From assembly GCF_002356355.1 (NCBI RefSeq), contig NZ_AP018052.1, positions 2,418,001 to 2,482,000 on the forward strand: a stretch of DNA of 64,000 bases, in the 5' to 3' direction. Position numbers and translations under genes: made by a program. Source of the stretch: Thiohalobacter thiocyanaticus (GTDB lineage Bacteria; Pseudomonadota; Gammaproteobacteria; Thiohalobacterales; Thiohalobacteraceae). Shown in pieces: positions 1 through 64,000 of the stretch. The notes beneath the pieces were generated by a model. That model did not search any database, was not told the DNA's origin, and worked only from the letters and a program-made list of their open reading frames with translations. Each line of letters starts with the position of its first letter. Within the stretch, counting starts at the first letter, position 1.

Positions 1-2
1 AC

Positions 3-731
3 ACCGCCGAGACCCTGGCCGTGTACCGGGATGCCGGCGCAGCGGTCAAACTGGCCGACCTCACCCCGGCCTACACCAACCGCCTGTCGGGCAAGGGCAC
101 CTTCGCCCACCGCACCCGGCGGGTGGAATCGCTGCGCCGGGCCTTCGTCTACGACCGGGTGCAGGATGCCGTCATCGTGTTCGACCGGGTCGAGGCCACC
201 CGCGCCGACTTCACCAAGCGCTGGCTGCTGCACAGCCAGACCGAGCCGCGGGTCGAGGGCAGCGAGTTCCTGATCGAACTGCCACCCGGGCAGGATCGTC
301 CCGGCCACGCCGGCGGCCGCCTGGAAGGTCATATCCTGCTGCCCGAACAGCCGCGCATCCAGCGCATCGGCGGTGAGGGTCAAGAGTTCCGGTTGGGCGA
401 CCGAAACTATGACGACGACGGCGCCGTCTATACGCGCATCGCCAAACGCGACGAGCGCGGCCGCACCCTGGAGCCGGGCGCCTGGCGCCTGGAGGTCAGC
501 CCGTCCGCACCGGCCCGGCTGGACCACTATCTGGTGGTGATGCTGCCCTCGCTGCTGGATGCAGGGCGGGCGACCGAGGTCCGCCGCCTGCCCGATCGCG
601 ACAACGCCGTCGGCTGCGAGATCCGCAGCGGCGAACGCCGCAGCCAGTGGTGGTTCGCGCGCGACGGCTCGCAGGTGGAGCTTGTACGCTTTGACAAGGA
701 AGGCGAGATTGAACGTCGCATCATCCGTTAA
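3..731 (+). CDS. Heparinase II/III-like protein, C-terminal part (5' end outside window)
   Basis: The reading frame is open from the left edge of the window, so only the last 240 or so residues are present and no start is visible. The segment is rich in beta-strand-like stretches and has an aromatic end (QWWFARDG), as in the C-terminal beta-sandwich of heparinase II/III-type polysaccharide lyases. The catalytic alpha/alpha barrel would lie upstream. Such proteins are common in exopolysaccharide loci of XrtA-bearing bacteria, where they are thought to cleave uronate-containing polymer. The flippase gene follows 38 bases downstream on the same strand. The family call rests on general resemblance and context, because the catalytic residues cannot be seen. 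Confidence 0.6.
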   Translation, partial: TAETLAVYRDAGAAVKLADLTPAYTNRLSGKGTFAHRTRRVESLRRAFVYDRVQDAVIVFDRVEATRADFTKRWLLHSQTEPRVEGSEFLIELPPGQDRPGHAGGRLEGHILLPEQPRIQRIGGEGQEFRLGDRNYDDDGAVYTRIAKRDERGRTLEPGAWRLEVSPSAPARLDHYLVVMLPSLLDAGRATEVRRLPDRDNAVGCEIRSGERRSQWWFARDGSQVELVRFDKEGEIERRIIR

Positions 732-769
732 CGACGGCTCCGCCCGTCACGCCCACTGACCCGCTGACC

Positions 770-2230
770 ATGGCCCTGCAGGATTCGCTCCGTTCCGGCA
801 CCACCTGGCTGATCACCAAGGGCACGGGCAGCTTCGCCGTGCAATTCGTGTTCGGCGTGATCCTGGCCCGCCTGCTGGTGCCGGAAGAATTCGGCATGAT
901 GGTCACCATCCAGATCTTCACCGGCCTGGCCACGGTGGTGGCGGTGGGCGGCATGTCCAAGGCGCTGGTCCAGGCCCGCGAGGTGGAACAGCGCCACTAC
1001 AATACCGCCTTCACCCTGCAGCTGCTGATCGGCACCGGCCTGTTTCTGCTGTTCTACCTCCTGGCCTGGCCCTTCGCCGCCTGGTACGACGACCCGCTGT
1101 ACCGGCCGCTGCTGCAGACGGCGGCGGTGGGTTTCCTGCTGCGGCCGCTGATGAACACCCAGGCGGCCTGGATGCACCGCGAGATGCGCTTCAAGGCCTT
1201 CGCCCTGGTCTCCTTCGGCGGCATGTTCCTGTCGGGGCTGGCCGGCATCGCCATGGCCTGGCACGGCATGGGCGTATGGAGCCTGGTGCTGAGCGGTCTG
1301 CTCGGCACCTTCATCCAGATCCTGCTGAGCAAACGGGTGGTGCGTCTGCCGCTGACCCTGCAGCTGGACCGCCGGGCAGTGGGCGACCTCGGCCGCTACG
1401 GGGTACGAATCCAGGCCAACAATGTCGCCTTCCACATCAACCGCCAGGTGGAAAACTTTCTCATCAGCCGCACCCTGGGCGAGCATTTCCTCGGCCTGTA
1501 CAACAAGGCCGGCAGCCTGTTCCAGATCCCGGCCGAGATGATCGGCACCCCGGCCTACGCCACCACCTTCCGCGCCCTGTCCAAGCTGCAGGACAACGCC
1601 GACCAGTCGCGCTGGCTGTACCGGCGCACGCTCAGCCTGGTCACCCTGTACATGCTGCCGATCTATGTCAGCCTGTTCTGGCTGGCGCCGGCCTTCATCA
1701 CCCTGGTCTACGGTCCCAACTGGAGCCCGGCCGCGCTGCCGCTGCAGATCCTGTCCCTGATCGGCCTCAGCCAGTGCATCATCCGGCCGTCGCGGGCGGT
1801 GACCGCGGCGCGCAACTGGCTGGGGCGGGAACTGGCGCTGCAGGTCGAGTCGGCGCTGGTCATTGCCGTGGGTTGCCTGATCGGACTGCGCTGGGGCATG
1901 GTCGGCGTGGCCTGGGCCATGGTGCCCTGCCAGGCCTGGATCGCGCTGCGCTTCTTCGCCCTGGCCCGGCGCAGCCTGGACGCACGCTGGTCGGATCTGC
2001 CGGCGGCCCTGGCCGCCCCGGTGCTGCTGAACCTGCTGCTGTTCGGCTTCCTGGCCGGGCTGGACGGCCTCTGGCAGCAGCAGCTGGGCAGCACCTTGAG
2101 CTGGCCCTATCTGTTCGGGATGGCGGCGGCGGCGGTGCTGTTCTATCTGCTGGTGTTTCTGGCGCTGCCACTGGCGGGTATCCGCGACGAGGCGCAGCGC
2201 TGGCGGCGCTGGCTGCTGCGCCGTGGCTGA
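770..2230 (+). CDS. Wzx-type polysaccharide flippase (MOP superfamily)
   Basis: The 486-residue protein is almost entirely hydrophobic, with about 12-14 predicted membrane helices, the usual size and layout for lipopolysaccharide/exopolysaccharide flippases of the Polysacc_synt_3/WzxC type. The N-terminus (residues 1-40, with a GxxWxxxxxG pattern and ARLLxPEEFG) is typical of the family. It should move undecaprenyl-diphosphate-linked repeat units across the inner membrane. It is the only flippase seen in the window, so it is the best candidate to serve the large XrtA-associated polymer operon at 17-38 kb, although it lies outside that operon. It is followed by a palindromic repeat and then a sulfotransferase. 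Confidence 0.88.
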   Translation: MALQDSLRSGTTWLITKGTGSFAVQFVFGVILARLLVPEEFGMMVTIQIFTGLATVVAVGGMSKALVQAREVEQRHYNTAFTLQLLIGTGLFLLFYLLAWPFAAWYDDPLYRPLLQTAAVGFLLRPLMNTQAAWMHREMRFKAFALVSFGGMFLSGLAGIAMAWHGMGVWSLVLSGLLGTFIQILLSKRVVRLPLTLQLDRRAVGDLGRYGVRIQANNVAFHINRQVENFLISRTLGEHFLGLYNKAGSLFQIPAEMIGTPAYATTFRALSKLQDNADQSRWLYRRTLSLVTLYMLPIYVSLFWLAPAFITLVYGPNWSPAALPLQILSLIGLSQCIIRPSRAVTAARNWLGRELALQVESALVIAVGCLIGLRWGMVGVAWAMVPCQAWIALRFFALARRSLDARWSDLPAALAAPVLLNLLLFGFLAGLDGLWQQQLGSTLSWPYLFGMAAAAVLFYLLVFLALPLAGIRDEAQRWRRWLLRRG

Positions 2231-2245
2231 ATCGCCGGCCGGGCA

Positions 2246-2316
2246 GAGCGAGGCGCAACCCATCATCCCCGCCGCTGATGGGTTGCGGCGCAGAGCGCCT
2301 TCACCCATCCTACGCG
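2246..2316. repeat. Palindromic intergenic repeat, GATGGGTT type
   Basis: Arms GCAACCCATCA (2255-2265) and TGATGGGTTGC (2276-2286) are exact inverted copies. The right flank (CTTCACCCATCCTACG) recurs at 61189-61203. The element fills the gap between the flippase and sulfotransferase genes. Confidence 0.8.
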
Positions 2317-2353
2317 CTGGCTGTCGTGTCGTTGCCGAGGTATCGCTGTCTCC

Positions 2354-3322
2354 ATGAATCCGGAAAGGCCCCTGTTCATCGTCGGCGCGCCCCGCTCCGG
2401 CACCACCCTGCTGCTGTACATGCTGCGCTCGCATCCGCGGCTGTTCCTGCCCGGGGACGAATCGCACTTCTTCATCCCCCTGTACCGCCGCTACGGCCCG
2501 CAACCGCCGTTGGACCGCAGCGACCAGATTCAGGACCTGCTCCAGGCCATGCAGAAGCTGCGGCCGGTGTTCTTCCGCGAGTTTGTCGAGGCCGGCGACC
2601 CGCAGCTGGCCGGACTGGCCCGGGCCCTGGCCGCAGAACGGCCCGTCGGCCTGGCCGGGCTCATCGACGCTCTCTACCGGCATCTGGCCCGGCGCGCCGG
2701 CAAGGTGCGCTGGGGTGACAAGACCCCCTATTATGTCCAGCACCTGGACACCATCGACGCCCTGTTCCCGAACTGCCAGGTGGTGCATCTGATCCGCGAC
2801 GGCCGCGACGTGGCCCTGTCCATGCTGGCGCGGCGCCACGACTTCGATGTCTATAACATCTATCACGCCGCCCGCTACTGGGAGGAATGCGTCGAGGCGG
2901 GCCGGCGCAGCGGCCGCCGGCTGGGGCCGGAGCGCTACCTGGAGCTGCGCTACGAGGACCTGCTGGACGCGCCGCAGGAGCAGCTCGAACGCCTGTGCGA
3001 TTTCCTGCACGAACCCTACAGCGAGGAGATCCTCGACTTCGAACGTCCCGGCCAGATGGACAGCAAGCTGCTCAAGACCACGCCGCTGGTCTCGCAGGGA
3101 CTGCAGCAGGGCAACGTCGGGAAGTGGCGCGAGCGCATGACGCCGCGCCAGATCGCCACCTTCGAACGGGCGGTACCGGACCTGCTGCGCGCATACGCTT
3201 ACCCGCTGTCGGCAACCGTCGCGCCTCTGCCCCTGCCCCTGCGCGCCGGCTACCGGCTGCACAACCGGGTGCGCAAATGGTTCAACCGCACCTTTCACCA
3301 GCGCCCGGTGGCGCGTCTCTGA
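2354..3322 (+). CDS. PAPS-dependent sulfotransferase family protein
   Basis: This 322-residue soluble protein starts with a clear 5'-phosphosulfate-binding loop, GAPRSGTT at residues 11-18. A second motif near residue 148 (LIRDGRDVALSM) matches the 3'-phosphate-binding region of PAPS sulfotransferases. These enzymes transfer sulfate from PAPS to hydroxyl or amino groups. Lying between a flippase and a sulfatase-superfamily gene, it most likely modifies the exopolysaccharide or a precursor. Two further sulfotransferase-fold proteins are encoded at 16139-17008 and 19874-20722. The substrate cannot be told from the sequence. Confidence 0.88.
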   Translation: MNPERPLFIVGAPRSGTTLLLYMLRSHPRLFLPGDESHFFIPLYRRYGPQPPLDRSDQIQDLLQAMQKLRPVFFREFVEAGDPQLAGLARALAAERPVGLAGLIDALYRHLARRAGKVRWGDKTPYYVQHLDTIDALFPNCQVVHLIRDGRDVALSMLARRHDFDVYNIYHAARYWEECVEAGRRSGRRLGPERYLELRYEDLLDAPQEQLERLCDFLHEPYSEEILDFERPGQMDSKLLKTTPLVSQGLQQGNVGKWRERMTPRQIATFERAVPDLLRAYAYPLSATVAPLPLPLRAGYRLHNRVRKWFNRTFHQRPVARL

Positions 3323-3428
3323 GCCGGCCTTGTAAGCCTCCGGCTATTGCCGGCCACACCGGAGCGGCGCTAAGCTCAGGGTTTGACCGAGGAAGCGGCC
3401 GTTACGAGCCGCGGCTGGTACTCAAGAT

Positions 3429-5564
3429 ATGCGCGAACACAGACAATACTGGAAACTGCTGGCGGCGGCGGCCGTGGTCGCCACCCTGGTCACCCTGGTC
3501 CTGACAGCCAAGTCACTGCTCGATTTCACCCGCACCGGGCCCGAGATCCGCGGCGAGATCCTGGACTCCTACAGTAGCTATGCCGCCCTTGCCATGCTGC
3601 GGCTGGCCGCCTGGACCTGGCTGATCTCATTCGCCCTGGCCAGCGTGGGCAGCGTAATCCATCTCGCCCGCTGCCAGAGCCATGGCCGCCCGGTCCGTTT
3701 CCTGCCGGCACTGATCTGGGCCGGGCTGGCCTGGAGCATCATCACCGGTGCCCTGTTCCTGCATCTGCTGCTCTACAACCCCTCCGGGATCATCGCCTCC
3801 TTCCTCTACGATCCGGCCAGGCTGTACCCGGTCTGGGATCTGCTCACCCCGACGCGGCTTACCCTGCTTCAGATCCTGATCATCGGGCTGCTGGGACTGG
3901 CCCTGCTGAGCGGCATCATGGCCGGACGCCGCCGCGGTGCCGTGGGCACCGCACGCTTTCTGACCGCCTACGCGATCGCCGGCGCCGCCCTGTACCTGGG
4001 GTTGAACTATCACCCTGAGCCGGTCAGCCACGGCCTGCAGGCCGGCACCACGACGCCGCGCATGAACCTGTTGATGATCGGCTCGGACACCCTGCGCGCC
4101 GACCGTTTCAGCGTCACCGGCTACGCGCGCGAACTCACCCCCTACATCGACGACCTGGCCCGCGAAGGCACCTTCTTCACCCAGGCCTATGTCCCGGTCG
4201 CCCGCACCGCGCCCAGCCTGGCGAGCATGCTCACCGGCGCCTGGCCGCAGCGCACCGGCATCCGCAGCAACTACATCGGGGATCCCGAGACCCGGCTTCC
4301 GGCGACCGGTCTGCCCGAACTGCTCAGCCGTGCCGGCTACCATACCGCCGCCGTCGGCGACTGGGCCGGCGGCGATCTGGCCAAGCTCAGCTTCGGCTAC
4401 CGGAAGACCGACCTGCCGGAGGACCAGTGGAATATCAAATTTCTCATCCGCCAGGGCCCGAAGGACATCCGGCTGTTCCTGAGCCTGTTCGCCCACAACC
4501 CGCTGGGCAAGCGCCTGCTGCCCGAGATCTATTACCTCGCCGGCTTTCCCATCTATACCGAGATCACCTACAAGGCCAGGCAGCTGCTGAGCGAATACGC
4601 CGCCGGGGATCGCCCCTTTCACCTGAACGTGTTCATGGGTGCGACCCATGCGCCCTTCGGCTCGGAATACCCCTATTACAAGATGTTTGCGGCCGGGGAC
4701 TATTACGGCGATTCCAAGTTCGCGCTGTCCGGCCTGACCGACCCCTCCTCCATCATCAAGCGCCAGGAGCAGGGCAAGGAGGCCTTCGATATCCAGCAGG
4801 TGATCGACCTCTACGACGGCGCGGTCAGGAGCTTCGATGATCAGGTCCGCGCCATTGTCGAGCACCTGGAATCACTGGGCCTGCGCGACAACACCCTGAT
4901 CGTCATCTACAGCGATCACGGCACCGACCTGTTCGAGCGCCACACCTGGGGCCAGGGCAACAGCGTGGTCGGGGACGACCCCAGCGCCCGCATCCCGATA
5001 TTGATCCTGGATCCACGCCACCGCGACGGCCGGGCGGTACACCGCACCGTGCGCAGCGTGGACCTCATGCCCACCCTGCTGGAACTGCTTGAGCTTCCGG
5101 TACCTGAATCGGTGGACGGCGTCTCGCTTGCCGGCTACCTGCAGCAGGCGGATTTCGATCTCGACCTGCCCGCCTTCCACGAGACCGGCGTCTGGCTGGG
5201 ACAGATCCCCGGACTGCAGGACAATCACCTGCAATATCCGCCGCTGCTGGAGATGCTGGAGGTGCCGGACAAGCACACCGGCACGCTCGCGATCAAGCCG
5301 GAGTACCGGAGCCGGGTGATTCAGGCCAAGGACCGCATGATCCGCACCGACAAATGGAAACTGGTCTACCTGCCCATGCGCGACGGCGCCGAGTACTGGC
5401 TGTTCGACATCGAGAACGACCCGCTGTGCTATGACAACGTCATCGACGAATATCCGCAGGTCGCGGCCCGGCTGAAGCGGGAACTGATCGAATGGATGTC
5501 GCTGGAACCCGGTATGGAATGGGACGGCCAGTTGCTGCAGCCGCGGGCGGCGGGGAACGGATAG
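3429..5564 (+). CDS. Membrane-anchored sulfatase/phosphotransferase superfamily protein
   Basis: The 711-residue protein has about five N-terminal membrane helices (roughly residues 8-195) and a large catalytic domain from about residue 212. Metal-site motifs are present: GSDTLRADR near residues 216-224 and SDHGTD near residues 495-500. At the nucleophile position the sequence is RTAPSLASMLTG, with Thr260 where classical sulfatases have Cys or Ser, and Leu in place of the conserved Arg of CxPxR. Thr nucleophiles are found in related phosphoethanolamine and phosphoglycerol transferases (EptA, LtaS types), which also carry N-terminal membrane helices. I therefore favour a transferase or hydrolase acting on phospho- or sulfo-esters of envelope glycans over a formylglycine sulfatase. 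No strong ribosome site precedes the ATG. Confidence 0.75.
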   Translation: MREHRQYWKLLAAAAVVATLVTLVLTAKSLLDFTRTGPEIRGEILDSYSSYAALAMLRLAAWTWLISFALASVGSVIHLARCQSHGRPVRFLPALIWAGLAWSIITGALFLHLLLYNPSGIIASFLYDPARLYPVWDLLTPTRLTLLQILIIGLLGLALLSGIMAGRRRGAVGTARFLTAYAIAGAALYLGLNYHPEPVSHGLQAGTTTPRMNLLMIGSDTLRADRFSVTGYARELTPYIDDLAREGTFFTQAYVPVARTAPSLASMLTGAWPQRTGIRSNYIGDPETRLPATGLPELLSRAGYHTAAVGDWAGGDLAKLSFGYRKTDLPEDQWNIKFLIRQGPKDIRLFLSLFAHNPLGKRLLPEIYYLAGFPIYTEITYKARQLLSEYAAGDRPFHLNVFMGATHAPFGSEYPYYKMFAAGDYYGDSKFALSGLTDPSSIIKRQEQGKEAFDIQQVIDLYDGAVRSFDDQVRAIVEHLESLGLRDNTLIVIYSDHGTDLFERHTWGQGNSVVGDDPSARIPILILDPRHRDGRAVHRTVRSVDLMPTLLELLELPVPESVDGVSLAGYLQQADFDLDLPAFHETGVWLGQIPGLQDNHLQYPPLLEMLEVPDKHTGTLAIKPEYRSRVIQAKDRMIRTDKWKLVYLPMRDGAEYWLFDIENDPLCYDNVIDEYPQVAARLKRELIEWMSLEPGMEWDGQLLQPRAAGNG

Positions 5565-5572
5565 GGATGACA

Positions 5573-5590
5573 GCGGCCCGGACGGGCCGC
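5573..5590. terminator. GC-rich hairpin between convergent genes
   Basis: GCGGCCC, loop GGAC, GGGCCGC lies between the ends of the sulfatase-like gene and the ferritin-like gene. Neither strand has a U-tract, so termination is only a guess from position. Confidence 0.35.
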
Positions 5591-5603
5591 CGCGGATTCA
5601 GGA

Positions 5604-5891
5604 TCAGTCGTGCGCGATGGGCTTGTCGGTGAACAGGTAGTCGCGCAGTTCCTCGTCGAACTTGGGATCGCGCCGGCGGATCCATTCCAGAACCATGGCG
5701 GCGTGTTCCTTCTCCTCGTCGCGGTTGTGCTTGAGAATGGCGCGCAGCTCGTCGTCCTTGCAGGCGGTGACCCGCTGGTTGTACCAGTCCACCGCTTCCA
5801 GTTCCTCCATCAGGGAGGTGATGGCGCGATGCATATCGCGGGTCTCGTCATCCAGTTCCTCGACAGGTTCATGGTAACCTTCGTTCGCCAC
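5604..5891 (-). CDS. Encapsulated-ferritin-type (EncFtn) iron-storage protein
   Basis: With a GTG start at 5891, preceded by AAGGAG at good spacing, the product is 95 residues; an ATG 60 bases further upstream has no such site. The two-helix sequence closely resembles the Rhodospirillum rubrum encapsulated ferritin. Its metal-site residues appear conserved in order: Glu29, Glu30, Glu32, Trp36, Glu59, Glu60 and His63, each offset by two from the R. rubrum numbering I recall. Family members make annular decamers with ferroxidase sites at dimer interfaces and normally work inside an encapsulin shell. Here the protein ends at DKPIAHD with no tail resembling an encapsulin-targeting peptide, and no encapsulin gene lies nearby. 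The neighbouring suf operon is also iron-related but diverges from it. Confidence 0.88.
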   Translation of the reverse strand: MANEGYHEPVEELDDETRDMHRAITSLMEELEAVDWYNQRVTACKDDELRAILKHNRDEEKEHAAMVLEWIRRRDPKFDEELRDYLFTDKPIAHD

Positions 5892-6156
5892 GCTGTTTCT
5901 CCTTCGCTGGTTTTCGGACAATGGGATCGGGGCACCCGATCGTGCGGCCATCCTACCCCATCCGGTGAAAACCGGACAATCAACTCCCCGACCGACGTCC
6001 GACAGCTTGCGATACTGCGGCTGACAGCGTTAATATAATAAAGTTACCGGCACGGTCCCGCCCGCTCAGGGGTAACAAACTCCCAGCCAGCCGGGAAAGC
6101 CCGTCTCCCGCAGGTCCAAGTCACTGTTTTTCCGACACCCAATCCCCACCGGAAAT

Positions 6157-6181
6157 AATGTTGACTATTTTGGTCAACAAT
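6157..6181 (+). promoter_or_regulatory. IscR-like (type 1) operator upstream of suf
   Basis: The core GTTGACTATTTTGGTCAAC is a near-perfect palindrome with arms GTTGAC/GTCAAC. Aligned by eye with the type 1 IscR consensus (25 positions), 21 agree, including the GACT and AGTC-like half sites. IscR with an Fe-S cluster binds such sites to repress, so the operon should rise under iron limitation or oxidative stress. The regulator gene is not in the window. Confidence 0.6.
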
Positions 6182-6190
6182 TATTAGAAT
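6161..6190 (+). promoter_or_regulatory. Predicted sigma-70 promoter of the suf operon
   Basis: TTGACT (6161-6166) and TAGAAT (6185-6190) are separated by 18 bases. The -35 box lies inside the IscR-like palindrome, an arrangement that fits repression by occlusion. Confidence 0.5.
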
Positions 6191-6414
6191 ACCCGACCAA
6201 TTAGCTAAGGAAATTCGTCGGGGCCCGACACCCGGGAACCCACCGGAAAGTGGCAAAAATTGTACAATCCGGCTGGGATTCACCGTCGTCGCGAGACGAC
6301 AGGACCGCGCCGCCGACCGCAACGGCCCCCCTGAACCAGGCCGGGCCCGGGCCAGCATCTTAAAGCAGGCAGCACCGAACACGCATCGGGTCTGCCGGGA
6401 GAGGAGCTCAATCG

Positions 6415-7860
<1,446 letters not shown>

Positions 7861-7894
7861 ACCGAACCCGGATTAACGCAGGAGGATTATCAAC

Positions 7895-8650
7895 ATGCTG
7901 CTTTCTATCAAGGATCTCACGGTCGACGTCGACGGCCAGCCCATCCTCAAGGGCCTGAACCTGGAGGTCAACGCCGGCGAGGTGCACGCCATCATGGGCC
8001 CCAACGGCTCCGGCAAGAGCACCCTCGCCCATGTCCTGTCCGGCCGCGACGGCTACGAGGTCACCGGCGGCGAGGTCAGGTTCGAGGATCAGGACCTGCT
8101 CGACCTGGAGGTCGAGGAGCGCGCCCGCAAGGGCCTGTTCCTGGCCATGCAGTACCCGGTGGAGCTGCCCGGCGTGAACAACACCGTGTTCCTGCGCGAA
8201 TCGCTGAATGCCATCCGCGCCGAACGCGGCGAGCCGGCGCTGAGCGCCGTTGATTTCATGAAGCTGATGCAGGAGAAGCTCAAGATCGTCGAGATGAAGC
8301 CCGACCTGCTCAAGCGCTCGGTCAATGCCGGCTTCTCCGGCGGTGAGAAGAAACGCAACGAGATCCTGCAGATGGCCGTGCTGGAGCCGAAACTGGCCAT
8401 CCTGGACGAGACCGACTCGGGTCTGGACATCGACGCCCTGCGCATCGTCGCCGACGGGGTCAACGCCCTGCGCAGCCCCGAGCGCGGCATGATCCTGGTG
8501 ACCCACTACCAGCGTCTGCTCGACTACATCGAGCCGGACTTCGTCCATGTGCTGGCCAACGGCAGGATCATCCGCTCGGGTGACAAGTCGCTGGCCCTGG
8601 AACTGGAAGAGAAGGGCTACAACTGGGTCCTCGAGGAGGCCGCGGCATGA
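7895..8650 (+). CDS. sufC: Fe-S assembly ATPase SufC
   Basis: This is an ABC-type ATPase of 251 residues with Walker A GPNGSGKST (residues 35-43), the SufC-type signature FSGGEKKRNEI and Walker B LAILDETDSGLD. It is cytosolic and drives conformational change in SufBC2D rather than membrane transport. AGGAGG precedes the start. Its last codons overlap the sufD start by four bases (ATGA), implying translational coupling. Confidence 0.98.
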   Translation: MLLSIKDLTVDVDGQPILKGLNLEVNAGEVHAIMGPNGSGKSTLAHVLSGRDGYEVTGGEVRFEDQDLLDLEVEERARKGLFLAMQYPVELPGVNNTVFLRESLNAIRAERGEPALSAVDFMKLMQEKLKIVEMKPDLLKRSVNAGFSGGEKKRNEILQMAVLEPKLAILDETDSGLDIDALRIVADGVNALRSPERGMILVTHYQRLLDYIEPDFVHVLANGRIIRSGDKSLALELEEKGYNWVLEEAAA

Positions 8651-9996
8651 GCGAGGCCCTCAAGCCTGTCGAGCACTACCGCGAGCTGATCGACGCCGCG
8701 CGGTCGACGCTGCCGGGCGCCGGCCAGCAGTGGCTGGAGACGCGCCGCCAGGCCGCGGCCGCCCGGTTCGAGGAACAGGGCTTTCCCACCCGCAAGGCCG
8801 AGGAGTGGCGCTACAGCAACATCGGCCAGGTGCTGGAACAGCCGTTCCGCTACCGCGACGAGGCCTTCGAGGCCCTGACCGACTCCGACATCGACGAGCT
8901 GCTGCTGGTGGAACAGCCCGCGGCCCGGCTGGTGTTCGCCAACGGTCGGCTGGTGCCGCACCTGTCGGCCACCGGCGGCCTGGACAGCGCCGTCAGCCTG
9001 ATCAGCCTGCGCGATGCCATCGACAGTGACAGCGACTTCGTCGATCAGTGGCTGGGCAAGGCCATCATCGACAATGACCTGGAGACCTTCGAGGCCCTGA
9101 ACACGGCCCTGCTCAACGACGGCATGTGCCTGTACATCCCGGCCGGGGTCGCCATCGAACAGCCCATCGAGGTGCTGTACCTGTCGGTGGGCCTGGACGA
9201 GCCCAGCGTGATGACGCCGCGCAACCTGATCGTGCTGGACCAGGGCGCCAGCGCCCGGCTGGTCGAGCAGTACGCCAGTACCACCGACGCGGCCTACTTC
9301 AACAACGGCCTGACCGAGATCATGCTCGGCGAGGACGCCGAACTGGAGCATGACCGGCTGCAGGACGAGGCCGCCCAGGCCTATCACATGAGCGTGATCC
9401 ACCTGGCCCAGGCCGCGCGCAGCCGCTATCGCGGCATGGTGGCCAGCCTCGGCGGCACCTGGGCGCGCACCGAGTACCACACCGCATTCAGCGCCGAGGA
9501 AGCCAACTGCGAACTGGCCGGCTTCTACTTCGCCGGCGACGGCCAGCTCACCGACATCCATCTGGATGTACGCCACCCGGTGCCGCGCTGCAACAGCGAG
9601 CAGAAGTTCAAGGGCATCCTGGCCGGCAGGGGCAAGGCGGTGCTGGACGGTCGCATCCGCGTGATCCAGGACGCCCAGCAGACCGAGGCGCACCTGTCCA
9701 ACGACACCCTGCTGCTGTCGCGCAGCGCCGAGGTCGACACCAAGCCACAGCTGGAGATCTTCGCCGACGACGTCAAGTGCAGTCACGGCACCACGGTCGG
9801 TCAGCTGGATCCGATGCAGTTGTTCTACCTGCGCGCCCGCGGCATCAATGCCGACACCGCCCGCAAGATGCTGTGCCTGGGTTTTGCCGACGAGGTGCTG
9901 GAAAGCTGTACGGTACCTGCCTTCATCGAGCGGGTCGACCAGAAGCTGCAGCATCGGCTGGCCGATGTGAACATCGACACGACCGCCAGCGGTTAA
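8647..9996 (+). CDS. sufD: Fe-S cluster assembly protein SufD
   Basis: The 449-residue protein aligns with SufD: a divergent N-terminal helical region followed by the SufB/SufD core, including the typical motifs RKAEEWRYSN, DVRHPVPRCNSEQKFKGIL and LCLGFADEVLE. It completes the SufBC2D scaffold. Normally a sufS cysteine desulfurase gene would be expected after it, but sufT starts only 26 bases downstream. Confidence 0.97.
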   Translation: MSEALKPVEHYRELIDAARSTLPGAGQQWLETRRQAAAARFEEQGFPTRKAEEWRYSNIGQVLEQPFRYRDEAFEALTDSDIDELLLVEQPAARLVFANGRLVPHLSATGGLDSAVSLISLRDAIDSDSDFVDQWLGKAIIDNDLETFEALNTALLNDGMCLYIPAGVAIEQPIEVLYLSVGLDEPSVMTPRNLIVLDQGASARLVEQYASTTDAAYFNNGLTEIMLGEDAELEHDRLQDEAAQAYHMSVIHLAQAARSRYRGMVASLGGTWARTEYHTAFSAEEANCELAGFYFAGDGQLTDIHLDVRHPVPRCNSEQKFKGILAGRGKAVLDGRIRVIQDAQQTEAHLSNDTLLLSRSAEVDTKPQLEIFADDVKCSHGTTVGQLDPMQLFYLRARGINADTARKMLCLGFADEVLESCTVPAFIERVDQKLQHRLADVNIDTTASG

Positions 9997-10022
9997 CCAC
10001 CTGGAAACACGGAGACAAGGCC

Positions 10023-10430
10023 ATGTTTGAACGCATCGCCCGCTTCATCGACAAAGAGGAACTCGACCAGGCCGGTCAGGGCCACAGCGAGCCGGATCAG
10101 GACACGCCGCTGGAGGTCGAGGGCGACACCCTTGAGGAGCGTGTCATCGCCGCGCTGCGCACCGTCTATGACCCGGAAATCCCGGTCAATCTGTATGACC
10201 TGGGCCTGATCTACAAGATCGTGATCCACCAGGCCAGCGGCAAGGTCGACATCGACATGACCCTCACCGCCCCGGCCTGCCCGGTCGCCGGCAGCATGCC
10301 GGGCATGGTGGCCAAGGCGGTCAGGCGCCTGGAAGAGGTCAACGAGGTCAACGTGGAACTGGTCTGGGATCCGCCCTGGACCATGGACCGCATGAGCGAC
10401 GAGGCCCGGCTTGAACTGGGCATGCTCTGA
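10023..10430 (+). CDS. sufT: SufT-like DUF59/MIP18 family Fe-S maturation protein
   Basis: The ATG at 10023 follows a GGAG site and gives a 135-residue protein. A DUF59 domain fills residues 45-135, with [16 protein letters not shown] and [10 protein letters not shown], the block carrying the conserved cysteine. SufT proteins help mature Fe-S enzymes when demand is high. A short charged N-terminal extension (residues 1-40) is of unknown role. The gene sits in the normal sufT position in the operon. Confidence 0.92.
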
Positions 10431-10470
10431 CCCCAGTTTACGCACTACGAGTTTTGACGGGAGGCAATTG

Positions 10471-10797
10471 ATGTCCATACAGCTTACCGAAGCGGCCGCC
10501 GAACGCGTCCGCACCATGCTGGCCAAACGCGGCGAAGGCCTCGGGCTGCGCCTGGGCACCCGCAAGAGCGGCTGCAGCGGCTTCGCCTACGTGGTCGATT
10601 ACGCCGACGAGATCGGTGACGACGACCAGGTATTCGAATGCCATGGCGTGAAGGTCGTAGTCGACAGCAGGAGCATGCCCATGCTCGACGGCATGGAGCT
10701 CGACTATGTCCGCCAGAATGCCCTGAACGAGGGTTTCGAGTTCAACAACCCCAACGTCAAGGACAGCTGCGGCTGCGGCGAATCCTTCAGCGTCTGA
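10471..10797 (+). CDS. sufA: A-type Fe-S carrier (SufA/IscA family)
   Basis: From the ATG at 10471, placed by the GGGAGG site just upstream, the protein has 108 residues. The three ligand cysteines of A-type carriers are present at 35, 100 and 102 (GCSGFAY and CGCGESF). These proteins accept Fe-S clusters from the scaffold and pass them to apo-proteins. By sequence alone it could also be called IscA; the operon position favours SufA. Confidence 0.93.
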
Positions 10798-10830
10798 AGG
10801 CCATTCACACCGGGCAGTAACGGGACAGGC

Positions 10831-11265
10831 ATGACCGACCTACAGGAATTCGTCGACACCTTCGAACTGCTGGGCGACTGGGACCAGCGTTACCAGTACC
10901 TGATCGAACTGGGCGAGCAGCTGCCGCCCATGCCCGGGGAACTCAAGACCGAGGACAACCGGGTCAAGGGCTGCATGAGCACCGTGCATATACATGCCTA
11001 CCCCGACCCGGAACAGCCGGGTGCGATCCAGTACCATGGCGACTGCGACACTGCCGTGATCAAGGGCGTTCTGGCCCTGCTGATCCAGCTCTCCAGCGGC
11101 CGCAGCGCCGCCGAGATCAATCAACTCGACATGGACGAGATCTTCGAAAAACTCCAGCTCGACGAGCAGCTCTCCCCCAACCGCCATATCGGCGTCTATG
11201 CCCTGTTCGAAATGATGAAGAACCAGGCCAGGGCGGCTCAGCAGAACGCCTCAACCCCGGCCTGA
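10831..11265 (+). CDS. sufE: Sulfur acceptor protein SufE
   Basis: The 144-residue protein carries the SufE active-site motif VKGCMSTV with Cys48, which takes persulfide from a cysteine desulfurase and hands it to SufB. It ends the suf operon, 33 bases after sufA. Its usual partner SufS is not encoded in the operon, so it must work with a desulfurase encoded elsewhere. Confidence 0.95.
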   Translation: MTDLQEFVDTFELLGDWDQRYQYLIELGEQLPPMPGELKTEDNRVKGCMSTVHIHAYPDPEQPGAIQYHGDCDTAVIKGVLALLIQLSSGRSAAEINQLDMDEIFEKLQLDEQLSPNRHIGVYALFEMMKNQARAAQQNASTPA

Positions 11266-11271
11266 ACCGGG

Positions 11272-11287
11272 CGCCGCAAGGGCGGCG
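11272..11287 (+). terminator. Hairpin after sufE
   Basis: CGCCGC, loop AAGG, GCGGCG starts seven bases past the sufE stop. There is no U-run after it, so it is a weak terminator candidate. Confidence 0.35.
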
Positions 11288-11420
11288 AATGGAATATCGA
11301 CACCCCCCTGCACCGTCACTATAGTCAGTTGAAGGCCGGAACTAATGCCAGGCCGGCGTGTCCTTCTTTCAGGGATCCCTGTCACAGAGACGGGCCGGAA
11401 CTGCATCCGGATCCGGATAC

Positions 11421-11448
11421 ACTGGATTCCCGTCTGCGCGGGAATGAC
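11421..11448. repeat. Half copy of the 69-bp GTCATTCC repeat
   Basis: ACTGGATTCCCGTCTGCGCG followed by GGAATGAC matches the right half of the complete elements at 12103, 17041 and 42560. The left half is not recognisable here. Confidence 0.7.
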
Positions 11449-11502
11449 AGTCAGGTACGTCGAAACGGCTTGATACAAGCGCCACCAATACAGGAGGTCG
11501 AT

Positions 11503-12003
11503 ATGAAGCGGAAGAATTCCACGGGACTCACCCTGCTGCTCGGTCTCGGCATCACGGCCAGCGCCGGCGCCGAGGACATGCTCACCCAGAAGAACATCGG
11601 CCTGGATCTGGCCCGCGACATCGCCAACACCGCTGTCATGGACTGCCGCGAAAAGGGCTACCAGGTCAGCGCGGTTGTGGTTGACCGCAACGGCAACCTG
11701 CGTGCGGCCCTGCGCGACGACCTGGCCCCGCGCTTCACCCTGCAGATCTCGGAGGAGAAGGCCAACGCCGTCATCATGGGTGGCGTGGATACCGGTACCC
11801 TGATCAGTAACCGCGGCGACATCGCCCGCGAGCTCAACCATATCGACGGTCTGATCATGATGCGCGGCGGGGTCGAGATCCGCTCCGGCGGCAGCCTGAT
11901 CGGCGCGGTGGGCGTGAGCGGCGCCCCGGGCGGCGACATCGACGAGGAATGCGCGGCCAATGCGGTGAAGGAATACGAGATGCGGCTGGAGTTCGCGGAC
12001 TGA
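11503..12003 (+). CDS. Exported GlcG/HbpS-like (DUF336) protein
   Basis: The ATG at 11503 is chosen because GGAGG lies just upstream and because it yields a clean signal peptide (about residues 1-23, cleaved after ASAGA). The 166-residue product resembles GlcG/HbpS proteins, with the glycine-rich LIGAVGVSGAPGGDIDEECA block near the C-terminus. Members bind heme or small metabolites; several are periplasmic or extracellular. The gene stands alone between two repeat-filled gaps. The exact ligand is unknown. Confidence 0.82.
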   Translation: MKRKNSTGLTLLLGLGITASAGAEDMLTQKNIGLDLARDIANTAVMDCREKGYQVSAVVVDRNGNLRAALRDDLAPRFTLQISEEKANAVIMGGVDTGTLISNRGDIARELNHIDGLIMMRGGVEIRSGGSLIGAVGVSGAPGGDIDEECAANAVKEYEMRLEFAD

Positions 12004-12027
12004 TCTGAACAGGAACAGGGGCAAGAA

Positions 12028-12250
12028 CAAGAGCGCCACGGAATACACGGAAAGCACGGACATAATTGATGACAAGTCGGAGGGCAATATTTGAGATTCC
12101 CTGTCATTCCGGCGCAGGCCGGAATCCAGAAACCACTGTGGTCAATGGATTCCGGCCTGCGCCGGAATGACGAGCCTCGAGTCAGGCGGGCCCTGTTCAG
12201 TTTTTACCAATATATTTTCCGTGTATTCCGTGTATTCCGTGGCGCTCTTG
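12028..12250. repeat. Composite nested inverted repeat
   Basis: Perfect 25-base arms (12028-12052 and 12226-12250, core CCACGGAATACACGG) face each other across about 173 bases. A full 69-bp repeat of another family (12103-12171) sits inside. The right arm ends only five bases from the stop codon of the neighbouring glycosyltransferase gene. Confidence 0.85.
12103..12171. repeat. 69-bp GTCATTCC palindromic repeat, copy 1
   Basis: It begins GTCATTCCGGCGCAGGCC and ends with the inverted form GGCCTGCGCCGGAATGAC. Each half also contains its own small hairpin. The same length and layout occur at 17041-17109 and 42560-42628. Confidence 0.9.
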
Positions 12251-12254
12251 TCTC

Positions 12255-13403
12255 TCACAACAACGGCCGGGTCTTCTCCGCCACCGCCTCCCAGGCGAAT
12301 TCGCGCTGCACCCGCTCCAGGGCATTGCGACTGAGACGACGCGCCAGCGCCTCGTCGCCGAGGATGCGCGCCAGCGCTTCGGTCACCTGATTGAGGTCGG
12401 CACCCTCGATGCGCAGCCCGGTCTCATCGTCCAGCACCGCCGATCCGGTGCCGCCCGCCTGACCGGCGATGGCTGGCGTACCGCAGGCCGCGGCCTCGAT
12501 GAACACCATGCCGAAGCCCTCGGTGTCGCCGCCGATCTCGCGGTTGGGCATGGCGAACACATCCGCCGCGTTATACCAGCGCGGCAGATCCTCCGGGCTC
12601 ACATGCCCGAGCAGGTGCACCCGCTCGCTCATCCCCTGTTCCGCGGCCAGACGGCGCAGGTAATCCTCGTCCTCGCCGATCCCGATCAGGGCATAGTGCA
12701 CGTCGATGCCACGCTCGTGCAGCGCCGGCAGTGCCTGGATCACCTGGTCGAATCCCTTGCGCCGGGTCAGCCGGCCCACTGAGAGTATCAGCTTGGCGCC
12801 CTCGGCACCGATGCCGCGACGCAGATCTCCGATCTCCAGGCCGGGCCGGAAACGCCGGGTATCCACCCCGGGATAGATCAACCGGATGCGCGCCGCATCC
12901 ACTCCCCTGACCAGCAGCAGATCCCGGGTGAAACGGCTGTTGGCGACCACGGTATCGGCATGGCGGTAGACGAAACGCAGCACGCGCTGCTTCAGCGGCG
13001 TGTTCCAGGTGGTGATCTCCTCGCCGTGGGCGTAGATCACCACCGGCTTGCCCAGCAGGCGACCGACCAGCAGCGCCACCATCCCCTCGGGCAATACCCG
13101 CCCGGCGTGCAGCGTGGCCACCGGTTGCCGCAATGTGATCGCAAAGGCCCGCCACAGCAGCTTGGCGTACATGGCCAGTGATTCAGGCCGCAACCACCAG
13201 TGCCGGGTCAGGCTGACACGGTGAATGGAGTTGGGATGATCGGCATCATGCGCCCGGCTGCCCGGCACCTCTGCCGTCAGGATATGGATATTCTTCCCTC
13301 CCAGACGCCGGTAAACCTCATCGAACCAGACCGCCGTGCCGCCCTTGGTCGGCAGGAACAATTCACTGATGACCAAGGCGGCCTTGTCCTGTAACTGGCT
13401 CAT
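12255..13403 (-). CDS. Glycosyltransferase family 4 (GT-B fold)
   Basis: The 382-residue protein has an N-terminal acceptor domain (residues 8-180) and a C-terminal nucleotide-sugar domain with SVGRLTRRKGFDQVI (near 209) and the E-x7-E region GFGMVFIEAAACGTPAIA (near 298). It is cytosolic or peripheral at the membrane and transfers a sugar from an activated donor. The C-terminus stops soon after the last helix, next to a repeat. It is transcribed alone, about 4 kb from the main operon, so its role in the same polymer is an inference. Confidence 0.9.
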   Translation of the reverse strand: MSQLQDKAALVISELFLPTKGGTAVWFDEVYRRLGGKNIHILTAEVPGSRAHDADHPNSIHRVSLTRHWWLRPESLAMYAKLLWRAFAITLRQPVATLHAGRVLPEGMVALLVGRLLGKPVVIYAHGEEITTWNTPLKQRVLRFVYRHADTVVANSRFTRDLLLVRGVDAARIRLIYPGVDTRRFRPGLEIGDLRRGIGAEGAKLILSVGRLTRRKGFDQVIQALPALHERGIDVHYALIGIGEDEDYLRRLAAEQGMSERVHLLGHVSPEDLPRWYNAADVFAMPNREIGGDTEGFGMVFIEAAACGTPAIAGQAGGTGSAVLDDETGLRIEGADLNQVTEALARILGDEALARRLSRNALERVQREFAWEAVAEKTRPLL

Positions 13404-13433
13404 GCCTGCATCCCGGGGTCCAGGCCGCGCGGC

Positions 13434-14129
13434 CTAGGGCGCTGCATCCATGCCCGGAACGGTCGGCGGTGGCGCTGATGCAGCCGCTCCCTCCTGTTCT
13501 GCCTGACCGGGTTCGGGCGTCTGATCCTGGCGCCGGGACATCTCACCCAGTCTGCGCTGCAGAATAACGGCATCCGGAACAACCGCCAGCCCCTCCTGCA
13601 GCACCTGGCGAGCCGGCTCCGCCTTGCCGCGATCCAGATAGAAATCACTGAGCGCGGCATAGGCGGGCACATAATCCCGTTTGAGTTCGATGGCATGGCG
13701 CAGGGCCCGCTGTGCCTCGTGGTCGCGGCCGAGGCGCTGCAGCACCCGTGCCTTCTTCAGGTACAGTTCCGGCATCAGGACGAACCCCCTTGAGGCCCGG
13801 CTTTCCATGTATTCCAGATTGTTGAGGGCCGCTTCGTATTCACCTGAGGCCTGACGCGAGCCCAGGGGTTGACGATCGCCCCGCAGCAGCAGCAGCATGC
13901 CCTGGCAATAGTGATGCATGTGGAAATAGTCACTGCCGAACACGGAACGCCAGCGCTGGACCTCGGGATGCGCCAGGTCATTGCCCCAGCGCTGGGCACG
14001 CGGGACGCAGTAGGGCGGCAGCAGGCTGAGCTCCGCCGCCGAGGGATTGAAGGATCCAATGGCGCCGACGCCCGCCGGCAGCAGCAGGGGCGCGGCAAGG
14101 AAAATCCGCAGGCATTTCAACCAGTGCAT
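13434..14129 (-). CDS. Exported TPR-repeat protein
   Basis: I take the ATG at 14129, which gives a 231-residue protein starting with a signal peptide (MHWLKCLRIFLAAPLLLPAG, cleavage near residue 22). About three TPR-like helix pairs span residues 115-195, including KKARVLQRLGRDHEAQRAL and AYAALSDFYLDRGKAEPA. The tail is Pro/Glu/Ala-rich. It lies between polysaccharide genes and may be a scaffold in the periplasm; no specific function can be given. It diverges from the asparagine-synthase-like gene. Confidence 0.75.
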   Translation of the reverse strand: MHWLKCLRIFLAAPLLLPAGVGAIGSFNPSAAELSLLPPYCVPRAQRWGNDLAHPEVQRWRSVFGSDYFHMHHYCQGMLLLLRGDRQPLGSRQASGEYEAALNNLEYMESRASRGFVLMPELYLKKARVLQRLGRDHEAQRALRHAIELKRDYVPAYAALSDFYLDRGKAEPARQVLQEGLAVVPDAVILQRRLGEMSRRQDQTPEPGQAEQEGAAASAPPPTVPGMDAAP

Positions 14130-14324
14130 GCTAGGCCCTTTAAAGTTTGTACAGATCGCGCCGATCGACTTTAGCATAATGAATTGACGAAAAAACCCAA
14201 TACGGACCGCGGCGGCGGCAAGTGGACTTTTGTCAACAGTTCCAGGATCATACCGCAATCGACATTCGACCGGTTAGAACGCCCGCAACAACTGCAACCA
14301 TACCTTAGAAGGACCTGTTCCGGA

Positions 14325-16136
14325 ATGACCAACCTGTGCGGATGGATCGGCTTCACGGCCGGCCGGGCCCAGACCACGGAAATGGCCGAGGCCATGCTCT
14401 CGGCCTGTCCGCTGACGCCTGTGAATCGTTGTGTCCGCGAGCCGGCCTTCTGCGCCACGGCCGGACCGGCCGGGCAGGTGGTGGAAAGCCGCGGACTGCT
14501 CATCGCCCTGGCCGGCCAGCCCCGCTGGCAGCGTGAGACGCTGGAGGCGAAGGCCCTCGCCGAGCGTCTGGCCGGCGCCTTTCTCGAGCGCGGCCCGGCC
14601 TGTCTGGATCAGGTGCATGGTCACTTTGCACTCGCGATCATCGACCCGGCCCGCGCCACCGTCCTGTTGGCCACTGACCGGCTGGGGATCCATCCGCTGG
14701 CCTATCAGATCACCGCCGACGGCGTGGTGTTCGGGAGTTCCCTCAACAGCCTGCGCCGGCACCCGGACTTCATCGCCGACATCAATCCCCAGGCCCTGTT
14801 CGACTATCTCTATTTCCACATGGTGCCCAGCCCCGTCACCATCTACCGCCATACCTCCAAGCTCCTGCCCGGCCAGTACGTGCTGATCGAGGCGGATCGT
14901 TTCGATGCCGGATTCTACTGGCATCCCGAGTACCGGGACCGCCATGATCCGGAAGCTGCGCTGGCGACGGAACTCAAGACGCATCTGCACAACGCCGTCG
15001 AGCGCTGTCTGGATCCCGCCCTCGCCCCCACCGGCGCCTTTCTCAGCGGCGGTCTGGACAGCAGCACCGTGACCGGTGTCTATGCCGGTCTGACCGACAG
15101 TCCGGTGCAGGCCTATTCCATCGGCTTCGAGGCCGAGGGTTATGACGAAACCCCCTTCGCCCGCACCAGCGCCGATCATTTCGGCGCCCGGCTCAACACC
15201 TATTACGTCACGCCGGAGGATGTCACCAGCGCCCTGCCCCTGCTGGCACGCGCCTATGACGAGCCCTTCGGCAACGCCTCCGCCGTCGGCGCCTACTATT
15301 GCGCCCGTTTCGCCCGTGATGAGGGCATACGTTGCCTGCTGGCAGGCGACGGCGGAGATGAGTTGTTCGCCGGTAACGCCCGCTACGCCAAGCAGAAGGT
15401 GTTCGCCGTCTATGATGCCCTGCCCGGCATCCTGAAGCGGTCCCTGATCGAGCCGCTGGCGCTGCATCTGCCGCAGGGGGTTCCGCCGCTGCGCAAGCTC
15501 CGCAGCTATGTGGAACAGGCCCGCCTGCCCATGCCCGAACGCATGGAAAGCTACAACTTTCTGCATCGGACCCCGCTGCAGGAAATCTTCACCGCCGATT
15601 TCCTGGAGGGGATTGCCCCGGACGACCCGATCCGGAACATCCGCGAGGCCTACCAGCGCGCCGACTCGGACTCCATGCTCAAGAGCATGCTGCATCTGGA
15701 CTGGAAGATCACCCTGGCCGACAATGACCTGCGCAAGGTCAGCCATACCTGCCAACTGGCCGGTGTGGAGGTCCGCTATCCCATGCTGGACCAGGAACTG
15801 GTGGAATTCAGCACCGGCATCCCCGACCGGCTGTTGATGCGGGGCCTGGAACTGCGTTCCTTCTACAAACGTTCACTGAGGGACTTCCTGCCGGCTGCGA
15901 CGCTGGAGAAGAGCAAGCACGGTTTCGGACTGCCCTTCGGCGTCTGGATGTCCGAGGACCAACAGCTGCGCGAACTTGCCTATGACTCCCTGGCCGGATT
16001 CCGCCGCCGCGGCTATCTCAATCCCGGCTACCTGGACCGCCTGACCGACGCCCACCGCGACGGCCATTCCGCCTACTACGGCGTGATGATCTGGGTCATC
16101 ATGATGCTGGAACTCTGGCTGCAGGAACACGCCTGA
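14325..16136 (+). CDS. Asparagine-synthase-like amide ligase with degenerate glutaminase domain
   Basis: From the ATG at 14325 the protein has 603 residues. The C-terminal synthetase domain is intact, with the PP-loop FLSGGLDSSTV and LLAGDGGDELFAGN. The N-terminal class II amidotransferase domain is unusual: the nucleophile-like Cys is at residue 5 (MTNLCGWIG) instead of 2, the RGPD motif is absent, NGEIYN is replaced by LAGQPRW, and the conserved Asp loop is missing. It should therefore use free ammonia, another amine, or no glutamine at all. It pairs with the sulfotransferase-like gene two bases downstream. Compare the canonical amidotransferase at 23158-25050. Confidence 0.85.
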   Translation: MTNLCGWIGFTAGRAQTTEMAEAMLSACPLTPVNRCVREPAFCATAGPAGQVVESRGLLIALAGQPRWQRETLEAKALAERLAGAFLERGPACLDQVHGHFALAIIDPARATVLLATDRLGIHPLAYQITADGVVFGSSLNSLRRHPDFIADINPQALFDYLYFHMVPSPVTIYRHTSKLLPGQYVLIEADRFDAGFYWHPEYRDRHDPEAALATELKTHLHNAVERCLDPALAPTGAFLSGGLDSSTVTGVYAGLTDSPVQAYSIGFEAEGYDETPFARTSADHFGARLNTYYVTPEDVTSALPLLARAYDEPFGNASAVGAYYCARFARDEGIRCLLAGDGGDELFAGNARYAKQKVFAVYDALPGILKRSLIEPLALHLPQGVPPLRKLRSYVEQARLPMPERMESYNFLHRTPLQEIFTADFLEGIAPDDPIRNIREAYQRADSDSMLKSMLHLDWKITLADNDLRKVSHTCQLAGVEVRYPMLDQELVEFSTGIPDRLLMRGLELRSFYKRSLRDFLPAATLEKSKHGFGLPFGVWMSEDQQLRELAYDSLAGFRRRGYLNPGYLDRLTDAHRDGHSAYYGVMIWVIMMLELWLQEHA

Positions 16137-16138
16137 GC

Positions 16139-17008
16139 ATGCTCCGGTCGCTGCTGTATTCACTGCGCTCCGAGGTGAACACCCGGCGGCTGCTGTCCGG
16201 CCTGCGCCGCGAACTTGCAACCGACACCCCCCTGCTGCTGGTGCATCAGATGGGTCGGGTCGGCTCCATGACCCTGGTCAACACGCTGCGCGCGATGCAG
16301 CTGCCCTGGCCGATCTATCACACTCATTACCTGAACCCGGACAATCTCGCCCGCAACATTGAGCGCCGGCAGAAGGTGCAGTGGTTTGTCTGGCAGCGAC
16401 ACCTGCGAGTGGCCCGCCTGCTCAGTGCGGCCATCACCCATCGTCTCGATGCCCGCCAGTGGTATATCGTATCCACCATACGCGAACCCGTCGGGCGCAA
16501 CCTGTCCAACTTCATCCTCGACATCGAACGCTTCCACATCCCCGGTTTCTTCCGCCGCTATGAACGGGGCGAGATCGGCGTTGACCAGGCGCTGGAGGTC
16601 TTCTTCCGGGACTTCAACCACGACGCCCACACCGACTGGATTCGCGACGAACTCAACGCCAATTTCGGCCTTGATGTCTATCGGGAGCCGTTCGATCCGG
16701 CGCAGGGCTACCAGATCCTGCACCGCGACAATGTGCATGTACTGATCTTCCAGCTGGAGCGTTTCGACGAAGTGTTCAAGGCCGGGCTGGAGGCCTTCTT
16801 CGGCCGACCGGCGCCGGCGCGGCCCGTGCATACCCACATCAGCAGCGACGATGCACGGGCCGGCACCGCCTACCGCGAGATGCTCTCACGCATCCGACTG
16901 CCGCAGGATTACATCGAGCGCCTGTACGATTCCGAGTACATGCGGCATTTCTATACGCCCGAGCAGATCCGGGCCTTCCGCGACAAGTGGCGAAGGTCGG
17001 GCCCTTAG
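16139..17008 (+). CDS. Sulfotransferase-fold putative capsular polysaccharide synthesis protein
   Basis: The 289-residue soluble protein has a P-loop-like motif, HQMGRVGSMTLVNTL (residues 31-45), and a second motif, STIREPVGRNLSNFI, which resemble the 5' and 3' phosphate sites of PAPS sulfotransferases. Proteins of this sort are annotated as putative capsular polysaccharide synthesis proteins. It starts two bases after the amide-ligase stop and is probably co-translated with it, so the pair may decorate the same glycan. Sulfate transfer is inferred from the fold motifs only. Confidence 0.7.
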   Translation: MLRSLLYSLRSEVNTRRLLSGLRRELATDTPLLLVHQMGRVGSMTLVNTLRAMQLPWPIYHTHYLNPDNLARNIERRQKVQWFVWQRHLRVARLLSAAITHRLDARQWYIVSTIREPVGRNLSNFILDIERFHIPGFFRRYERGEIGVDQALEVFFRDFNHDAHTDWIRDELNANFGLDVYREPFDPAQGYQILHRDNVHVLIFQLERFDEVFKAGLEAFFGRPAPARPVHTHISSDDARAGTAYREMLSRIRLPQDYIERLYDSEYMRHFYTPEQIRAFRDKWRRSGP

Positions 17009-17040
17009 CAGAAACTCGCTCACTTGAACTCGCCGCTGCC

Positions 17041-17109
17041 GTCATCCCGGCGCAGGCCGGGATCCAGGGATCGCGGCGGTGACTGGATTCCGGCCTGCGC
17101 CGGAATGAC
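17041..17109. repeat. 69-bp GTCATTCC palindromic repeat, copy 2
   Basis: Left end GTCATCCCGGCGCAGGCC and right end GGCCTGCGCCGGAATGAC match copy 1. It lies between two convergent genes. Confidence 0.9.
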
Positions 17110-17183
17110 GGTGATCGGCTGGCAGATGCCATTCGCCCTCTGGCCGCGCAGCTCCCATGACAGCCGACGATATCCGCTGTCTC

Positions 17184-18506
17184 CTATGCGCCTGACGGGG
17201 CCGCGCGTTGCCGGCGCCGCCCTCCTTTCGCCGATTGCGCCTCCGGTTGCGCTTGCGGTACTTGTGCCAGCTGCTGCCGCACCAGCACCCTGAGGATGAC
17301 GATCATCGCAATCAGGTGATAATAAAGATCGAAATAAGCCAGCCCCAGAAAGGCGCCGGCGCTGGCATACCCCGCCAGGCTCACCTGGATCATCGCCGCC
17401 AGGTCCCGCGACCAGAGCAGATCCCCTCGCTCACGGGTATTGCGGATGATCCAGGTCGCCGATCGCCAGGTGAAGGAACCCAGCAGCAGGTAGATCAACA
17501 GGCCGGCAAAGCCGTGTTCGCCCAGCACCTCGAAGTAGATACTGTGCGCATCCTTGACGTCGTGCGGATCAGGGGCATAGTAGCGGAAATTGCGCCAGTG
17601 GAAGGCCTCGAAGCCGCCGCCGACCAGGGGGCGGTCCTGCGCCAGGTTGACGGCGAAGTGCCAGGCATTGATCCGGCCCTGGGCGGATTGATCCTCCTCA
17701 TACTCCTTGATGGTATGCATGCGTTCGAACCAACTCTCGGGCATGACGGTCATCGCCACCGGCACCATCAGAGCCGCGAGAAGCAGCAGGGCGAAGCGCC
17801 GCCGGCTCTTCAGGATAAGCACCACCGCCATGACCGCCAGCCCGACCAGGGCACCGCGCGACTGGGTCCCGAGGATGGCGATCACGGTCAGCGCCATGGC
17901 CGCGGTGAACAGGTTGCGCTGCCATTTCCTGTCCCGCTGCAGCTGCAGGTAGCGCATCAGCGGCAGCGTCATGATCATGGCCAGCCCCAGTTCGTTGTTG
18001 CCGCCGATGAAGGAACCCAGCGGCCCCATGACGTGATAGCCGCCGCCGGTCATCAGGGTGAAGATACCCCCCTTCACCCCGTAGAATCCGAGCGAGAGCA
18101 CGATCACCCACACCAGGAGATCGAGCCGGTCCCGATGCAGCATCAGCATCATGGTGACGAAGGTCATCACCTGGATCTTGACCACCTTCTCCAGCTGCAG
18201 GACGGAATACTCCTGCTGCAATGAAAATACGGTGGTCAGGCACATCCACAGCACGAATAACAGCAGCACAGCCGTTTCCCGGCTCCAGGGCAGGCGGATC
18301 TTCTCCTTCATGAACAGCATGGCGACCAGGGTGGTGGCGCCGATGATCATGGCGAAGGGTGCCTCGCGGGCGAAACCATAGGCCAGACGGTGCGGGTTCA
18401 TGTAGCCGATCCAGGACCAGGCCAGGATGCCGATGTAAGGACGCCGGAGGATCAACGGCAGCAGTGCCAGCACGGCCACGGTGACAGCGATATCGCGAAT
18501 CGGCAT
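17184..18506 (-). CDS. O-antigen-ligase-like membrane protein, exosortase A-associated
   Basis: The 440-residue protein has about ten membrane helices and a large loop before the last helices containing GGGFEAFHWRNF and DAHSIYFEVLGEHG, the Wzy/WaaL-type signature. It matches the probable O-glycosylation ligase subgroup that accompanies XrtA. It should polymerise the repeat unit or ligate glycan to an acceptor, perhaps PEP-CTERM proteins. It is the last gene of the 17-gene run; its start abuts the stop of the CapK-like gene. The tail (residues 415-440) is basic and low in complexity. Confidence 0.9.
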   Translation of the reverse strand: MPIRDIAVTVAVLALLPLILRRPYIGILAWSWIGYMNPHRLAYGFAREAPFAMIIGATTLVAMLFMKEKIRLPWSRETAVLLLFVLWMCLTTVFSLQQEYSVLQLEKVVKIQVMTFVTMMLMLHRDRLDLLVWVIVLSLGFYGVKGGIFTLMTGGGYHVMGPLGSFIGGNNELGLAMIMTLPLMRYLQLQRDRKWQRNLFTAAMALTVIAILGTQSRGALVGLAVMAVVLILKSRRRFALLLLAALMVPVAMTVMPESWFERMHTIKEYEEDQSAQGRINAWHFAVNLAQDRPLVGGGFEAFHWRNFRYYAPDPHDVKDAHSIYFEVLGEHGFAGLLIYLLLGSFTWRSATWIIRNTRERGDLLWSRDLAAMIQVSLAGYASAGAFLGLAYFDLYYHLIAMIVILRVLVRQQLAQVPQAQPEAQSAKGGRRRQRAAPSGA

Positions 18507-19877
18507 CTAGACGTTCCTTCCCTGTTGCGAGTCCACCTGACTGACCACATAACGGTACTTGCCGCTGCGCTCGGGCGGGATGCTGTCGACCTGCTCCACC
18601 CGGATCTCGACCCCTTCACCCAACCGCTGACCGAAGGCGGCCCTGATCTGCCCGATCGCGGCCGGATCGAAACCGGCATCGGTGACCAGCAGCACCCGGG
18701 TGAGATCGAGCGACTCCTGCACGATCTTGAAGGCCTGCACGCCGGGCCGGTCACGCACCTCGTAGATGAGCGCCAGCCCGTGCATCACCGTGCCGTCACG
18801 GGCGACGATGAAATCCGTGGTCCGCCCCTGGATTTCCTCCAGCAGCGGCAGTCCCCGGCCGCAGCTGCAGGCAGCGCTGCCGAGCACGGCGACATCGCCC
18901 GTGCGATAACGGATGAAGGGAAAATCCCGCGTGGCAAGGTGCGTCACCACGACCTCGCCCGCCGTGCCCGGCGGGACCGGCTCACCGTTCGCGTCCACTG
19001 TCTCGACAATGATGTCCTCGGCGGTGATGTGCATCCCGCCCGCGGGGCACTCGTGGGCAATGAAGCCGGCGTCGCGGCCGCCATAGCCGTTGGCCACCGG
19101 ACAGCCGAACACGCGCTCGATCAGCTGGCGTTGATCCGGATACAGGCGCTCCGAGGTCACAAAGGCGACCCGGATGCCGAGATCGTCGAGCCGGCTGCCA
19201 TCGGCCTCGGCCTGGCGGGCGATATGGGCGAACGCCGACGGGTAGCCGAACAGCATGCGCGGACGGAAACGACGGATCTGGTCGATGAAGCCCGCCACCT
19301 TCTCCGGCGACATCTCGAACGCCGCCAGCAGCCGGGTGCGCATCAGGCCATCACGCAGCCTGCGGAGGCGATCCTGTGCGCCCAACTCGATGGGCGAGCC
19401 CCACATGACGATCTCGCGATCGCCGATATCCACGTCCCACCAGCGGGTGGCGCGCCACTTGGCGGCGACATCGTGGCTGACCCGTTCGGTTCCGATGTAG
19501 AAGATCAACGGCTCACCGCTGGAACCGCCGGTGTTGAACCGGGCCAGGCCGCGGGCATCCCGCGCCTTGAGCCCGTCCAGATGGGCGCGGATGTCGGCCT
19601 TGCCCAGCAGCGGCAGCGACTGCAGGTCGGCGACATCGGTCACCGTCGCCGGATCAAAACCGTGGTCGGCGAACAGTCTCTGGTAATAGGGCACCCGGCG
19701 GCCGGCATGCAGCAGCAGCGCGCGCAGCCGCTCCAGCCGGTATTCGGCCAATTGTGCCGTCGGCCACCATTGCGAGGCCTCCAGCGCGCGGCGCACCGCC
19801 ACCGTACTGTGGCCCTTGAGCCGTTCCTGCAAAGGAAACAGCAGGCCGGAGACCAGCCGGGTGTAGACGCCGCTCAT
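18507..19877 (-). CDS. CapK/PaaK-like adenylate-forming enzyme
   Basis: The 456-residue protein resembles phenylacetate-CoA ligases, with the AMP-binding motif FNTGGSSGEPL (near 113) and the late motifs GEVVVTH and FIRYRTGDVA. In capsule loci such CapK-type proteins are thought to activate a carboxylic acid for attachment to the polymer; the substrate is unknown. A CxCGRGLPLL segment near residue 350 is typical of the family. The gene overlaps the upstream sulfotransferase gene by four bases. Confidence 0.88.
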   Translation of the reverse strand: MSGVYTRLVSGLLFPLQERLKGHSTVAVRRALEASQWWPTAQLAEYRLERLRALLLHAGRRVPYYQRLFADHGFDPATVTDVADLQSLPLLGKADIRAHLDGLKARDARGLARFNTGGSSGEPLIFYIGTERVSHDVAAKWRATRWWDVDIGDREIVMWGSPIELGAQDRLRRLRDGLMRTRLLAAFEMSPEKVAGFIDQIRRFRPRMLFGYPSAFAHIARQAEADGSRLDDLGIRVAFVTSERLYPDQRQLIERVFGCPVANGYGGRDAGFIAHECPAGGMHITAEDIIVETVDANGEPVPPGTAGEVVVTHLATRDFPFIRYRTGDVAVLGSAACSCGRGLPLLEEIQGRTTDFIVARDGTVMHGLALIYEVRDRPGVQAFKIVQESLDLTRVLLVTDAGFDPAAIGQIRAAFGQRLGEGVEIRVEQVDSIPPERSGKYRYVVSQVDSQQGRNV

Positions 19878-20722
19878 GCCGCCTCCCCGGGCGCAGCCGG
19901 CAGCAGTGCGTGAAACCGTGCCAGCAGGGCATCACATTCCGCCCGCACTGCGGGCTCGATCGCCGGCGGCTGGCGTTTGCCGACCGAACTGGCCACCACC
20001 CGGCGGCTGTGCCAGGGCCGGTACGGCAGCCCGAGGAAGGCGAAGATGCGGGCGAACTCGGCCTGCGGCATCGCCACCAGTCGCTCGTAGCTGACCAGCA
20101 GCACCTTCTCGTCCCGGTCGAAACCCTGCTCGAAGAACAACACATTGCGCAGATACCACATCAGGGCGGCACCGCTGGCATCACTGAGTTCCGGACCCGC
20201 AAAGCGCCGCAGGAGGGCCTGGGTGGCATCGGACATGCCCTCGCCGCGCCAGTCGACAGCGAGCTTGTCCTGCGCCAGGCGCCGGATCTGGCTGGCGTGA
20301 TTGCGGAAGGAGACCAGCATGGAATTGACCACGTCGTCGTAGTGACGCACGATCCAGACGATACGTGTCCCGGGAAAGCGCTGGCGCAGCTGCGGCAGCC
20401 GCTGCAGTTCGCACAGGGATTTGATGATGAAATGCGGGGCCCGGCAGCGCGCGTGCAGGGCGGCGATGATATCGGTCTCGCGCATACTGTAGTTGTCGAA
20501 GGCACGGGGATCGCGCTCGTGATAGACATCGGTGAGCAGGCTCTGTTCCAGCACATCCATCAGCATGTTGGTACCCGAGCGCTGCACCCCGGCGATGAAA
20601 CTCACCGCCGCCGGGCCGCGCCGGCGCGGCCCGTGCCAGGCGTGCTGCACCAGCCATTTCAGCCGCAGCCAGAACTCCAGTTCCAGCCGGCCGAGGTAGT
20701 AAGCTGTTGCGCGTCGTCCCAT
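19874..20722 (-). CDS. Sulfotransferase family protein
   Basis: I place the start at 20722 (MGRRATAYYLG), 13 bases after the upstream stop, giving 282 residues; the longer frame reads back through the glycosyltransferase gene. The 5'-phosphosulfate loop GVQRSGTNMLMD (about 44-55) and the 3'-phosphate site WIVRHYDDVVNSML are clear. It probably sulfates the polymer or a lipid-linked intermediate. It overlaps the CapK-like gene downstream by four bases. Confidence 0.85.
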   Translation of the reverse strand: MGRRATAYYLGRLELEFWLRLKWLVQHAWHGPRRRGPAAVSFIAGVQRSGTNMLMDVLEQSLLTDVYHERDPRAFDNYSMRETDIIAALHARCRAPHFIIKSLCELQRLPQLRQRFPGTRIVWIVRHYDDVVNSMLVSFRNHASQIRRLAQDKLAVDWRGEGMSDATQALLRRFAGPELSDASGAALMWYLRNVLFFEQGFDRDEKVLLVSYERLVAMPQAEFARIFAFLGLPYRPWHSRRVVASSVGKRQPPAIEPAVRAECDALLARFHALLPAAPGEAA

Positions 20723-20735
20723 CCCCAGCGTCCTG

Positions 20736-21941
20736 TCACACCTTCCCCAGCACCCGGGCATAGATCCCGAGCAGGGCCTCGACCCGTGTCTCCCAGCGAT
20801 TGGCGCGGGCGTAGTCGATAATGGCCTGGCGATCCCAGTCATGCTCCAGTGCCGCCGCCAGCGCGGCCCGCAGCGCCTCGCCGTCGCCGAAGGGCACGAT
20901 GCGGCCGAGTTCCGGCGCATTGACCACCTCGGCATTGCCGCCCACGTCGGTGGCCACCACGGGCAGGCCGCAGGCCATGGCCTCGAGGATCACGTTGGCC
21001 CAGCCCTCGTTGCGGGTGGCCAGTACGAACACATCGGCGGCGCTGAGCACGCCCTTGAGCTGCTCCGGCGGCAGGCTGCCGAGAAACTGCACCTGCGCCT
21101 CCAGCCCCAGAGTCGCCACCTGCGCCTTGAGTCGGTCGCTCCAGTCGCCCTCGGCGCTCGGCCCGCCGACCACCAGATAGCGCAACCCGGGGAACCGCTC
21201 GCGCAGCTGCGGCAGCTGCTCGATCACCCGGTGAAAGCCCTTGCGTTCGCACAGCCCGCCCACGGTAACCAGCACCTGCGCCTGCGCCGGCAGACCCAGC
21301 CGGCGGCGCGCCTCGTGCCGGTCCACCGGCTGGAACCGGTCGGTGTCCACGCCGTTCCCCACCACCGTGGCCTTGTCCGGTGATACCCCCAGTCCGATCG
21401 CCACCCGGCGCAGGGAATCCGACACGCTGATGACATGGCTCGCCCCCCGCAGCGCCTGCAGCAGCCGCGGCCGCAGGCCGGGGGTGCGGCTGTGGCGCGG
21501 CTCGGTGCCGCGCAGGGTCAGGGTCACCGGACGCCGCAGCCAGCGTCCCAGACGCACGGCGGCATAGCCGTCGGGATAGCCGAAATGGGCATCGACCAGG
21601 TCCACCCGGCCCTGCCGGTCCAGACGGCGCAGCAGCCGGCGGCTGCCCAGCGCCAGCATCAGGCCGTCGAAGCGCCGGCCGATTCCGGGCAGCGCCAGAA
21701 AGCGCGGATGGTACACCTCGATGCCCTGCTGGATCTCGTGCCGCGGGGCGGGCGGACGGTAATGCGGCCGGAAGCGGCGGATCAGCCCCTGCAGCGGAAA
21801 CCAGGGCACGGGCGCCACCACGGTGAGCGGGCAGTGGGCGGCGACCCGGAACATGCGCTCGCGGATGAACAGGCCGGCGTGCGGCTGGCCGGGGTGCGGA
21901 AACAGGGTGGTGAACACCAGCAGCCGCGGTCCCCCGCTCAT
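20736..21941 (-). CDS. Glycosyltransferase family 4
   Basis: This is a 401-residue GT-B enzyme. The acceptor domain opens with FTTLFPHPGQPHAGLFIRER, a form common in teichuronic-acid-like glycosyltransferases. The donor domain has VGGLCERKGFHRVI (near 229) and NEGWANVILEAMACGLPVVA (near 314). It adds one sugar to the growing repeat unit at the cytosolic face of the membrane. The start overlaps the end of the preceding gene by four bases. Confidence 0.93.
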   Translation of the reverse strand: MSGGPRLLVFTTLFPHPGQPHAGLFIRERMFRVAAHCPLTVVAPVPWFPLQGLIRRFRPHYRPPAPRHEIQQGIEVYHPRFLALPGIGRRFDGLMLALGSRRLLRRLDRQGRVDLVDAHFGYPDGYAAVRLGRWLRRPVTLTLRGTEPRHSRTPGLRPRLLQALRGASHVISVSDSLRRVAIGLGVSPDKATVVGNGVDTDRFQPVDRHEARRRLGLPAQAQVLVTVGGLCERKGFHRVIEQLPQLRERFPGLRYLVVGGPSAEGDWSDRLKAQVATLGLEAQVQFLGSLPPEQLKGVLSAADVFVLATRNEGWANVILEAMACGLPVVATDVGGNAEVVNAPELGRIVPFGDGEALRAALAAALEHDWDRQAIIDYARANRWETRVEALLGIYARVLGKV

Positions 21942-23161
21942 CCCGCCGCACCCTGGAGCAGGCGCGTGTACACGGATTGATAACGCCCGACGCTGACGGC
22001 CCAGTTGCGTTCCTGCTCCACGAAGTCCCGGCCCGCCCGGCGTCTTCCGGGCCAGTTGTGGCGGTCATCCAGCAGCGCCAGCACGGCGCGGGTCAGGGCC
22101 TGCGGATCACCGGCGCGGAACAGCTGCCCGGTCACCCCGTCCTCGATCAGTTCGCGGTGCCCGCCCACGTCCGAGGCCACCACCAGCTTGCCCTGGGCCA
22201 TGGCCTCGAGCGGCTTGAGCGGCGTGACCAGCTCGGTCAGGCGCATGGGCAGGCGCGGATAGACGAAGGCATCCACCAGGCTGTAGTAGCGATGCACCTG
22301 GTCGTGCGGCACCCGGCCGACGAAGATGACCTGCGCCTCGAGTCCGAGTCCGGCGACGCGGGCCTTGAGCTTCTCCGCCTGCGGTCCGCCGCCCACCAGC
22401 AGCAATCTGATGTCGGCGCGCGCCCGCAGCAGGCCCGGCATCGCCTCCAGCAGCAGCGCCAGGCCCTCGTAGGCATAGAAGGAGCCGATGAAACCCAGCA
22501 CGACTTTGTCTTCCAGGCCGAGTTCGGCAGCCAGTCCCGCGTCCCGCGGCAGATCGAACGCGAAGCGTTCGATATCCACGGCATTGGGGATGACGGTGAT
22601 CTTTCCTGCTGCGACTCCACGGGCGACCAGATCACCGCGCAGCCCCTCGCAGATGGTGGTCACGGCGTCGGCGCGGCGCACCACATGGGTCTCCAGGGCG
22701 CGGGTCAGGCGATAGCGCAGATCGCCCTCGCGGCTGGTGCCGTGATCGACCGCGGCGTCCTCCCAGAAGGCACGGATCTCGTAGACCACCGGCAGTCCGA
22801 ACTCGCGCCCGGCGCGCAGGGCGGCCAGACCGTTCAGGGCCGGTGAATGGGCATGCAGGATATCGGGCCGCTCGCGCGGGATGACCTCGCGCAGCCGGGC
22901 CAGGGTCGCCTGCACCACCGCCCACTGATCCAGCGGCGGGATGCGTGTGAGCGGCCCGCTCGGCGTGCGGCTGCGATAGAAATGCAGCCCGTCGCTGTCC
23001 TCCTCGCCGCCGTCGACCCCGGCCGGGGCATTGTGCTTGGGGCTGGTCAGGTGTGCCGTCTCCCAGCCCAGCCGGTGCTGCTGGGTCAGGATGGCCCGGG
23101 TGCGGAAGGTATAGCCGCTGTGCAGCGGGATGGAATGGTCGAGCACATGCAGGATCTTCAT
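21938..23161 (-). CDS. Exosortase A-associated glycosyltransferase (Daro_2409 type)
   Basis: The 407-residue GT-B protein begins MKILHVLDHSIPLHSGYTFR, which is characteristic of the glycosyltransferase subgroup restricted to XrtA loci. The donor domain has FIGSFYAYEGLALLLEA (near 224) and LTELVTPLKPLEAMAQGKLVVA (near 318). It overlaps both neighbours by four bases, so it is translationally coupled within the operon. Confidence 0.94.
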   Translation of the reverse strand: MKILHVLDHSIPLHSGYTFRTRAILTQQHRLGWETAHLTSPKHNAPAGVDGGEEDSDGLHFYRSRTPSGPLTRIPPLDQWAVVQATLARLREVIPRERPDILHAHSPALNGLAALRAGREFGLPVVYEIRAFWEDAAVDHGTSREGDLRYRLTRALETHVVRRADAVTTICEGLRGDLVARGVAAGKITVIPNAVDIERFAFDLPRDAGLAAELGLEDKVVLGFIGSFYAYEGLALLLEAMPGLLRARADIRLLLVGGGPQAEKLKARVAGLGLEAQVIFVGRVPHDQVHRYYSLVDAFVYPRLPMRLTELVTPLKPLEAMAQGKLVVASDVGGHRELIEDGVTGQLFRAGDPQALTRAVLALLDDRHNWPGRRRAGRDFVEQERNWAVSVGRYQSVYTRLLQGAAG

Positions 23162-25050
23162 GCGTTCATGACCTGGCGCTGGAAGGAGGCATACATCAGC
23201 AGCGACCAGAGCACGGCGCTGTGATCGCGCTGGCCCGACTGGTGCTGATCGACCAGCCGGCGGATGAAGTCCGGATTGAACAGGCCGGTGTCCAGCAGGT
23301 CGGGACCGAGCAGGCTGCGGCGGACCTTCTCCCGCAGCGGGCCGCGGAACCAGGCCGCCAGCGGCACGGCGAAGCCCATCTTCTTCCGGTACAGGATGTC
23401 ATCGGGCAGGTAGCGCTCCATGGCCCGCTTGAAGATCAGCTTGCCCTCGCGCTTGTGCAGCTTCAGCTGCGGCGGCAGGCCCGAGACCCATTCCACGAAC
23501 TTGTGGTCCAGCACCGGTACCCGCACCTCCAGGCTGTGGGCCATGCTGGCCCGATCCACCTTGGTCAGGATATCCCCGGCGAGATAGGTCTTCATGTCCA
23601 GGTACTGGACCCGGGACAGGGGATGCTCGGGCGCGTTGTCCAGGTAGCGCCGGAACACCTCGATGCCGCGATAGCCGCCCAGGTCCCGGTTCAGTTCGGT
23701 GCTGTAAAGTTGGCGGCGCAGCGCATCCGGCAGGATGGAGAAGTTGTGGAAATAGCCCTCCAGGCTGTCGCGCGCCAGCGCCTGGAAGGTGGATTTGGCC
23801 CGCAGGTAGCGCGGCGCCCAGTCCAGCTTGGGGTACAGGCGCCCGGCAGTACCGAACAGCGGCCCGCGCAGCCAGCCCGGCAGCAGGCCGCGGAAGCGCT
23901 CCTCGTCCATATGCCAGCGATAGCGACGGTAACCGGCGAAGTTCTCGTCGCCGCCGTCGCCGGACAGCGCCACCGTCACCCGCCGCTTCGCCAGTTCGCA
24001 CACCCGGTAGGTGGGCATGGCGGAACTGTCGGCGTAGGGCTCGTCATACAGGGTAGCCAGCCGGTCGATCAGTTCGAAGTCGTCCGGATTGACCTCCTCG
24101 ACCTGGTGCCGGGTGTGATACTGCTCGGCCACCCGGGCGGCATACTCGCTTTCGTTGAAAGCCGGATCGCCGAAGGAGATGGAGCAGGTGTTGACAGGAC
24201 CGTCGGACAGGCCGGCCATGAGCGCGACCACGGCACTGGAGTCGACCCCGCCGGAAAGAAAGGCCCCCAGCGGCACCTCGGCGATCATGCGGATATTGAC
24301 CGCCTCGCGCAGCCGCTCGACCAGTTCGCGTTTGGCCTCCTCCGGGTTGCGCAGGCCGTTGTCCTGGAACGGCACGTCCCAGTAGGCGCGCGGCGCCGAC
24401 GGGGCCTCGCCGCGCCGCAGTGTCAGGCAGTGCGCCGGCGGCAGCTTGCTGACCTGTTTGAAGATGCTGCGCGGATCGGGGATATAGCCGAAGGCGAAGT
24501 AATCCTCCACCGCATAGGGATCGATTTCGCGCGACAGCACCGGGTCGCACAGCAGCGATTTGATCTCGGAGGCAAACAGCAGGCGCCCGTCGGGCAGCAG
24601 CGCATAATGCAGCGGCTTGATGCCCAGCCGGTCGCGGGCCAGGAACAGGGTCTGGTGATTGCGATCCCAGATGGCGAAGGCGAACATGCCGCGGAACCGC
24701 TCGACGCAGGCCTCGCCCCACTCCTCCCAGGCATGCACGATGACCTCGGTGTCGCAGCGGGTCCGGAACCGGTGCCCGGCCTTGATCAGTTCATCGGTCA
24801 ACTCGTGGAAGTTGTAGATCTCGCCGTTGTAGACCACGGCCACGCTGCCGTCCTCATTGAACAGCGGCTGATGACCGCCGGAGAGGTCGATGATGGACAG
24901 GCGCCGGTGCGCCAGACCGACGCCGGGCTCCACATGCACGCCGCCCTCGTCGGGGCCGCGATGGAACTGCAACTCGTTCATGCGCGAGAGCAGACCCTCG
25001 TCGATGGACATCATTCCCCGGGTATCGAATATACCGGCTATGCCGCACAT
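23158..25050 (-). CDS. Exosortase A system amidotransferase (asparagine synthase family)
   Basis: The start is set at 25050 so that the nucleophile Cys is residue 2 (MCGIAGIFDT); upstream sequence in frame is not conserved. The product is 630 residues, the usual size for amidotransferase 1 of XrtA loci. The glutaminase domain is intact (RGPDEGG, NGEIYN, CDTEV) and the synthetase domain has FLSGGVDSSAV and ALSGDGGDENFAG. It probably makes an amide of a uronic acid or amino acid on the polysaccharide. It contrasts with the degenerate relative at 14325. Confidence 0.95.
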   Translation of the reverse strand: MCGIAGIFDTRGMMSIDEGLLSRMNELQFHRGPDEGGVHVEPGVGLAHRRLSIIDLSGGHQPLFNEDGSVAVVYNGEIYNFHELTDELIKAGHRFRTRCDTEVIVHAWEEWGEACVERFRGMFAFAIWDRNHQTLFLARDRLGIKPLHYALLPDGRLLFASEIKSLLCDPVLSREIDPYAVEDYFAFGYIPDPRSIFKQVSKLPPAHCLTLRRGEAPSAPRAYWDVPFQDNGLRNPEEAKRELVERLREAVNIRMIAEVPLGAFLSGGVDSSAVVALMAGLSDGPVNTCSISFGDPAFNESEYAARVAEQYHTRHQVEEVNPDDFELIDRLATLYDEPYADSSAMPTYRVCELAKRRVTVALSGDGGDENFAGYRRYRWHMDEERFRGLLPGWLRGPLFGTAGRLYPKLDWAPRYLRAKSTFQALARDSLEGYFHNFSILPDALRRQLYSTELNRDLGGYRGIEVFRRYLDNAPEHPLSRVQYLDMKTYLAGDILTKVDRASMAHSLEVRVPVLDHKFVEWVSGLPPQLKLHKREGKLIFKRAMERYLPDDILYRKKMGFAVPLAAWFRGPLREKVRRSLLGPDLLDTGLFNPDFIRRLVDQHQSGQRDHSAVLWSLLMYASFQRQVMNA

Positions 25051-25096
25051 GTTGCTGACCCTGAAAAAATCGCCACGAAATACTCCAATCCATTCA

Positions 25097-26260
25097 TTAT
25101 GAGTTACCCGGGCACTGCTGCTCATACACAGCCCGGTAGCGTTCCACCATCCGCTCCAGACTGAATTCGGTCTCGGCGCGCCGGCGGGCGGCGCGGCCGT
25201 GCCGTTCCCGCATAGCGGCATCCTGCACATAAGGCTTCAATGCCTGTGCCAACGCCTCGGGATCGGCGCGCGGCACCAGGGCGCCGGTCTCGCCGTCGAG
25301 CACCAGTTCAGCATTGCCTCCCACATCGGTCGCGATCACCGGCAGGCCGCAGGCCATGGCTTCCATCAGCGTATTGGAAATCCCCTCGGCCAGCGAGGGC
25401 AGCACGAACAGATCCAGCGCCGGCAGCAGTTCCGCCACGTCGTCGCGTGACCCGGCCAGCCAGGCCTGCGCCAGGAGGCCGGACGCCTCCAGTGCCTGTT
25501 CCAGCCGGGCGCGTTCACCGCCCTCCCCGATCAGCACCAGGCGCAGGCGCGAACTGATCTCCGGCGCCAGCCGCTGCAGCCGGACAAAGGCCCGGACCAG
25601 GCTGTGCTGGTCCTTGATCGCGGCCAGGCGCCCGACCGTGCCGATGAGGATGCTGTCGGCAGCAGCGAAACCAGCCGGCAGCCGGGCCCGCGCCTGCGCG
25701 CCGTCCGGGTGAAAACGCCCGATATCCACACCATTGATGATACGGGTCAGCCGCGCCGGCTGCACGCCGATGCGCGTGTCGAGATAACGCTCCAGATCGC
25801 GCGACAGGGGGATGAAGTGGTGAATGAAGGGCCGGAGCAGTCGCCGCTGCAGGATGTACTTGCGGTTGGTGCCATCCACATCCAGCACATCGCGACCGTG
25901 TTCCCCATGGATGCGGCAGGGTACGCCGGCCAGCCAGGCCGGCAGCTGCGCCTCCATCGCAGCCAGATTGCGCGAATGCACAATGTCCGGCCGCAGGCGC
26001 CGGAACAGCCGATGGAGCTGCACATACATGCGCCAGTCGTGGCCGGGACGCTTGTGCAGGGCATGGATCTGCACGTCGTCGCGTTCGATGCGGCGGCTGA
26101 AATCGGTGTAGTCGGTCAGGCTGACGATATGGTGCCGGAAGCGCTCGCGCGGCAGCCGGTTGATCAGGTTGACCACACCGTTCTCGAGACCGCCCACGCC
26201 AAAGTGATAAACGACATGCAGTATGGTCAGGGACGTGGGCGGCATGGCCGCCCGACTCAT
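25097..26260 (-). CDS. PEP-CTERM/exosortase-associated sugar transferase (stp2 type)
   Basis: The 387-residue GT-B glycosyltransferase has the opening LHVVYHFGVGGLENGVVNLIN typical of the XrtA-associated stp2 subgroup. The donor-site motifs are GTVGRLAAIKDQHSLV and AEGISNTLMEAMACGLPVIA. It follows the exosortase gene with a four-base overlap, which is its normal position in these loci. Cytosolic sugar transfer to the lipid-linked repeat unit is inferred. Confidence 0.94.
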   Translation of the reverse strand: MSRAAMPPTSLTILHVVYHFGVGGLENGVVNLINRLPRERFRHHIVSLTDYTDFSRRIERDDVQIHALHKRPGHDWRMYVQLHRLFRRLRPDIVHSRNLAAMEAQLPAWLAGVPCRIHGEHGRDVLDVDGTNRKYILQRRLLRPFIHHFIPLSRDLERYLDTRIGVQPARLTRIINGVDIGRFHPDGAQARARLPAGFAAADSILIGTVGRLAAIKDQHSLVRAFVRLQRLAPEISSRLRLVLIGEGGERARLEQALEASGLLAQAWLAGSRDDVAELLPALDLFVLPSLAEGISNTLMEAMACGLPVIATDVGGNAELVLDGETGALVPRADPEALAQALKPYVQDAAMRERHGRAARRRAETEFSLERMVERYRAVYEQQCPGNS

Positions 26261-27807
26261 CCGTCACCCTCCCGGCTGCGCTGCCAGGCCAGTTCGATGC
26301 GCGCCTCCAGCCGCGGCAGCAGGTCACGCTGGAACCGGCGCAACGCCTCGCGGTCGGTGCTGCCGGCCGGATCCTCCTCGGTGAAGATCACGATGCCGAC
26401 CGAGGGGCGGCCGTTGCCACGCAGCCGCTCCCAGGCCTCCAGCAGCTTGCCCAGGTAGGGGTTGGCCGTGTGGTGGCCGCCGATCCGGTACCAGTCGTGG
26501 ATCAGCAGCCGCTGGGCGGCGGACTTGAGCCGGGTCTGGATGACCCGGCCGGGGCCGCCCTCGACGCTGACCCGGGATTCGCCCACCTGATGCCAGACCG
26601 GGTGTTTCTGCGCAATCATCACATTCTGCGAATTGATCAGCTCCGCCCCCTGGCGCGGCCGGGCGTAATAGGCCAGATACACGCCCACGCTGGCCTCGCC
26701 CTGCGCGAAGAAGCCCAGGGCCTCGGCGTCCATGCCCCGATAGTCGGGCTGCCAATCGGTGAAGGGCTCGACCCGCTGCCAGCCCGCGGCGGCTTCGGGC
26801 AGCGTCAGGGCGATGCGCTCCCGCTCCAGACCGATATCGCGCTCCAGCAATTGCGCGGCCACCGGCCAGGCGGCCAGCAGCAGGATGAGCAGCGCGAACA
26901 GGCCATAACGCGGAGCGCCGCCCGCAGCCGCCCCCGCACGCCCGGCCGGTGCCGGTACCGGCTCGGGTTCCTCGCGCCAGAAGCTGCCGATCCAGAACAT
27001 CAGCAGCATCACGATGCCGAAGAAGACCCAGCCATAGATGAAGTGATCCACCCCGAGGGCCAGCTTCATGTCGCTGAGATGGGCGATCATCACGATCATG
27101 TAGGCACGCAGGCCGTTGGCGAGGATGGGCAGGGCGATGGCGAACAGGATGAACAGGATCCGCCGCCGCAGGCTGGTGTAGTTCAGATAGGCATACAGTG
27201 CCCCCATGGTGAGCGAGGCGATCAGGTAGCGGATGCCGCTGCAGGCCTCGACCACGGACCAGTTACCGCTGGGAATGCTGAAATAGGTTCCTTCCACGTA
27301 GACGGGGATGCCGCTGAGCTTGATCAGACTCACCGTGAACACAGCGGTGAAGTCCATCAACGGCGGAATCAGGCCCTCACCCATGGGCACGGCGAAGATC
27401 AGGAAGAACAGCGGAAAGGCGATCTGGCGCACCACCGCCCAGCCGAGCAGCGCCCACACCAGCAGCGGGATCATGGCAATGAAGCCGAGTTGCCTGATGA
27501 CGGCCGCATCGACCACCTCGGCCAGCAGCCACAGCAGCCCCGGCAGCGGCAGCAGCCACAGCGCCCGGGCGTCGGCCGCCACCGGCGTCACGGCCAGGTG
27601 CTCGCGGCGGCGCCAGACCAGGAACAGCACGATGGGAAAGATCAGGAAGCCGTGGGCGAAGGTCTCGGAACGCGACCAGATATCGATCATCCCGGCCAGG
27701 GTCTGGTGATAGAACGCCAGCAGGGACAGCAGCGCGACCACGAACAGCAGCAGCTGTTGCTGCACGCCCGACGCCTGCATCTGCATGCTCGTCGACTGAT
27801 TCATCAT
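26257..27807 (-). CDS. xrtA: Exosortase A fused to an EpsI domain
   Basis: The 516-residue protein has a membrane-embedded exosortase core (residues 20-278) with the catalytic triad Cys189 (VVEACSGIRYL), Arg234 (ANGLRAYMIV) and His255 (GVDHFIYGW). After a Pro/Ala linker and one more helix, an EpsI domain fills about residues 310-510. XrtA cleaves and sorts proteins with C-terminal PEP-CTERM signals at the outer face of the inner membrane; EpsI is linked to exopolysaccharide production but its activity is not known. One PEP-CTERM substrate is encoded at 41458-42372. Both neighbours overlap it by four bases. Confidence 0.97.
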   Translation of the reverse strand: MMNQSTSMQMQASGVQQQLLLFVVALLSLLAFYHQTLAGMIDIWSRSETFAHGFLIFPIVLFLVWRRREHLAVTPVAADARALWLLPLPGLLWLLAEVVDAAVIRQLGFIAMIPLLVWALLGWAVVRQIAFPLFFLIFAVPMGEGLIPPLMDFTAVFTVSLIKLSGIPVYVEGTYFSIPSGNWSVVEACSGIRYLIASLTMGALYAYLNYTSLRRRILFILFAIALPILANGLRAYMIVMIAHLSDMKLALGVDHFIYGWVFFGIVMLLMFWIGSFWREEPEPVPAPAGRAGAAAGGAPRYGLFALLILLLAAWPVAAQLLERDIGLERERIALTLPEAAAGWQRVEPFTDWQPDYRGMDAEALGFFAQGEASVGVYLAYYARPRQGAELINSQNVMIAQKHPVWHQVGESRVSVEGGPGRVIQTRLKSAAQRLLIHDWYRIGGHHTANPYLGKLLEAWERLRGNGRPSVGIVIFTEEDPAGSTDREALRRFQRDLLPRLEARIELAWQRSREGDG

Positions 27808-29042
27808 CCCCCCGGTACGGCCCCTGCGAGCAGCGCGTCCGCTGCCCGCCCTGTCCCCGGATCCAGCATCGCCTGCAGACGTGACAGGTTGATGTCCCAG
27901 TCGTAGCGGCGCCGGATCCAGTCGCGCGCAGCCGGCGCGGTCTGGCGTTCGCCCAGCAACTCCACCGCTGCGCTCACGAACTGCGCCTCGGTCTCGGCCC
28001 GGCGCAGGTCCGCGCCCACGGGATAATCGATGCCGTCCAGCGCCTGCGGGCTGGCGATCACCGGCCGGGCCATGGCCATGGCCTCGAGCACCTTGTTCTG
28101 CACCCCGCGGGCGATCCGCAGCGGCGCGACCGCGGCATGGGCATGCTCGAGATAGGGCCGGATGTCTTCCACCGCCCCGGTCACCCGCACCCCGGGCAGG
28201 CGCTCCAGCCGCCTGACCGCCTCGGTCGGCCGCGCGCCGACGATGGCGAACAGCGCATCCGGCACCTGCTCGCGCACGGCCGGGAAGATGTCGCTGGCAA
28301 ACCAGTTCACCGCATCGGCGTTGGCCCAGTAATCCATGGCGCCGGTGAACACCAGCACCCGGGCCCCGGGATCAAAGGGGCTGTCGATCTCCGGCCGCGG
28401 GGTGAAATAGCCCCAGTCCACGCCGTTGTCGTAATAGCCGATATTGCATGCGGCCGGCACCCGCTGGGCGAACAGGGCCGCCTCTTCGGCCGAGACGAAC
28501 ACGCTGGCGTCGAAGCACTGCGCGATGCGGCGCTCGTAGCGGTCCAGCCGGCGTCCCTCGCGCCGGTAGACCCAGCTCATGGGCCAGCGCTGGGCACGGC
28601 TGTACTGTTCCCACTTGTCCGAATCCACGTCCACGAAGTCGATCACCCGCCGCAGGCCGGTGAACTCATCAGCGTCAAGATACTGGGCCATGGAAGAGGA
28701 AAACACGAAGGCGGTCTCGATGCCCTGCTCCGCCACGCATTGCCGCACCCAGTCCGCCATGCGCGCATCGCGGTAGTACGGCAGCGTCAGCGGCGCACCG
28801 GTAAGCAGCCCGCGCAGGCTGCGCAGTCGTGCCCGACGCGGCGGCAGCGGCAGCAGCCGGCACTGGCGGCACCAGCGCTGCAGCGTTTCGGCATAGCGCC
28901 AGTCGCGCGGGTCGTCGACGAAGGCGCCCAGATAGACCTGATAGCGCTCGGCCAGATAACGCAGGACGTGATAGGACCGGATCTTGTCCCCCTTGTTCGG
29001 GGGGTAGGGAATGCGGTGAGCGAGATAGAGAATCCGTTCCAT
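27804..29042 (-). CDS. PEP-CTERM/exosortase-associated sugar transferase (stp1 type)
   Basis: I start it at the ATG at 29042, eight bases after the FemAB stop (412 residues); a longer frame overlaps the upstream gene. It opens ERILYLAHRIPYPPNKGDKIR, the hallmark of the XrtA stp1 glycosyltransferase subgroup. The donor domain contains VLVFTGAMDYWANADAV and GVQNKVLEAMAMARPVIA. It is placed immediately before the exosortase, as in other XrtA loci. Confidence 0.94.
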   Translation of the reverse strand: MERILYLAHRIPYPPNKGDKIRSYHVLRYLAERYQVYLGAFVDDPRDWRYAETLQRWCRQCRLLPLPPRRARLRSLRGLLTGAPLTLPYYRDARMADWVRQCVAEQGIETAFVFSSSMAQYLDADEFTGLRRVIDFVDVDSDKWEQYSRAQRWPMSWVYRREGRRLDRYERRIAQCFDASVFVSAEEAALFAQRVPAACNIGYYDNGVDWGYFTPRPEIDSPFDPGARVLVFTGAMDYWANADAVNWFASDIFPAVREQVPDALFAIVGARPTEAVRRLERLPGVRVTGAVEDIRPYLEHAHAAVAPLRIARGVQNKVLEAMAMARPVIASPQALDGIDYPVGADLRRAETEAQFVSAAVELLGERQTAPAARDWIRRRYDWDINLSRLQAMLDPGTGRAADALLAGAVPGG

Positions 29043-29050
29043 GAGACACA

Positions 29051-30097
29051 CTATCCCAGGTATTTGGCCAGATAGGGCCCGAGCGAACGGCTCAATCCCA
29101 GCGGCAGTTTCGACCACAGGTCGATGAACAGCTTGTATTTGGGGTTGGTCGGGCTGATGTTGGGCATGTCCGTGGCCCGGACCAGGTGGTATTCGTAATA
29201 CAGCGGCTCGGGCTCGAAGCCCCAGTTCTTCTTGAAACTGTAGGAACCGGTACCCTGCTTGCTGCGGCCGTAATCGAACAGACGCACGCCGCGCTCGCAG
29301 CTGCGGCGCATCAGTTCCCAGTACATGAAGTCGTTGCCCTTGAGCTGGCGGGCGCTGGCCTTGCCGCCGCCATAGTAGGGCAGCACCTGGTCGCGGAAAT
29401 AGAAGCTCATCACCGCGGCCACGGTCTCGCCGTCCTTGAGCACGGTCAGTATCTCGCAGTCGTCGCCGAATTCCTGCTTGAGATTCTCGAAGAAGCTGCG
29501 GGGAAACACCGGCGTGCCCAGGTTGCGCACGCTCTCGGAGTAGGCGTCGTAGAGCCGCTCCACGTCGGCGTCGATCTCGCTGACCAGACCGGCCTGGATG
29601 CCCTTGCGCACCATGGCGCGCTGCTTGCGTGGAATCGCCTGCAGGTTCACCTCCGGATCCGGATCCAGCGGCTTGCGGAAGGTGACATACAGATCCTTGG
29701 TCGGCCAGTCGCTGCAGGTCGCGCGCGGGTGGCGCAGTTCCAGGAAATCGACCTGCAGGCGTTCCGCCCGCTCGACCGCCGCCGCGATCAGGGCCTGGCG
29801 CGCGGCTTCATCCGCGGCGGCCACCCCACCATAGACGCAGAAGGGGGTGCTGACCAGCGAATTGCCGAACAACAGGCTCTTCAGCTGCCCCAGCGGCAGC
29901 ACGCCCTGGATGTCGCCGTCGCGCTCGGCGTAGAGGCAGGTCATGGGGTGGCCGTAGGTGCGCTCGATGACGCGCTTCCAGCCGGCGCGATGAAAGAAGG
30001 TGGCCTCGGGACACTGCTGCACGAAGGCGTCCCAGCGCCCGGCGCTGGCGTCATCCAGTTCGCGGATCTGTACGGTGTCGCTCACGGCGCGTTCCAT
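29051..30097 (-). CDS. FemAB-like XrtA/PEP-CTERM-associated protein
   Basis: The ATG at 30097 has a GAGG upstream and gives 348 residues; a GTG at 30085 overlapping the deacetylase stop is an alternative. The protein has the double-GNAT FemAB architecture, with ATFFHRAGWKRVIERTYGHP near the start and KGNDFMYWELMRRSCERG plus FDYGRSKQGTGSYSFKKNWG in the second half. FemAB proteins transfer aminoacyl groups from aminoacyl-tRNA to glycans or peptides. Here an amino-acid substitution on the exopolysaccharide is likely but unproven. Confidence 0.92.
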   Translation of the reverse strand: MERAVSDTVQIRELDDASAGRWDAFVQQCPEATFFHRAGWKRVIERTYGHPMTCLYAERDGDIQGVLPLGQLKSLLFGNSLVSTPFCVYGGVAAADEAARQALIAAAVERAERLQVDFLELRHPRATCSDWPTKDLYVTFRKPLDPDPEVNLQAIPRKQRAMVRKGIQAGLVSEIDADVERLYDAYSESVRNLGTPVFPRSFFENLKQEFGDDCEILTVLKDGETVAAVMSFYFRDQVLPYYGGGKASARQLKGNDFMYWELMRRSCERGVRLFDYGRSKQGTGSYSFKKNWGFEPEPLYYEYHLVRATDMPNISPTNPKYKLFIDLWSKLPLGLSRSLGPYLAKYLG

Positions 30098-30957
30098 GCG
30101 GGGAACCTCGCTGCCGGGGTGAAGGTCTCGTCCATGCGCTGCCAGGCGAAATCCGTCAGCAGCCGTTGCAAGCGCGCCTCCATGCGCCGCAGATTGAGAT
30201 AGTGCCGGAACCGGGTCCGTGCATTCAGCCCCGGCTGACGCGGCTGGTCCGGGTCGATCTCCCAGGGATGGAAATAGAACACGCACGGCTGACCGTCATC
30301 CTGATTGACCCGGCGCATGGCCCAGCGCGAGATCCGGTAGGGCAGCAGCCGGAAATAGCCGCCGCCACCGCAGGGCAGGTTGCGCGCGCCCAGACGCAGG
30401 GTGGTGACGGGCACCTCGACGAAGTCGCCGCCGTTGACCCGGAAGGCGAAGCGCGGCGCCTCGGGCATGCCGTAGAGGTCATGGTTGATGGGGTAGATGC
30501 TGGAGCTGTAGCGGTAGCCTTCCTCCTCCAGTACCGCCAGGGCCCAGAGGTTGTCGCGGCCGATGGAATAGCTGGCGGCGCGGTAACCGGTCACCGGCAC
30601 GCCGGCGATGTCCTCCAGCAGCGCCTTGGTCCGGCGCACGTCGGCGCGGAAATCCTCCGGTCCCTGCTGGGTCACCCGGGTGTGCTGGAAGCCGTGGCTG
30701 GCCACTTCGTGGCCCTCGGCCACCATGCGCCGGATCAGCTGCGGATGGCGCTCGGCCACCCAGCCCAGGGTGAAGAAGGTGGCGCGCACCCCGGCCCGGC
30801 CGAACAGGTCCAGGATGCGCGCGGTGTTGCGTTCGACCCGGCGCGGCAACTGCTCCCAGTCGTCGCGGCGGATGAAGGGCTCGAAGGCCGAGACCTGGAA
30901 GTAGTCCTCCACGTCCACGGTCATGGCGTTGGCACAGGCAGAGCGAACAGTACTCAT
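30082..30957 (-). CDS. XrtA-associated polysaccharide deacetylase
   Basis: The 291-residue protein has the NodB-type fold: the catalytic Asp motif MTVDVEDYFQVSAFE (near residue 13) and the metal-binding HEVASHGFQHTRVT (about residues 83-96). This XrtA-linked subgroup removes N-acetyl groups, probably from GlcNAc or ManNAc residues of the repeat unit or polymer. No signal peptide is seen, so it may act in the cytosol on lipid-linked intermediates. It overlaps both wecB (four bases) and the FemAB gene. Confidence 0.94.
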   Translation of the reverse strand: MSTVRSACANAMTVDVEDYFQVSAFEPFIRRDDWEQLPRRVERNTARILDLFGRAGVRATFFTLGWVAERHPQLIRRMVAEGHEVASHGFQHTRVTQQGPEDFRADVRRTKALLEDIAGVPVTGYRAASYSIGRDNLWALAVLEEEGYRYSSSIYPINHDLYGMPEAPRFAFRVNGGDFVEVPVTTLRLGARNLPCGGGGYFRLLPYRISRWAMRRVNQDDGQPCVFYFHPWEIDPDQPRQPGLNARTRFRHYLNLRRMEARLQRLLTDFAWQRMDETFTPAARFPAWNAP

Positions 30958-32111
30958 GAAACGGCCCTGGCGGCCTCCCGTCGGTCGTGCCAGTCGAGGA
31001 TGATCTGCTTGATGCGCTGGGCCGCCTTACCGTCCCACAACTCGGGCACCCGGCCGCGCTTGCCGCCGGTGGCCAGCGTCTCCTCGACCACGGCGCGAAT
31101 GCGCGCCACATCGGTGCCGACGATGGTGTTGGTGCCCTGGCTGACCGTGATGGGCCGCTCGGTGTTCTCGCGCAGGGTGATGCAGGGCACGCCCAGGGCG
31201 GTGGTTTCCTCCTGCAGGCCGCCGGAATCGGTCAGGACCAGGCGGGCACGGGACATCAGCCCCAGCAGTTCCAGGTAGCCCAGCGGCTCCAGGGTCAGGA
31301 TGTCCGGGGTCTCGAGCAGTTCCATCAGGCCCATATCGCGGGCGCGGGCACGGGTGCGCGGATGCATGGGGAAGACGATGGGCGTGCGCGTACTGAGCTC
31401 ACGGATCACCCCCAGCAGACGTCTGAGCACGACCGGTTCATCGACATTGGAGGGCCGGTGCAGGGTGAGTACGCCGAACCCGCGGCCATCCTGCAGAAAG
31501 CCCATGCCGCCGGCACGTTCCAGGGTCTGTTCGGCCGGCACTGCCCGGGACAGATGCCCCAGCAGGGTATCGATCATCACATTGCCGACGAAATGGATGC
31601 GCTCGTCGGCAATGCCCTCGCGCCGCAGGTTGTCGCGGGCGCCGGCCTCGGTCAGGAACAGCAGTTCGGAGAGTTGATCGGTCAGTACGCGGTTGATCTC
31701 TTCCGGCATGCCGCGGTCATAGCTGCGCAGCCCGGCCTCGACATGGATCACCGGCACGCCCTGCTTGGCCGCCACCAGGGCGCAGGCGATGGTGGAGTTC
31801 ACATCGCCGACCACCAGCACGGCGTCCGGCGCCTCGGCCTCCAGCACCGGCTCGAAGCGGCGCATGATCTCGGCGGTCTGCTGGCTGTGGCTGCCGGAGC
31901 CGACCCCCAGGTCGATGTCCGGCTCCGGGATGCCGAGCTGATCGAAGAAGGCGGTCTTCATGGCGGCATCGTAATGCTGGCCGGTATGCACCAGGGTGGC
32001 GGTGAGCGGCTGCGGACCGCTGCGGAAAGCCGCCATCAGGGGCGCGATCTTCATGAAATTGGGTCGGGCACCGACGACACACAGCAGTTTGGGACGGGCG
32101 TTGGCACTCAT
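30954..32111 (-). CDS. wecB: UDP-N-acetylglucosamine 2-epimerase (non-hydrolysing)
   Basis: The 385-residue enzyme has the family start LLCVVGARPNFMKIAPL and the active-site blocks LVVGDVNSTIACALVA, HVEAGLRSYDRGMPEEINR and LTDSGGLQEETTALGVPC. It converts UDP-GlcNAc to UDP-ManNAc in the cytosol, so ManNAc or its uronate is a likely component of the polymer. A UDP-HexNAc dehydrogenase that could oxidise the product is encoded, but broken, at 55897-57174. Confidence 0.96.
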   Translation of the reverse strand: MSANARPKLLCVVGARPNFMKIAPLMAAFRSGPQPLTATLVHTGQHYDAAMKTAFFDQLGIPEPDIDLGVGSGSHSQQTAEIMRRFEPVLEAEAPDAVLVVGDVNSTIACALVAAKQGVPVIHVEAGLRSYDRGMPEEINRVLTDQLSELLFLTEAGARDNLRREGIADERIHFVGNVMIDTLLGHLSRAVPAEQTLERAGGMGFLQDGRGFGVLTLHRPSNVDEPVVLRRLLGVIRELSTRTPIVFPMHPRTRARARDMGLMELLETPDILTLEPLGYLELLGLMSRARLVLTDSGGLQEETTALGVPCITLRENTERPITVSQGTNTIVGTDVARIRAVVEETLATGGKRGRVPELWDGKAAQRIKQIILDWHDRREAARAVS

Positions 32112-32151
32112 GGATGCAGGACCTGTCAGTGGCGGATGAACGACGCAGGGA

Positions 32152-33231
32152 TCAGGCCTTGTCGGCCTTCTTCAACTGTTCCAGGGCCTCGGAATAATCG
32201 ACGTCGTCGCCGGAGAGCATGGCCATCATGATCAGTTTCTGCATCCGGTCGCGGTCCTTGCGTACCCGTTCCTCCAGCGCCTCGACCTTCTTCTCCAGCG
32301 CGATCAGGCGCCGCTCGGTGTCGGTGACCGTGTTGCTGGGACGGTCGGCTTCCGGGGCGGGCTCCGCCAGCCGGTTGTGCGGGGCCGGCTGGGCGGTGCG
32401 GGCGATGCGGTCAAGGTCCGGAGTTTCCTGGCGCTGCTCCTCGACCACGAACTGGACCGTATCGGCATTGAACTCGTGGATCTCCTCCAGACAACCGTAG
32501 AGGAACAGGCGGTCGCAGAGGTTGTTGATGCGCCGGGGCACGCCATCGCTGAATTCATGAATGGCGGCGAAGGCGGGCTCGGTGATGACCGGATCGTCCT
32601 GCCAGCCGACCAGCCGCAGCCGGTGCTTGACGTAGTCGATGGTCTCCTCCTGCTCCAGCGGCCCGAGGTGATAGGAGGCGATCACGCGCTGGCGGAACTG
32701 CTCCATGCCGGGCGACTGCAGGGTGTACTGGAACTCGCCCTGTCCGAGCAGGAAGCTCTGCAGCAGCGCCTTCTCGCCGACCTGGAAGTTGGACAGCATG
32801 CGCAACTCCTCCAGCGAGCGCGCCGGCAGGTTCTGCGACTCGTCCACCAGCAGCAGCAGCCGCTTGCCCTCGCGGGCGCGGGCGGTCATGAAGGTCTCCA
32901 GATTGCGCAGCACCTGGGCCTTGTCCGCACCCTGGCTCTGCAGGCCGAAGGCGGTGGCCACCGCGCGCACCAGGTCGTCGGATTCCAGCTGGGTGGTGAC
33001 GATCTGGGCGGCGATGATGTTTTCCTGCTGCAGGCTGTTGAGCAGGGCGCGCGCCAGCGTGGTCTTGCCGGTGCCGATGTCGCCGGTGATGATGATGAAG
33101 CCCTCACCCAGCTGCAGTCCGTAGCGCAGGTAGGCCAGCGCCTTGGAATGGCCCCGGCTCTGAAACAGGAAGCGCGGATCCGGACTCAGCCGGAAGGGCT
33201 TGGATTTCAGATTGTAGAAGCGCTCGTACAT
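32152..33231 (-). CDS. XrtA/PEP-CTERM-associated ExeA-like ATPase
   Basis: The start at 33231 (MYERFYNLKSKPFRLSPDP) shares one base with the stop of the upstream outer-membrane protein gene. The 359-residue product is an AAA+ ATPase like GspA/ExeA, with Walker A GDIGTGKTT (near 48), Walker B LLLLVDESQNL and an arginine-rich sensor region. The end (about 285-350) is a predicted coiled coil. ExeA-type ATPases act with envelope assembly machines; here it probably serves polymer export or cell-wall passage. Confidence 0.93.
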   Translation of the reverse strand: MYERFYNLKSKPFRLSPDPRFLFQSRGHSKALAYLRYGLQLGEGFIIITGDIGTGKTTLARALLNSLQQENIIAAQIVTTQLESDDLVRAVATAFGLQSQGADKAQVLRNLETFMTARAREGKRLLLLVDESQNLPARSLEELRMLSNFQVGEKALLQSFLLGQGEFQYTLQSPGMEQFRQRVIASYHLGPLEQEETIDYVKHRLRLVGWQDDPVITEPAFAAIHEFSDGVPRRINNLCDRLFLYGCLEEIHEFNADTVQFVVEEQRQETPDLDRIARTAQPAPHNRLAEPAPEADRPSNTVTDTERRLIALEKKVEALEERVRKDRDRMQKLIMMAMLSGDDVDYSEALEQLKKADKA

Positions 33232-34778
33232 CAGAACTCCATCCGCACTCTGGCGGTGATGCGGTTTTCCTCGTACTCGTTGGCGGCGCGATCCGACTCC
33301 TGCTCGGTGCGCCGCAGTTCCAGCGAGCCCCGGGCCCGGGGCGTGAAGTCGTGTTCCACCGACCACTGGGCGAACCAGAGCCGGTCGTCCTGGGTGCCGC
33401 TGGCGCGCAGGGTGTTGACCAGACCGCCGCGCAGGATGAAATCGGTGGTGCCGTCATAGGCCCAGCGCCAGGCGGCGTCGCCGCCGTTGACCCGCTCGGT
33501 GGTGCGGCTGGTCAGGAACAGCCGACGTTCGTTGAAGATGCGGCCGGTGAAGGTGCTGCGGCCGGTGTCGTAGCTGGCGGTGCCGCTGGCGCGTTTACGT
33601 TCGATGATCTCGTCGGTCAACACCAGCACGTCGACGGGAAGGAAAAACGATCCTGGCTGCGGCTGGTCGAAACTCACCTCGCCGGTGAAGAGATCCAGGT
33701 AGCCCCGCTCCAGTTCCGCCTGCTGCACCGTGGTGGTGTCCTCGTTATAGGTGGCGCTCAGGGTCAGCGCCGGCCCGCGGTGGCGGATACGCGCATCCCA
33801 GGCCGCGCCCAGAAGGGTGCCGACGTCGCGGTCGTAATAGGTGATCTCCACATCGGTGCGGCGGGTGGGGTTGAGCCGCAGGGTGGCGGTCTTGTACTCC
33901 TCGCCGTACAGGGCCTCCATGGCGTAGTAACGGCTGGGACGCCACAGGGCACCGCCGGCGACATAGCTGCCGTTCTCCACCTGGCGGGAACTGGGATAAT
34001 CGTTGTCCTCGTTGCCGGCGCGGGCCAGCAGCCGGAAGCTGTCGGTCAGCCGGTAGGCGACATCGGCACGGGTGGACTCGAAGCTGGCGTTGGGTGCACT
34101 GCTGCGGCTGATGCGGTTGCGGTTGTGGTTCAGGGACCAGGTCACCACGCGCCAGAACCGGCCGCTGGCCAGGTTGATATCGGCGCCGTCGGCGCTGGAG
34201 TCGGAGGCGCCGCCGCTCTCATAGCGGATCTCGTCGCGGGTATAGCGGGCCAGGACTTCCACCTGGCCGCCGAAATCGTGCACCAGATAGGGACTGATGC
34301 GCAGGGTGCCGACATCGTCCAGATCGCCGGCGCCGGTCACCGTGTCCAGCGACAGGCGTCCGGACTGGTTGGTGTTGCGCTGGGTGTAGGTGGCCAGGGT
34401 ATCCAGATAGAACCAGTCCGGCTTGAGCTCGAACTGGCCGGCCCCGAACAGCTTGTGATTGATGTCGTTACTGGAACTGGTATCGGCGAACAACAGCCCC
34501 TGCAGCTCGTAATCGAATTCCACCCGGGAGCGGCCGCCCTGCTTGCTGAGGTTCACCCCGGGGCTGACCTCGGTCACCAGGTCGGCGTCGCCGTCCGGTT
34601 CCAGTTCGATGTTATCGGTGAAGGTCTCGCTCAGGGTCAGGCGCGGCGTCACCTGCCAGCCCTGCGCCAACTCCTCCTCCTCGGCCAGAACCGCCGGACT
34701 GAGCAGGAGCGAGACCAGGGCCGGAACCAGCACGTATCCCTGTGGACGTTTGTTCTTATTGGCCGTATCCATAACCAT
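33231..34778 (-). CDS. PEP-CTERM/exosortase system outer-membrane beta-barrel protein
   Basis: The 515-residue protein has a signal peptide (YVLVPALVSLLLSPAVLA, cleaved near residue 32), and the mature part is made of alternating beta strands ending in RVRMEF with a terminal Phe, as in outer-membrane barrels. It belongs to the conserved XrtA-locus outer-membrane family of unknown precise role; it may form the export pore. Its start codon lies inside the Tyr-Gly-rich end of the tyrosine kinase gene, so the two overlap by 23 bases. Confidence 0.9.
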   Translation of the reverse strand: MVMDTANKNKRPQGYVLVPALVSLLLSPAVLAEEEELAQGWQVTPRLTLSETFTDNIELEPDGDADLVTEVSPGVNLSKQGGRSRVEFDYELQGLLFADTSSSNDINHKLFGAGQFELKPDWFYLDTLATYTQRNTNQSGRLSLDTVTGAGDLDDVGTLRISPYLVHDFGGQVEVLARYTRDEIRYESGGASDSSADGADINLASGRFWRVVTWSLNHNRNRISRSSAPNASFESTRADVAYRLTDSFRLLARAGNEDNDYPSSRQVENGSYVAGGALWRPSRYYAMEALYGEEYKTATLRLNPTRRTDVEITYYDRDVGTLLGAAWDARIRHRGPALTLSATYNEDTTTVQQAELERGYLDLFTGEVSFDQPQPGSFFLPVDVLVLTDEIIERKRASGTASYDTGRSTFTGRIFNERRLFLTSRTTERVNGGDAAWRWAYDGTTDFILRGGLVNTLRASGTQDDRLWFAQWSVEHDFTPRARGSLELRRTEQESDRAANEYEENRITARVRMEF

Positions 34779-35670
34779 AACCGTAGTAGTCCCCTCCGAA
34801 TGTGCGGTGGCTCTTGTTCAATACCAGGCCGACGATCTCGGAGTCATTCAGCATGCCCAGGGCCTCGGTGACGATGCGCTGCGGCGTCCTGGATTCCTCG
34901 ACCACCACCAGGATCTGCCCCATCAGCCCGGCCAGCACCCGGGCCTCGCTGGTCAGCATCAGCGGCGGTGAATCGAAGATGATGACCCGGTCCGGATAGC
35001 GCAATGACAACTCGTCGGCCAACCGGCGCATGTTGCTGCTACCGAGCAGTTCGGTCGAATGGGTGTGACGCTTGCCCGCCGGCAGCAGGCTCAGGCTGGG
35101 CACATTGGTGCGCAGCAGGGCATCCTGCACCCGGCACTCACCGAGCAGCACGTCGGTCAGGCCCTGACGGGCCGACACCCCCAGGCGCGAGGTCACTTCC
35201 GGCTTGGCGATATCGGCATCCACCAGCAGCACCGTCTTGTCCATCTCCATGGCGATGCTCATGGCCAGGTTGATGGCGGTGAAGGTCTTGCCCTCGCCGG
35301 CCACCGAACTGGTGACCATCACCAGGTTGGGATGCTCGACCTGAGAGGCCGACTCCCCCATCACATGGGCCAGGACCGGGCGCTTGATGCGCCGGAATTC
35401 CTCGGCCATGTAGTTATCCTTGGGATCGGCGCTGGGATCGAGGATACCATGCGCATAGAGGGCATCGATCCGGATCTGGGCATCCGGGTCGCGGGTATCG
35501 TTGAAACCGGGCGCCTCCGCAGCCGGCTGTGCGTAATCCTGGTGCGGGGTCGATCGGCGCGACTCCCGGGGCGCAGGTTCTGGCGCGGCTGCGGTGTCTT
35601 CGATCAGCTCGGGGGTATCGACCTTCTCCGCACCGCCCAGCTTCTCCATCGCCTTTTCGATTATGCTCAT
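34756..35670 (-). CDS. Exopolysaccharide tyrosine autokinase (CpsD/CapB-like)
   Basis: The 304-residue protein has Walker A VTSSVAGEGKTFTAI (near 124), Walker A' VLLVDADIAKP and Walker B IIFDSPP. The C-terminus is a tyrosine cluster (DYYGYGYGYGQ), the usual autophosphorylation site. It is the cytosolic kinase partner of the chain-length protein encoded just upstream and controls polymer length by cycles of phosphorylation. A matching phosphatase is not seen in the window. Confidence 0.95.
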   Translation of the reverse strand: MSIIEKAMEKLGGAEKVDTPELIEDTAAAPEPAPRESRRSTPHQDYAQPAAEAPGFNDTRDPDAQIRIDALYAHGILDPSADPKDNYMAEEFRRIKRPVLAHVMGESASQVEHPNLVMVTSSVAGEGKTFTAINLAMSIAMEMDKTVLLVDADIAKPEVTSRLGVSARQGLTDVLLGECRVQDALLRTNVPSLSLLPAGKRHTHSTELLGSSNMRRLADELSLRYPDRVIIFDSPPLMLTSEARVLAGLMGQILVVVEESRTPQRIVTEALGMLNDSEIVGLVLNKSHRTFGGDYYGYGYGYGQ

Positions 35671-35683
35671 GCGGCTCTCCCCG

Positions 35684-37228
35684 TCAGGCCCGCAACAGGT
35701 TCAGGTTCAGTATCTCGGCGGTGACCACCAGACCGTACAGGCACAGGAGGCCCACGGTGGCCATGGCCAGTCCGGCCAGGGCCAGCCGGCGTTTCTTCAG
35801 ATAGTCGTCGGTGTAGATCATGCACACGCTGCCGAACACCGGATGGCCGGTGAGTTCCTTGAGCAGGCGGGCATCCTCGAAGGTCGGGCGGATCTGATAC
35901 AGGAGAAAGCCGATCCCGCCCCCGACGCCGAAGGCCAGGCCCAGCACGATCGACATGAACATCACGCGCGGCGGGCCGGAGGGCTCGATCGGCACCCGCG
36001 GCGGATCCACCACCCGGAACTTGACGTCATCGGCCGAGATGTCGGCCTGCTTGGACAGCTTGGCCGCCTCGCGCCGCTCCAGCAGTTCCTCGTAGTTTGC
36101 CTTGTTGACGTTGTAATCCCGGTTCAGGCGAGCCAGTTCGGCCTCGACCTGGGGAATGGTGTTGATCATTTCCCGGAGTTTGGCCACGCGCTCCTCGTAC
36201 TCGTTCACCCGTACCTGCAGTCCGGCGATCTGGGACTCGGTCTCGCCGATCATGATCTTGAGCTGCTGGTAGACGGGATTGGCCTGCTGACCGCTGTCGG
36301 CCGAAGGCGGCTTGATCTGCGCGCGCTCCCGTTCCAGCTTGCGGATCAGGCCCTGGATCTCGATGACATCCGGGTGCTTGTTGGTATAGCGCAGCAGCAG
36401 GTCGTCGAGTTGCTGCTCCAGCGACCGGATGCGCGCATCCAGCGCCGCCCGTTCCGGCGACTCGCCGGCGCCGTACAGGGTGAACTCACTGGTCTGTTCC
36501 TCGAAGTCCTGCAGCTGGCGCTGCTGGGCGGCCAGGCGGTTCTCCAGTTCGCGCAACTGCAGCTGGGCGTTCTGCTGTTCGGCCAGCGCCGACTCCAGGC
36601 GCTTGTAATAGTCCTCGCCCTCCCCCGGCATCATACCGACGTGCTCACGCTTGAACTCGGCCAGCCGGTCCTCGGCCTCGCGCAGGCGCGACTCGTACTC
36701 CGCGATCTGGCGGTCGAGAAAATCCTGCGCGGCATCGGTATCGGCCCGGCTCTGGCCCAGGGTATTCTCCACGAAGATGGTCAGCAGCGACTGCACCACC
36801 CGTTTGGCCAGGTTGCGGTCACTGTCGGTGTAGGAAATGGTGTAGAGGTTTTCGTTGCGTGTGCTCTCGATGCGGATCTTGCTGCGCAGGCCCGAGATGA
36901 GGTCCTCCATCTGCTTCGGATTCTCGGCGCGCAGATCCAGATCGGTCATGCGCGCCAGCTGCTCGAGGTTGGGATTGCTGAGCAGGGTGCGGGTGATCAG
37001 CCCCACCTGCTCGACAGCGCCGGAATCGACGGCCAGGCCGCGCAGCAGCGGCCGCAGCATGGACTGGGTGTCCACATGCACCCGCGCCGAGGCCTGGTAG
37101 ACGTCCGGCATGCGCAGCACCGCCGCCCAGCCTATGATGCAGACCAGCCAGGTCACGGCCATCATCATCCAGCGGTAACGCCACATACCGCGCGCATAAC
37201 GGATCAGCTGATCGAGCAGCTCCTGCAT
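35684..37228 (-). CDS. Wzz-type chain-length determinant, XrtA locus subfamily
   Basis: The 514-residue protein has one membrane helix near each end (residues 20-38 and 430-450 or so), with a long periplasmic coiled coil between them (roughly 180-400), the standard layout of polysaccharide co-polymerases. A third hydrophobic stretch lies at 480-505. It sets polymer length together with the tyrosine kinase 13 bases downstream and the Wza-like exporter upstream. Confidence 0.95.
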   Translation of the reverse strand: MQELLDQLIRYARGMWRYRWMMMAVTWLVCIIGWAAVLRMPDVYQASARVHVDTQSMLRPLLRGLAVDSGAVEQVGLITRTLLSNPNLEQLARMTDLDLRAENPKQMEDLISGLRSKIRIESTRNENLYTISYTDSDRNLAKRVVQSLLTIFVENTLGQSRADTDAAQDFLDRQIAEYESRLREAEDRLAEFKREHVGMMPGEGEDYYKRLESALAEQQNAQLQLRELENRLAAQQRQLQDFEEQTSEFTLYGAGESPERAALDARIRSLEQQLDDLLLRYTNKHPDVIEIQGLIRKLERERAQIKPPSADSGQQANPVYQQLKIMIGETESQIAGLQVRVNEYEERVAKLREMINTIPQVEAELARLNRDYNVNKANYEELLERREAAKLSKQADISADDVKFRVVDPPRVPIEPSGPPRVMFMSIVLGLAFGVGGGIGFLLYQIRPTFEDARLLKELTGHPVFGSVCMIYTDDYLKKRRLALAGLAMATVGLLCLYGLVVTAEILNLNLLRA

Positions 37229-37250
37229 GATTGCGACCTTCTCTCTCGGC

Positions 37251-37883
37251 TCAGAACCAGGCTTCGGGGATGATCAGGATATCGCCTGGCATCATGCCGA
37301 CATTGGCCCGGATATCGCCGCCGTTGATCAGGTCGTCGATGCGCACATTGAACTGTCTGGACTCGCCATCGACCCTGCGCACCACGGTGGCGCGGTTGCC
37401 GGCGGCGAAATCGGTCAGTCCGCCCACCGCGATCATGACATCCAGCAGCGTCATGCCGTCACGGTAGGGAATGATCTTGGGATCGGAGGCCTGGCCGACC
37501 ACCCGGATCTGGCTGTCGTAGGTTCCCTGGAAGCTGGTGACCATGACCGTCACCACCGGATTCTTCACGTAGGTGCCCAGCTTCTCCTCCATCACCCGGG
37601 CCAGCTCGGTCGGGGTACGACCGCTGGCCTGGATATCCTCGATCAGAGGCGTGGTGATGCGCCCGTCGGGCCGCACCGGCACGGTGCTGGACAACTCGGG
37701 GTTGCGCCAGACGAAGATGTTGACCGAATCGCCCGGGCCGATCACATAATCGGGCGACTGGGTCACGGCCGGCGGCTCGCCGCCGAGCTGCTCGTAATTG
37801 GTGGCGCAACCGGCCACGCCCAGCAGGGCAGCCGCCGCCAGGGCCATGAACTTGCAGGCGAGTGATCTGAGTTCCATTTTCAC
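37251..37883 (-). CDS. Wza-like polysaccharide export lipoprotein
   Basis: Translation should start at GTG 37883, eight bases after AAGGGG. The 210-residue protein has a lipoprotein signal (LAAAALLGVAGC, Cys near 26), a Poly_export domain (YVIGPGDSVNIFVWRNPELS) and an SLBB domain (GMTLLDVMIAVGG). Short forms like this are typical of XrtA loci. It forms the periplasmic and outer-membrane part of the export channel. It is the first gene of the 17-gene run and has about 280 bases of non-coding DNA upstream. Confidence 0.95.
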   Translation of the reverse strand: MKMELRSLACKFMALAAAALLGVAGCATNYEQLGGEPPAVTQSPDYVIGPGDSVNIFVWRNPELSSTVPVRPDGRITTPLIEDIQASGRTPTELARVMEEKLGTYVKNPVVTVMVTSFQGTYDSQIRVVGQASDPKIIPYRDGMTLLDVMIAVGGLTDFAAGNRATVVRRVDGESRQFNVRIDDLINGGDIRANVGMMPGDILIIPEAWF

Positions 37884-37907
37884 GAGTGAATCCCCTTAAC
37901 GCGGTAG

Positions 37908-37922
37908 GTTGACGTTTTCAAC
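37908..37922. promoter_or_regulatory. Small inverted repeat upstream of the export operon
   Basis: GTTGA, spacer CGTTT, TCAAC lies 25 bases before the GTG start. It could be an operator; nothing identifies the regulator. Confidence 0.25.
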
Positions 37923-38125
37923 ATCATGAATTCTGATTATTTATCAAGCAACCGATGTCCAGGCCGCAGTGCCCACCCTCCCGGTGGAACCGGCGATCTT
38001 GTTGACACCCCGGCCAGTGTAACGACTCGCCCGTGGACGGGCTACCCGGAGCGGCCGCCGGCGCTGTACCGGCGGACTGTAAAGAACATCGGCAATACAG
38101 TGCGAAAGTATAGGGGAAAATCAGA

Positions 38126-38160
38126 TTCCCGGTGTCAGCCAAGGCTGACACCGGGAATCT
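38126..38160 (-). terminator. Long perfect palindrome, likely terminator of the acyltransferase gene
   Basis: Arms of 16-17 bases (GATTCCCGGTGTCAGCC and its complement) with almost no loop begin next to the acyltransferase stop codon. On the minus strand the stem is followed by TGATTTTCC, a short U-rich tail. It separates the acyltransferase from the export operon. Confidence 0.65.
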
Positions 38161-38161
38161 G

Positions 38162-38938
38162 TCAACCGGCCGCGCTGCGGGAGGCAGGGACCCGCAGGGT
38201 CGGCTGGTCGCCGGAGAGGGAGTCGATCAGGGCGCGGAAGTCAGGGCGCTTGCGCTGGATGGTCTCGAGCAGCTGCTCGGGCCGGGCAATCATGGGCTGA
38301 CGCCGGCCGTGATAGTCGACAATCGGACCGATGGGGGTGAAATTGATGCCGAACCGGGTCAGCAGCCGGCTGAGTGAAGGCTCCATCACCGCGTACCAGT
38401 GGGTGATGCCTCGGCGGCGGCTCATGACGAACAGCATCGCAATCAGACCCAGCGAGATGTGGGGGAAGATGCGTCGCGCATCCTCGATCTGCTGTTCGGT
38501 GGCATATTCCAGTTCGCCGCTCACACCGGCGACCGTGCCCGACTCGCCCGGGCGGCGCTTGAATCCGCGGGCAACCGCGAAACGCGAGACTTCCGCCAGG
38601 TGCGCCCGGTCGACACCGAAGCGGTCAATCACCTTCTGGTCCAGCATCCCGGCGCACTGCAGTTCGACCGGGAAGGGGGTCTCGATGTCATCCGGGTCCG
38701 GCTGGATCAGACGCACCACGCCGGCGGGATAGCCGGTGCTGCGGTGCTGGACCAGGGCCTGCAGCGAGCGGGCATCGTAGGCGTCACGCTCCTGCCCGTC
38801 CGGGAAGGCCGCGGGGTCCTCGAAGCCGCGCTCCAGGCAGTAGACCTCGTAGCGCACCCGGTGGGCCCGTTCGCGCAACGGCTCGGTGGTGGCTTCCATT
38901 CCTTCGAGATAGCGGTAAAAACTGGTTAACAGATCCAT
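38162..38938 (-). CDS. PEP-CTERM/exosortase system-associated acyltransferase
   Basis: With the ATG at 38938 (MDLLTSFYRYLEGM) the protein has 258 residues. It is the XrtA-linked GNAT-type family related to N-acyl amino acid synthases (FeeM) and distantly to acyl-homoserine-lactone synthases; RVRYEVYCLERGFED near residue 30 and HLAEVSRFAVARGFKRR in the middle are typical. It is likely to transfer an acyl chain from acyl-ACP to an amino-acid or other amine. The product is unknown; a signal molecule or a lipid modification are both possible. It is transcribed separately and faces the E1-like gene. Confidence 0.92.
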   Translation of the reverse strand: MDLLTSFYRYLEGMEATTEPLRERAHRVRYEVYCLERGFEDPAAFPDGQERDAYDARSLQALVQHRSTGYPAGVVRLIQPDPDDIETPFPVELQCAGMLDQKVIDRFGVDRAHLAEVSRFAVARGFKRRPGESGTVAGVSGELEYATEQQIEDARRIFPHISLGLIAMLFVMSRRRGITHWYAVMEPSLSRLLTRFGINFTPIGPIVDYHGRRQPMIARPEQLLETIQRKRPDFRALIDSLSGDQPTLRVPASRSAAG

Positions 38939-39218
38939 GCCCAACCCCCAAAATTCAAATAAAAAAATCAAACACCTGTCACAAGCACTACATACGCCCT
39001 CTGACGCCGGACAACCGTTAAATCGTTCACATTTACGCCCATCGGCCAGCCCGGAGTGTCACGGGTCACAGCCAAACCTACCAGACTTTGATGTCAAAAT
39101 CGGCCCGACAGGCGCATTCATTGAGCCGGAACCGTGAACCGGGTCACAAAGCCCGCAAAAGAGAATACAATAGGCCATTTCCGCCCCGCGGCCGGCAGCT
39201 GGACAACGGATATAACAA

Positions 39219-41186
39219 ATGACGCCACCCGCGTACGACTATCAGGAAGCCGTTTCACGCAACCTCGGCTGGGTCACGCCCCGGGAGCAGGCCGTCCTGC
39301 GCGACCGGCGCGTGGCCATCGCCGGCATGGGTGGCGTCGGCGGCAGCCACCTGCTCACCCTCAGCCGACTGGGCGTGGGCGCCTTCTCCATCGCCGATTT
39401 CGATGACTTCGAACTGGCCAATTTCAACCGCCAGGCCGGGGCCATGTCCTCCACCCTGGGACAGCCCAAGGTGGATGTGCTGGCCCGGATGGCCGCCGAC
39501 ATCAACCCGGAAGTGGATCTGCGCCGGTTCCCGGCCGGCATCGGCGAGGCCGACCTGGAGGCCTTTCTGGATGATTGCGATCTGTATATCGATGGCCTGG
39601 ATTTCTTTGCCATGGCCATCCGCCGGGCCATGTTCGCCGCCTGCCACCGGCTGGGCATCCCGGCGGTAACCGCCGCCCCGCTGGGCATGGGCACGGCGGT
39701 GCTGTGCTTTCTGCCCGGCGGCATGAGCTTCGAGGACTATTTCTGCCTCGAAGGCCGGGACGAGACCCAACAGCTGCTGCGCTTCCTGGTCGGACTGGCC
39801 CCGGCCGGCCTGCATCGGGCCTATCTGGTGGATCCGCGCAGTATCGACCTGGCCCGCCACCGCGGCCCCTCGACCAGCATGGGCTGCGAACTGGCCGCCG
39901 GCGCCGCCGCCAGCCAGGCGCTGAAGCTCCTGCTCAACCGCGGTCCGGTCCTGGCCGCTCCTCACGGCATCCAGTACGACGCCTACCGCAACCGCGCCCG
40001 ACGCACCTGGCGGCCCGGCGGCAACCGGCATCCGCTGCAGCGGCTGACCCTGACCCTGGCGCGGCGGCAGATGCAGCGTCTGGCAGACGCCCCGAGCCCG
40101 CCGGCCGCCGCGCCTCCCGAGGCCACTCTGGACCGGGTCCTGGACCTGGCCCGCTGGGCGCCGAGCGGCGACAACACCCAGCCCTGGACCTTCGAGCGCG
40201 TCGACGCCGACCAGTTCATCATTCAGGGCTGTGATACCCGTGACCACTGTGTCTATGACCTCAACGGCCATGCCAGCCAGCTCGCTGTCGGCACCCTCCT
40301 GGCGACGGCCCGCATCGCGGCCAGCGGTGAAGGCTGCCGGCTGCAGGCCGGGTTCGAGCCCGACTCGCACGAGCAGGCTCCGCGGCTGCGGGTACGGCTG
40401 GAGCCGGATCCCACCGTCAGTCCCGATCCCCTGCGCCATTTCATCACCCACCGGGCTGTTCAGCGCCGCCCCCTGTCGACCCGGGCGCTGACCGCCCGGG
40501 AAAAGGCCCGGCTGGAGGCCGCCGTCGGGCCGGATTACGGGCTGGTATGGCTGGAGGGCTGGCGCTCGCGGCGGCAGATGGCCGGGCTGTTGTCACTGAA
40601 CGGCAAGCTGCGTCTGACCCTGCCCGAGGCCTACCCCACCCACAGCAGCATCATCGAGTGGGGGGCCCGCTACAGCACCGACCGCATCCCGGAACAGGCC
40701 GTGGGGGTCGATTACCTCACCGCCCGCTTGATGCAATGGGTGCTCGGCAGCTGGAACCGGGTGGCCTTCATGAACCGCTACCTGGCCGGCACCCTGATGC
40801 CACGGCTGCAGCTCGATGTGCTGCCCGCCCTGCTGTGCGGCGCGCATTTCCTGCTCGTCGCCCCACGCCCGCCGGTGGACCACCGGGACTACATCGCCGG
40901 CGGCGAGGCCGTGCAGCGGTTCTGGCTCACCGCCAGCCGCCTGGGGCTGCAACTCCAGCCCGAATACACGCCGCTGGTGTTCGACGAATACGTCCGGCTG
41001 GACACACCCTTCACCGAACATGCGCCGTCCCGCGCGCGCGCGCGCCAGGTCAGCCAGCGGCTGCGTGAACTGTTCGGCCAGGAGGCCTGCCATCGGGCCC
41101 TCTTCCTGGGTCGGATCGGCGCCGGCGACCCGCCCCGGGCACGCTCGACACGCAAGCCCCTGGACAGCCTCATGCGTCCTGACTGA
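39219..41186 (+). CDS. E1-like (ThiF) adenylyltransferase fused to a nitroreductase-like domain
   Basis: The 655-residue protein has two parts. Residues 1-290 form an E1/ThiF domain: GMGGVGGSHL (near 35-44) binds ATP, and DFDDFELANFNRQ supplies the conserved Asp and Arg. The paired CxxC zinc motif of many ThiF/MoeB proteins is absent. Residues 305-640 resemble a flavin nitroreductase, opening with LDRVLDLARWAPSGDNTQPW. E1 domains adenylate carboxylates, and nitroreductase folds carry out FMN redox steps, such as azoline oxidation in peptide natural products. It lies next to the acyltransferase and 270 bases before the PEP-CTERM gene. Substrate unknown; no signal peptide. Confidence 0.85.
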   Translation: MTPPAYDYQEAVSRNLGWVTPREQAVLRDRRVAIAGMGGVGGSHLLTLSRLGVGAFSIADFDDFELANFNRQAGAMSSTLGQPKVDVLARMAADINPEVDLRRFPAGIGEADLEAFLDDCDLYIDGLDFFAMAIRRAMFAACHRLGIPAVTAAPLGMGTAVLCFLPGGMSFEDYFCLEGRDETQQLLRFLVGLAPAGLHRAYLVDPRSIDLARHRGPSTSMGCELAAGAAASQALKLLLNRGPVLAAPHGIQYDAYRNRARRTWRPGGNRHPLQRLTLTLARRQMQRLADAPSPPAAAPPEATLDRVLDLARWAPSGDNTQPWTFERVDADQFIIQGCDTRDHCVYDLNGHASQLAVGTLLATARIAASGEGCRLQAGFEPDSHEQAPRLRVRLEPDPTVSPDPLRHFITHRAVQRRPLSTRALTAREKARLEAAVGPDYGLVWLEGWRSRRQMAGLLSLNGKLRLTLPEAYPTHSSIIEWGARYSTDRIPEQAVGVDYLTARLMQWVLGSWNRVAFMNRYLAGTLMPRLQLDVLPALLCGAHFLLVAPRPPVDHRDYIAGGEAVQRFWLTASRLGLQLQPEYTPLVFDEYVRLDTPFTEHAPSRARARQVSQRLRELFGQEACHRALFLGRIGAGDPPRARSTRKPLDSLMRPD

Positions 41187-41205
41187 GTGATTGTCAGGCT
41201 TTTTT
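41178..41205 (+). terminator. Intrinsic terminator overlapping the E1-like gene end
   Basis: CCTGAC, a nine-base loop and GTCAGG are followed by CTTTTTT. The left arm lies in the last two codons and the stop codon is in the loop. Confidence 0.8.
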
Positions 41206-41227
41206 ACAGAATATTTTTCATATTTTC

Positions 41228-41243
41228 CAGTTGGTTGCAACTG
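41228..41243. promoter_or_regulatory. Inverted repeat, candidate upstream activator site
   Basis: CAGTTG-GTTG-CAACTG is a perfect dyad about 135 bases before the -24 element of the sigma-54 promoter, a normal distance for an enhancer bound by a PrsR-type activator. Assignment to PrsR is inference. Confidence 0.4.
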
Positions 41244-41351
41244 ACCGGGCAAATCATCCCGGCGCAGCGCAATTGAGTGGCATGGCCGACGCCCGATCAT
41301 GTCCATTTTTTTTACATTCACATCCGGCGCCATTCCTCGGCAATAATAAAT

Positions 41352-41370
41352 ATATGATTTTTAGTCATAT
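41352..41370. promoter_or_regulatory. Inverted repeat just upstream of the sigma-54 promoter
   Basis: ATATGA, seven bases, TCATAT, ending six bases before TTGGCACG. AT-rich; it could be a second regulator or IHF-like site, or just base composition. Confidence 0.3.
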
Positions 41371-41376
41371 TTTAAA

Positions 41377-41393
41377 TTGGCACGCAAACTGCT
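41377..41393 (+). promoter_or_regulatory. Sigma-54 (RpoN) promoter of the PEP-CTERM gene
   Basis: TTGGCACGCAAACTGCT has the complete -24 element TTGGCACG, exactly ten bases between GG and GC, and a -12 CTGC. The predicted transcript starts about 50 bases before the ATG at 41458. It fits control by the sigma-54 activator PrsR encoded at 49055-50419. Confidence 0.88.
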
Positions 41394-41457
41394 TTGCTCT
41401 TGGCAACCCTGATACGTGCTATCAGCCTTCGAAAATCGGTACAACGGGAGTCGGATA

Positions 41458-42372
41458 ATGAAAAAGCAACTCTTGGCAAGCCTTGGGGCAAGCATGCTGG
41501 CCGTCAGCGGCGCGGCCAATGCCGCCTTTCTGCTGGATGACTGGACCCTGGACGTGACAGGCGTCGACGGCCTGGTGGCCGGTGACGTGCTCGGCACACC
41601 GCACACCGTGGTCTCCGGGATCAGCCAGATGTCCTTCCTGGCCCAGGGGCTGTCGGTGACCAACGACACCAACGGCGACGGCCTGCCCAGCGTCGGCGAG
41701 ACCTTCGACGTCTTCGCCAACGGCCGCATCAGCGACTTCGTCGACAACGGCGGCAGCAGCGTGTCCCCCATCCTGCTCAACACCGACGCCTCCTCCGGTG
41801 CCCAGAACGGCTGGGAAATGACCTTCACCTTCGAGGTGAGCGGCGCCTACACCGCGCTCAACGCCGGCTCCGCCGAGTTCACCCACCTGGCCGCCGGCAT
41901 GGCGGGCACCACCGGTGAACTGAAGTTCTACATCGACGACATCACCGACGGCTCCAAGTCGGCCCTGTCCGCAGCCGCCCCGCAGGCTGACGACGGCACC
42001 CACATCGCCACCTTCCTGATCAGGGCCGGTGACGGCGGTGTCTTCAGCTTCCTGACCGGCGACGGCTCCGACGACGCCCGCTTCGAGCTCGACTGGGCCC
42101 TGCCCGGTGTGTTCCTGGACAAGGACGGCGACAGCCTGACCGCTGACGGCACCCTGATCGGCATGTCGGATTCCAACTTCGACTCCGATCCGGACGGCAC
42201 CGGCACGCCCTTCAGCTTCAACATCGGCGCCTTCAACTGCGGCAACTCCGCCACCAACTTCTGCTTCGAGGAAGATGGCAGCTTCCGCATCCCCGAGCCG
42301 GGCATCCTGGCCCTGCTGGGCGCCGGCATCCTGGGGCTGACCCTGACGAGCCGCCGCCGCAAGTCCGCCTGA
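41458..42372 (+). CDS. PEP-CTERM sorting-domain protein (exosortase substrate)
   Basis: The ATG at 41458 follows GGGAG and gives 304 residues. A signal peptide (residues 1-22, ending AANA) is followed by a Asp/Gly/Ser/Thr-rich domain with calcium-loop-like stretches (DTNGDGLPSVGE, DKDGDSLTADG) and a Cys pair (FNCGNSATNFCFEE). The C-terminus is a textbook PEP-CTERM signal: IPEPGILALLGAGILGLTL, then RRRK. XrtA is expected to cleave at the PEP motif and pass the protein to the surface or matrix. It is monocistronic, between a sigma-54 promoter and a strong terminator. Confidence 0.96.
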   Translation: MKKQLLASLGASMLAVSGAANAAFLLDDWTLDVTGVDGLVAGDVLGTPHTVVSGISQMSFLAQGLSVTNDTNGDGLPSVGETFDVFANGRISDFVDNGGSSVSPILLNTDASSGAQNGWEMTFTFEVSGAYTALNAGSAEFTHLAAGMAGTTGELKFYIDDITDGSKSALSAAAPQADDGTHIATFLIRAGDGGVFSFLTGDGSDDARFELDWALPGVFLDKDGDSLTADGTLIGMSDSNFDSDPDGTGTPFSFNIGAFNCGNSATNFCFEEDGSFRIPEPGILALLGAGILGLTLTSRRRKSA

Positions 42373-42400
42373 TCGCACCAACTCAGGCACTCACGAAAAA

Positions 42401-42429
42401 GCCCGCAATTCAGATTGCGGGCTTTTTTT
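42401..42429 (+). terminator. Strong intrinsic terminator of the PEP-CTERM gene
   Basis: GCCCGCAATtcagATTGCGGGC is followed by seven or more T residues and preceded by an A-run, so it could work in both directions. Confidence 0.95.
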
Positions 42430-42559
42430 ATGTACACTGCAAAAATATCACAACGCAGCGACGCCAGGGCACGCAGGACGCAGCTATTGTTGATCCAGTA
42501 GAAACTTCTCCTATCAGCAGGCCCGGTCATTGCCTATATTCGGTTATCATAACCGCGTC

Positions 42560-42628
42560 GTCATCCCCGCGCAGGCGGGGATCCAGTCACCACAGCGGTA
42601 TCTGGATTCCCGCCTGCGCGGGAATGAC
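42560..42628. repeat. 69-bp GTCATTCC palindromic repeat, copy 3
   Basis: Left end GTCATCCCCGCGCAGGCGG and right end CCGCCTGCGCGGGAATGAC. It has the same length as copies 1 and 2, with compensating changes in both arms that keep the pairing. Confidence 0.9.
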
Positions 42629-42691
42629 GGAAATCAGTACTACATGATGTCTGACAGCTTCTTCATGCAACTGTCAGGTAAAACTCACGGT

Positions 42692-42715
42692 CTCTGCGCC
42701 TTTGCGCCTTCGCGG
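42692..42715. repeat. Half copy of the CTCTGCG dispersed repeat
   Basis: CTCTGCGCCTTTGCGCC resembles the right arm of the elements at 55868-55889 and 58134-58158. No left arm is visible. Confidence 0.5.
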
Positions 42716-42761
42716 AGAGATCTTTTCCAATACCGAGAGCCAACCGGATAGAGCCCCGCCC

Positions 42762-43634
42762 ATGCCCAGTCTCGCCATCGCCAGAGTCATGCTCCGGGAG
42801 TTGTTCACCTTCAGCCAGGTCGAGCGCGAGCCCGAGCCGGATCTGGTCATGGACGACCCGGACAAGGTGGCGGCCTATACCCGGGCCGGACGCGTGGACG
42901 GCGTCATGGCGCCGGTCTATCTCTTCCACGGCGCCAATATCCTGGAGATCCTGAAACCCGGCGACCGGGCCATCGATCTGGCCTGCGGCCCTGCCACCCA
43001 GCTGGGCATGGTGGCCGAACTCGCCCCCGAGGTGAATTTCACCGGCATCGATCTGTCCGATGAAATGCTCGGGATCGCGGAGCGCTACATCCAGGAACGG
43101 GGGTATGACAATGTCTCGCTGCTGCGCAGCGACATCAGCCGCCTGCAGGCCCTGGAGGACAACAGCGTGGATGCGGTCTTCTCCACCATGGCCCTGCACC
43201 ATCTGCCGGACCCGGCGCATCTGGAGGCCACCTTCCGCGAGATCAGCCGGGTGCTCAGGCCCGGAGGCGGGATCTACCTGGCGGATTTCGCCCGGCTCAG
43301 GTCACCGGCCTCCATCCAGTACTTTGCCTACCAGTACGCGGACCGCCAGCCCGAGTTGTTCACGCTCGATTATCTCTACTCGCTCAAGGCGGCCTTCAGT
43401 GTGGCCGACTTCCGCGCCGCGACCGCGCACCTGGACGGCCGGGCCCGGCTCTACGCCCCGCATGTCATGCCCTTCATGCTGGCGGTAAAGAGTGCGGCAC
43501 GCAGCACCGAGCAGGCGCGGCTGCGTCCGGCGCTGGCCGCAATCGCCGCCGCCCTGCCGCCGAATCACAAGACCGATCTGAAGGATCTGAAAACCATCTT
43601 CCGGCTGGCCGGGATGAAATGCGGCCTGGTGTGA
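42762..43634 (+). CDS. Class I SAM-dependent methyltransferase
   Basis: With the ATG at 42762 the product is 290 residues. The SAM-binding motif AIDLACGPATQLGMVAE (near 88), the acidic loop FTGIDLSDEML and the post-motif ALHHLPDPAHLEATFREISRVLRPGG place it among ubiquinone/menaquinone-type methyltransferases. An N-terminal helical part (residues 1-80) is less conserved. The substrate is unknown. It is isolated between the PEP-CTERM gene and the TPR genes, convergent with the latter. Confidence 0.88.
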   Translation: MPSLAIARVMLRELFTFSQVEREPEPDLVMDDPDKVAAYTRAGRVDGVMAPVYLFHGANILEILKPGDRAIDLACGPATQLGMVAELAPEVNFTGIDLSDEMLGIAERYIQERGYDNVSLLRSDISRLQALEDNSVDAVFSTMALHHLPDPAHLEATFREISRVLRPGGGIYLADFARLRSPASIQYFAYQYADRQPELFTLDYLYSLKAAFSVADFRAATAHLDGRARLYAPHVMPFMLAVKSAARSTEQARLRPALAAIAAALPPNHKTDLKDLKTIFRLAGMKCGLV

Positions 43635-43636
43635 TC

Positions 43637-43651
43637 CCGGACGCGGTCCGG
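43637..43651. terminator. Short hairpin between convergent genes
   Basis: CCGGAC, loop GCG, GTCCGG lies just after the methyltransferase stop, with a pyrimidine-rich tail (CTTCCCCTC) but no T-run. Weak candidate. Confidence 0.35.
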
Positions 43652-43658
43652 CTTCCCC

Positions 43659-46244
43659 TCATTCCACCGGCGCCCTGCCGTTGAGCTCCAGCATCCTGTT
43701 ATAGGTATCCTTGACCGCCGGATTGTTGCGCTGCATCAGGTAGGCCTTCTCGGCATGCCGCAGGGCTTCTTCGGGCCGCTCCTCGGCAATCAGCATGGCG
43801 TAGTTGTTGAGCGCGGCGACATGATCCGGGGCCCGCTCGAGCAGACGCTGGTACAACTCCCTGGCCCGGGCGTGCGCCCCGGTCTGGATATAAACCCTCC
43901 CCAGGGCCGCCATCACCTCCAGATCCTCGCCTTCCTGTTTCAGCCAATCGTCCAGGACCGCCTCCGCCCGATCGGCTGCGCCGGTTCTGAGGTACTTGTC
44001 CGACAGCAGAATCGCGATCCGCGGCAGATGCAGTTGCTCATACAGCGCCTCGAAATACTGGATGGAGCCCTCCTCGTTGCCCTGGACCGACTCGAGGACG
44101 CCGGCGAACATCCTGGCTTCCCGACTGTCCGGGTAGAACTGCTCCAGCCGCGCGACCGTCGCTGCCGCGGTCTCGACCCGGCCTTCCAGCAGCGCGGCCT
44201 GGGACCGGATCATCAGCGCGGTGAAGTTCCTCTCATCCCGTTCCAGGATGCGCTGTGCCGCCGCAGCCGCCTGCTGCGGCTGCCCCAGCGCCAGCGAGGT
44301 ACGGGCCCGCAGCTGCAGATACTCCAGACTGTCCAGAACCGAGGCCGGCAGCCCGCTGAGGGCATAGTCGGCGGAGGGGAAGTTGCCCTGTTCGAGATAG
44401 GCCCGTGCCAGGGCCAGCCCGGCCTGGGTACCAACGGCGCCGGATGTCTCGCTGCGCAGCAGACCGACCGCCTTGTCGTAGCGCCCGAGCAGCGTGTAGA
44501 TATTCGCGGCACTGACGCGAGTGCGCGGATCGTTGTCATGCAGGGCACGCTCGATGTGAGTCTCGGCTGCCCCGGCCTCGCCACGCTGTGTCATGATCCG
44601 TGCCAGTCCGAGGTTGGCCCGGGGCTCCTGCGGCTCAATGGCCAGAATCCTGCGATAGTAGGACTCGGCGTCCTCCAGATCGCCCGAGCGCATATAGAAC
44701 ACAGCCAGATTGCTGAGCGCACCGATATCGTCGGGATCGGCCTCGATGGCGGCGAGGAAGGCGTCTTCGGCCTGCTCCGACTCGCCTCTGGAGGCATGAA
44801 TCAGGGCACGCAGTTCGCGGAAATCGGCATTATCCGGGGACTCGGCAAGCACCGACTCGATCAGGGCCCCGGCCTTGTCGACTTCGCCCCTGTCGATCAG
44901 CTTGAGCGCGACCAGCTTGCGGATCTCCAGCGGCTCGGCCGCGCTCTCCACCACCTGGTCGATTTCGGCCAGACCGGCCTCGCTCTGCCCGGAGTCCAGC
45001 AGCAGCATGCCCAGGTTCATCCGGTAGGCAACGTTGTCGGGATCCTGGTCCAGCAGCGCATCGACCACCTCCCTGACCCGGGCCATGTCGCCAGCGCGCA
45101 GATAGGTTTCACCCAGCAGGGTCAGCACCGAAGGATCATCCGGCCGGATCTGTCTCAGACCCTGCAGCAGCTCAATGGCGCGGGGATAGTCGCCGAGCCG
45201 GAAAAAGACATGTGCGCGGATCTTGTCCAGCGGATAGAAGCTGCGTTGTATCGAACTGACGAAACGTTCGATATGGGTATTCGCCTGCTGATCGTTGCCC
45301 AGCGCATAGTGGGTCAGTCCCAGATACATATGGGCCGGGACAAAGGCGTCATAGGTACTGACCACGCGTTCGAAGTGACTCAGGGCCGGCGGGTAATCGG
45401 CCTCGGTGAACAGCAGCAGCCCCTCGATGTAATCAACCGCGGGGTGTCGGGGTGCAATCGCCTTGAGCTGTTTGAGATTGGCCACGGCCGCCTCGCGATC
45501 GGAGTCGGCCATCGCGATCAGCGCCAGATCGATGTAGACGTTGTAGAAACGCGCGCCCGCATCCACCGCAGCGAGAAGATGCCGCTTTGCCTGTTCCAGC
45601 GCCTGCAGCCGCAGGTAGAGCCGGCCGATCAATGCCTGGAGATAGGGGTCACCCGGCTCCAGGGCATCCAGACGTTCCCGGGCCGTCTCCCTGTCACCCT
45701 GGCCAAGCCTGTACATGATGCCGGCCAGCTGGACGTCGCCAAGCTCCGGCGCAAGCGACTCGGCCTGCTGCAGATAGGTCTGCGCCCGCCGAACATCCCT
45801 GGCCTGCAGTGTTGCCAGTGACTTGTACGCCAGTACCTGTGCAGTGACCGCGCTCCCCAGCCCCTCGGGTTCCAGCGCCAGCAGGCGCTGATGACTGGGC
45901 GCGGAATAATAGGCCCTGGCCAGCCGCGGATAGACGGCTGCCGGCGCCATGCCCAGTTCCAGCGCCTTCTCCAGTTCCTTGTAGGCCGCATCCAGCTTCC
46001 ACTGCTTCATGTAGGCATCGGCGAGCAGCCACCTGGCCTCGATATCGTCGGGGTCGGCCCGCAGCAGATTCTTGAGATGGATCTCCGCCGCCTTGTAGTC
46101 GTACTCGGCAATCCGGCTTTTCGCCTCCAGGCGGGTCTCTTCCGGGGTCATTGAGTCAAAGCCGCAGGCGGCAAGCGCCAGGGCAAGTACACAGGTTGCA
46201 AGTATGACGGGCGCGTTGCGGAGCAATCTGCCAATACAAATCAT
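43659..46244 (-). CDS. PrsT-like TPR lipoprotein (second paralogue)
   Basis: The 861-residue protein starts with a lipoprotein signal (VLALALAACGFDS; lipid-bearing Cys near residue 27). The rest is a continuous solenoid of about 20 TPR units, from YDYKAAEIHLKNLLRADPDD to RPEEALRHAEKAYLMQRNN. It matches the long TPR lipoproteins of PEP-CTERM systems. It follows the prsT gene by 26 bases and is about equally long, so it looks like a diverged tandem duplicate. Anchoring in the outer membrane and a scaffold role in polymer or PEP-CTERM export are inferred. Confidence 0.9.
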   Translation of the reverse strand: MICIGRLLRNAPVILATCVLALALAACGFDSMTPEETRLEAKSRIAEYDYKAAEIHLKNLLRADPDDIEARWLLADAYMKQWKLDAAYKELEKALELGMAPAAVYPRLARAYYSAPSHQRLLALEPEGLGSAVTAQVLAYKSLATLQARDVRRAQTYLQQAESLAPELGDVQLAGIMYRLGQGDRETARERLDALEPGDPYLQALIGRLYLRLQALEQAKRHLLAAVDAGARFYNVYIDLALIAMADSDREAAVANLKQLKAIAPRHPAVDYIEGLLLFTEADYPPALSHFERVVSTYDAFVPAHMYLGLTHYALGNDQQANTHIERFVSSIQRSFYPLDKIRAHVFFRLGDYPRAIELLQGLRQIRPDDPSVLTLLGETYLRAGDMARVREVVDALLDQDPDNVAYRMNLGMLLLDSGQSEAGLAEIDQVVESAAEPLEIRKLVALKLIDRGEVDKAGALIESVLAESPDNADFRELRALIHASRGESEQAEDAFLAAIEADPDDIGALSNLAVFYMRSGDLEDAESYYRRILAIEPQEPRANLGLARIMTQRGEAGAAETHIERALHDNDPRTRVSAANIYTLLGRYDKAVGLLRSETSGAVGTQAGLALARAYLEQGNFPSADYALSGLPASVLDSLEYLQLRARTSLALGQPQQAAAAAQRILERDERNFTALMIRSQAALLEGRVETAAATVARLEQFYPDSREARMFAGVLESVQGNEEGSIQYFEALYEQLHLPRIAILLSDKYLRTGAADRAEAVLDDWLKQEGEDLEVMAALGRVYIQTGAHARARELYQRLLERAPDHVAALNNYAMLIAEERPEEALRHAEKAYLMQRNNPAVKDTYNRMLELNGRAPVE

Positions 46245-46270
46245 CTGGAATAATCCGTGTCGGGGGGTTG

Positions 46271-49033
46271 TCAGTCTGCGCTGTTCAACTGCTGATACAG
46301 CGAGCGCGCCTGTTCGGGTCGGGACAGCTCATCGAACCGGCGTTCGATCTCCCTGAGTTCCAGCAGGGCAGCCTTGTTCTTGCCGTTGCGGTGATAGGCC
46401 GCTGCCAGGTGATAGCGGATATCGGGGATATGCGGGGCCAGCACCGCCGCTTCCTTCAGCAGCCGCTCGGCCTCGACCGGTCGGTCGTTCTTCAACAGCA
46501 GCCAGCCATAGGTATCGATGATCTCGGGACGTGAAGCCGACAGCTCATAGGCCCTGGCCGCGTACTCCAGCCCGCGTTCGGGATCCGTTTCGGCGGCGAT
46601 GACCGCGGCATTGTTCAGCGCCGGGACGTTGTCCGGCTGCCTTTCGAGCACCGTCTGATATTCCTCCAGCGCGGCCGCGGACTCGCCGGCGCGACCGAGG
46701 TCGGAGGCATAGATCAGTCGAACATCGGTATCGTCAGGGTATGACTGCAGCCAGGTCTCAAGCACTGTCCGCGCCGGGCCGGTGTCTCCCTGCGCCTTAT
46801 GCACACGGTAGAGCTTGGTCATCAGGGGACGCGTGGCGCTTCTGGCATAGGCCTGGCGATAGGCCTCAAGCGCCTCAGCCGGCGCCTGTCGGCGCATGTG
46901 AAAGTCACCTTCCAGTTCGAATCCCAGGCCGATGTCCGCATATTCTTCTTGCGTCCGTTCGATCAGGGCCAGGGCCTTGTCGTCCTGTCCCTGCGCGGCA
47001 TAGGCCTCGGTCAGCAGAATCCGGGCTTCGATGTCCTCCACTCCCAGTTCCAGGGCACGTTCCAGCGGGGCGATGGCCTTGCCGGTCTCATTTCGCGCCA
47101 GATGCAGGCGGCCGAGCAGATAATGCGCATAGCCGTTTTCCGGCGTCTTTTCGACCAGTGATCTGATGGTGGCCTCGGCATTGGCATGGTTGCCGCTGTT
47201 GATCTGCACCAGGCCGAGCTTGGCAAGCACCCGCGGCTGTCCCGGATGCCGGCGGTCCAGATCGGACAATACGACCAGGGCCTTGTTCAACTCATCGTTG
47301 CGGGCCAGATAATCGGCATAGGCCAGTCCCGGCTGCAGTTCGCTCTCATGGCCTTCATAGGCCTTCCGGTACAGGTCCGCGGCGCCTTTCCGATCACCCG
47401 TGGCCTCGGCAAGTCTGGCCCGTGCCAGCAGTACCCCTGGTGATCCCGCCCCCTGGCGTTCGGCACGTTCGAGGATATCCGCGGCGGCGGCCGCATTGCC
47501 GTCCTGAAACTCGACATTGGCCAGGTTGATATAGGCAGCGGAGAACGCCGGATCCGCGTCGATCGCCTGCTGCAGGGTCTGACGCGCGGCCCTGCGCTCA
47601 CCCATGGCCAGCTGGACCACAGCATGCAGATTGGCCGCTTCCGCGCTGTCCGGATACCTGTTGCGCATTGCCTCCACGGCACGCAAGGCGGCGGCATGAT
47701 CCTCCAGCGCCATGTAGGACATGACCAGCAGGCGGTCATAGCCCATGCCGCCCTCGGCATCAGTGAGTGAACGCAGTTCCTCCAGTCCCGTTTCCCGGTC
47801 CCCCTGCAGAATGCGTCCCATCGCCAGCTGCGCCTGGACCGGCAGCGCTTCCGGCGCGATTTCCCGCGCCCGTTCCAGATACTCCATGGCCCGTTCGACC
47901 TCGCCGACCTGCATGTAGGCCGCACCGAGTTGAGCCAGATACCCGGCATTGTCCCTGGCGGCTTCGGCGGCCGGCTGCATGATCTCGATCGCCTCCTTCA
48001 CCTTGCCCTGCTGCAGACTGATGCTGCCCAGCATCTGCCTTGCCGGTACATGCGCCGGGGCGTATTCCAGATAATCGCTCAGATAGAGCCGGGCCTGATC
48101 CAGATTGCCGCGCTGATGATGAATGGTCCCCAGGAACAGCATCGCCGGCGCGTGCTTGGGCTGCACCGACAGGACCTTGTTGAAGGCGGCGAGCGCCTGA
48201 TCATGGTTGCCGGCACTGAATTCGAGCAGGCCATCAAGGTGTATCACCTGGGCGTTCTCCGGCAGCACTTCCAGCAACTCGTCGACAACCGGACGCGCCG
48301 CGGAGAACTCGCCCTGGACGATCAGCGCCTGGGCCTTGCCGAGACGGGCAACGATATCGTCCGGCCTGACCTCCAGCGCCCGGTCGAACCAGGTCACCGC
48401 CTCCGGTCGTTTCTCGGCCGCGAGAATCTGTGCCTTGACCAGGTTGGCACTGTAGCTGCCGCGATCGCTGTCCAGCGCCCGGTCGACAAGCTGGTGCGCC
48501 TGTGCATGATCGCCGGCGTTGTAGGCCAGCTGGGCCAGGCCGAGATGGGCATCGGCGTGCTTGTCGTCCAGGGTCAGCGCCTGGCGGAACTGCTCCTCGG
48601 CCTGAGTCAGTTCGCCCTGGGCCATCAGGGCCTGGGCACGCAGCACCCGGATATCGGCGGCCAGCGCCGCCGGATCATCCGCCGTGACCTCGATTTCCTG
48701 CAGTACCTCGTCGAACCTGGCCTGCCGCAGCAGGGACTGGGCCAGTCCGGTGACCCAGTCGGCGCGCGCCGCCTTTAGCCGCCGCGCCTGCCTGAACTCC
48801 TTTTCCGCCGCCGCGGCATCGCCGGTTTCGAGATGGATCCGGGCCAGCAGCAGCCGGGCATCACGGTTGTCCGGCGCCTCCTTCAGGGCGTTTTTCAGCT
48901 GGATCACCGCGGCCCGGTATTCCTGCCTGGCATAGTAGTCCCTGGCCTCCTCCAGATAGTCCGCGGCCACCGCGGTGATGGGAAGCAGCAGTCCTGCGAT
49001 CATTCCCCGGATCAATCGTGTGCTGGCATGCAT
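46271..49033 (-). CDS. prsT: PEP-CTERM system TPR protein PrsT
   Basis: The ATG at 49033 is preferred because AGGA lies seven bases before it; an ATG six bases upstream is too close to that site. The 920-residue protein has an N-terminal signal (GMIAGLLLPITAVAA) followed by more than 20 TPR units. PrsT proteins are usually lipoproteins, but here there is no Cys at the cleavage site, suggesting a soluble periplasmic form. The order prsK-prsR-prsT is the standard one in XrtA genomes, which supports the name. Confidence 0.9.
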   Translation of the reverse strand: MHASTRLIRGMIAGLLLPITAVAADYLEEARDYYARQEYRAAVIQLKNALKEAPDNRDARLLLARIHLETGDAAAAEKEFRQARRLKAARADWVTGLAQSLLRQARFDEVLQEIEVTADDPAALAADIRVLRAQALMAQGELTQAEEQFRQALTLDDKHADAHLGLAQLAYNAGDHAQAHQLVDRALDSDRGSYSANLVKAQILAAEKRPEAVTWFDRALEVRPDDIVARLGKAQALIVQGEFSAARPVVDELLEVLPENAQVIHLDGLLEFSAGNHDQALAAFNKVLSVQPKHAPAMLFLGTIHHQRGNLDQARLYLSDYLEYAPAHVPARQMLGSISLQQGKVKEAIEIMQPAAEAARDNAGYLAQLGAAYMQVGEVERAMEYLERAREIAPEALPVQAQLAMGRILQGDRETGLEELRSLTDAEGGMGYDRLLVMSYMALEDHAAALRAVEAMRNRYPDSAEAANLHAVVQLAMGERRAARQTLQQAIDADPAFSAAYINLANVEFQDGNAAAAADILERAERQGAGSPGVLLARARLAEATGDRKGAADLYRKAYEGHESELQPGLAYADYLARNDELNKALVVLSDLDRRHPGQPRVLAKLGLVQINSGNHANAEATIRSLVEKTPENGYAHYLLGRLHLARNETGKAIAPLERALELGVEDIEARILLTEAYAAQGQDDKALALIERTQEEYADIGLGFELEGDFHMRRQAPAEALEAYRQAYARSATRPLMTKLYRVHKAQGDTGPARTVLETWLQSYPDDTDVRLIYASDLGRAGESAAALEEYQTVLERQPDNVPALNNAAVIAAETDPERGLEYAARAYELSASRPEIIDTYGWLLLKNDRPVEAERLLKEAAVLAPHIPDIRYHLAAAYHRNGKNKAALLELREIERRFDELSRPEQARSLYQQLNSAD

Positions 49034-49054
49034 GGTCATATCCTTTTTATTCCG

Positions 49055-50419
49055 CTATTTCGCCTGGATATTCAGGTTGTATTTCTTTACCAGTGAATAG
49101 AAGGTGGGACGGGTGATGCCGAGCAGTTCGGCGGCCTGCGAAACATTGCCGGAGGCATACTGGTAGGCACGCAGCAGCGCCTTGCTTTCCGCTTCCTCGC
49201 GGATCTGACGCAGGTTGAAGGGCAGGGACTGGTCCTGATCGCCGGGGTCCAGTTCCAGGTCGGCGGCGGCGATGTGCTTGCCCTCAGCCATGATGATGGC
49301 GCGCTTGACCCGGTTCTCCAGTTCACGCACGTTGCCCGGCCAGCTGTAATTCTCGATCGCGGCCAGGGCGTCGGGGGCAAAGCGGACGGAATTCTTCTTG
49401 AACTGATCGGCATACTGATTGAGGAAATAATTCGCCAGCACCACCGCCTCGCCCTGACGCTCGCTCAGTGACGGGATATTGATGGTGATTTCGCTGATGC
49501 GATAGTAGAGATCCTCGCGGAAGGCGCCCTGCTGGATCTGTTCCTGCAGGTTGCGATGGGTGGCGCAGACCACGCGGACATCGACCGGGATCTCCTTGCG
49601 CCCGCCCACACGCACGATCACCCGTTCCTGCAGGAAGCGGAGCAGCTTGGCCTGCAACGGCAGCGGCAGATCACCCACCTCGTCCAGGAACAGGGTGCCG
49701 CCGTTGGCGCACTCGACGTTGCCCGGGGTAGTCTTGTTGGCGCCGGTGAAAGCGCCCTTCTCATAACCGAACAACTCGCTTTCCAGCAGGTTCTCCGGGA
49801 TGGCGGCACAGTTGATGGCAATCCAGGGCTGGTCGGCGCGCGGGCTCAGTTCATGGAGGCTGCGGGCGAGCAGTTCCTTGCCGGTGCCGGAATCCCCCAG
49901 CAGCAGGGCCGTGGCATCGGTGGGCGCGAGCTTCTCGATCTTGCGGCAGACCTCGAGCATTTCGGGGCTGGTCGCGATGATGCCCGCCAGGGGGGATTCG
50001 GCGGCCGGATTCACACTCCGCTGCTGTTCTTCCAGTTCATGCAGATGCCAGGCCCGTTCCACGATGAAACCCAGCAGTTCCGGATCCGCCGGTTTCTGGC
50101 AGAACAGCCAGGCACCCTCAGCGATGGCGCGAATGGCATTTTCACTGTCGTTGTTGCCGGTGACCACGATCACCTTGGTCCTGGGCGCCAGGGACAGAAT
50201 CTGGCCCAGCGTGGCCAGCCCCTCGGTGGCGCCGCCCGGGTCCGGCGGCAATCCCAGATCCAGCGTCACCACCGCCGGTTCGTGACGCCGCAGCTGGGCG
50301 ATGGCGTTCTCGCGGTCACTGGCGGTGACGACCTCGAACTCATCGAATGACCATTTCAGCGCGCTTTGCAGACCGGGGTCATCCTCGACGATCAGCAGTG
50401 TTTTCTTCCTTGCGTTCAC
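49055..50419 (-). CDS. prsR: Sigma-54-dependent response regulator PrsR
   Basis: I start at GTG 50419, with GGGAG five bases upstream (454 residues); the longer frame runs back into prsK. The protein has a receiver domain (phospho-acceptor Asp54 in TLDLGLPPD), a sigma-54 AAA+ domain with Walker A GDSGTGKE and the RpoN-contact loop [10 protein letters not shown], and a Fis-type helix-turn-helix ([23 protein letters not shown]). It should activate sigma-54 promoters such as that at 41377 after phosphorylation by PrsK. Confidence 0.97.
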
Positions 50420-50462
50420 CTGTACTCCCACATCAGCTGAGGTGATCGGATTCCCCGCACAT

Positions 50463-52526
50463 TCAGGCGACCTGCTCCTGCTCCGTGTCGGGGCAGGGCA
50501 ACAGAATCCTGAAGGTTGATCCCGCACCCGGCTGGCTCTGCACCATGATATCGCCGCCCAGCGACCGGATGTATTCGCGACTCTCGTATGCACCGACCCC
50601 CATGCCGACGTCACCCTTGGTGGTGTCGAAGGGACGGAACAGGCGTTCCTGGATGAACTCGGGTTCCATGCCGATGCCGTCGTCACTGACGCTCACCTGG
50701 ACATGCCCCTCCGTGCGCTCCACGCTGACCCGGACATGACCGTCCCGGGTAGTGGCCTGCTGGGCATTCTGCACGATATTGCGCAGGGCAGTGCGCAGCC
50801 GGTCCGGATCCACGGTCAACTCGATCTCCGCGAGCTCGTTGTGCAGTTGGGGACGGGGCTCATAGACGGACAACTCCTCCATCACCGAGTTCAACAGCCG
50901 CTCCAGCCTGATCGGGCGTGGCCGGTTCTCGCTCAATCCGGACTTGAGCAGATTCATCAGGCGGTTCATCTTGGTGACCGAGTGTTCCATTACGGCGACC
51001 ACATCGTCGATAAAGGCCGGATTGTGTTTATGCTTGGCGGCGTTCTTGGTAATTATTGATTGTTGGGCAATTATATTCTTCAAATCATGAAGAATATAGG
51101 CCGAGAGCCGGTGGAAGCCCTCGAACTGCCGGGCCTCGGTGAGCGCCAGGTTGGCCTCGAGTTGCCCCAGGTAGGCCGCGGCCTGGCAGGTCGCGGTCTT
51201 GAGCAGGTCCATCACTTCCCAGTCCAGTCGCACCGTCGCCAGGGGCTTCGCGAGGAAAATCAGTCCGATAAGCTCCCCCCCGTCAAGCAGCGGCACAATC
51301 AGCCAGGCCTGGGGGATCTCGGGCAGCCACCCCGGCAGGTGCATGTCGGCATAGCGCTCCGGGCGCTCGCGCCATTCCTGCAGATCTATGACCCACCCAT
51401 TGGCCTCGACGAAGCGCACCAGATCCGATTCCGCCTCCAGCATCCAGGCCGCCTCAAAGGGTTGGTTCCAGTGGGCAACCGGTGTGTAGGCCGTGGTCGA
51501 GCGGCGCAGCCACAGGATACCCGCCGGACTGTCCACGATGCTGGCCACGGCCCGGATCACGCAGACCCTGGGATCGGCTTCCTGTTTGCAGGCCGACAGG
51601 GTGCGGGTAAAGCGCAGCCACTGTTCGCGATAGTCGTACTGGTAATTGAAGAAGTGCTTGCTGAAGAATACCCGCAGCTGCGCCCGCGCATGCCCCGAAA
51701 ACAACAGCGCGGCCAGCCCCAGCAGGGCGGCGGCGACAAACACAATCTGGAGAACATCCCCCCATTCGCCGCCTACCGCGCGGATATAGTAACCGGCTGC
51801 CGCCATCACCAGCAGATAAATGCCCGTTCCGATCAGAGTGGCCGTGTGAAAGACCATGCGCCTCGAGACAAAAACGTCCAGCGACCAGTCCGGATTGCGC
51901 GCGGCAGAAACCGCGATCAGAGGCACGGCCAGGGCATTGATCGCTCCGCGTGCCTGCCAGATCGCCGGATCCAGCTGATTGAACATCACCGCATTGGAAT
52001 AGAGGATGAAATCATAGAGGTAGATCCCGGCAATCCCGAAGCACAGGTACTTGATTCCCCAGCGCTGGTCGGACTTGGTGTTGCGGAACAGGTTCTCGAC
52101 CAGCCACAGCACACCCACCACCAGACCCAGATACAGGGCATAGACAAGCTTGAAGGGAATGGCATTGAAGATAGCCACCGGAAACAGCGGCAGCAGCGCC
52201 AGCAGCCCCGACAGGCCGTAGGCCGCCAGCGGCCCGGGCGAAAAAGCCCCGAAGAAGGTGGCCGCGCCGCGCTGGGTGCGCAGGATACCGAACAGGAAGA
52301 TGAACCAGCCGATGAACCGCAGGGCCTCTGCCGTGGGGATGAAGACCACGGCAAGCGGATACTCTGCCGCCACCAGCATGGCATGCACAGCCCACAGCGC
52401 CGAGACGCCCACCCCTGCCAGCAGCACCCCGCCCTGAAGGCGGCCACGCCAGCCACTGGCAAGCACCAGCGTCAGGATCAGGTAGGCCAGAGCGGCCAGT
52501 CCGTAGCTGTATATACCGATGCTCAA
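50463..52526 (-). CDS. prsK: PEP-CTERM system histidine kinase PrsK
   Basis: The 687-residue protein has about eight N-terminal membrane helices (residues 5-285), a GAF-like cytosolic domain (roughly 310-455), the phospho-acceptor His480 in LSAYILHDLKNI, and a C-terminal HATPase (DDGIGMEPEFIQERLFRPF). It senses an unknown signal and phosphorylates PrsR, whose gene follows by 43 bases. Upstream lies a 180-base gap with a poor sigma-54-like sequence. Confidence 0.97.
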   Translation of the reverse strand: MSIGIYSYGLAALAYLILTLVLASGWRGRLQGGVLLAGVGVSALWAVHAMLVAAEYPLAVVFIPTAEALRFIGWFIFLFGILRTQRGAATFFGAFSPGPLAAYGLSGLLALLPLFPVAIFNAIPFKLVYALYLGLVVGVLWLVENLFRNTKSDQRWGIKYLCFGIAGIYLYDFILYSNAVMFNQLDPAIWQARGAINALAVPLIAVSAARNPDWSLDVFVSRRMVFHTATLIGTGIYLLVMAAAGYYIRAVGGEWGDVLQIVFVAAALLGLAALLFSGHARAQLRVFFSKHFFNYQYDYREQWLRFTRTLSACKQEADPRVCVIRAVASIVDSPAGILWLRRSTTAYTPVAHWNQPFEAAWMLEAESDLVRFVEANGWVIDLQEWRERPERYADMHLPGWLPEIPQAWLIVPLLDGGELIGLIFLAKPLATVRLDWEVMDLLKTATCQAAAYLGQLEANLALTEARQFEGFHRLSAYILHDLKNIIAQQSIITKNAAKHKHNPAFIDDVVAVMEHSVTKMNRLMNLLKSGLSENRPRPIRLERLLNSVMEELSVYEPRPQLHNELAEIELTVDPDRLRTALRNIVQNAQQATTRDGHVRVSVERTEGHVQVSVSDDGIGMEPEFIQERLFRPFDTTKGDVGMGVGAYESREYIRSLGGDIMVQSQPGAGSTFRILLPCPDTEQEQVA

Positions 52527-52631
52527 TCTTCCCTCGACGGTTTGATCGGTCCCGGTCAGATTCAGCAGTCAGCGAGACGCCCCGCCTGCATGCCGCTCAG
52601 CCCACCATCACGGGCCCGGATACCTGCATTA

Positions 52632-52648
52632 TGAAAGTGCCGTGCCCG
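52632..52648 (-). promoter_or_regulatory. Imperfect sigma-54-like promoter upstream of prsK
   Basis: On the minus strand CGGGCACGGCACTTTCA agrees with the -24 element except for one base, but the invariant GC of the -12 element is TC. It lies about 105 bases before prsK. Possibly weak autoregulation, possibly chance. Confidence 0.25.
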
Positions 52649-52707
52649 GCGGGCAATGCTGATGAGGAAACACAACCGGGCCGCGGCCGATTGACAGCGC
52701 CGGGGCT

Positions 52708-54108
52708 TCAGTGGGCCCCTTTGCCCATCAGAACAACCTCCACGGTCTGCACCAGTATCATCAGATCCAGCAGCAGGCTGTAGTTCTTCACATAGTACAG
52801 ATCGTACTGCAGCTTCTCGAAGGCGTCCTCTTCCGAAGAGCCGTATTGGTAGCAGACCTGTGCCCAGCCGGTCAGTCCCGGTTTGACCCGGTGACGCTCG
52901 TTGTAATACGGGATCTTCTCGGCCAGCTGCTCCACGAACTCGGGCCGTTCCGGACGCGGCCCGACGAAACTCATGTTGCCCCGGAGCACATTGAAGATCT
53001 GCGGCAGTTCGTCCAGACGCACCTTGCGTATGATCCCGCCCACGCGCGTCACCCGGGCATCGTTGCGGCTGGCCCATTGGGCGCCGTCCTTTTCGGCATC
53101 CGTGCGCATGCTGCGGAACTTCACGATCCGGAAGGGACGGCCGTTTTCCCCGACCCGCACCTGACGGTACAGGATCGGCCCGCGGAAACCGCCCTCGACG
53201 AACACGGCGATGGCCACCACCAGCATGAACGGCAGCAGCAGCGGCAGCAGCACCAGGGCCAGCGTGAGATCGAACAGGCGCTTGAGATAAGCACGCACCG
53301 CCCCGCCCCGGAACCCGTCCGAGAGGAACATCCAACTCGGGTCCAGCACATCGAGTTTGATCTTGCCCAGTTCGCGCTCGAAGAAACTCAGCAGGTCGAC
53401 CACGTCGACGCCGCTCATCTTGCAGTCCAGGATCTCGTCCACAGGCAGGCCGCGGCGACGGTCGTCCACCGCCACCACGATTTCGTCGATATCATGATCG
53501 GTGACATATTCTGCCAGCGGGCTGTCGATTTCGAGGATGCGTTCGGGATCGACCTGCTCCTCGGCATCGCCCATGCGGGCAAACCCGACCAGATGCAGTT
53601 CCCGCATGTCGCTGCTGCGCCGGTAGCGGGTGATCAGGGCGGCCTTTCTGCCCGTACCCAGCACCAGCACCCGCCGCTTGAGCATGGACTGGTCACCCAG
53701 GCGCAGGAACAGGCCGCGGGTGAGGACCAGCCCGAGCAGGCTGATGGAATAGGCGATGGCCAGTGCCCCGCGGCCGAGGAACAGTTCCGGCGCCAGGTAG
53801 AAGATCACCGCCAGCGGCACCAGGCTCAGCGCGAAACTGGCCATGGCGCGCAGCAGCAGGCCCTCGAAGCCGTCCCGGGTGCGCCGCTCGTACAGTCCCA
53901 TCCCGGCCATGCTGAGTACCAGCGTCAGGGAGAACACGATCGCCTTGGGCCAGACCGGCTGGACGCTGGCCACGGTGGCCGGATCGGACTCCCAGAAGCG
54001 GATGGCCACGGCCCATTCGAAGGCGAGAAAGAAGAACACACCCTCGAGCACCGCCAGATAGAGAAAGGCGGTGGGGATGTAGTGGCGGAATATCCTGATC
54101 GTTGCCAT
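52708..54108 (-). CDS. Initiating sugar transferase, PEP-CTERM system (EpsB/WbaP type)
   Basis: The ATG at 54108 gives a 466-residue protein. Four N-terminal membrane helices (about 12-130) and a Rossmann-like segment (RRVLVLGTGRKAALI) precede a fifth helix near residue 280 and the polyprenyl-phosphate hexose-1-phosphate transferase domain, with FRIVKFRSMRTDAE, LDELPQIFNVLRGNMSFVGPRPE and KPGLTGWAQV. It starts repeat-unit synthesis by moving a sugar-1-phosphate to undecaprenyl phosphate. It is placed before prsK rather than in the 17-gene run. Confidence 0.96.
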   Translation of the reverse strand: MATIRIFRHYIPTAFLYLAVLEGVFFFLAFEWAVAIRFWESDPATVASVQPVWPKAIVFSLTLVLSMAGMGLYERRTRDGFEGLLLRAMASFALSLVPLAVIFYLAPELFLGRGALAIAYSISLLGLVLTRGLFLRLGDQSMLKRRVLVLGTGRKAALITRYRRSSDMRELHLVGFARMGDAEEQVDPERILEIDSPLAEYVTDHDIDEIVVAVDDRRRGLPVDEILDCKMSGVDVVDLLSFFERELGKIKLDVLDPSWMFLSDGFRGGAVRAYLKRLFDLTLALVLLPLLLPFMLVVAIAVFVEGGFRGPILYRQVRVGENGRPFRIVKFRSMRTDAEKDGAQWASRNDARVTRVGGIIRKVRLDELPQIFNVLRGNMSFVGPRPERPEFVEQLAEKIPYYNERHRVKPGLTGWAQVCYQYGSSEEDAFEKLQYDLYYVKNYSLLLDLMILVQTVEVVLMGKGAH

Positions 54109-54163
54109 TATGCCGTTCCATGGCGGAATGCGGGGCACTCCGCCGGGATTGTCACCTCGGTAC

Positions 54164-54204
54164 AAGCCGCTTCCCGGAGGCGGCTTCCTTATAGTCTGGA
54201 CTAT
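54164..54204. other. Hairpin and short palindrome between two genes
   Basis: AAGCCGC, nine bases, GCGGCTT (54164-54186) and ATAGTC-TG-GACTAT (54191-54204) lie between the cyclic-nucleotide-binding gene and the sugar-transferase start. The second is a plausible operator half-way between the genes; the first lacks a U-tract. Confidence 0.3.
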
Positions 54205-54251
54205 ATTGTGGCTATCGGCGGCCGGGAATGAAAATTGACCGCCAATGCGGA

Positions 54252-54725
54252 CTACAGCAGCCGATCGATGGAATGCACCTTCAGCCCCCAGGCCAGCAGC
54301 GACCAGACCTTGTCGTTGGTCAGCCGCAGCCGCCCCACCAGCATCTCGATGATCTCGCGCAGCACCGGATAACCTATATCCGGATGGGCATCGAAGAAGC
54401 GCAGCAGTTCCACCCCGTCGAGCACGGCCAGTTCCACCGGTTCCAGCGTGGTCACGCTGGCCGAACGCGGGCCGGCATCGAACAGCGCCAGTTCGCCGAA
54501 CACCGCGCCCGGCCCGAGGTCGCACACCCCGGGACGAATATGGCGCTCATCGTCCAGGCTGACGTCACCGGTGACGCGCACCCGCCCGCTGAGCAGCACA
54601 TAGACTTCATCGCCCGGATCCCCGGCCCGGAACAGACAGTGGTTGGCCGGATAGTCGGCCCGGTGCCAGTACCTGCCCTCGGCGAATCCGGGGTGCTGCA
54701 GCAGCGACTGCAGAGACGGCACCAC
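54252..54725 (-). CDS. Cyclic-nucleotide-binding-domain protein without DNA-binding domain
   Basis: The 157-residue protein is essentially one cNMP-binding fold: LFRAGDPGDEVYVLLSGRVRV, then the phosphate-cassette-like LGPGAVFGELALFDAGPRSASVTTLEPVELAVL (about 70-103), with Glu and Arg at the expected positions. No helix-turn-helix follows, so it is not a complete Crp-type regulator. It may sense a nucleotide and act on a partner protein, possibly the sugar transferase downstream. Gene placement beside the polysaccharide genes is the only functional clue. Confidence 0.85.
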   Translation of the reverse strand: MVPSLQSLLQHPGFAEGRYWHRADYPANHCLFRAGDPGDEVYVLLSGRVRVTGDVSLDDERHIRPGVCDLGPGAVFGELALFDAGPRSASVTTLEPVELAVLDGVELLRFFDAHPDIGYPVLREIIEMLVGRLRLTNDKVWSLLAWGLKVHSIDRLL

Positions 54726-54743
54726 TGCAAGCCTCCCCTGTGC

Positions 54744-55751
54744 TCAGACCCTGTAGAAATCCCGGTACCAGTCCACGAAACGCGCCACCCCCTCCTCCAC
54801 GGTGGTGGCGGGCTTGTAGCCGACATCGCGGATCAGGTCCTGGACGTCGGCGTAGGTATCCGGCACGTCACCGGGCTGCAGCGGCAGCATGTTCATCTCC
54901 GCCTTGCGGCCCAGGCAGTCCTCCAGCACCTTGATGTAGTGCAGCAGTTCCACCGGCTGATTGTTGCCGATGTTGTACAGCCGGTAAGGGGCGGTCGAGG
55001 AGGCCGAGTCCGGCGCGTCGCCGCTCCACTCGGGGTTGGGCTCGGGCACCCGGTCCAGGGTGCGGATCACACCCTCGACGATGTCGTCGATGTAGGTGAA
55101 ATCGCGCCGATGCTTGCCGTAATTGAACACGTCGATGGGTTCGCCGGCCAGGATGCTGCGGGTGAACTTGAACAGCGCCATGTCCGGCCGCCCCCAGGGG
55201 CCGTAGACGGTGAAGAAGCGCAGCCCCGTGGTCGGGATCCGGTACAGGTGGCTGTAGGTATGCGCCATCAGCTCGTTGGCCTTCTTGGAGGCGGCGTACA
55301 GGCTGACCGGATGATCCACATTGTCGTGCACCGAGAAGGGCATCTTGGTATTGGCCCCGTAAACCGAACTGCTGGAGGCATAGACCAGGTGCTCGACCCC
55401 GTTGTGGCGGCAGCCCTCCAGGATGTTGGCGAAGCCGACCAGGTTGGTGTCGACATAGGCGAGCGGGTTCTCGATCGAATAGCGCACGCCGGCCTGAGCG
55501 GCCAGATTGACCACCCGCTGCGGCCGGTGCTGCTCGAACACCCGGGCGATGCCCTCCCGGTCCTCCAGGTCGATGCGCACATCGGTGTAGCCGGAGTGGC
55601 CGAGGGTGCGGTCCAGCCGCGCCTGCTTGAGGCTGACATCGTAATAGTCGTTGAGATTGTCGATGCCGATGACCTCGTCGCCGCGCTCGAGCAGCCGCAG
55701 CGCCAGTGTGGAGCCGATGAAACCCGCCGAACCCGTGATCAGAACCTTCAT
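54744..55751 (-). CDS. UDP-sugar epimerase (UDP-glucuronate 4-epimerase type)
   Basis: The ATG at 55751 gives 335 residues. It is an extended short-chain dehydrogenase with NAD loop GSAGFIGS (near 7-14), [15 protein letters not shown] and the catalytic YAASKKANE. Sequence and size match UDP-glucuronate 4-epimerases (CapI/LspL), which convert UDP-GlcA to UDP-GalA. Its natural partner, a UDP-sugar dehydrogenase, is the interrupted gene just upstream. The uronate would feed the polymer. Confidence 0.93.
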
Positions 55752-55801
55752 TATTCTCTCCCTTGCGAAATCTCGGCTGATACATGAACAAGATAAAACC
55801 C

Positions 55802-55889
55802 CAACGCAGAGTCGCACAGACGCGGGGGACGCAAAGCATCATTACTACAAAAAGCCTTGCATCCTCTGCGTCTGTGCGACTCTGCGTTG
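55802..55889. repeat. Palindromic CAACGCAGAG repeat
   Basis: Exact 22-base arms (55802-55823 and 55868-55889; core CGCAGAGTCGCACAGACGC) with a 44-base middle. It separates the epimerase and dehydrogenase genes. A degenerate relative lies at 58089-58160. Confidence 0.85.
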
Positions 55890-55896
55890 AAAATCG

Positions 55897-57174
55897 CTAG
55901 AGCCGCCCGTCCACCATCTCCGGCGGCAGCACGTATTTCACGTCGAACAGCACCGCGCCGGGTTTGCCCAGGGCGCGGATGCGCTCGGCACCCATCTCCA
56001 CGAACTGGCGATGCGCCACGGCCAGAATAATGGCGTCGTAGCTGCCGGGTTCAGGCTCGGGGATGACCTCGATGCCGTATTCCTCGCGCGCCTCATCGGG
56101 ATCGACCCAGGGATCGTAGACGTCCACGCGCGGATGGTAATCCCTGAACTCCGCGACCACATCCACCACCCGGGTGTTGCGCAGATCCGGGCAGTCCTCC
56201 TTGAAGGTCAGCCCCATGATCAGGATGTTGGCATCTGAAACGTGGATGCGCTTCTTGGTCATCAGCTTGATGACCTGCTCGGCCACAAAGGCGCCCATGC
56301 CGTCGTTCACCCGCCGCCCGGCCAGGATCATGCTGGGGTGATAGCCGATCTGCTACGCCTTGTGGGTCAGATAATAGGGATCCACGCCGATGCAGTGGCC
56401 GCCGACCAGGCCGGGGCGGAAGGGCAGGAAGTTCCACTTGGTGCCGGCGGCCTTGAGCACCTCCTCGGTGTCGATGCCGAGGCGGTTGAAGATCAGGGCC
56501 AGTTCGTTGACCAGGGCGATGTTGACGTCGCGCTGGGTGTTCTCGATCACCTTGGCGGCCTCGGCCACCCGGATGCTGCTGGCCTTGTGGGTGCCGGCCG
56601 TGATCACGGAACGGTACAGCGCATCGACGAACTCGGCCGTCTCCGGGGTCGAGCCCGAGGTGACCTTGAGGATGGTGGTGACGCGATGCTCCTTGTCGCC
56701 CGGATTGATGCGCTCGGGGCTGTAGCCGACGAAGAAGTCCCGGTTGAACGTCAGTCCGGACTCGGTCTCCATGATCGGCACGCAGACCTCCTCGGTCGCC
56801 CCCGGGTAGACGGTGGACTCGAAGATGGCGACATCGCCCGGCTTCAGCGCGCGACCGATGGTGCGGCTGGCGCCTTCCAGCGGCCGCAGGTCCGGACGCT
56901 TGGCGTCGTCGATCGGGGTGGGCACGGTGGCGATATAGACATTGGCATCGGCGAGTTCGCCGGCGTCGTCGGTGTAGCGCAGCCGGGCTGCCTGGTGCAG
57001 TTCCTCGTCGCTGACTTCCAGCGTGCTGTCATGGCCCCGGCGCAGCTCGGCGATGCGCCCGGCATTGATATCGAAGCCCAGGGTGTCATAGCGCCGGCCG
57101 AACTCGACCGCCAGCGGCAGCCCCACATAGCCCAGTCCGACGACCGCGATCCGGGCCTGTTCCAGCTTCATCAT
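55897..57174 (-). pseudogene. UDP-sugar 6-dehydrogenase (WbpA/TviB type) interrupted by one amber codon
   Basis: One reading frame of 425 sense codons runs from ATG 57174 but contains TAG at 56355-56353. The first part (273 residues) has the NAD motif [27 protein letters not shown] and the catalytic Cys motif [16 protein letters not shown]. After the TAG, the same frame goes on as QIGYHPSMILAGRRVNDGMG through the UDP-binding domain to KYVLPPEMVDGRL. Homologues usually have Glu here, so GAG to TAG is a single-base change. Without read-through the substrate-binding C-terminal domain is lost. It would otherwise oxidise a UDP-HexNAc or UDP-hexose to the uronate. Confidence 0.88.
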
Positions 57175-57190
57175 CCTGATATACCCCTTG

Positions 57191-57196
57191 ATTGTA
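57191..57196 (-). promoter_or_regulatory. Possible -10 box for the UDP-sugar dehydrogenase gene
   Basis: TACAAT on the minus strand lies 17 bases before the ATG at 57174. The matching -35 is poor, and AAGGGG between them is the ribosome site. Confidence 0.25.
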
Positions 57197-57280
57197 CTGA
57201 GTTTTATTCTCTCGACCGACACAACCGGCTCCCGCCGGGTATCGGCCCGTCGCCGCAGATTCTGTAACCGGGAGGAGGCG

Positions 57281-58009
57281 TCAGCTGTCGCCCGGGAGGG
57301 ATTCCAGTTCCAGCCAGGCGCAGCTGCCGGCGGCGGCCAGCGTCTCCAGATAACGCCTGTGGGCCTCGCACTCGGTCGTGCTGGCCCGCAGTACCGGCAG
57401 CGGCGGGCGGTCCGCCGCCAGCCGGCGAATGGCCTGAGCCCCGCCCTGCCCGGCCTGCTCCGCCTCCCGGCCTTCCAGGGTGAGGCTGGTCTGGCCGCCG
57501 GTCATGTGCAGATAGACGTCGGCCAGGATCTCGGCGTCGAGCAGCGCTCCGTGCAGTTCGCGGTTGGAGTTGTCCACCTCGTAGCGCCGGCACAGGGCAT
57601 CCAGGTTGTTCTTCTGCCCTGGATGCAGCCGCCGCGCCAGTTCCAGGGTATCCAGTACCGTGCAGTGATCCTCCAGCCGGCCCTGTCCTCCGCCCAACAG
57701 CGACAGTTCGTGGTTGATGAAGCCGACGTCGAAGGGGGCGTTGTGGATCACCAGTTCCGCCCCGCTGATGAACTTCAGGAAATCCTCTGCCACGTCGGCA
57801 AAGCGCGGTTTGTCGGTGAGGAACTCGTTGGTGATGCCATGGACCTCGATCGCGCCCTCGTCGATCTCGCGGTCCGGCTGCAGGTACTGGTGGAAGCTGC
57901 GGCGGGTGTGGCGCCGGTTGACCAGTTCCACACAGCCGATCTCGATGATCCGGTGCCCCTGGCTGGGCTCCAGGCCGGTGGTTTCGGTGTCCAGTACGAT
58001 CTGCCGCAT
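57281..58009 (-). CDS. dnaQ: DNA polymerase III epsilon subunit (3'-5' exonuclease)
   Basis: The 242-residue DEDDh exonuclease has ExoI VLDTETTG (Asp7, Glu9), Exo[16 protein letters not shown] and Exo[17 protein letters not shown]. The C-terminal part (about 185-242) is the variable tail that binds the polymerase alpha subunit. It proofreads replication errors. The rnhA-dnaQ order is the classic gammaproteobacterial one, here with a repeat in the 170-base gap between them. Confidence 0.97.
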
Positions 58010-58088
58010 TATGCCCTTCCCCTCGCTTCATTCATGGCGGCCAGGTACCGTGGTGTGCATGCGCCTGACTGTTCCGGCAATAACGGAA

Positions 58089-58160
58089 GGTCGCAGAGGC
58101 ACAGGGACGCGAAGAAAATAGAAGTTTCAGAACCTCTGCGCCTTTGCGTCCTCGGCGTTA
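58089..58160. repeat. Degenerate CGCAGAGG palindromic repeat
   Basis: TCGCAGAGGCACAGGGACGC and CCTCTGCGCCTTTGCGTCC form imperfect arms, related to the element at 55802-55889. It lies between rnhA and dnaQ. Confidence 0.65.
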
Positions 58161-58177
58161 ATCTCACCATCGTCAAG

Positions 58178-58627
58178 TCAGTCCGCCAGTTCGTCGATGC
58201 CGCGGTTGGCCAGCTGGTCGGCACGTTCGTTCTCGGGGTGGCCGGTATGGCCGCGCACCCAGTGCCAGTCTACCTGATGTCGGGCCGCCAGTTCATCCAG
58301 TTCACGCCACAGATCGGCGTTCTTCACCGGTTTGCCGGCCGCGGTTTTCCAGTGTTTGCGCTTCCAGTTCGGCAGCCACTCGGTAATGCCCTTGCGCACA
58401 TACTGCGAATCGGTGGTCAGCTGCACCCGGCAGGGGCGTTTGAGCGCCTCCAGCGCCCGGATGGCGGCCAGCAACTCCATGCGGTTGTTGGTGGTATGGA
58501 GCTCGCCACCGTAGAGTTCGCGTTCGTGGCCGCCGTAGCGCAGCACCGCGCCCCAGCCGCCGGGACCGGGATTGCCGCGGCACGCGCCGTCGGTGTAGAT
58601 CTCGACTGTAGTGTTGTCGCTGGTCAT
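58178..58627 (-). CDS. rnhA: Ribonuclease HI
   Basis: The 149-residue enzyme has all four catalytic positions: [14 protein letters not shown] (Asp), NNRMELLA (Glu), TTDSQYV (Asp) and [15 protein letters not shown] (His/Asp). It removes RNA from RNA-DNA hybrids. It follows the methyltransferase gene by 12 bases, probably in one transcript with it and dnaQ. Confidence 0.98.
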
Positions 58628-58639
58628 GAACTTTTCGTG

Positions 58640-59407
58640 TCAGCCTCGGCGGGTGGGTTCGATCACACCGGGGGAGAGAAACCTGCGTCGCGGCCGCCAG
58701 CGTGGTCGGATGGGCGTCATGCCCACCACCCGTTTGCGGGCCAGCAGCAGGAATCCGGCATTGCCGGGGATGTGATTGACCGCCTCCAGCTGATCGAGAA
58801 AACGGGTCCGTTCCAGCAAGCCGGCATGGTTGACCGGCAGGCGGTACAGCAGCGGCTGCACCGCCAGGGTGTCGAATCCCAGCAGCGCCAGCCAGTCGCG
58901 CAGCCGGGCCACCCCCAGGAAACGCCCGCACCAGGGCAGCCGACCGCGCCAGCGGGTCAGCAGGCTGCGCCCGCCCCAGATCCCCCAGGGATTGAATCCC
59001 ACGATGACCAGGTGCCCTTCCGGGATCAGACAGCGTTCGGCCTCGCGCAGGATCTGGTGCGGCTCGGCGGCAAACTCCAGCACATGCGGCAGCAGGATGA
59101 CATCCAGGCTGTCGCTGCTGACCGGCCAGACATCATTGGCGCTCACCAGTCCGGTGCGGCCCGGGATGGCCTCCGGCGTCTGCACCACCCGGTGCTGCAC
59201 CCGGCTGCTGTCCAGGGGATCCGCCTGCCAGGGCGGCGCCACGCTCAACAGGTGATAGCCGAACAGGGTCGTCAGACAGTCCCGTACCGCGGTCAGTTCG
59301 ACCTGTTCCAGGGCCTGGCCGAGCGGGGTCCGGTACCATTCTTGCAAGCCGGGGAAGACCGGCATCGGACATTTGACGCTGTCGGATTGTTTTTTCAACC
59401 GCCGCAT
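58640..59407 (-). CDS. YafS-like SAM-dependent methyltransferase
   Basis: The 255-residue protein has a class I methyltransferase domain lacking a strong glycine-rich motif I but with LDVILLPHVLEFAAEPHQILREAERCLIPEGHLVIVGFNPWG (about 105-146 region), typical of the family encoded beside rnhA in gammaproteobacteria (E. coli yafS-rnhA-dnaQ). Its substrate is unknown. It diverges from mltD with an 86-base gap that must hold both promoters. Confidence 0.88.
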   Translation of the reverse strand: MRRLKKQSDSVKCPMPVFPGLQEWYRTPLGQALEQVELTAVRDCLTTLFGYHLLSVAPPWQADPLDSSRVQHRVVQTPEAIPGRTGLVSANDVWPVSSDSLDVILLPHVLEFAAEPHQILREAERCLIPEGHLVIVGFNPWGIWGGRSLLTRWRGRLPWCGRFLGVARLRDWLALLGFDTLAVQPLLYRLPVNHAGLLERTRFLDQLEAVNHIPGNAGFLLLARKRVVGMTPIRPRWRPRRRFLSPGVIEPTRRG

Positions 59408-59493
59408 GGGCTTGCATCATAACCGAAGCGGGCCTGCGAGCGTGAGACAGGTTTGCTTGATTTCACCCCGGCCCGCTGTCAGGATTCGCGCGC

Positions 59494-61104
59494 ATGATCC
59501 CAAAATACAACCTAGTACTGTGCACCCTCCTCGCCCTGGCCCTGGCTGCCTGCCAGACCCCGTGGGTGCGTGACGCGCAGCCCCGCGCCGGGGACGCGGC
59601 CCCGGCCGTCGCTGAACACCCGACCGCCACCCCCGAACCCGAGACGAAGACGACACCGCCGACCCCGGCCGCACCCGAGGCCCGCATCGAACCGGCCCCG
59701 CCGCCGGATCTCTGGACCCGGCTGCGTGCCGGTTTCACCCTGCCCACCCGTCTCGACGACCGCCGGGTCCAGCTGCATCTGCAGTGGTTCAAGCGTCACC
59801 CGCATTACCTCAGCCGGGTGGTAGAGCGGGCCGAACCCTACCTGCCCTGGATCCTGGACCGCATCGAACAGGCCGGGGTCCCCACCGAGATCGCCCTGCT
59901 GCCCATCGTGGAAAGCGGGTTCAATCCCTTTGCCTACTCCCACGGCCGCGCCGCCGGCCTGTGGCAGTTTATCCCGGCCACCGGCCGGCGCTTCGGGCTG
60001 GAACAGAACTGGTGGTATGACGGCCGCCGGGACTGGGTCGCCGCCACCGACGCCGCGCTGGCCTACCTGCAGGCCAACCACGCACGCTTCGACGGCGACT
60101 GGCTGCTGTCCCTGGCCGCCTACAATGCCGGTGAGGGTAACGTACTCAAGGCCCAGCGACGCAACCGGGCGCGCAACCGGGCCACCGATTTCTGGTCCCT
60201 GGATCTGCCGCGGGAGACGGAAAAGTACGTGCCCAAGCTGCTGGCGCTGCGCGAGGTCTTCACCCATCCCGCGGACTACGGCCTGGAACTGCCGCCGCTG
60301 GACCCGGACCAGCGCCTGGAACTGGTCGAGACCGGCGGCCAGCTGGACCTGGCGCTGGCCGCCGAACTGGCCGGGCTGCCGCTGGAGACCCTCTACCGGC
60401 TCAATCCCGGTTTCAACCGCTGGGCCACCCCGCCCGACGGGCCGCACCGGCTGGTGCTGCCGCACGGCGCATCTGCCAGATTCAGCCAGGCGCTGGCCGA
60501 ACTGCCCGAGGCTCAGCGGGTACAGTGGCAACGCCACCGGGTCGCGGCCGGCGACACCCTGATCGGTCTGGCCAGTCAGTATCACACCACCGTGGCGCTG
60601 CTGCAGGAGGTCAACCAGCTGCGTGATCACCGCATCCGCCAGGGGGATCACCTGCTCATTCCCACTGCCCGGGAGTCGCTGGAGCGCTACAGCCTGTCGG
60701 CCGGCCAGCGCAAACTGGCGCTGCAGAACCGCAAGCGTGCCGGCAACAGGCAGGTGCATGTGGTGCGCGCGGGCGACAGCTTCTGGGATCTGGCGCGGCG
60801 CTACAAGGTGGGGGTGAGGGAACTGGCCGGCTGGAACAGCATGGCCCCGACCGATACCCTGCGGGTAGGGCAGAAACTGGTGGTCTGGACCCAGACGCCG
60901 GCAGCCGCCAATCCCAATATCGCCCTGCAGCGGGTGCGCTACCGGGTCCGCCAGGGGGATTCGCTGGCGCGCATCTCGCAGCGCTTCAAGGTCAGCATCC
61001 GCGACCTGGAGCAGTGGAACGATCTGGACCGCCGCCGCTACCTGCAGCCGGGCCAGGTACTGACCCTCTACGTCGACGTCACCCGCCAGGCCGGCAACGG
61101 TTGA
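59494..61104 (+). CDS. mltD: Membrane-bound lytic murein transglycosylase D
   Basis: The 536-residue protein has a lipoprotein signal (LLALALAACQ, Cys20), a Pro/Thr-rich spacer (25-75) and an SLT domain with the catalytic Glu in LLPIVESGFNPFAYSHGRAAGLWQFIPATG (about 130-160). Three LysM peptidoglycan-binding modules follow (about 350-390, 425-470 and 485-530). It cleaves the glycan strand of murein to give anhydro-muropeptides at the outer membrane. Its position opposite rnhA/dnaQ matches other gammaproteobacteria. Confidence 0.97.
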   Translation: MIPKYNLVLCTLLALALAACQTPWVRDAQPRAGDAAPAVAEHPTATPEPETKTTPPTPAAPEARIEPAPPPDLWTRLRAGFTLPTRLDDRRVQLHLQWFKRHPHYLSRVVERAEPYLPWILDRIEQAGVPTEIALLPIVESGFNPFAYSHGRAAGLWQFIPATGRRFGLEQNWWYDGRRDWVAATDAALAYLQANHARFDGDWLLSLAAYNAGEGNVLKAQRRNRARNRATDFWSLDLPRETEKYVPKLLALREVFTHPADYGLELPPLDPDQRLELVETGGQLDLALAAELAGLPLETLYRLNPGFNRWATPPDGPHRLVLPHGASARFSQALAELPEAQRVQWQRHRVAAGDTLIGLASQYHTTVALLQEVNQLRDHRIRQGDHLLIPTARESLERYSLSAGQRKLALQNRKRAGNRQVHVVRAGDSFWDLARRYKVGVRELAGWNSMAPTDTLRVGQKLVVWTQTPAAANPNIALQRVRYRVRQGDSLARISQRFKVSIRDLEQWNDLDRRRYLQPGQVLTLYVDVTRQAGNG

Positions 61105-61120
61105 GCCCGCGGCCCGCAAT

Positions 61121-61210
61121 AGCGAGCAGGATGGGTGAAGCACAGCGCAACCCATCGCCAGCTGGATAATGGGTGCGGCGCCGCGCGCCTTCACCCATCC
61201 TACTTGCTCT
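61121..61210. repeat. Palindromic GATGGGTGAAG repeat
   Basis: Exact 13-base arms AGGATGGGTGAAG (61128-61140) and CTTCACCCATCCT (61189-61201). The centre (CGCAACCCATCG, AATGGGTGCGG) resembles the element at 2246-2316. It lies between mltD and the dioxygenase gene. Confidence 0.85.
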
Positions 61211-61298
61211 GTAATCCTCGGCCCGCAATAGGATAAAATGGGCGGTCCGGGCACGCTGCCCGGGAGATTGTCAGCGACCCGGACCGATACCCGCCGCC

Positions 61299-62084
61299 AT
61301 GCCCGATACCGCCCAGCAGACCGCCGCCTTCAGCACCGGGGAACAGGCCGGTTTTTCCCGTGACGGCTACGTCATCGTCCGCAACCTGGCACCGCCGGCC
61401 CTGATGCAGCGGCTGCTCGAGGTCGCCGAGGCCCAGCTGGCCGCCCAGGTGCCGCCGCTCGAATACGAGGCCGATCTGCACTACCCGGGCGCCCCCACCT
61501 CGCGCGAGCAGGCCGGCGGGCGCACCGTGCGCCGTCTGCTGCGCGCGCAGTCGCGCGACTGGGCCTTCAGCGAGTGGCTCACCCACCCGCCCCTGCTCAA
61601 CCGGGTGCGTCAGCTGCTCGGCCCTGCGCTGATCGTGCCGCTGGCCCACCACAACTGCATCATGACCAAGCAGCCGCAGTTCAGTTCCGATACCGGCTGG
61701 CACCAGGACACCCGTTACTGGAATTTCACCCGCCCCGACCTGGTCAACGCCTGGCTGGCGCTGGGGCCGGAACGCGAAGACAACGGCTGCATGCGGCTGA
61801 TCCCCGGCAGCCACCGGCTGGAACTGCCGCGTGAACGTTACGATGAACAGGAATTCTTCCGCGAGGACCTGGAAGAGAACCGCACGCTGATCGCGCAGCA
61901 GCAGATCGCCCTGCTGGAGCCGGGCGACGTGCTGTTCTTCCACGCCCGTACCCTGCACGCCGCCACCCGCAACTACAGCGACCGCACCAAGTACTCGGTG
62001 GTATTCACCTTCCGCGCCGCCGACAACCCGCCCAAACCAGGCACCCGCTCGGCCGGGGTGCCGGAACTGCTGCTGCCGGAGTAG
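61299..62084 (+). CDS. Phytanoyl-CoA dioxygenase (PhyH) family protein
   Basis: The 261-residue protein has the Fe(II)/2-oxoglutarate facial triad: His135 and Asp137 in GWHQDTRYW, and His220 in FFHARTLHAATRN. A basic residue for 2-oxoglutarate lies near 229. The family hydroxylates varied small molecules; the substrate here cannot be told. The gene is isolated between two dispersed repeats. Its TAG stop falls in a partial copy of the second repeat (GTAGGTCGGG). Confidence 0.9.
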   Translation: MPDTAQQTAAFSTGEQAGFSRDGYVIVRNLAPPALMQRLLEVAEAQLAAQVPPLEYEADLHYPGAPTSREQAGGRTVRRLLRAQSRDWAFSEWLTHPPLLNRVRQLLGPALIVPLAHHNCIMTKQPQFSSDTGWHQDTRYWNFTRPDLVNAWLALGPEREDNGCMRLIPGSHRLELPRERYDEQEFFREDLEENRTLIAQQQIALLEPGDVLFFHARTLHAATRNYSDRTKYSVVFTFRAADNPPKPGTRSAGVPELLLPE

Positions 62085-62096
62085 GTCGGGGCAGCC

Positions 62097-62173
62097 GTAG
62101 GTCGGGTTAGCGCAGCGTAACCCGACACGCGGGGTAGACGTCGGGTTAGGCCTTGCAGGCTAACCCGACCTAC
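62097..62173. repeat. Palindromic GTAGGTCGGGTTA repeat
   Basis: Exact 15-base arms GTAGGTCGGGTTAGC (62097-62111) and its complement (62159-62173), with more GTCGGGTTA units inside. The right arm codes for the last residues and stop of the mocA-like gene on the minus strand. Confidence 0.9.
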
Positions 62174-62753
62174 GCCATCGATGAAGGTTCTGAAAATCCT
62201 CCGGGCGGTCAATGTCACGCAGGACGCCGGGATCGTCCGTCGGCACCCGGCGGAGCCGATGCGCATGCGCCTGCACGATCCCGCGCGCGCCGACATCGCC
62301 GTCGAGCTTGAGCAATGCGTCGCGATACGCCGCGCCGAAGCCCACCGGATGGCCCCGTTTTCCCGCGTACGCAGGCGCCCCGATCACATGTTCGTCTACA
62401 AGCGTGGCCGCGATGGCGGCAATGGTCTCCGGCCGGATGAACGGCATGTCCGCCAGGGCGATCACCCAGCCCGCCGCCGAATCCCGGGCCCGCACGCCGC
62501 AGGCAATGCTGGTCCCCATGCCCGCCTCGGCCCCGGGATTGACCACCACCGGTATGCCGGCAGCGCGCAGCAGCCCGGCCACGGCGCCATCGGCCTTTGC
62601 CACCACGGCGACGGTTTCAGGCAGCGCCAGGCGCAGGTTTTCAGCCGCGGCCAGGGCCAGCGGGGTGCCGTCCGGCAATGGCTGCAGCAGCTTGTCGCTG
62701 CCGAAGCGGCGACTCTGTCCAGCCGCCAGCAGGATACCCACGGGGCGGCTCAT
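62160..62753 (-). CDS. mocA: MobA/MocA-like molybdenum cofactor nucleotidyltransferase
   Basis: The 197-residue protein starts GILLAAGQSRRFGSDKLL, the NTP-binding signature of MobA/MocA proteins, followed by VIALADMPFIRPETI and GKRGHPVGFG. MocA makes molybdopterin cytosine dinucleotide for xanthine-dehydrogenase-type enzymes. That fits the xdhC gene, which overlaps it by four bases, and the hydroxylase subunit beyond. The last residues (RRSG) and the stop come from a dispersed repeat. Confidence 0.88.
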   Translation of the reverse strand: MSRPVGILLAAGQSRRFGSDKLLQPLPDGTPLALAAAENLRLALPETVAVVAKADGAVAGLLRAAGIPVVVNPGAEAGMGTSIACGVRARDSAAGWVIALADMPFIRPETIAAIAATLVDEHVIGAPAYAGKRGHPVGFGAAYRDALLKLDGDVGARGIVQAHAHRLRRVPTDDPGVLRDIDRPEDFQNLHRWRRSG

Positions 62754-63739
62754 GCGGCGCTGATGCGGTGCACGCCGGCGGCGGGCGCCGCGGCATTACG
62801 CAGGGCGGTGATCTCGGCCAGGATGGCGACGGCGATCTCAGGCGGGGTGTGGCTGCCGATGGGCAGGCCGACCGGGGCGTGCAGACGCTGCAGCTGCGTC
62901 TCCGGCACCCCCAGGTCGCGCAGCCGTTGCCGGCGCAGTTCGCAGTTGCGGTGCGAGCCGATGGCGCCGACGTAGAAGGCATCGGAGGCCAGTGCGTCCA
63001 GCAGCGCCATATCGTCCAGCTTGGGGTCATGGGTCAGGGCCAGCACGATGCTGCGCGAATGGCCGGTATGGGCGGCGACGGCATCGTCGGGCATCAGGGT
63101 GACCAGCCGGGTGCCGGGCACCTGCCAGTCACGCGCGTACTCCTCCCGGGGATCGCAGACAATGACGTCGAAATCCAGCATCAGCCCCAGGCGCGAAACG
63201 TACTGGGAAAGATGCCCGGCCCCGATCAACAGCATGCGCCAGGCCGGTCCGAACACCCGGATGACACTCGACTCGCCGCAGGCAAAGGTCGGCTCCGGGC
63301 CGGCCGGCCGCAGCTGCACCCTGCCGCTGGCCGGATCGACTTCGCGCGCCAGCAGCCGGTGGCCGTCCATGGCCGCGAGCAGCGCATCCAGCTCGGCGGT
63401 ATCGGTCAGCGCCTCGACCAGCAGCTCCAGCCGCCCGCCGCAGGGCAGACCGAAACGCGTCGCCTCCTCGCGGTTGACGCCATAGTCGATGCGGGTAGGC
63501 AGCTCGCCCAGTTCGCCGGACCGGTAGCGCGCCAGCAGATCCTCCTCCACGCAGCCGCCGGAGACCGAGCCGGCATGACTGCCATCGCGGCACATGACCA
63601 GCAGCGAGCCGGGCGGACGCGGCGAAGAGCCCCAGGTCTTCAGCACCGTGACCAGCGCCGGCTGGCGGCCGGCGGCCAGCCAGTCGCGGGCAGTCGTCAG
63701 GAGCCCGTAATCGTCGCTGCAGACGCGAGATCCGTTCAT
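62750..63739 (-). CDS. xdhC: XdhC/CoxI family molybdenum-enzyme maturation protein
   Basis: The 329-residue protein has the N-terminal XdhC/CoxI domain (ALVTVLKTWGSSPRPPGSLLVM and GSVSGGCVEEDL) and a C-terminal Rossmann domain (LLIGAGHLSQYVSRLGLML, near 167). XdhC proteins bind the cofactor, help its sulfuration and insert it into xanthine-dehydrogenase-type enzymes. It lies eight bases after the hydroxylase subunit gene and overlaps mocA. Confidence 0.94.
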   Translation of the reverse strand: MNGSRVCSDDYGLLTTARDWLAAGRQPALVTVLKTWGSSPRPPGSLLVMCRDGSHAGSVSGGCVEEDLLARYRSGELGELPTRIDYGVNREEATRFGLPCGGRLELLVEALTDTAELDALLAAMDGHRLLAREVDPASGRVQLRPAGPEPTFACGESSVIRVFGPAWRMLLIGAGHLSQYVSRLGLMLDFDVIVCDPREEYARDWQVPGTRLVTLMPDDAVAAHTGHSRSIVLALTHDPKLDDMALLDALASDAFYVGAIGSHRNCELRRQRLRDLGVPETQLQRLHAPVGLPIGSHTPPEIAVAILAEITALRNAAAPAAGVHRISAA

Positions 63740-63747
63740 AACCTCGA

Positions 63748-64000
63748 TCAGACCGCCAGCTGCAGTGGCAGCCGGTCGAAGTCCTGCCCGGTGAGTACGC
63801 TCAGGGCGTTGGCCACCGCCGGTGCGATCACCGGCGTGGCCGGCTCGCCCACACCGGTGGGCGGCTCGGTCGAGGGCACGATATGCACCTCGACCACGGG
63901 CATGCGGTCGATCCCCAGCACCTCGTAGCCGTCGAAATTGGACTGCACCACCTGCCCGTCCTCCAGCGTGATCTCGCTCATCAGGGCCGCGGCCAGGCCG
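63748..64000 (-). CDS. Molybdopterin hydroxylase large subunit, C-terminal end
   Basis: The frame is open at the right edge of the window, so only the last 83 or so residues are seen. [30 protein letters not shown] is the conserved end of aldehyde/isoquinoline-oxidoreductase-type large subunits, including the active-site Glu in GVGEP. Such enzymes use molybdopterin cytosine dinucleotide, which explains the mocA and xdhC genes after it. The substrate is unknown. Confidence 0.9.

What the first reader, a model, noticed from the sequence alone, without database searches (positions are those of the whole stretch)
5604..5891. Encapsulated-ferritin-type protein without encapsulin or targeting tail
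All metal-site residues of EncFtn appear present, but the protein stops right after the core and no shell gene is adjacent. Known members work as cargo. This one may be targeted by another route, use a distant shell, or act free in the cytosol next to Fe-S assembly genes.
Basis: partly seen in the sequence, partly recalled or inferred. Interest (0 to 1): 0.52.

Follow-up and report, generated by a model that had tools for sequence, protein, structure and literature searches.

The report
Shell-free bacterial iron-oxidising ferritin relative
This small iron-oxidising protein belongs to a family famous as cargo of protein shells, but it and many relatives lack the shell address tag and their genomes mostly lack the shell; in several relatives its gene sits instead inside an operon thought to destroy hydrogen peroxide.

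Summary
The gene (GTG 5891 to stop 5604, minus strand, 95 aa) encodes a complete EncFtn core with every ferroxidase ligand and no targeting tail. It is neither broken nor unique. Its best match is Nitrosomonas europaea NE0167 (PDB 3K6C, also 95 aa), which a 2024 review already classes as 's-FLP'. That review lists LFTD(E/N)KPIAHE as a putative, untested targeting peptide.

The evidence here argues against cargo. The window's complete genome has no encapsulin hit. In 274 evenly drawn genomes of its class, 14 of 14 genomes with tailed EncFtn have the family 1 shell gene, next to or fused with it; of 66 with tail-less EncFtn, 4 have that shell, each with its own tailed or fused EncFtn. The 'LFT..I' segment is also in tailed EncFtn, so it is core.

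New lead: in 20 of 65 class loci (18 families) the tail-less gene lies in or beside the operon of aerobic-type rubrerythrin, its Fe-S oxidoreductase (RFO) and DUF3501, usually between RFO and DUF3501. The genomes also co-occur (47/66 against 72/208). I found no paper linking the two. The window genome has that operon, unlinked.

Most likely role: a free cytosolic ferroxidase serving peroxide/iron defence. Function is inferred, not shown.

The parts
5604..5891 (-). Tail-less EncFtn (s-FLP) gene, 95 aa, GTG start; two long antiparallel helices (15-43, 47-74), a short helix 76-85 and an unstructured 10-residue end
5899..5904 (-). Ribosome-binding-site-like AAGGAG, 7 bases upstream of the GTG
   Evidence: sequence; CAGG-AGAA is the only upstream dyad shared by at least 10 of 123 lone loci
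5571..5592 (-). G+C-rich hairpin (9 pairs, -18.7 kcal/mol) just after the stop, no T run; fits a gene end here, not a hidden tail
6415..9996 (+). Divergent sufB-sufC-sufD; a neighbour, probably not part of the system (not conserved next to the gene)
3429..5564 (+). Convergent membrane-anchored sulfatase-like gene; a neighbour, not part of the system

Best explanation
The gene encodes a free, cytosolic EncFtn-type ferroxidase of the tail-less (s-FLP) class, not an encapsulin cargo. It probably forms the ring-shaped decamer of this fold (inferred from NE0167/3K6C), with di-iron centres at dimer interfaces (residues shown, activity inferred) that oxidise Fe2+ with O2 or H2O2. Having no shell and no closed cavity, it cannot store mineral, so it is best read as an iron/peroxide-stress enzyme. 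It disarms Fenton iron and hands Fe3+ on to the cell's own cages (the genome has three further PF00210 ferritin-superfamily proteins, one Dps-like and one Bfr-like by profile). It works alongside the aerobic-type rubrerythrin system RBR-RFO-DUF3501, with which its gene shares an operon in many relatives (link shown; biochemical role inferred).
For: Identity, fold and ligands. No shell in own genome. Class sample of 274 genomes: tailed EncFtn and PF04454 coincide in 14 of 14 genomes with no exception either way; tail-less and PF04454 are unrelated (4/66 against 10/208, p=0.75) and all 4 have a separate tailed or fused EncFtn. Family 2 shells: 2 of the 66. Phylum sample of 299: 2 of 17 tail-less genomes have PF04454 over cut-off, on another contig or about 2 Mb away; 2 of 2 tailed have it adjacent. 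Rubrerythrin link: 20 of 65 class loci lie in or beside RBR/RFO/DUF3501, all same strand; in 16 the gene lies between RFO (or RBR) and DUF3501, 5-66 bases before DUF3501. DUF3501 adjacency 19 of 66 genomes in 17 families against 0 of 14 tailed (p=0.03). Co-occurrence with DUF3501 47/66 against 72/208 (p=2e-7), still 28/47 when unlinked (p=0.003); by family 41/53 against 40/118 if 171 families; phylum sample 5/17 against 12/282 (p=0.001). Own genome: RBR, RFO and DUF3501 at L162 4424-7277 and other ferritins.
Against: Only 2 of the 80 nearest homologues, and not the window itself, are linked to the rubrerythrin operon. 19 of 66 tail-less genomes lack DUF3501 and 72 DUF3501 genomes lack the gene, so neither strictly needs the other; shared ecology could give part of the co-occurrence. 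No activity, assembly or localisation was tested. No shared operator was found upstream. DUF3501 and RFO have no proven function.
Confidence: 0.62

Rival explanations
1. It is encapsulin cargo after all, loaded through its short C-terminus (the putative peptide LFTD(E/N)KPIAHE) into an unlinked or unrecognised shell.
For: A 2024 review lists this stretch as a putative peptide and argues that encapsulation is sterically possible (PMC11202242, passages). 4 of 66 class genomes and 2 of 17 phylum-sample genomes with a tail-less gene have a PF04454 shell.
Against: No shell hit in the window genome or in 60 of 66 tail-less class genomes (PF04454 and PF19307). The 4 class genomes with PF04454 each have a tailed EncFtn next to, or an EncFtn fused with, the shell. 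The LFT..I part is conserved in tailed EncFtn as well, so it is core; only the final His is specific (52 of 65 against 1 of 14).
Confidence: 0.06
2. An iron-delivery protein for the adjacent SUF Fe-S assembly machinery.
For: sufBCD lies divergently 523 bases away in the window.
Against: SufB and SufD homologues are near the gene in 0 of 145 other loci; SufC hits there (8 loci, E about 1e-8 to 1e-18) look like general ABC ATPases.
Confidence: 0.08
3. A metallation or structural partner of rubrerythrin (iron loader or mixed complex) rather than an independent ferroxidase.
For: Operon position between RFO and DUF3501. In G181 a rubrerythrin copy that has lost the Glu/His of its ExxH-type motifs, the only copy found there, sits 50 bases before an intact tail-less gene, with no DUF3501 hit in that genome.
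Against: 19 of 66 tail-less genomes have no DUF3501 at all, so many must work without this operon; no physical interaction is known.
Confidence: 0.2
4. A lineage relic: a former cargo protein that lost its tail and shell and is decaying.
For: Two partial or broken hits exist in the class sample (G002, G027).
Against: Length near 95 aa, all metal ligands and a class-specific Cys44 (62 of 65) are strongly conserved across 53 families; operon gaps of a few bases.
Confidence: 0.02

Closest known systems
NE0167 of Nitrosomonas europaea (PDB 3K6C), the 's-FLP' class of PMC11202242
   Same: 95 aa, about 80% identity over full length, no targeting peptide, ends LFT(D/N)KPIAH(D/E)
   Different: Nothing substantial. 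Here the function question is addressed by co-occurrence and operon context, which that review leaves open
R. rubrum EncFtn Rru_A0973 (5DA5) and H. ochraceum EncFtn (5N5F)
   Same: Fold (TM-score to query about 0.9) and all ferroxidase residues; about 66% and 59% identity
   Different: These have a disordered tail with targeting peptide and an encapsulin gene; the window protein has neither
Aerobic-type rubrerythrin system RBR-RFO-DUF3501 (Cardenas et al. 2016, PMC5114695)
   Same: Operon partner in 20 of 65 class loci; present in the window genome at another place
   Different: The published three-gene system does not name an EncFtn component ('encapsul' occurs 0 times in the text; passages read); its Figure 3 has unnamed 'HYP' genes that I could not see
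Dps / bacterioferritin
   Same: Iron oxidation as protection against peroxide is the shared presumed task
   Different: Those form closed cages that store mineral; EncFtn rings cannot (PMC8229669 passage)

Membership tests
EncFtn-like family (PF22277 / TIGR04535) | Profile score over the curated cut-off | tested here: met
   152.4 against 27 bits; 138.3 against 125 bits
EncFtn-like family (PF22277 / TIGR04535) | Two-helix half-ferritin fold with the Glu/Glu/His ferroxidase ligands | tested here: met
   model pLDDT 93, best PDB match 3K6C, residues invariant
EncFtn-like family (PF22277 / TIGR04535) | Annular decamer, metal-dependent assembly, ferroxidase activity | not testable with these tools
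   inferred from 3K6C (10 chains; decamer per PMC11202242) and R. rubrum EncFtn
Encapsulin cargo (family 1) | C-terminal targeting peptide | tested here: not met
   stops at residue 95; no motif in three frames downstream; 80 of 80 nearest relatives are also 94-101 aa without a tail
Encapsulin cargo (family 1) | Encapsulin gene in the genome, normally adjacent | tested here: not met
   0 hits with PF04454 in the complete genome, control rang in 3 of 14
s-FLP class (PMC11202242) | About 95 aa, no long disordered tail or targeting peptide | tested here: met
Component of the aerobic-type rubrerythrin system | Gene linked to RBR/RFO/DUF3501 | tested here: inconclusive
   20 of 65 class loci and 2 of 80 nearest loci linked; the window gene itself is not, though the operon is in its genome
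Component of the aerobic-type rubrerythrin system | Physical or functional dependence | not testable with these tools
   needs genetics or biochemistry

The most novel reading that the evidence does not exclude
Tail-less EncFtn is an unrecognised fourth component of the aerobic-type rubrerythrin peroxide-reducing system: a shell-free ferroxidase ring, with a class-specific cysteine (C44) at the helix turn, that handles the iron of (or exchanges iron or electrons with) rubrerythrin, its HdrD/GlpC-like reductase RFO and DUF3501. EncFtn would thus have a main role in Proteobacteria unrelated to encapsulins.
Probability: 0.45. Interest if true: 0.7.

Novelty: new member of a known kind. Interest (0 to 1): 0.5.

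Why it matters
The field names this family 'encapsulated ferritin', and NCBI's profile calls this protein 'encapsulin-associated'. The survey suggests that in this class most genomes with such a gene carry it without a shell, so the annotation misleads. It also bears on a question left open in print (is the s-FLP end a targeting peptide?) with strong evidence against. Finally, it offers a testable partner, a peroxide-defence operon with two proteins of unproven role.

Tried and rejected
Cryptic tail by frameshift: three frames downstream read, nothing. Distant shell in the own genome: none found. The PF19307 search rang in none of its 14 controls, so I ran it over the class, where it rang in 5 of 274, 2 of them tail-less genomes (G074, G136). 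Conserved neighbourhood by all-against-all comparison of ORFs: no neighbour in more than about 20 of 146 tail-less loci; frames overlapping the gene itself were discounted. This is how the rubrerythrin operon was noticed. Suf link: not conserved. Shared upstream operator: none beyond the ribosome-binding site (strict threshold, a weak motif could be missed). Plasmids: 7 of 72,556 records with relatives, none above 80% identity. Phages: none. Tree: tail-less proteins fall together (80 rows, SH-aLRT 85) except L156, with operon-linked and lone copies interspersed; few columns, most forks unresolved (95 rows, a subset of the 160 proteins in hand), so I do not claim the order of events.

Rows dropped before counts. 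In the class sample 79 of 274 genomes score over the PF22277 cut-off; I counted the 76 with full-length hits and left out G002 (partial, 41.9 bits), G027 (partial frame with two TGA) and G087 (27.0 bits), plus G093, G211 and G265, below the cut-off. 81 full-length copies; 79 were fetched and read (65 tail-less, 14 tailed), the window's own was read in the window, and a third G247 copy was not fetched. Loci cut by contig ends count as misses for linkage. The nearest-80 set and the G samples overlap: L057 and L104 look like one record; probably also L080/L113 and L052/L163. The family-level test assumes 171 families (165 and 175 also tried).

Full report
What is there. Window 5604-5891 (minus) is an intact gene for a 95-aa protein: GTG start, AAGGAG upstream, a G+C-rich hairpin after the stop. 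The longer ORF from 5951 is less likely, because 80 of 80 nearest homologues begin at the GTG position. It scores over the cut-offs of TIGR04535 and PF22277. The nearest solved structure is 3K6C, Nitrosomonas europaea NE0167, also 95 aa and matched end to end. An AlphaFold2 model (pLDDT 93) gives two long helices and a short one; residue 44 lies at the turn and residues 86-95 are outside the helices. Foldseek returns 3K6C first (81% identity), then R. rubrum and H. ochraceum EncFtn.

Known status. A 2024 review (PMC11202242; passages and part of the reference list read) names this class s-FLP and says it was first classed as non-encapsulated (citing Giessen and Silver 2017, which I did not see). 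It notes the decameric crystal structure, calls it unclear whether the last 10 residues bind a shell, and lists LFTD(E/N)KPIAHE as putative. So the tail-less form is not new; its relation to shells was open.

Test of the cargo idea. The own genome (one contig, 100% complete) has a single EncFtn, no PF04454 hit with the control ringing and no PF19307 hit, a search silent in its controls. In 274 evenly drawn genomes of the class, 79 pass PF22277 and 14 pass PF04454. Reading 79 fetched copies gives 65 tail-less proteins (91-103 aa, except L130 with 122) and 14 tailed ones (one of them, L160, fused to part of a shell protein). Adding the window gives 66 tail-less genomes. All 14 shell genomes carry a tailed or fused EncFtn and vice versa; the places show it beside the shell gene. 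Tail-less status is unrelated to PF04454 (4/66 against 10/208, p=0.75), and those 4 (G014, G196, G236, G247) each have the tailed or fused partner too. PF19307 shells occur in 5 of 274, 2 of them tail-less genomes. In a phylum sample of 299 genomes (sharing some genomes with the first), 19 pass PF22277 and 5 pass PF04454. 17 are tail-less; 2 of these (G315, G335, a diverged type) have an unlinked PF04454 gene.

The putative peptide. At the columns of the putative peptide the 'LFT...I' part is also conserved in the 14 tailed proteins, which carry their own separate tail. Specific to tail-less proteins are the final His (52 of 65 against 1 of 14), Cys44 (62 of 65 against 5 of 14), and Arg57 and Asp58 (64 of 65 each against 3 of 14).

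The rubrerythrin operon. A neighbour search over 146 tail-less loci brought up a rubrerythrin and a CCG-domain Fe-S protein; Pfam names the operon proteins PF02915, PF02754 and PF12007. Queries with these proteins find at least one near the gene in 20 of 65 class loci but only 2 of 80 nearest homologues. Gene order: 14 class loci read RBR-RFO-[gene]-DUF3501, one RFO-[gene]-DUF3501, one RBR-[gene]-DUF3501; in 3 the gene follows DUF3501, and in one only RBR is present; always same strand. One of 15 further tail-less loci of the phylum sample is linked as well (L168). DUF3501 is within 3 kb of the gene in 19 of 66 genomes, 17 families. Genome-level association: 47/66 against 72/208 (p=2e-7); unlinked genomes alone 28/47 (p=0.003). 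The phylum sample agrees: 5/17 against 12/282 (p=0.001; 4/15 against 11/280 without shared genomes that I recognised, p=0.004).

In the window genome the operon is at 1.26 Mb: RBR, RFO and DUF3501, followed by one more ORF and then a parE-like ORF (parE is named from recall). In several relatives the tail-less gene sits in an operon that is likewise followed by the parE-like gene. The genome also has a Dps-like and a Bfr-like protein and a third PF00210 protein.

Literature on the partner. Cardenas et al. 2016 (PMC5114695, passages) define RBR-RFO-DUF3501 as an aerobic-type rubrerythrin lineage for peroxide defence. They state that Nitrosomonas has RFO and DUF3501 fused, so the organism of 3K6C belongs to a genus with this system. 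PMC7050145, PMC7852563 and PMC7760498 (passages) repeat the three-gene system; none mentions EncFtn in the passages shown. No paper in the held library contains both DUF3501 and encapsulin; wider searches showed no link in their listings. The library lacks most subscription journals and preprints, and Cardenas Figure 3 has unnamed 'HYP' genes, so prior notice of the gene cannot be excluded.

Mechanism. Shown: intact ferroxidase ligands, no tail, no shell hit, operon linkage in many relatives. Inferred: decamer, Fe2+ oxidation, cytosolic location, service to peroxide/iron defence. EncFtn rings cannot store mineral by themselves (PMC8229669 passage), so a shell-free ring must pass Fe3+ on, act on peroxide, or serve a partner. 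The linkage favours the last two. Against a strict partnership stand the unlinked majority, the 19 tail-less genomes without DUF3501 and the 72 DUF3501 genomes without the gene.

Verdict. An ordinary, well-conserved member of a known class, with one open question largely answered and one apparently new functional link to test.

Noticed in passing
L111 5519-5935 (genome G181): A rubrerythrin copy that has lost the Glu/His residues of its ExxH-type motifs (54% identity to the intact one) sits 50 bases before an intact tail-less EncFtn; it is the only rubrerythrin match found in that genome, which also has no DUF3501 hit.
   Followed up: partly
L160 5480-6226 (genome G196): EncFtn fused in frame to only the C-terminal half of an encapsulin (PF04454 positions 116-252) in a relative of the window's class; the genome also has a tail-less EncFtn in the rubrerythrin operon.
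   Followed up: no
L130 5896-6264 (genome G074): A member of the tail-less clade with a 27-residue Lys/Ala/Pro-rich tail and no targeting motif; the genome has a family 2 (PF19307) encapsulin on another contig.
   Followed up: no
L175-L178: Diverged 104-aa EncFtn relatives in four genomes of one genus (g296), PF22277 about 84 bits, tail-less; two of the four genomes have an unlinked PF04454 encapsulin.
   Followed up: no
window 6080-6230: Promoter-like and terminator-like matches in the sufB leader, more than in shuffles (2 against 0.2 and 3 against 0.7).
   Followed up: no
L161 5986-6111 (genome G002): A short EncFtn remnant frame (41 aa, C-terminal half only), perhaps a broken gene.
   Followed up: no

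Follow-up and report, generated by a model that had tools for sequence, protein, structure and literature searches.

The window, i.e., the whole stretch of 64,000 nucleotides analysed here, contains an XrtA/PEP-CTERM island in which a predicted N-acyl amino acid synthase gene is divergent from a gene coding for a fused E1-flavin oxidase. The following features were identified at this locus.

26257-37883, minus strand: XrtA/EPS operon lying beyond the acyltransferase gene, with genes for XrtA, FemAB, a deacetylase, an ATPase, a tyrosine kinase, and chain-length and export proteins
38162-38971, minus strand: predicted TIGR03694-type N-acyl amino acid synthase, ORF of 269 aa, divergent from the fusion gene
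38939-39218, no strand: divergent intergenic region between the acyltransferase and fusion genes, without a -24/-12 RpoN site
39219-41186, plus strand: ThiF/E1-flavin oxidase fusion, predicted OxzB-type oxazolone synthetase, 655 aa (Pfam/NCBIfam, AlphaFold2, fold search)
39231-40031, plus strand: predicted E1/ThiF adenylating cyclase domain, residues 5-271 (GxGGVGG 36-42, D60, R71, K84, D128)
40116-41183, plus strand: flavin-dependent oxidase domain of the nitroreductase superfamily, Acg-like, residues 300-655
41458-42372, plus strand: PepA-like PEP-CTERM protein between the fusion and methyltransferase genes (NF033554, 83.6 bits, cut-off 80; TIGR02595, 22.6 bits, cut-off 16)
42702-43634, plus strand: class I SAM methyltransferase, candidate optional tailoring enzyme (PF13649 and other matches)

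On the side opposite the XrtA operon, we found the PepA-like gene, the methyltransferase gene (whose actual start is probably close to 42762), two PrsT paralogues, PrsR and PrsK. The two PrsT-type TPR proteins are encoded in tandem (43659-46244 and 46271-49039) and scored 483 and 640 bits on TIGR02917. A second exosortase-like gene of the genome (G000:C1:612610-613386) was below the XrtA cut-off (192 bits). No RNA families were found in the window with Rfam. The closest named relative was Thiohalobacter thiocyanaticus, which matched at 92% in the E1 part and had an identical gene order.

The acyltransferase scored 241.3 bits against NCBIfam TIGR03694 (PEP-CTERM/exosortase system-associated acyltransferase; cut-off 111.95) and was the sole match to this family in the 3.23 Mb genome. 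Judging from conservation in two close relatives, the ATG at 38938 is the likelier start. The best folds for its AlphaFold2 model (pLDDT 86.9) were the AHL synthase TofI (Z 18.1) and the N-acyl amino acid synthase FeeM (Z 16.6), in agreement with the sequence-only reading, which had described a divergent FeeM/LuxI-related acyltransferase at this position. The putative catalytic Glu, E116 of the ExSR motif, was invariant in 36 relatives. The protein is predicted from the model to have the FeeM/AHL-synthase fold together with the catalytic Glu expected of an N-acyl amino acid synthase. Just past its stop codon lies an inverted repeat that looks perfect by eye (AGATTCCCGGTGTCAGCC...GGCTGACACCGGGAATCT, 38123-38160) and is probably a terminator.

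In the 655-residue fusion protein, PF00899 (ThiF) matched residues 13-268 (E=9e-40), and matches to PF00881 (nitroreductase, E=4e-9) and NF047509 (Acg-type FMN oxidoreductase, E=6e-25) were also found. Its AlphaFold2 model, built on a 56-row alignment, had a pLDDT of 91.8. In fold searches, E1 residues 5-271 matched AclA, ThiF, MoeB, MccB and PaaA (Z 23-27), and oxidase residues 300-655 matched Acg of M. smegmatis (2YMV; Z 30.4, rmsd 2.7 A, 294 residues aligned), which was also recovered by profile comparison (E 7e-17). AclA of Tenacibaculum (PDB 9EGB) was among the best E1-fold matches, and a literature search on it found no paper. Both folds are thus predicted with high confidence, and the coordinates and domains of the ThiF/E1-flavin oxidase fusion proposed earlier were confirmed. 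A gap-free alignment with MoeB over E1 residues 24-128 paired D128, R71 and K84 with D130, R73 and K86, which we take to be the ATP-site residues of MoeB. These three residues and the glycine loop were invariant or nearly so across 23 E1 sequences, and D128 occupies a conserved Asp position equivalent to TrzS D217 and MoeB D130. The oxidase domain carries APSGDNTQPW (314-323), R412, R416, R465, W569 and Q580; it has the APSxxNTQPW flavin motif in common with Acg 2YMV, and A314, P315, S316, D318, N319, R412, R416, W569 and Q580 were invariant among 16 diverse oxidase domains. Q580 and R465 were conserved, and their pairing with TrzS Q651 and R540, made by profile position alone, is approximate. 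Retention of ATP- and FMN-site residues in a confident model had been suggested as a check on the fusion, and this is what was observed. The best NCBIfam model was PRK08223, an unnamed family; the fusion did not reach the cut-off of the TrzS/Rv1355c family NF005901 (165.9 vs 476 bits) and scored far under that of PRK14851.

Upstream of pepA, a TTTACA box (41311-41316) and a -24/-12 site (41377-41393, TTGGCACGCAAACTGCT) form, by motif, a clear promoter of the PrsR/RpoN type. It has been reported that PEP-CTERM genes carry such a box and site (PMC1569441). No -24/-12 RpoN site was found in the intergenic region 38939-39218. Among relatives, the RpoN motif was not enriched upstream of E1 (2/122) or synthase genes (3/113), compared with 23/89 for PEP-CTERM genes and a background of 1.4%. 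Co-regulation with pepA via PrsR/RpoN was rejected on both grounds, and because there is neither an intergenic site nor enrichment in relatives, the E1/acyltransferase cluster falls outside the PrsR/RpoN regulon as far as this motif is concerned.

Occurrence was examined in a class-wide sample of 369 genomes, in which XrtA and TIGR03694 were counted when over cut-off. The E1 gene was present in 40 genomes, XrtA in 73 and TIGR03694 in 47. We found that 36 of the 40 E1 genomes also had XrtA (Fisher p 4e-25, relatedness ignored) and that 30 had TIGR03694 (p 1e-23, relatedness ignored). In these 30 genomes, the distance between the E1 and TIGR03694 genes was at most 1 kb in 17, and both genes lay on one contig within 25 kb in 28. 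Similarly, a synthase was found in the retrieved flank of 27 of 32 fused E1-oxidase loci, and within 1.5 kb in 25 of them. The adjacency of E1 and acyltransferase is well beyond chance. That the two are functionally coupled, and that their neighbourhood should be conserved among related genomes, had been proposed from the window; both points were upheld by this linkage. The methyltransferase occurred in 8 of the 369 genomes, 7 of which had the E1 gene (p 8e-7), in many cases no more than 2 kb away; within XrtA genomes alone this association was borderline (6/7 vs 30/66, p 0.056). In Stieleria, a methyltransferase gene also adjoins ThiF and nitroreductase genes (PMC12479983), and the enzyme is a candidate for tailoring of the product in some genomes.

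The gene architecture varied among relatives (80 named loci, which were nearest relatives and not a random sample, with mechanical ORF calling in high-GC loci). E1 and oxidase formed one fused gene in some genomes and adjacent separate genes in others. A single frame broken by one TAA (L046:207-2168) is intermediate between the fused and split forms. Because fused, split and oxidase-less forms were intermixed in the E1 tree (quick method, 29 changes), the fusion is not one clean clade; the deep joins of this tree are unsafe because of long branches. Where TIGR03694 was absent, a FeeM synthase commonly stood beside E1 instead, either alone or fused to a cyclic-nucleotide-binding domain, and a genome of the same family as that of the window (G237, locus L065) shows this swap of synthases. 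Fusions of the latter kind (~410 aa) were seen near E1 at L065:10881-12110, L056:15866-17116 and L132:520-1740; they apparently represent ligand-controlled N-acyl amino acid synthases. Similarly long FeeM ORFs, candidates for the same arrangement, were noted in L063, L064, L137 and L145. L061 and L121 have a PrsT-like gene immediately next to E1 and in the same orientation. Massilia terrae (L148) has consecutive genes for FeeM, ThiF and nitroreductase near XrtA polysaccharide genes; the gene set is that reported for M. kyonggiensis, the producer of kyonggic acid (PMC12479983). Nitrosospira multiformis likewise has a FeeM version of the cluster. In Thiodiazotropha and a relative (L089, L090, L113, L124, L133 and L136; ~9230-10880), the synthase gene overlaps the E1 gene, and no flavin oxidase was found within 10 kb of these pairs. 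Such a pair may make a saturated azlactone, or desaturation may be carried out by another enzyme. No recognisable N-acyl amino acid synthase was found within 10 kb of the adjacent E1 and oxidase genes in Duganella, Janthinobacterium and Rugamonas loci (e.g., L086, L100, L105 and L122).

Plasmids of Nitratidesulfovibrio vulgaris, a member of another phylum, encode FeeM (E 5e-44), ThiF (E 6e-49) and nitroreductase (E 2e-8) domains in one protein of 974-989 residues. These triple-fusion genes (PRK14852; L154:5062-8031 and L153:7062-9986) are located within an XrtA locus with adjoining PEP-CTERM genes. Their products resemble the protein studied here in having a fused E1-oxidase in such a setting, and differ from it by the N-terminal FeeM domain, with ~32-37% identity over the shared part. 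Within the plasmid collection, matches were found in Nitratidesulfovibrio and Bdellovibrio only.

The sequence-only reading had presented the pathway as uncharacterised. This view did not hold, since closely similar chemistry is already known for OxzB, TyzB/TyzC and TrzS (PMC10404671, PMC12856293). In Pseudoalteromonas rubra (de Rond et al. 2021), OxzB is the same ThiF-nitroreductase fusion (PMC10404671) and is located beside the N-acyltransferase OxzA, a likeness drawn from published descriptions. OxzA acylates Tyr/Phe, and the accessible parts of the citing papers mention no exosortase link. The M. tuberculosis system begins with acylation of Tyr/Phe by TyzA, followed by ATP-dependent cyclisation by TyzB (ThiF) and desaturation with O2 by TyzC (PMC10404671). 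TyzA, TyzB and TyzC (Rv2336, Rv2338c and Rv2337c) provide the same three activities, with the synthase divergent from the ThiF gene; the ThiF and oxidase genes are separate, the system is actinobacterial, and no XrtA link was described in the literature searched. In the second mycobacterial system, TrzA/TrzS (Rv1356c/Rv1355c), ThiF and flavin oxidase are fused and the acyltransferase is adjacent, as here. TrzS converts N-acyl tryptophan to tryptazolone with ring closure first, D217A being cyclase-deficient and R540A desaturase-deficient (PMC12856293). Its products are tryptazolones with short chains, and the fusion described here is under the TrzS family cut-off, as noted above. The clusters for stieleriacine, kyonggic acid and thalassotalic acid have an identical enzyme set (NasY, ThiF and nitroreductase, with a methyltransferase in Stieleria), and the Stieleria cluster is also adjoined by PEP-CTERM and EPS genes (PMC7293339). 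However, the synthase named in them is NasY and not TIGR03694, ThiF and nitroreductase are separate, and the reported product is an N-acyl dehydrotyrosine, not an oxazolone (PMC12479983). Finally, the available parts of the sources report N-acyl amino acid synthases beside PEP-CTERM genes (Craig et al. 2011), an observation repeated for the stieleriacine cluster (PMC7293339). These synthases, including ExoAT of Methylomonas LW13, resemble the acyltransferase studied here in being tied to an exosortase locus and differ in that no E1-oxidase partner is described in those parts.

Because the fusion architecture and the neighbouring synthase match OxzB and TrzS, whose chemistry has been shown, we propose an oxazolone-type chemistry for the pair. 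By analogy, it is highly probable that the two genes form an XrtA-linked cluster of the oxzAB type, by which an N-acyl amino acid would be made, ring-closed and desaturated. The TIGR03694 enzyme would move a fatty acyl group from acyl-ACP or acyl-CoA onto the amino group of an amino acid, which on precedent is probably aromatic. The E1/ThiF domain would then adenylate the carboxylate of the N-acyl amino acid, and attack by the amide oxygen would close the ring to a 5(4H)-oxazolone (azlactone), releasing AMP. The FMN domain with O2 would desaturate the CA-CB bond, yielding an N-acyl alkylidene oxazolone or, after ring opening, an N-acyl dehydroamino acid, which a methyltransferase might decorate in some genomes. 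The domains, the confident folds, the invariant ATP- and FMN-site residues, the linkage of three activities and the linkage to XrtA/PEP-CTERM all argue for this reading, whereas the relatives lacking an oxidase or a nearby synthase, and the scores far under the TrzS and PRK14851 cut-offs, count against it. The sequence-only reading had offered an acylated amino-acid-type metabolite as one option, which is favoured by these data. It had also left the substrate open; this stands for the exact amino acid and chain and not for the substrate as a whole, as OxzB, TyzB/TyzC and TrzS work on N-acyl aromatic amino acids (PMC10404671, PMC12856293).

With the same enzymes and first steps, the released product may differ. 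In this sub-variant of the oxzAB-type reading, the azlactone would be a transient that acidifies the alpha carbon for desaturation, and an N-acyl dehydroamino acid of the stieleriacine or kyonggic acid type would be released. In organisms that make N-acyl dehydrotyrosines with the same three kinds of gene (ThiF, nitroreductase and synthase), no oxazolone was detected (PMC12479983), which counts against an oxazolone as the end product; TrzS also cyclises before it desaturates (PMC12856293), and a methyltransferase is located near the genes, as in Stieleria. On the other hand, OxzAB, TyzABC and TrzAS release oxazolones, and oxazolones hydrolyse in acid or methanol, so that the open forms may be artefacts. 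Because producers with the same genes show no oxazolone and oxazolones hydrolyse easily, the end product may be open-chain, an outcome that we consider a real possibility, if a somewhat doubtful one.

Two other explanations would remove the link between the enzymes or change their target. The TIGR03694 enzyme and the E1-oxidase might have separate functions, both being gained with the XrtA island, and it is true that both track XrtA and that, in the 369 genomes, TIGR03694 occurred without E1 in 17 and E1 without TIGR03694 in 10. However, within XrtA genomes alone their co-occurrence persisted (26/30 vs 10/43, p 7e-8), their spacing was mostly far below the size of an island, the triple fusion occurs in another phylum, and the partner swaps to FeeM, all of which make independent functions very unlikely. 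Still less credible is an E1 that activates a ubiquitin-like or ThiS-like protein, or the carboxyl of a PEP-CTERM protein, for conjugation or sulfur transfer, with the flavin domain modifying the conjugate. The E1 fold has a full ATP site and the gene sits among PEP-CTERM genes, as such an activity would have it, but the fusion lacks the Zn CxxC motifs seen in MoeB/ThiF, and no small GG-ending protein was found nearby. A search of 36-45 kb for a ubiquitin-like partner returned nothing except one antisense GG-ending frame inside the NTR coding region, in accordance with the earlier statement that no small ubiquitin-like gene is near. The modification of a protein or PEP-CTERM target, or a ubiquitin-like cascade, which the sequence-only reading had also considered, is unsupported.

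The oxazolone chemistry and this arrangement of genes both have precedents in other bacteria, and an exosortase link had been noted earlier for the synthases and, in a single genus, for the complete cluster. The present analysis adds a measure of how strongly E1 is associated with XrtA, a triple fusion within an XrtA locus in a different phylum, the exchange of one synthase family for another and the negative outcome for RpoN; part of this may already be in print. No paper connecting oxazolones to PEP-CTERM or exosortase came up in a literature search, which is not proof of absence. It is conceivable, though unlikely, that the exosortase system itself makes use of the oxazolone. The compound could be a diffusible signal connected with the PrsK/PrsR/PrsT circuit or with the production of EPS; alternatively, the azlactone, being reactive, could acylate an amine of a surface protein or polysaccharide and thereby provide the lipid or acceptor missing from the exosortase step. 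The idea of a regulated signal fits the PrsT-like gene adjoining E1 in two loci and the cyclic-nucleotide-binding domain fused to the synthase. A role in EPS or exosortase function is worth testing because ExoAT, a synthase of the same annotation, is required for formation of the polysaccharide band in Methylomonas LW13 (PMC11072679). The unnamed families PRK08223, PRK14851 and PRK14852 would gain a predicted function that can be tested, and the main point of interest is that an oxazolone kit appears to have been repeatedly built into a bacterial system for sorting surface proteins.
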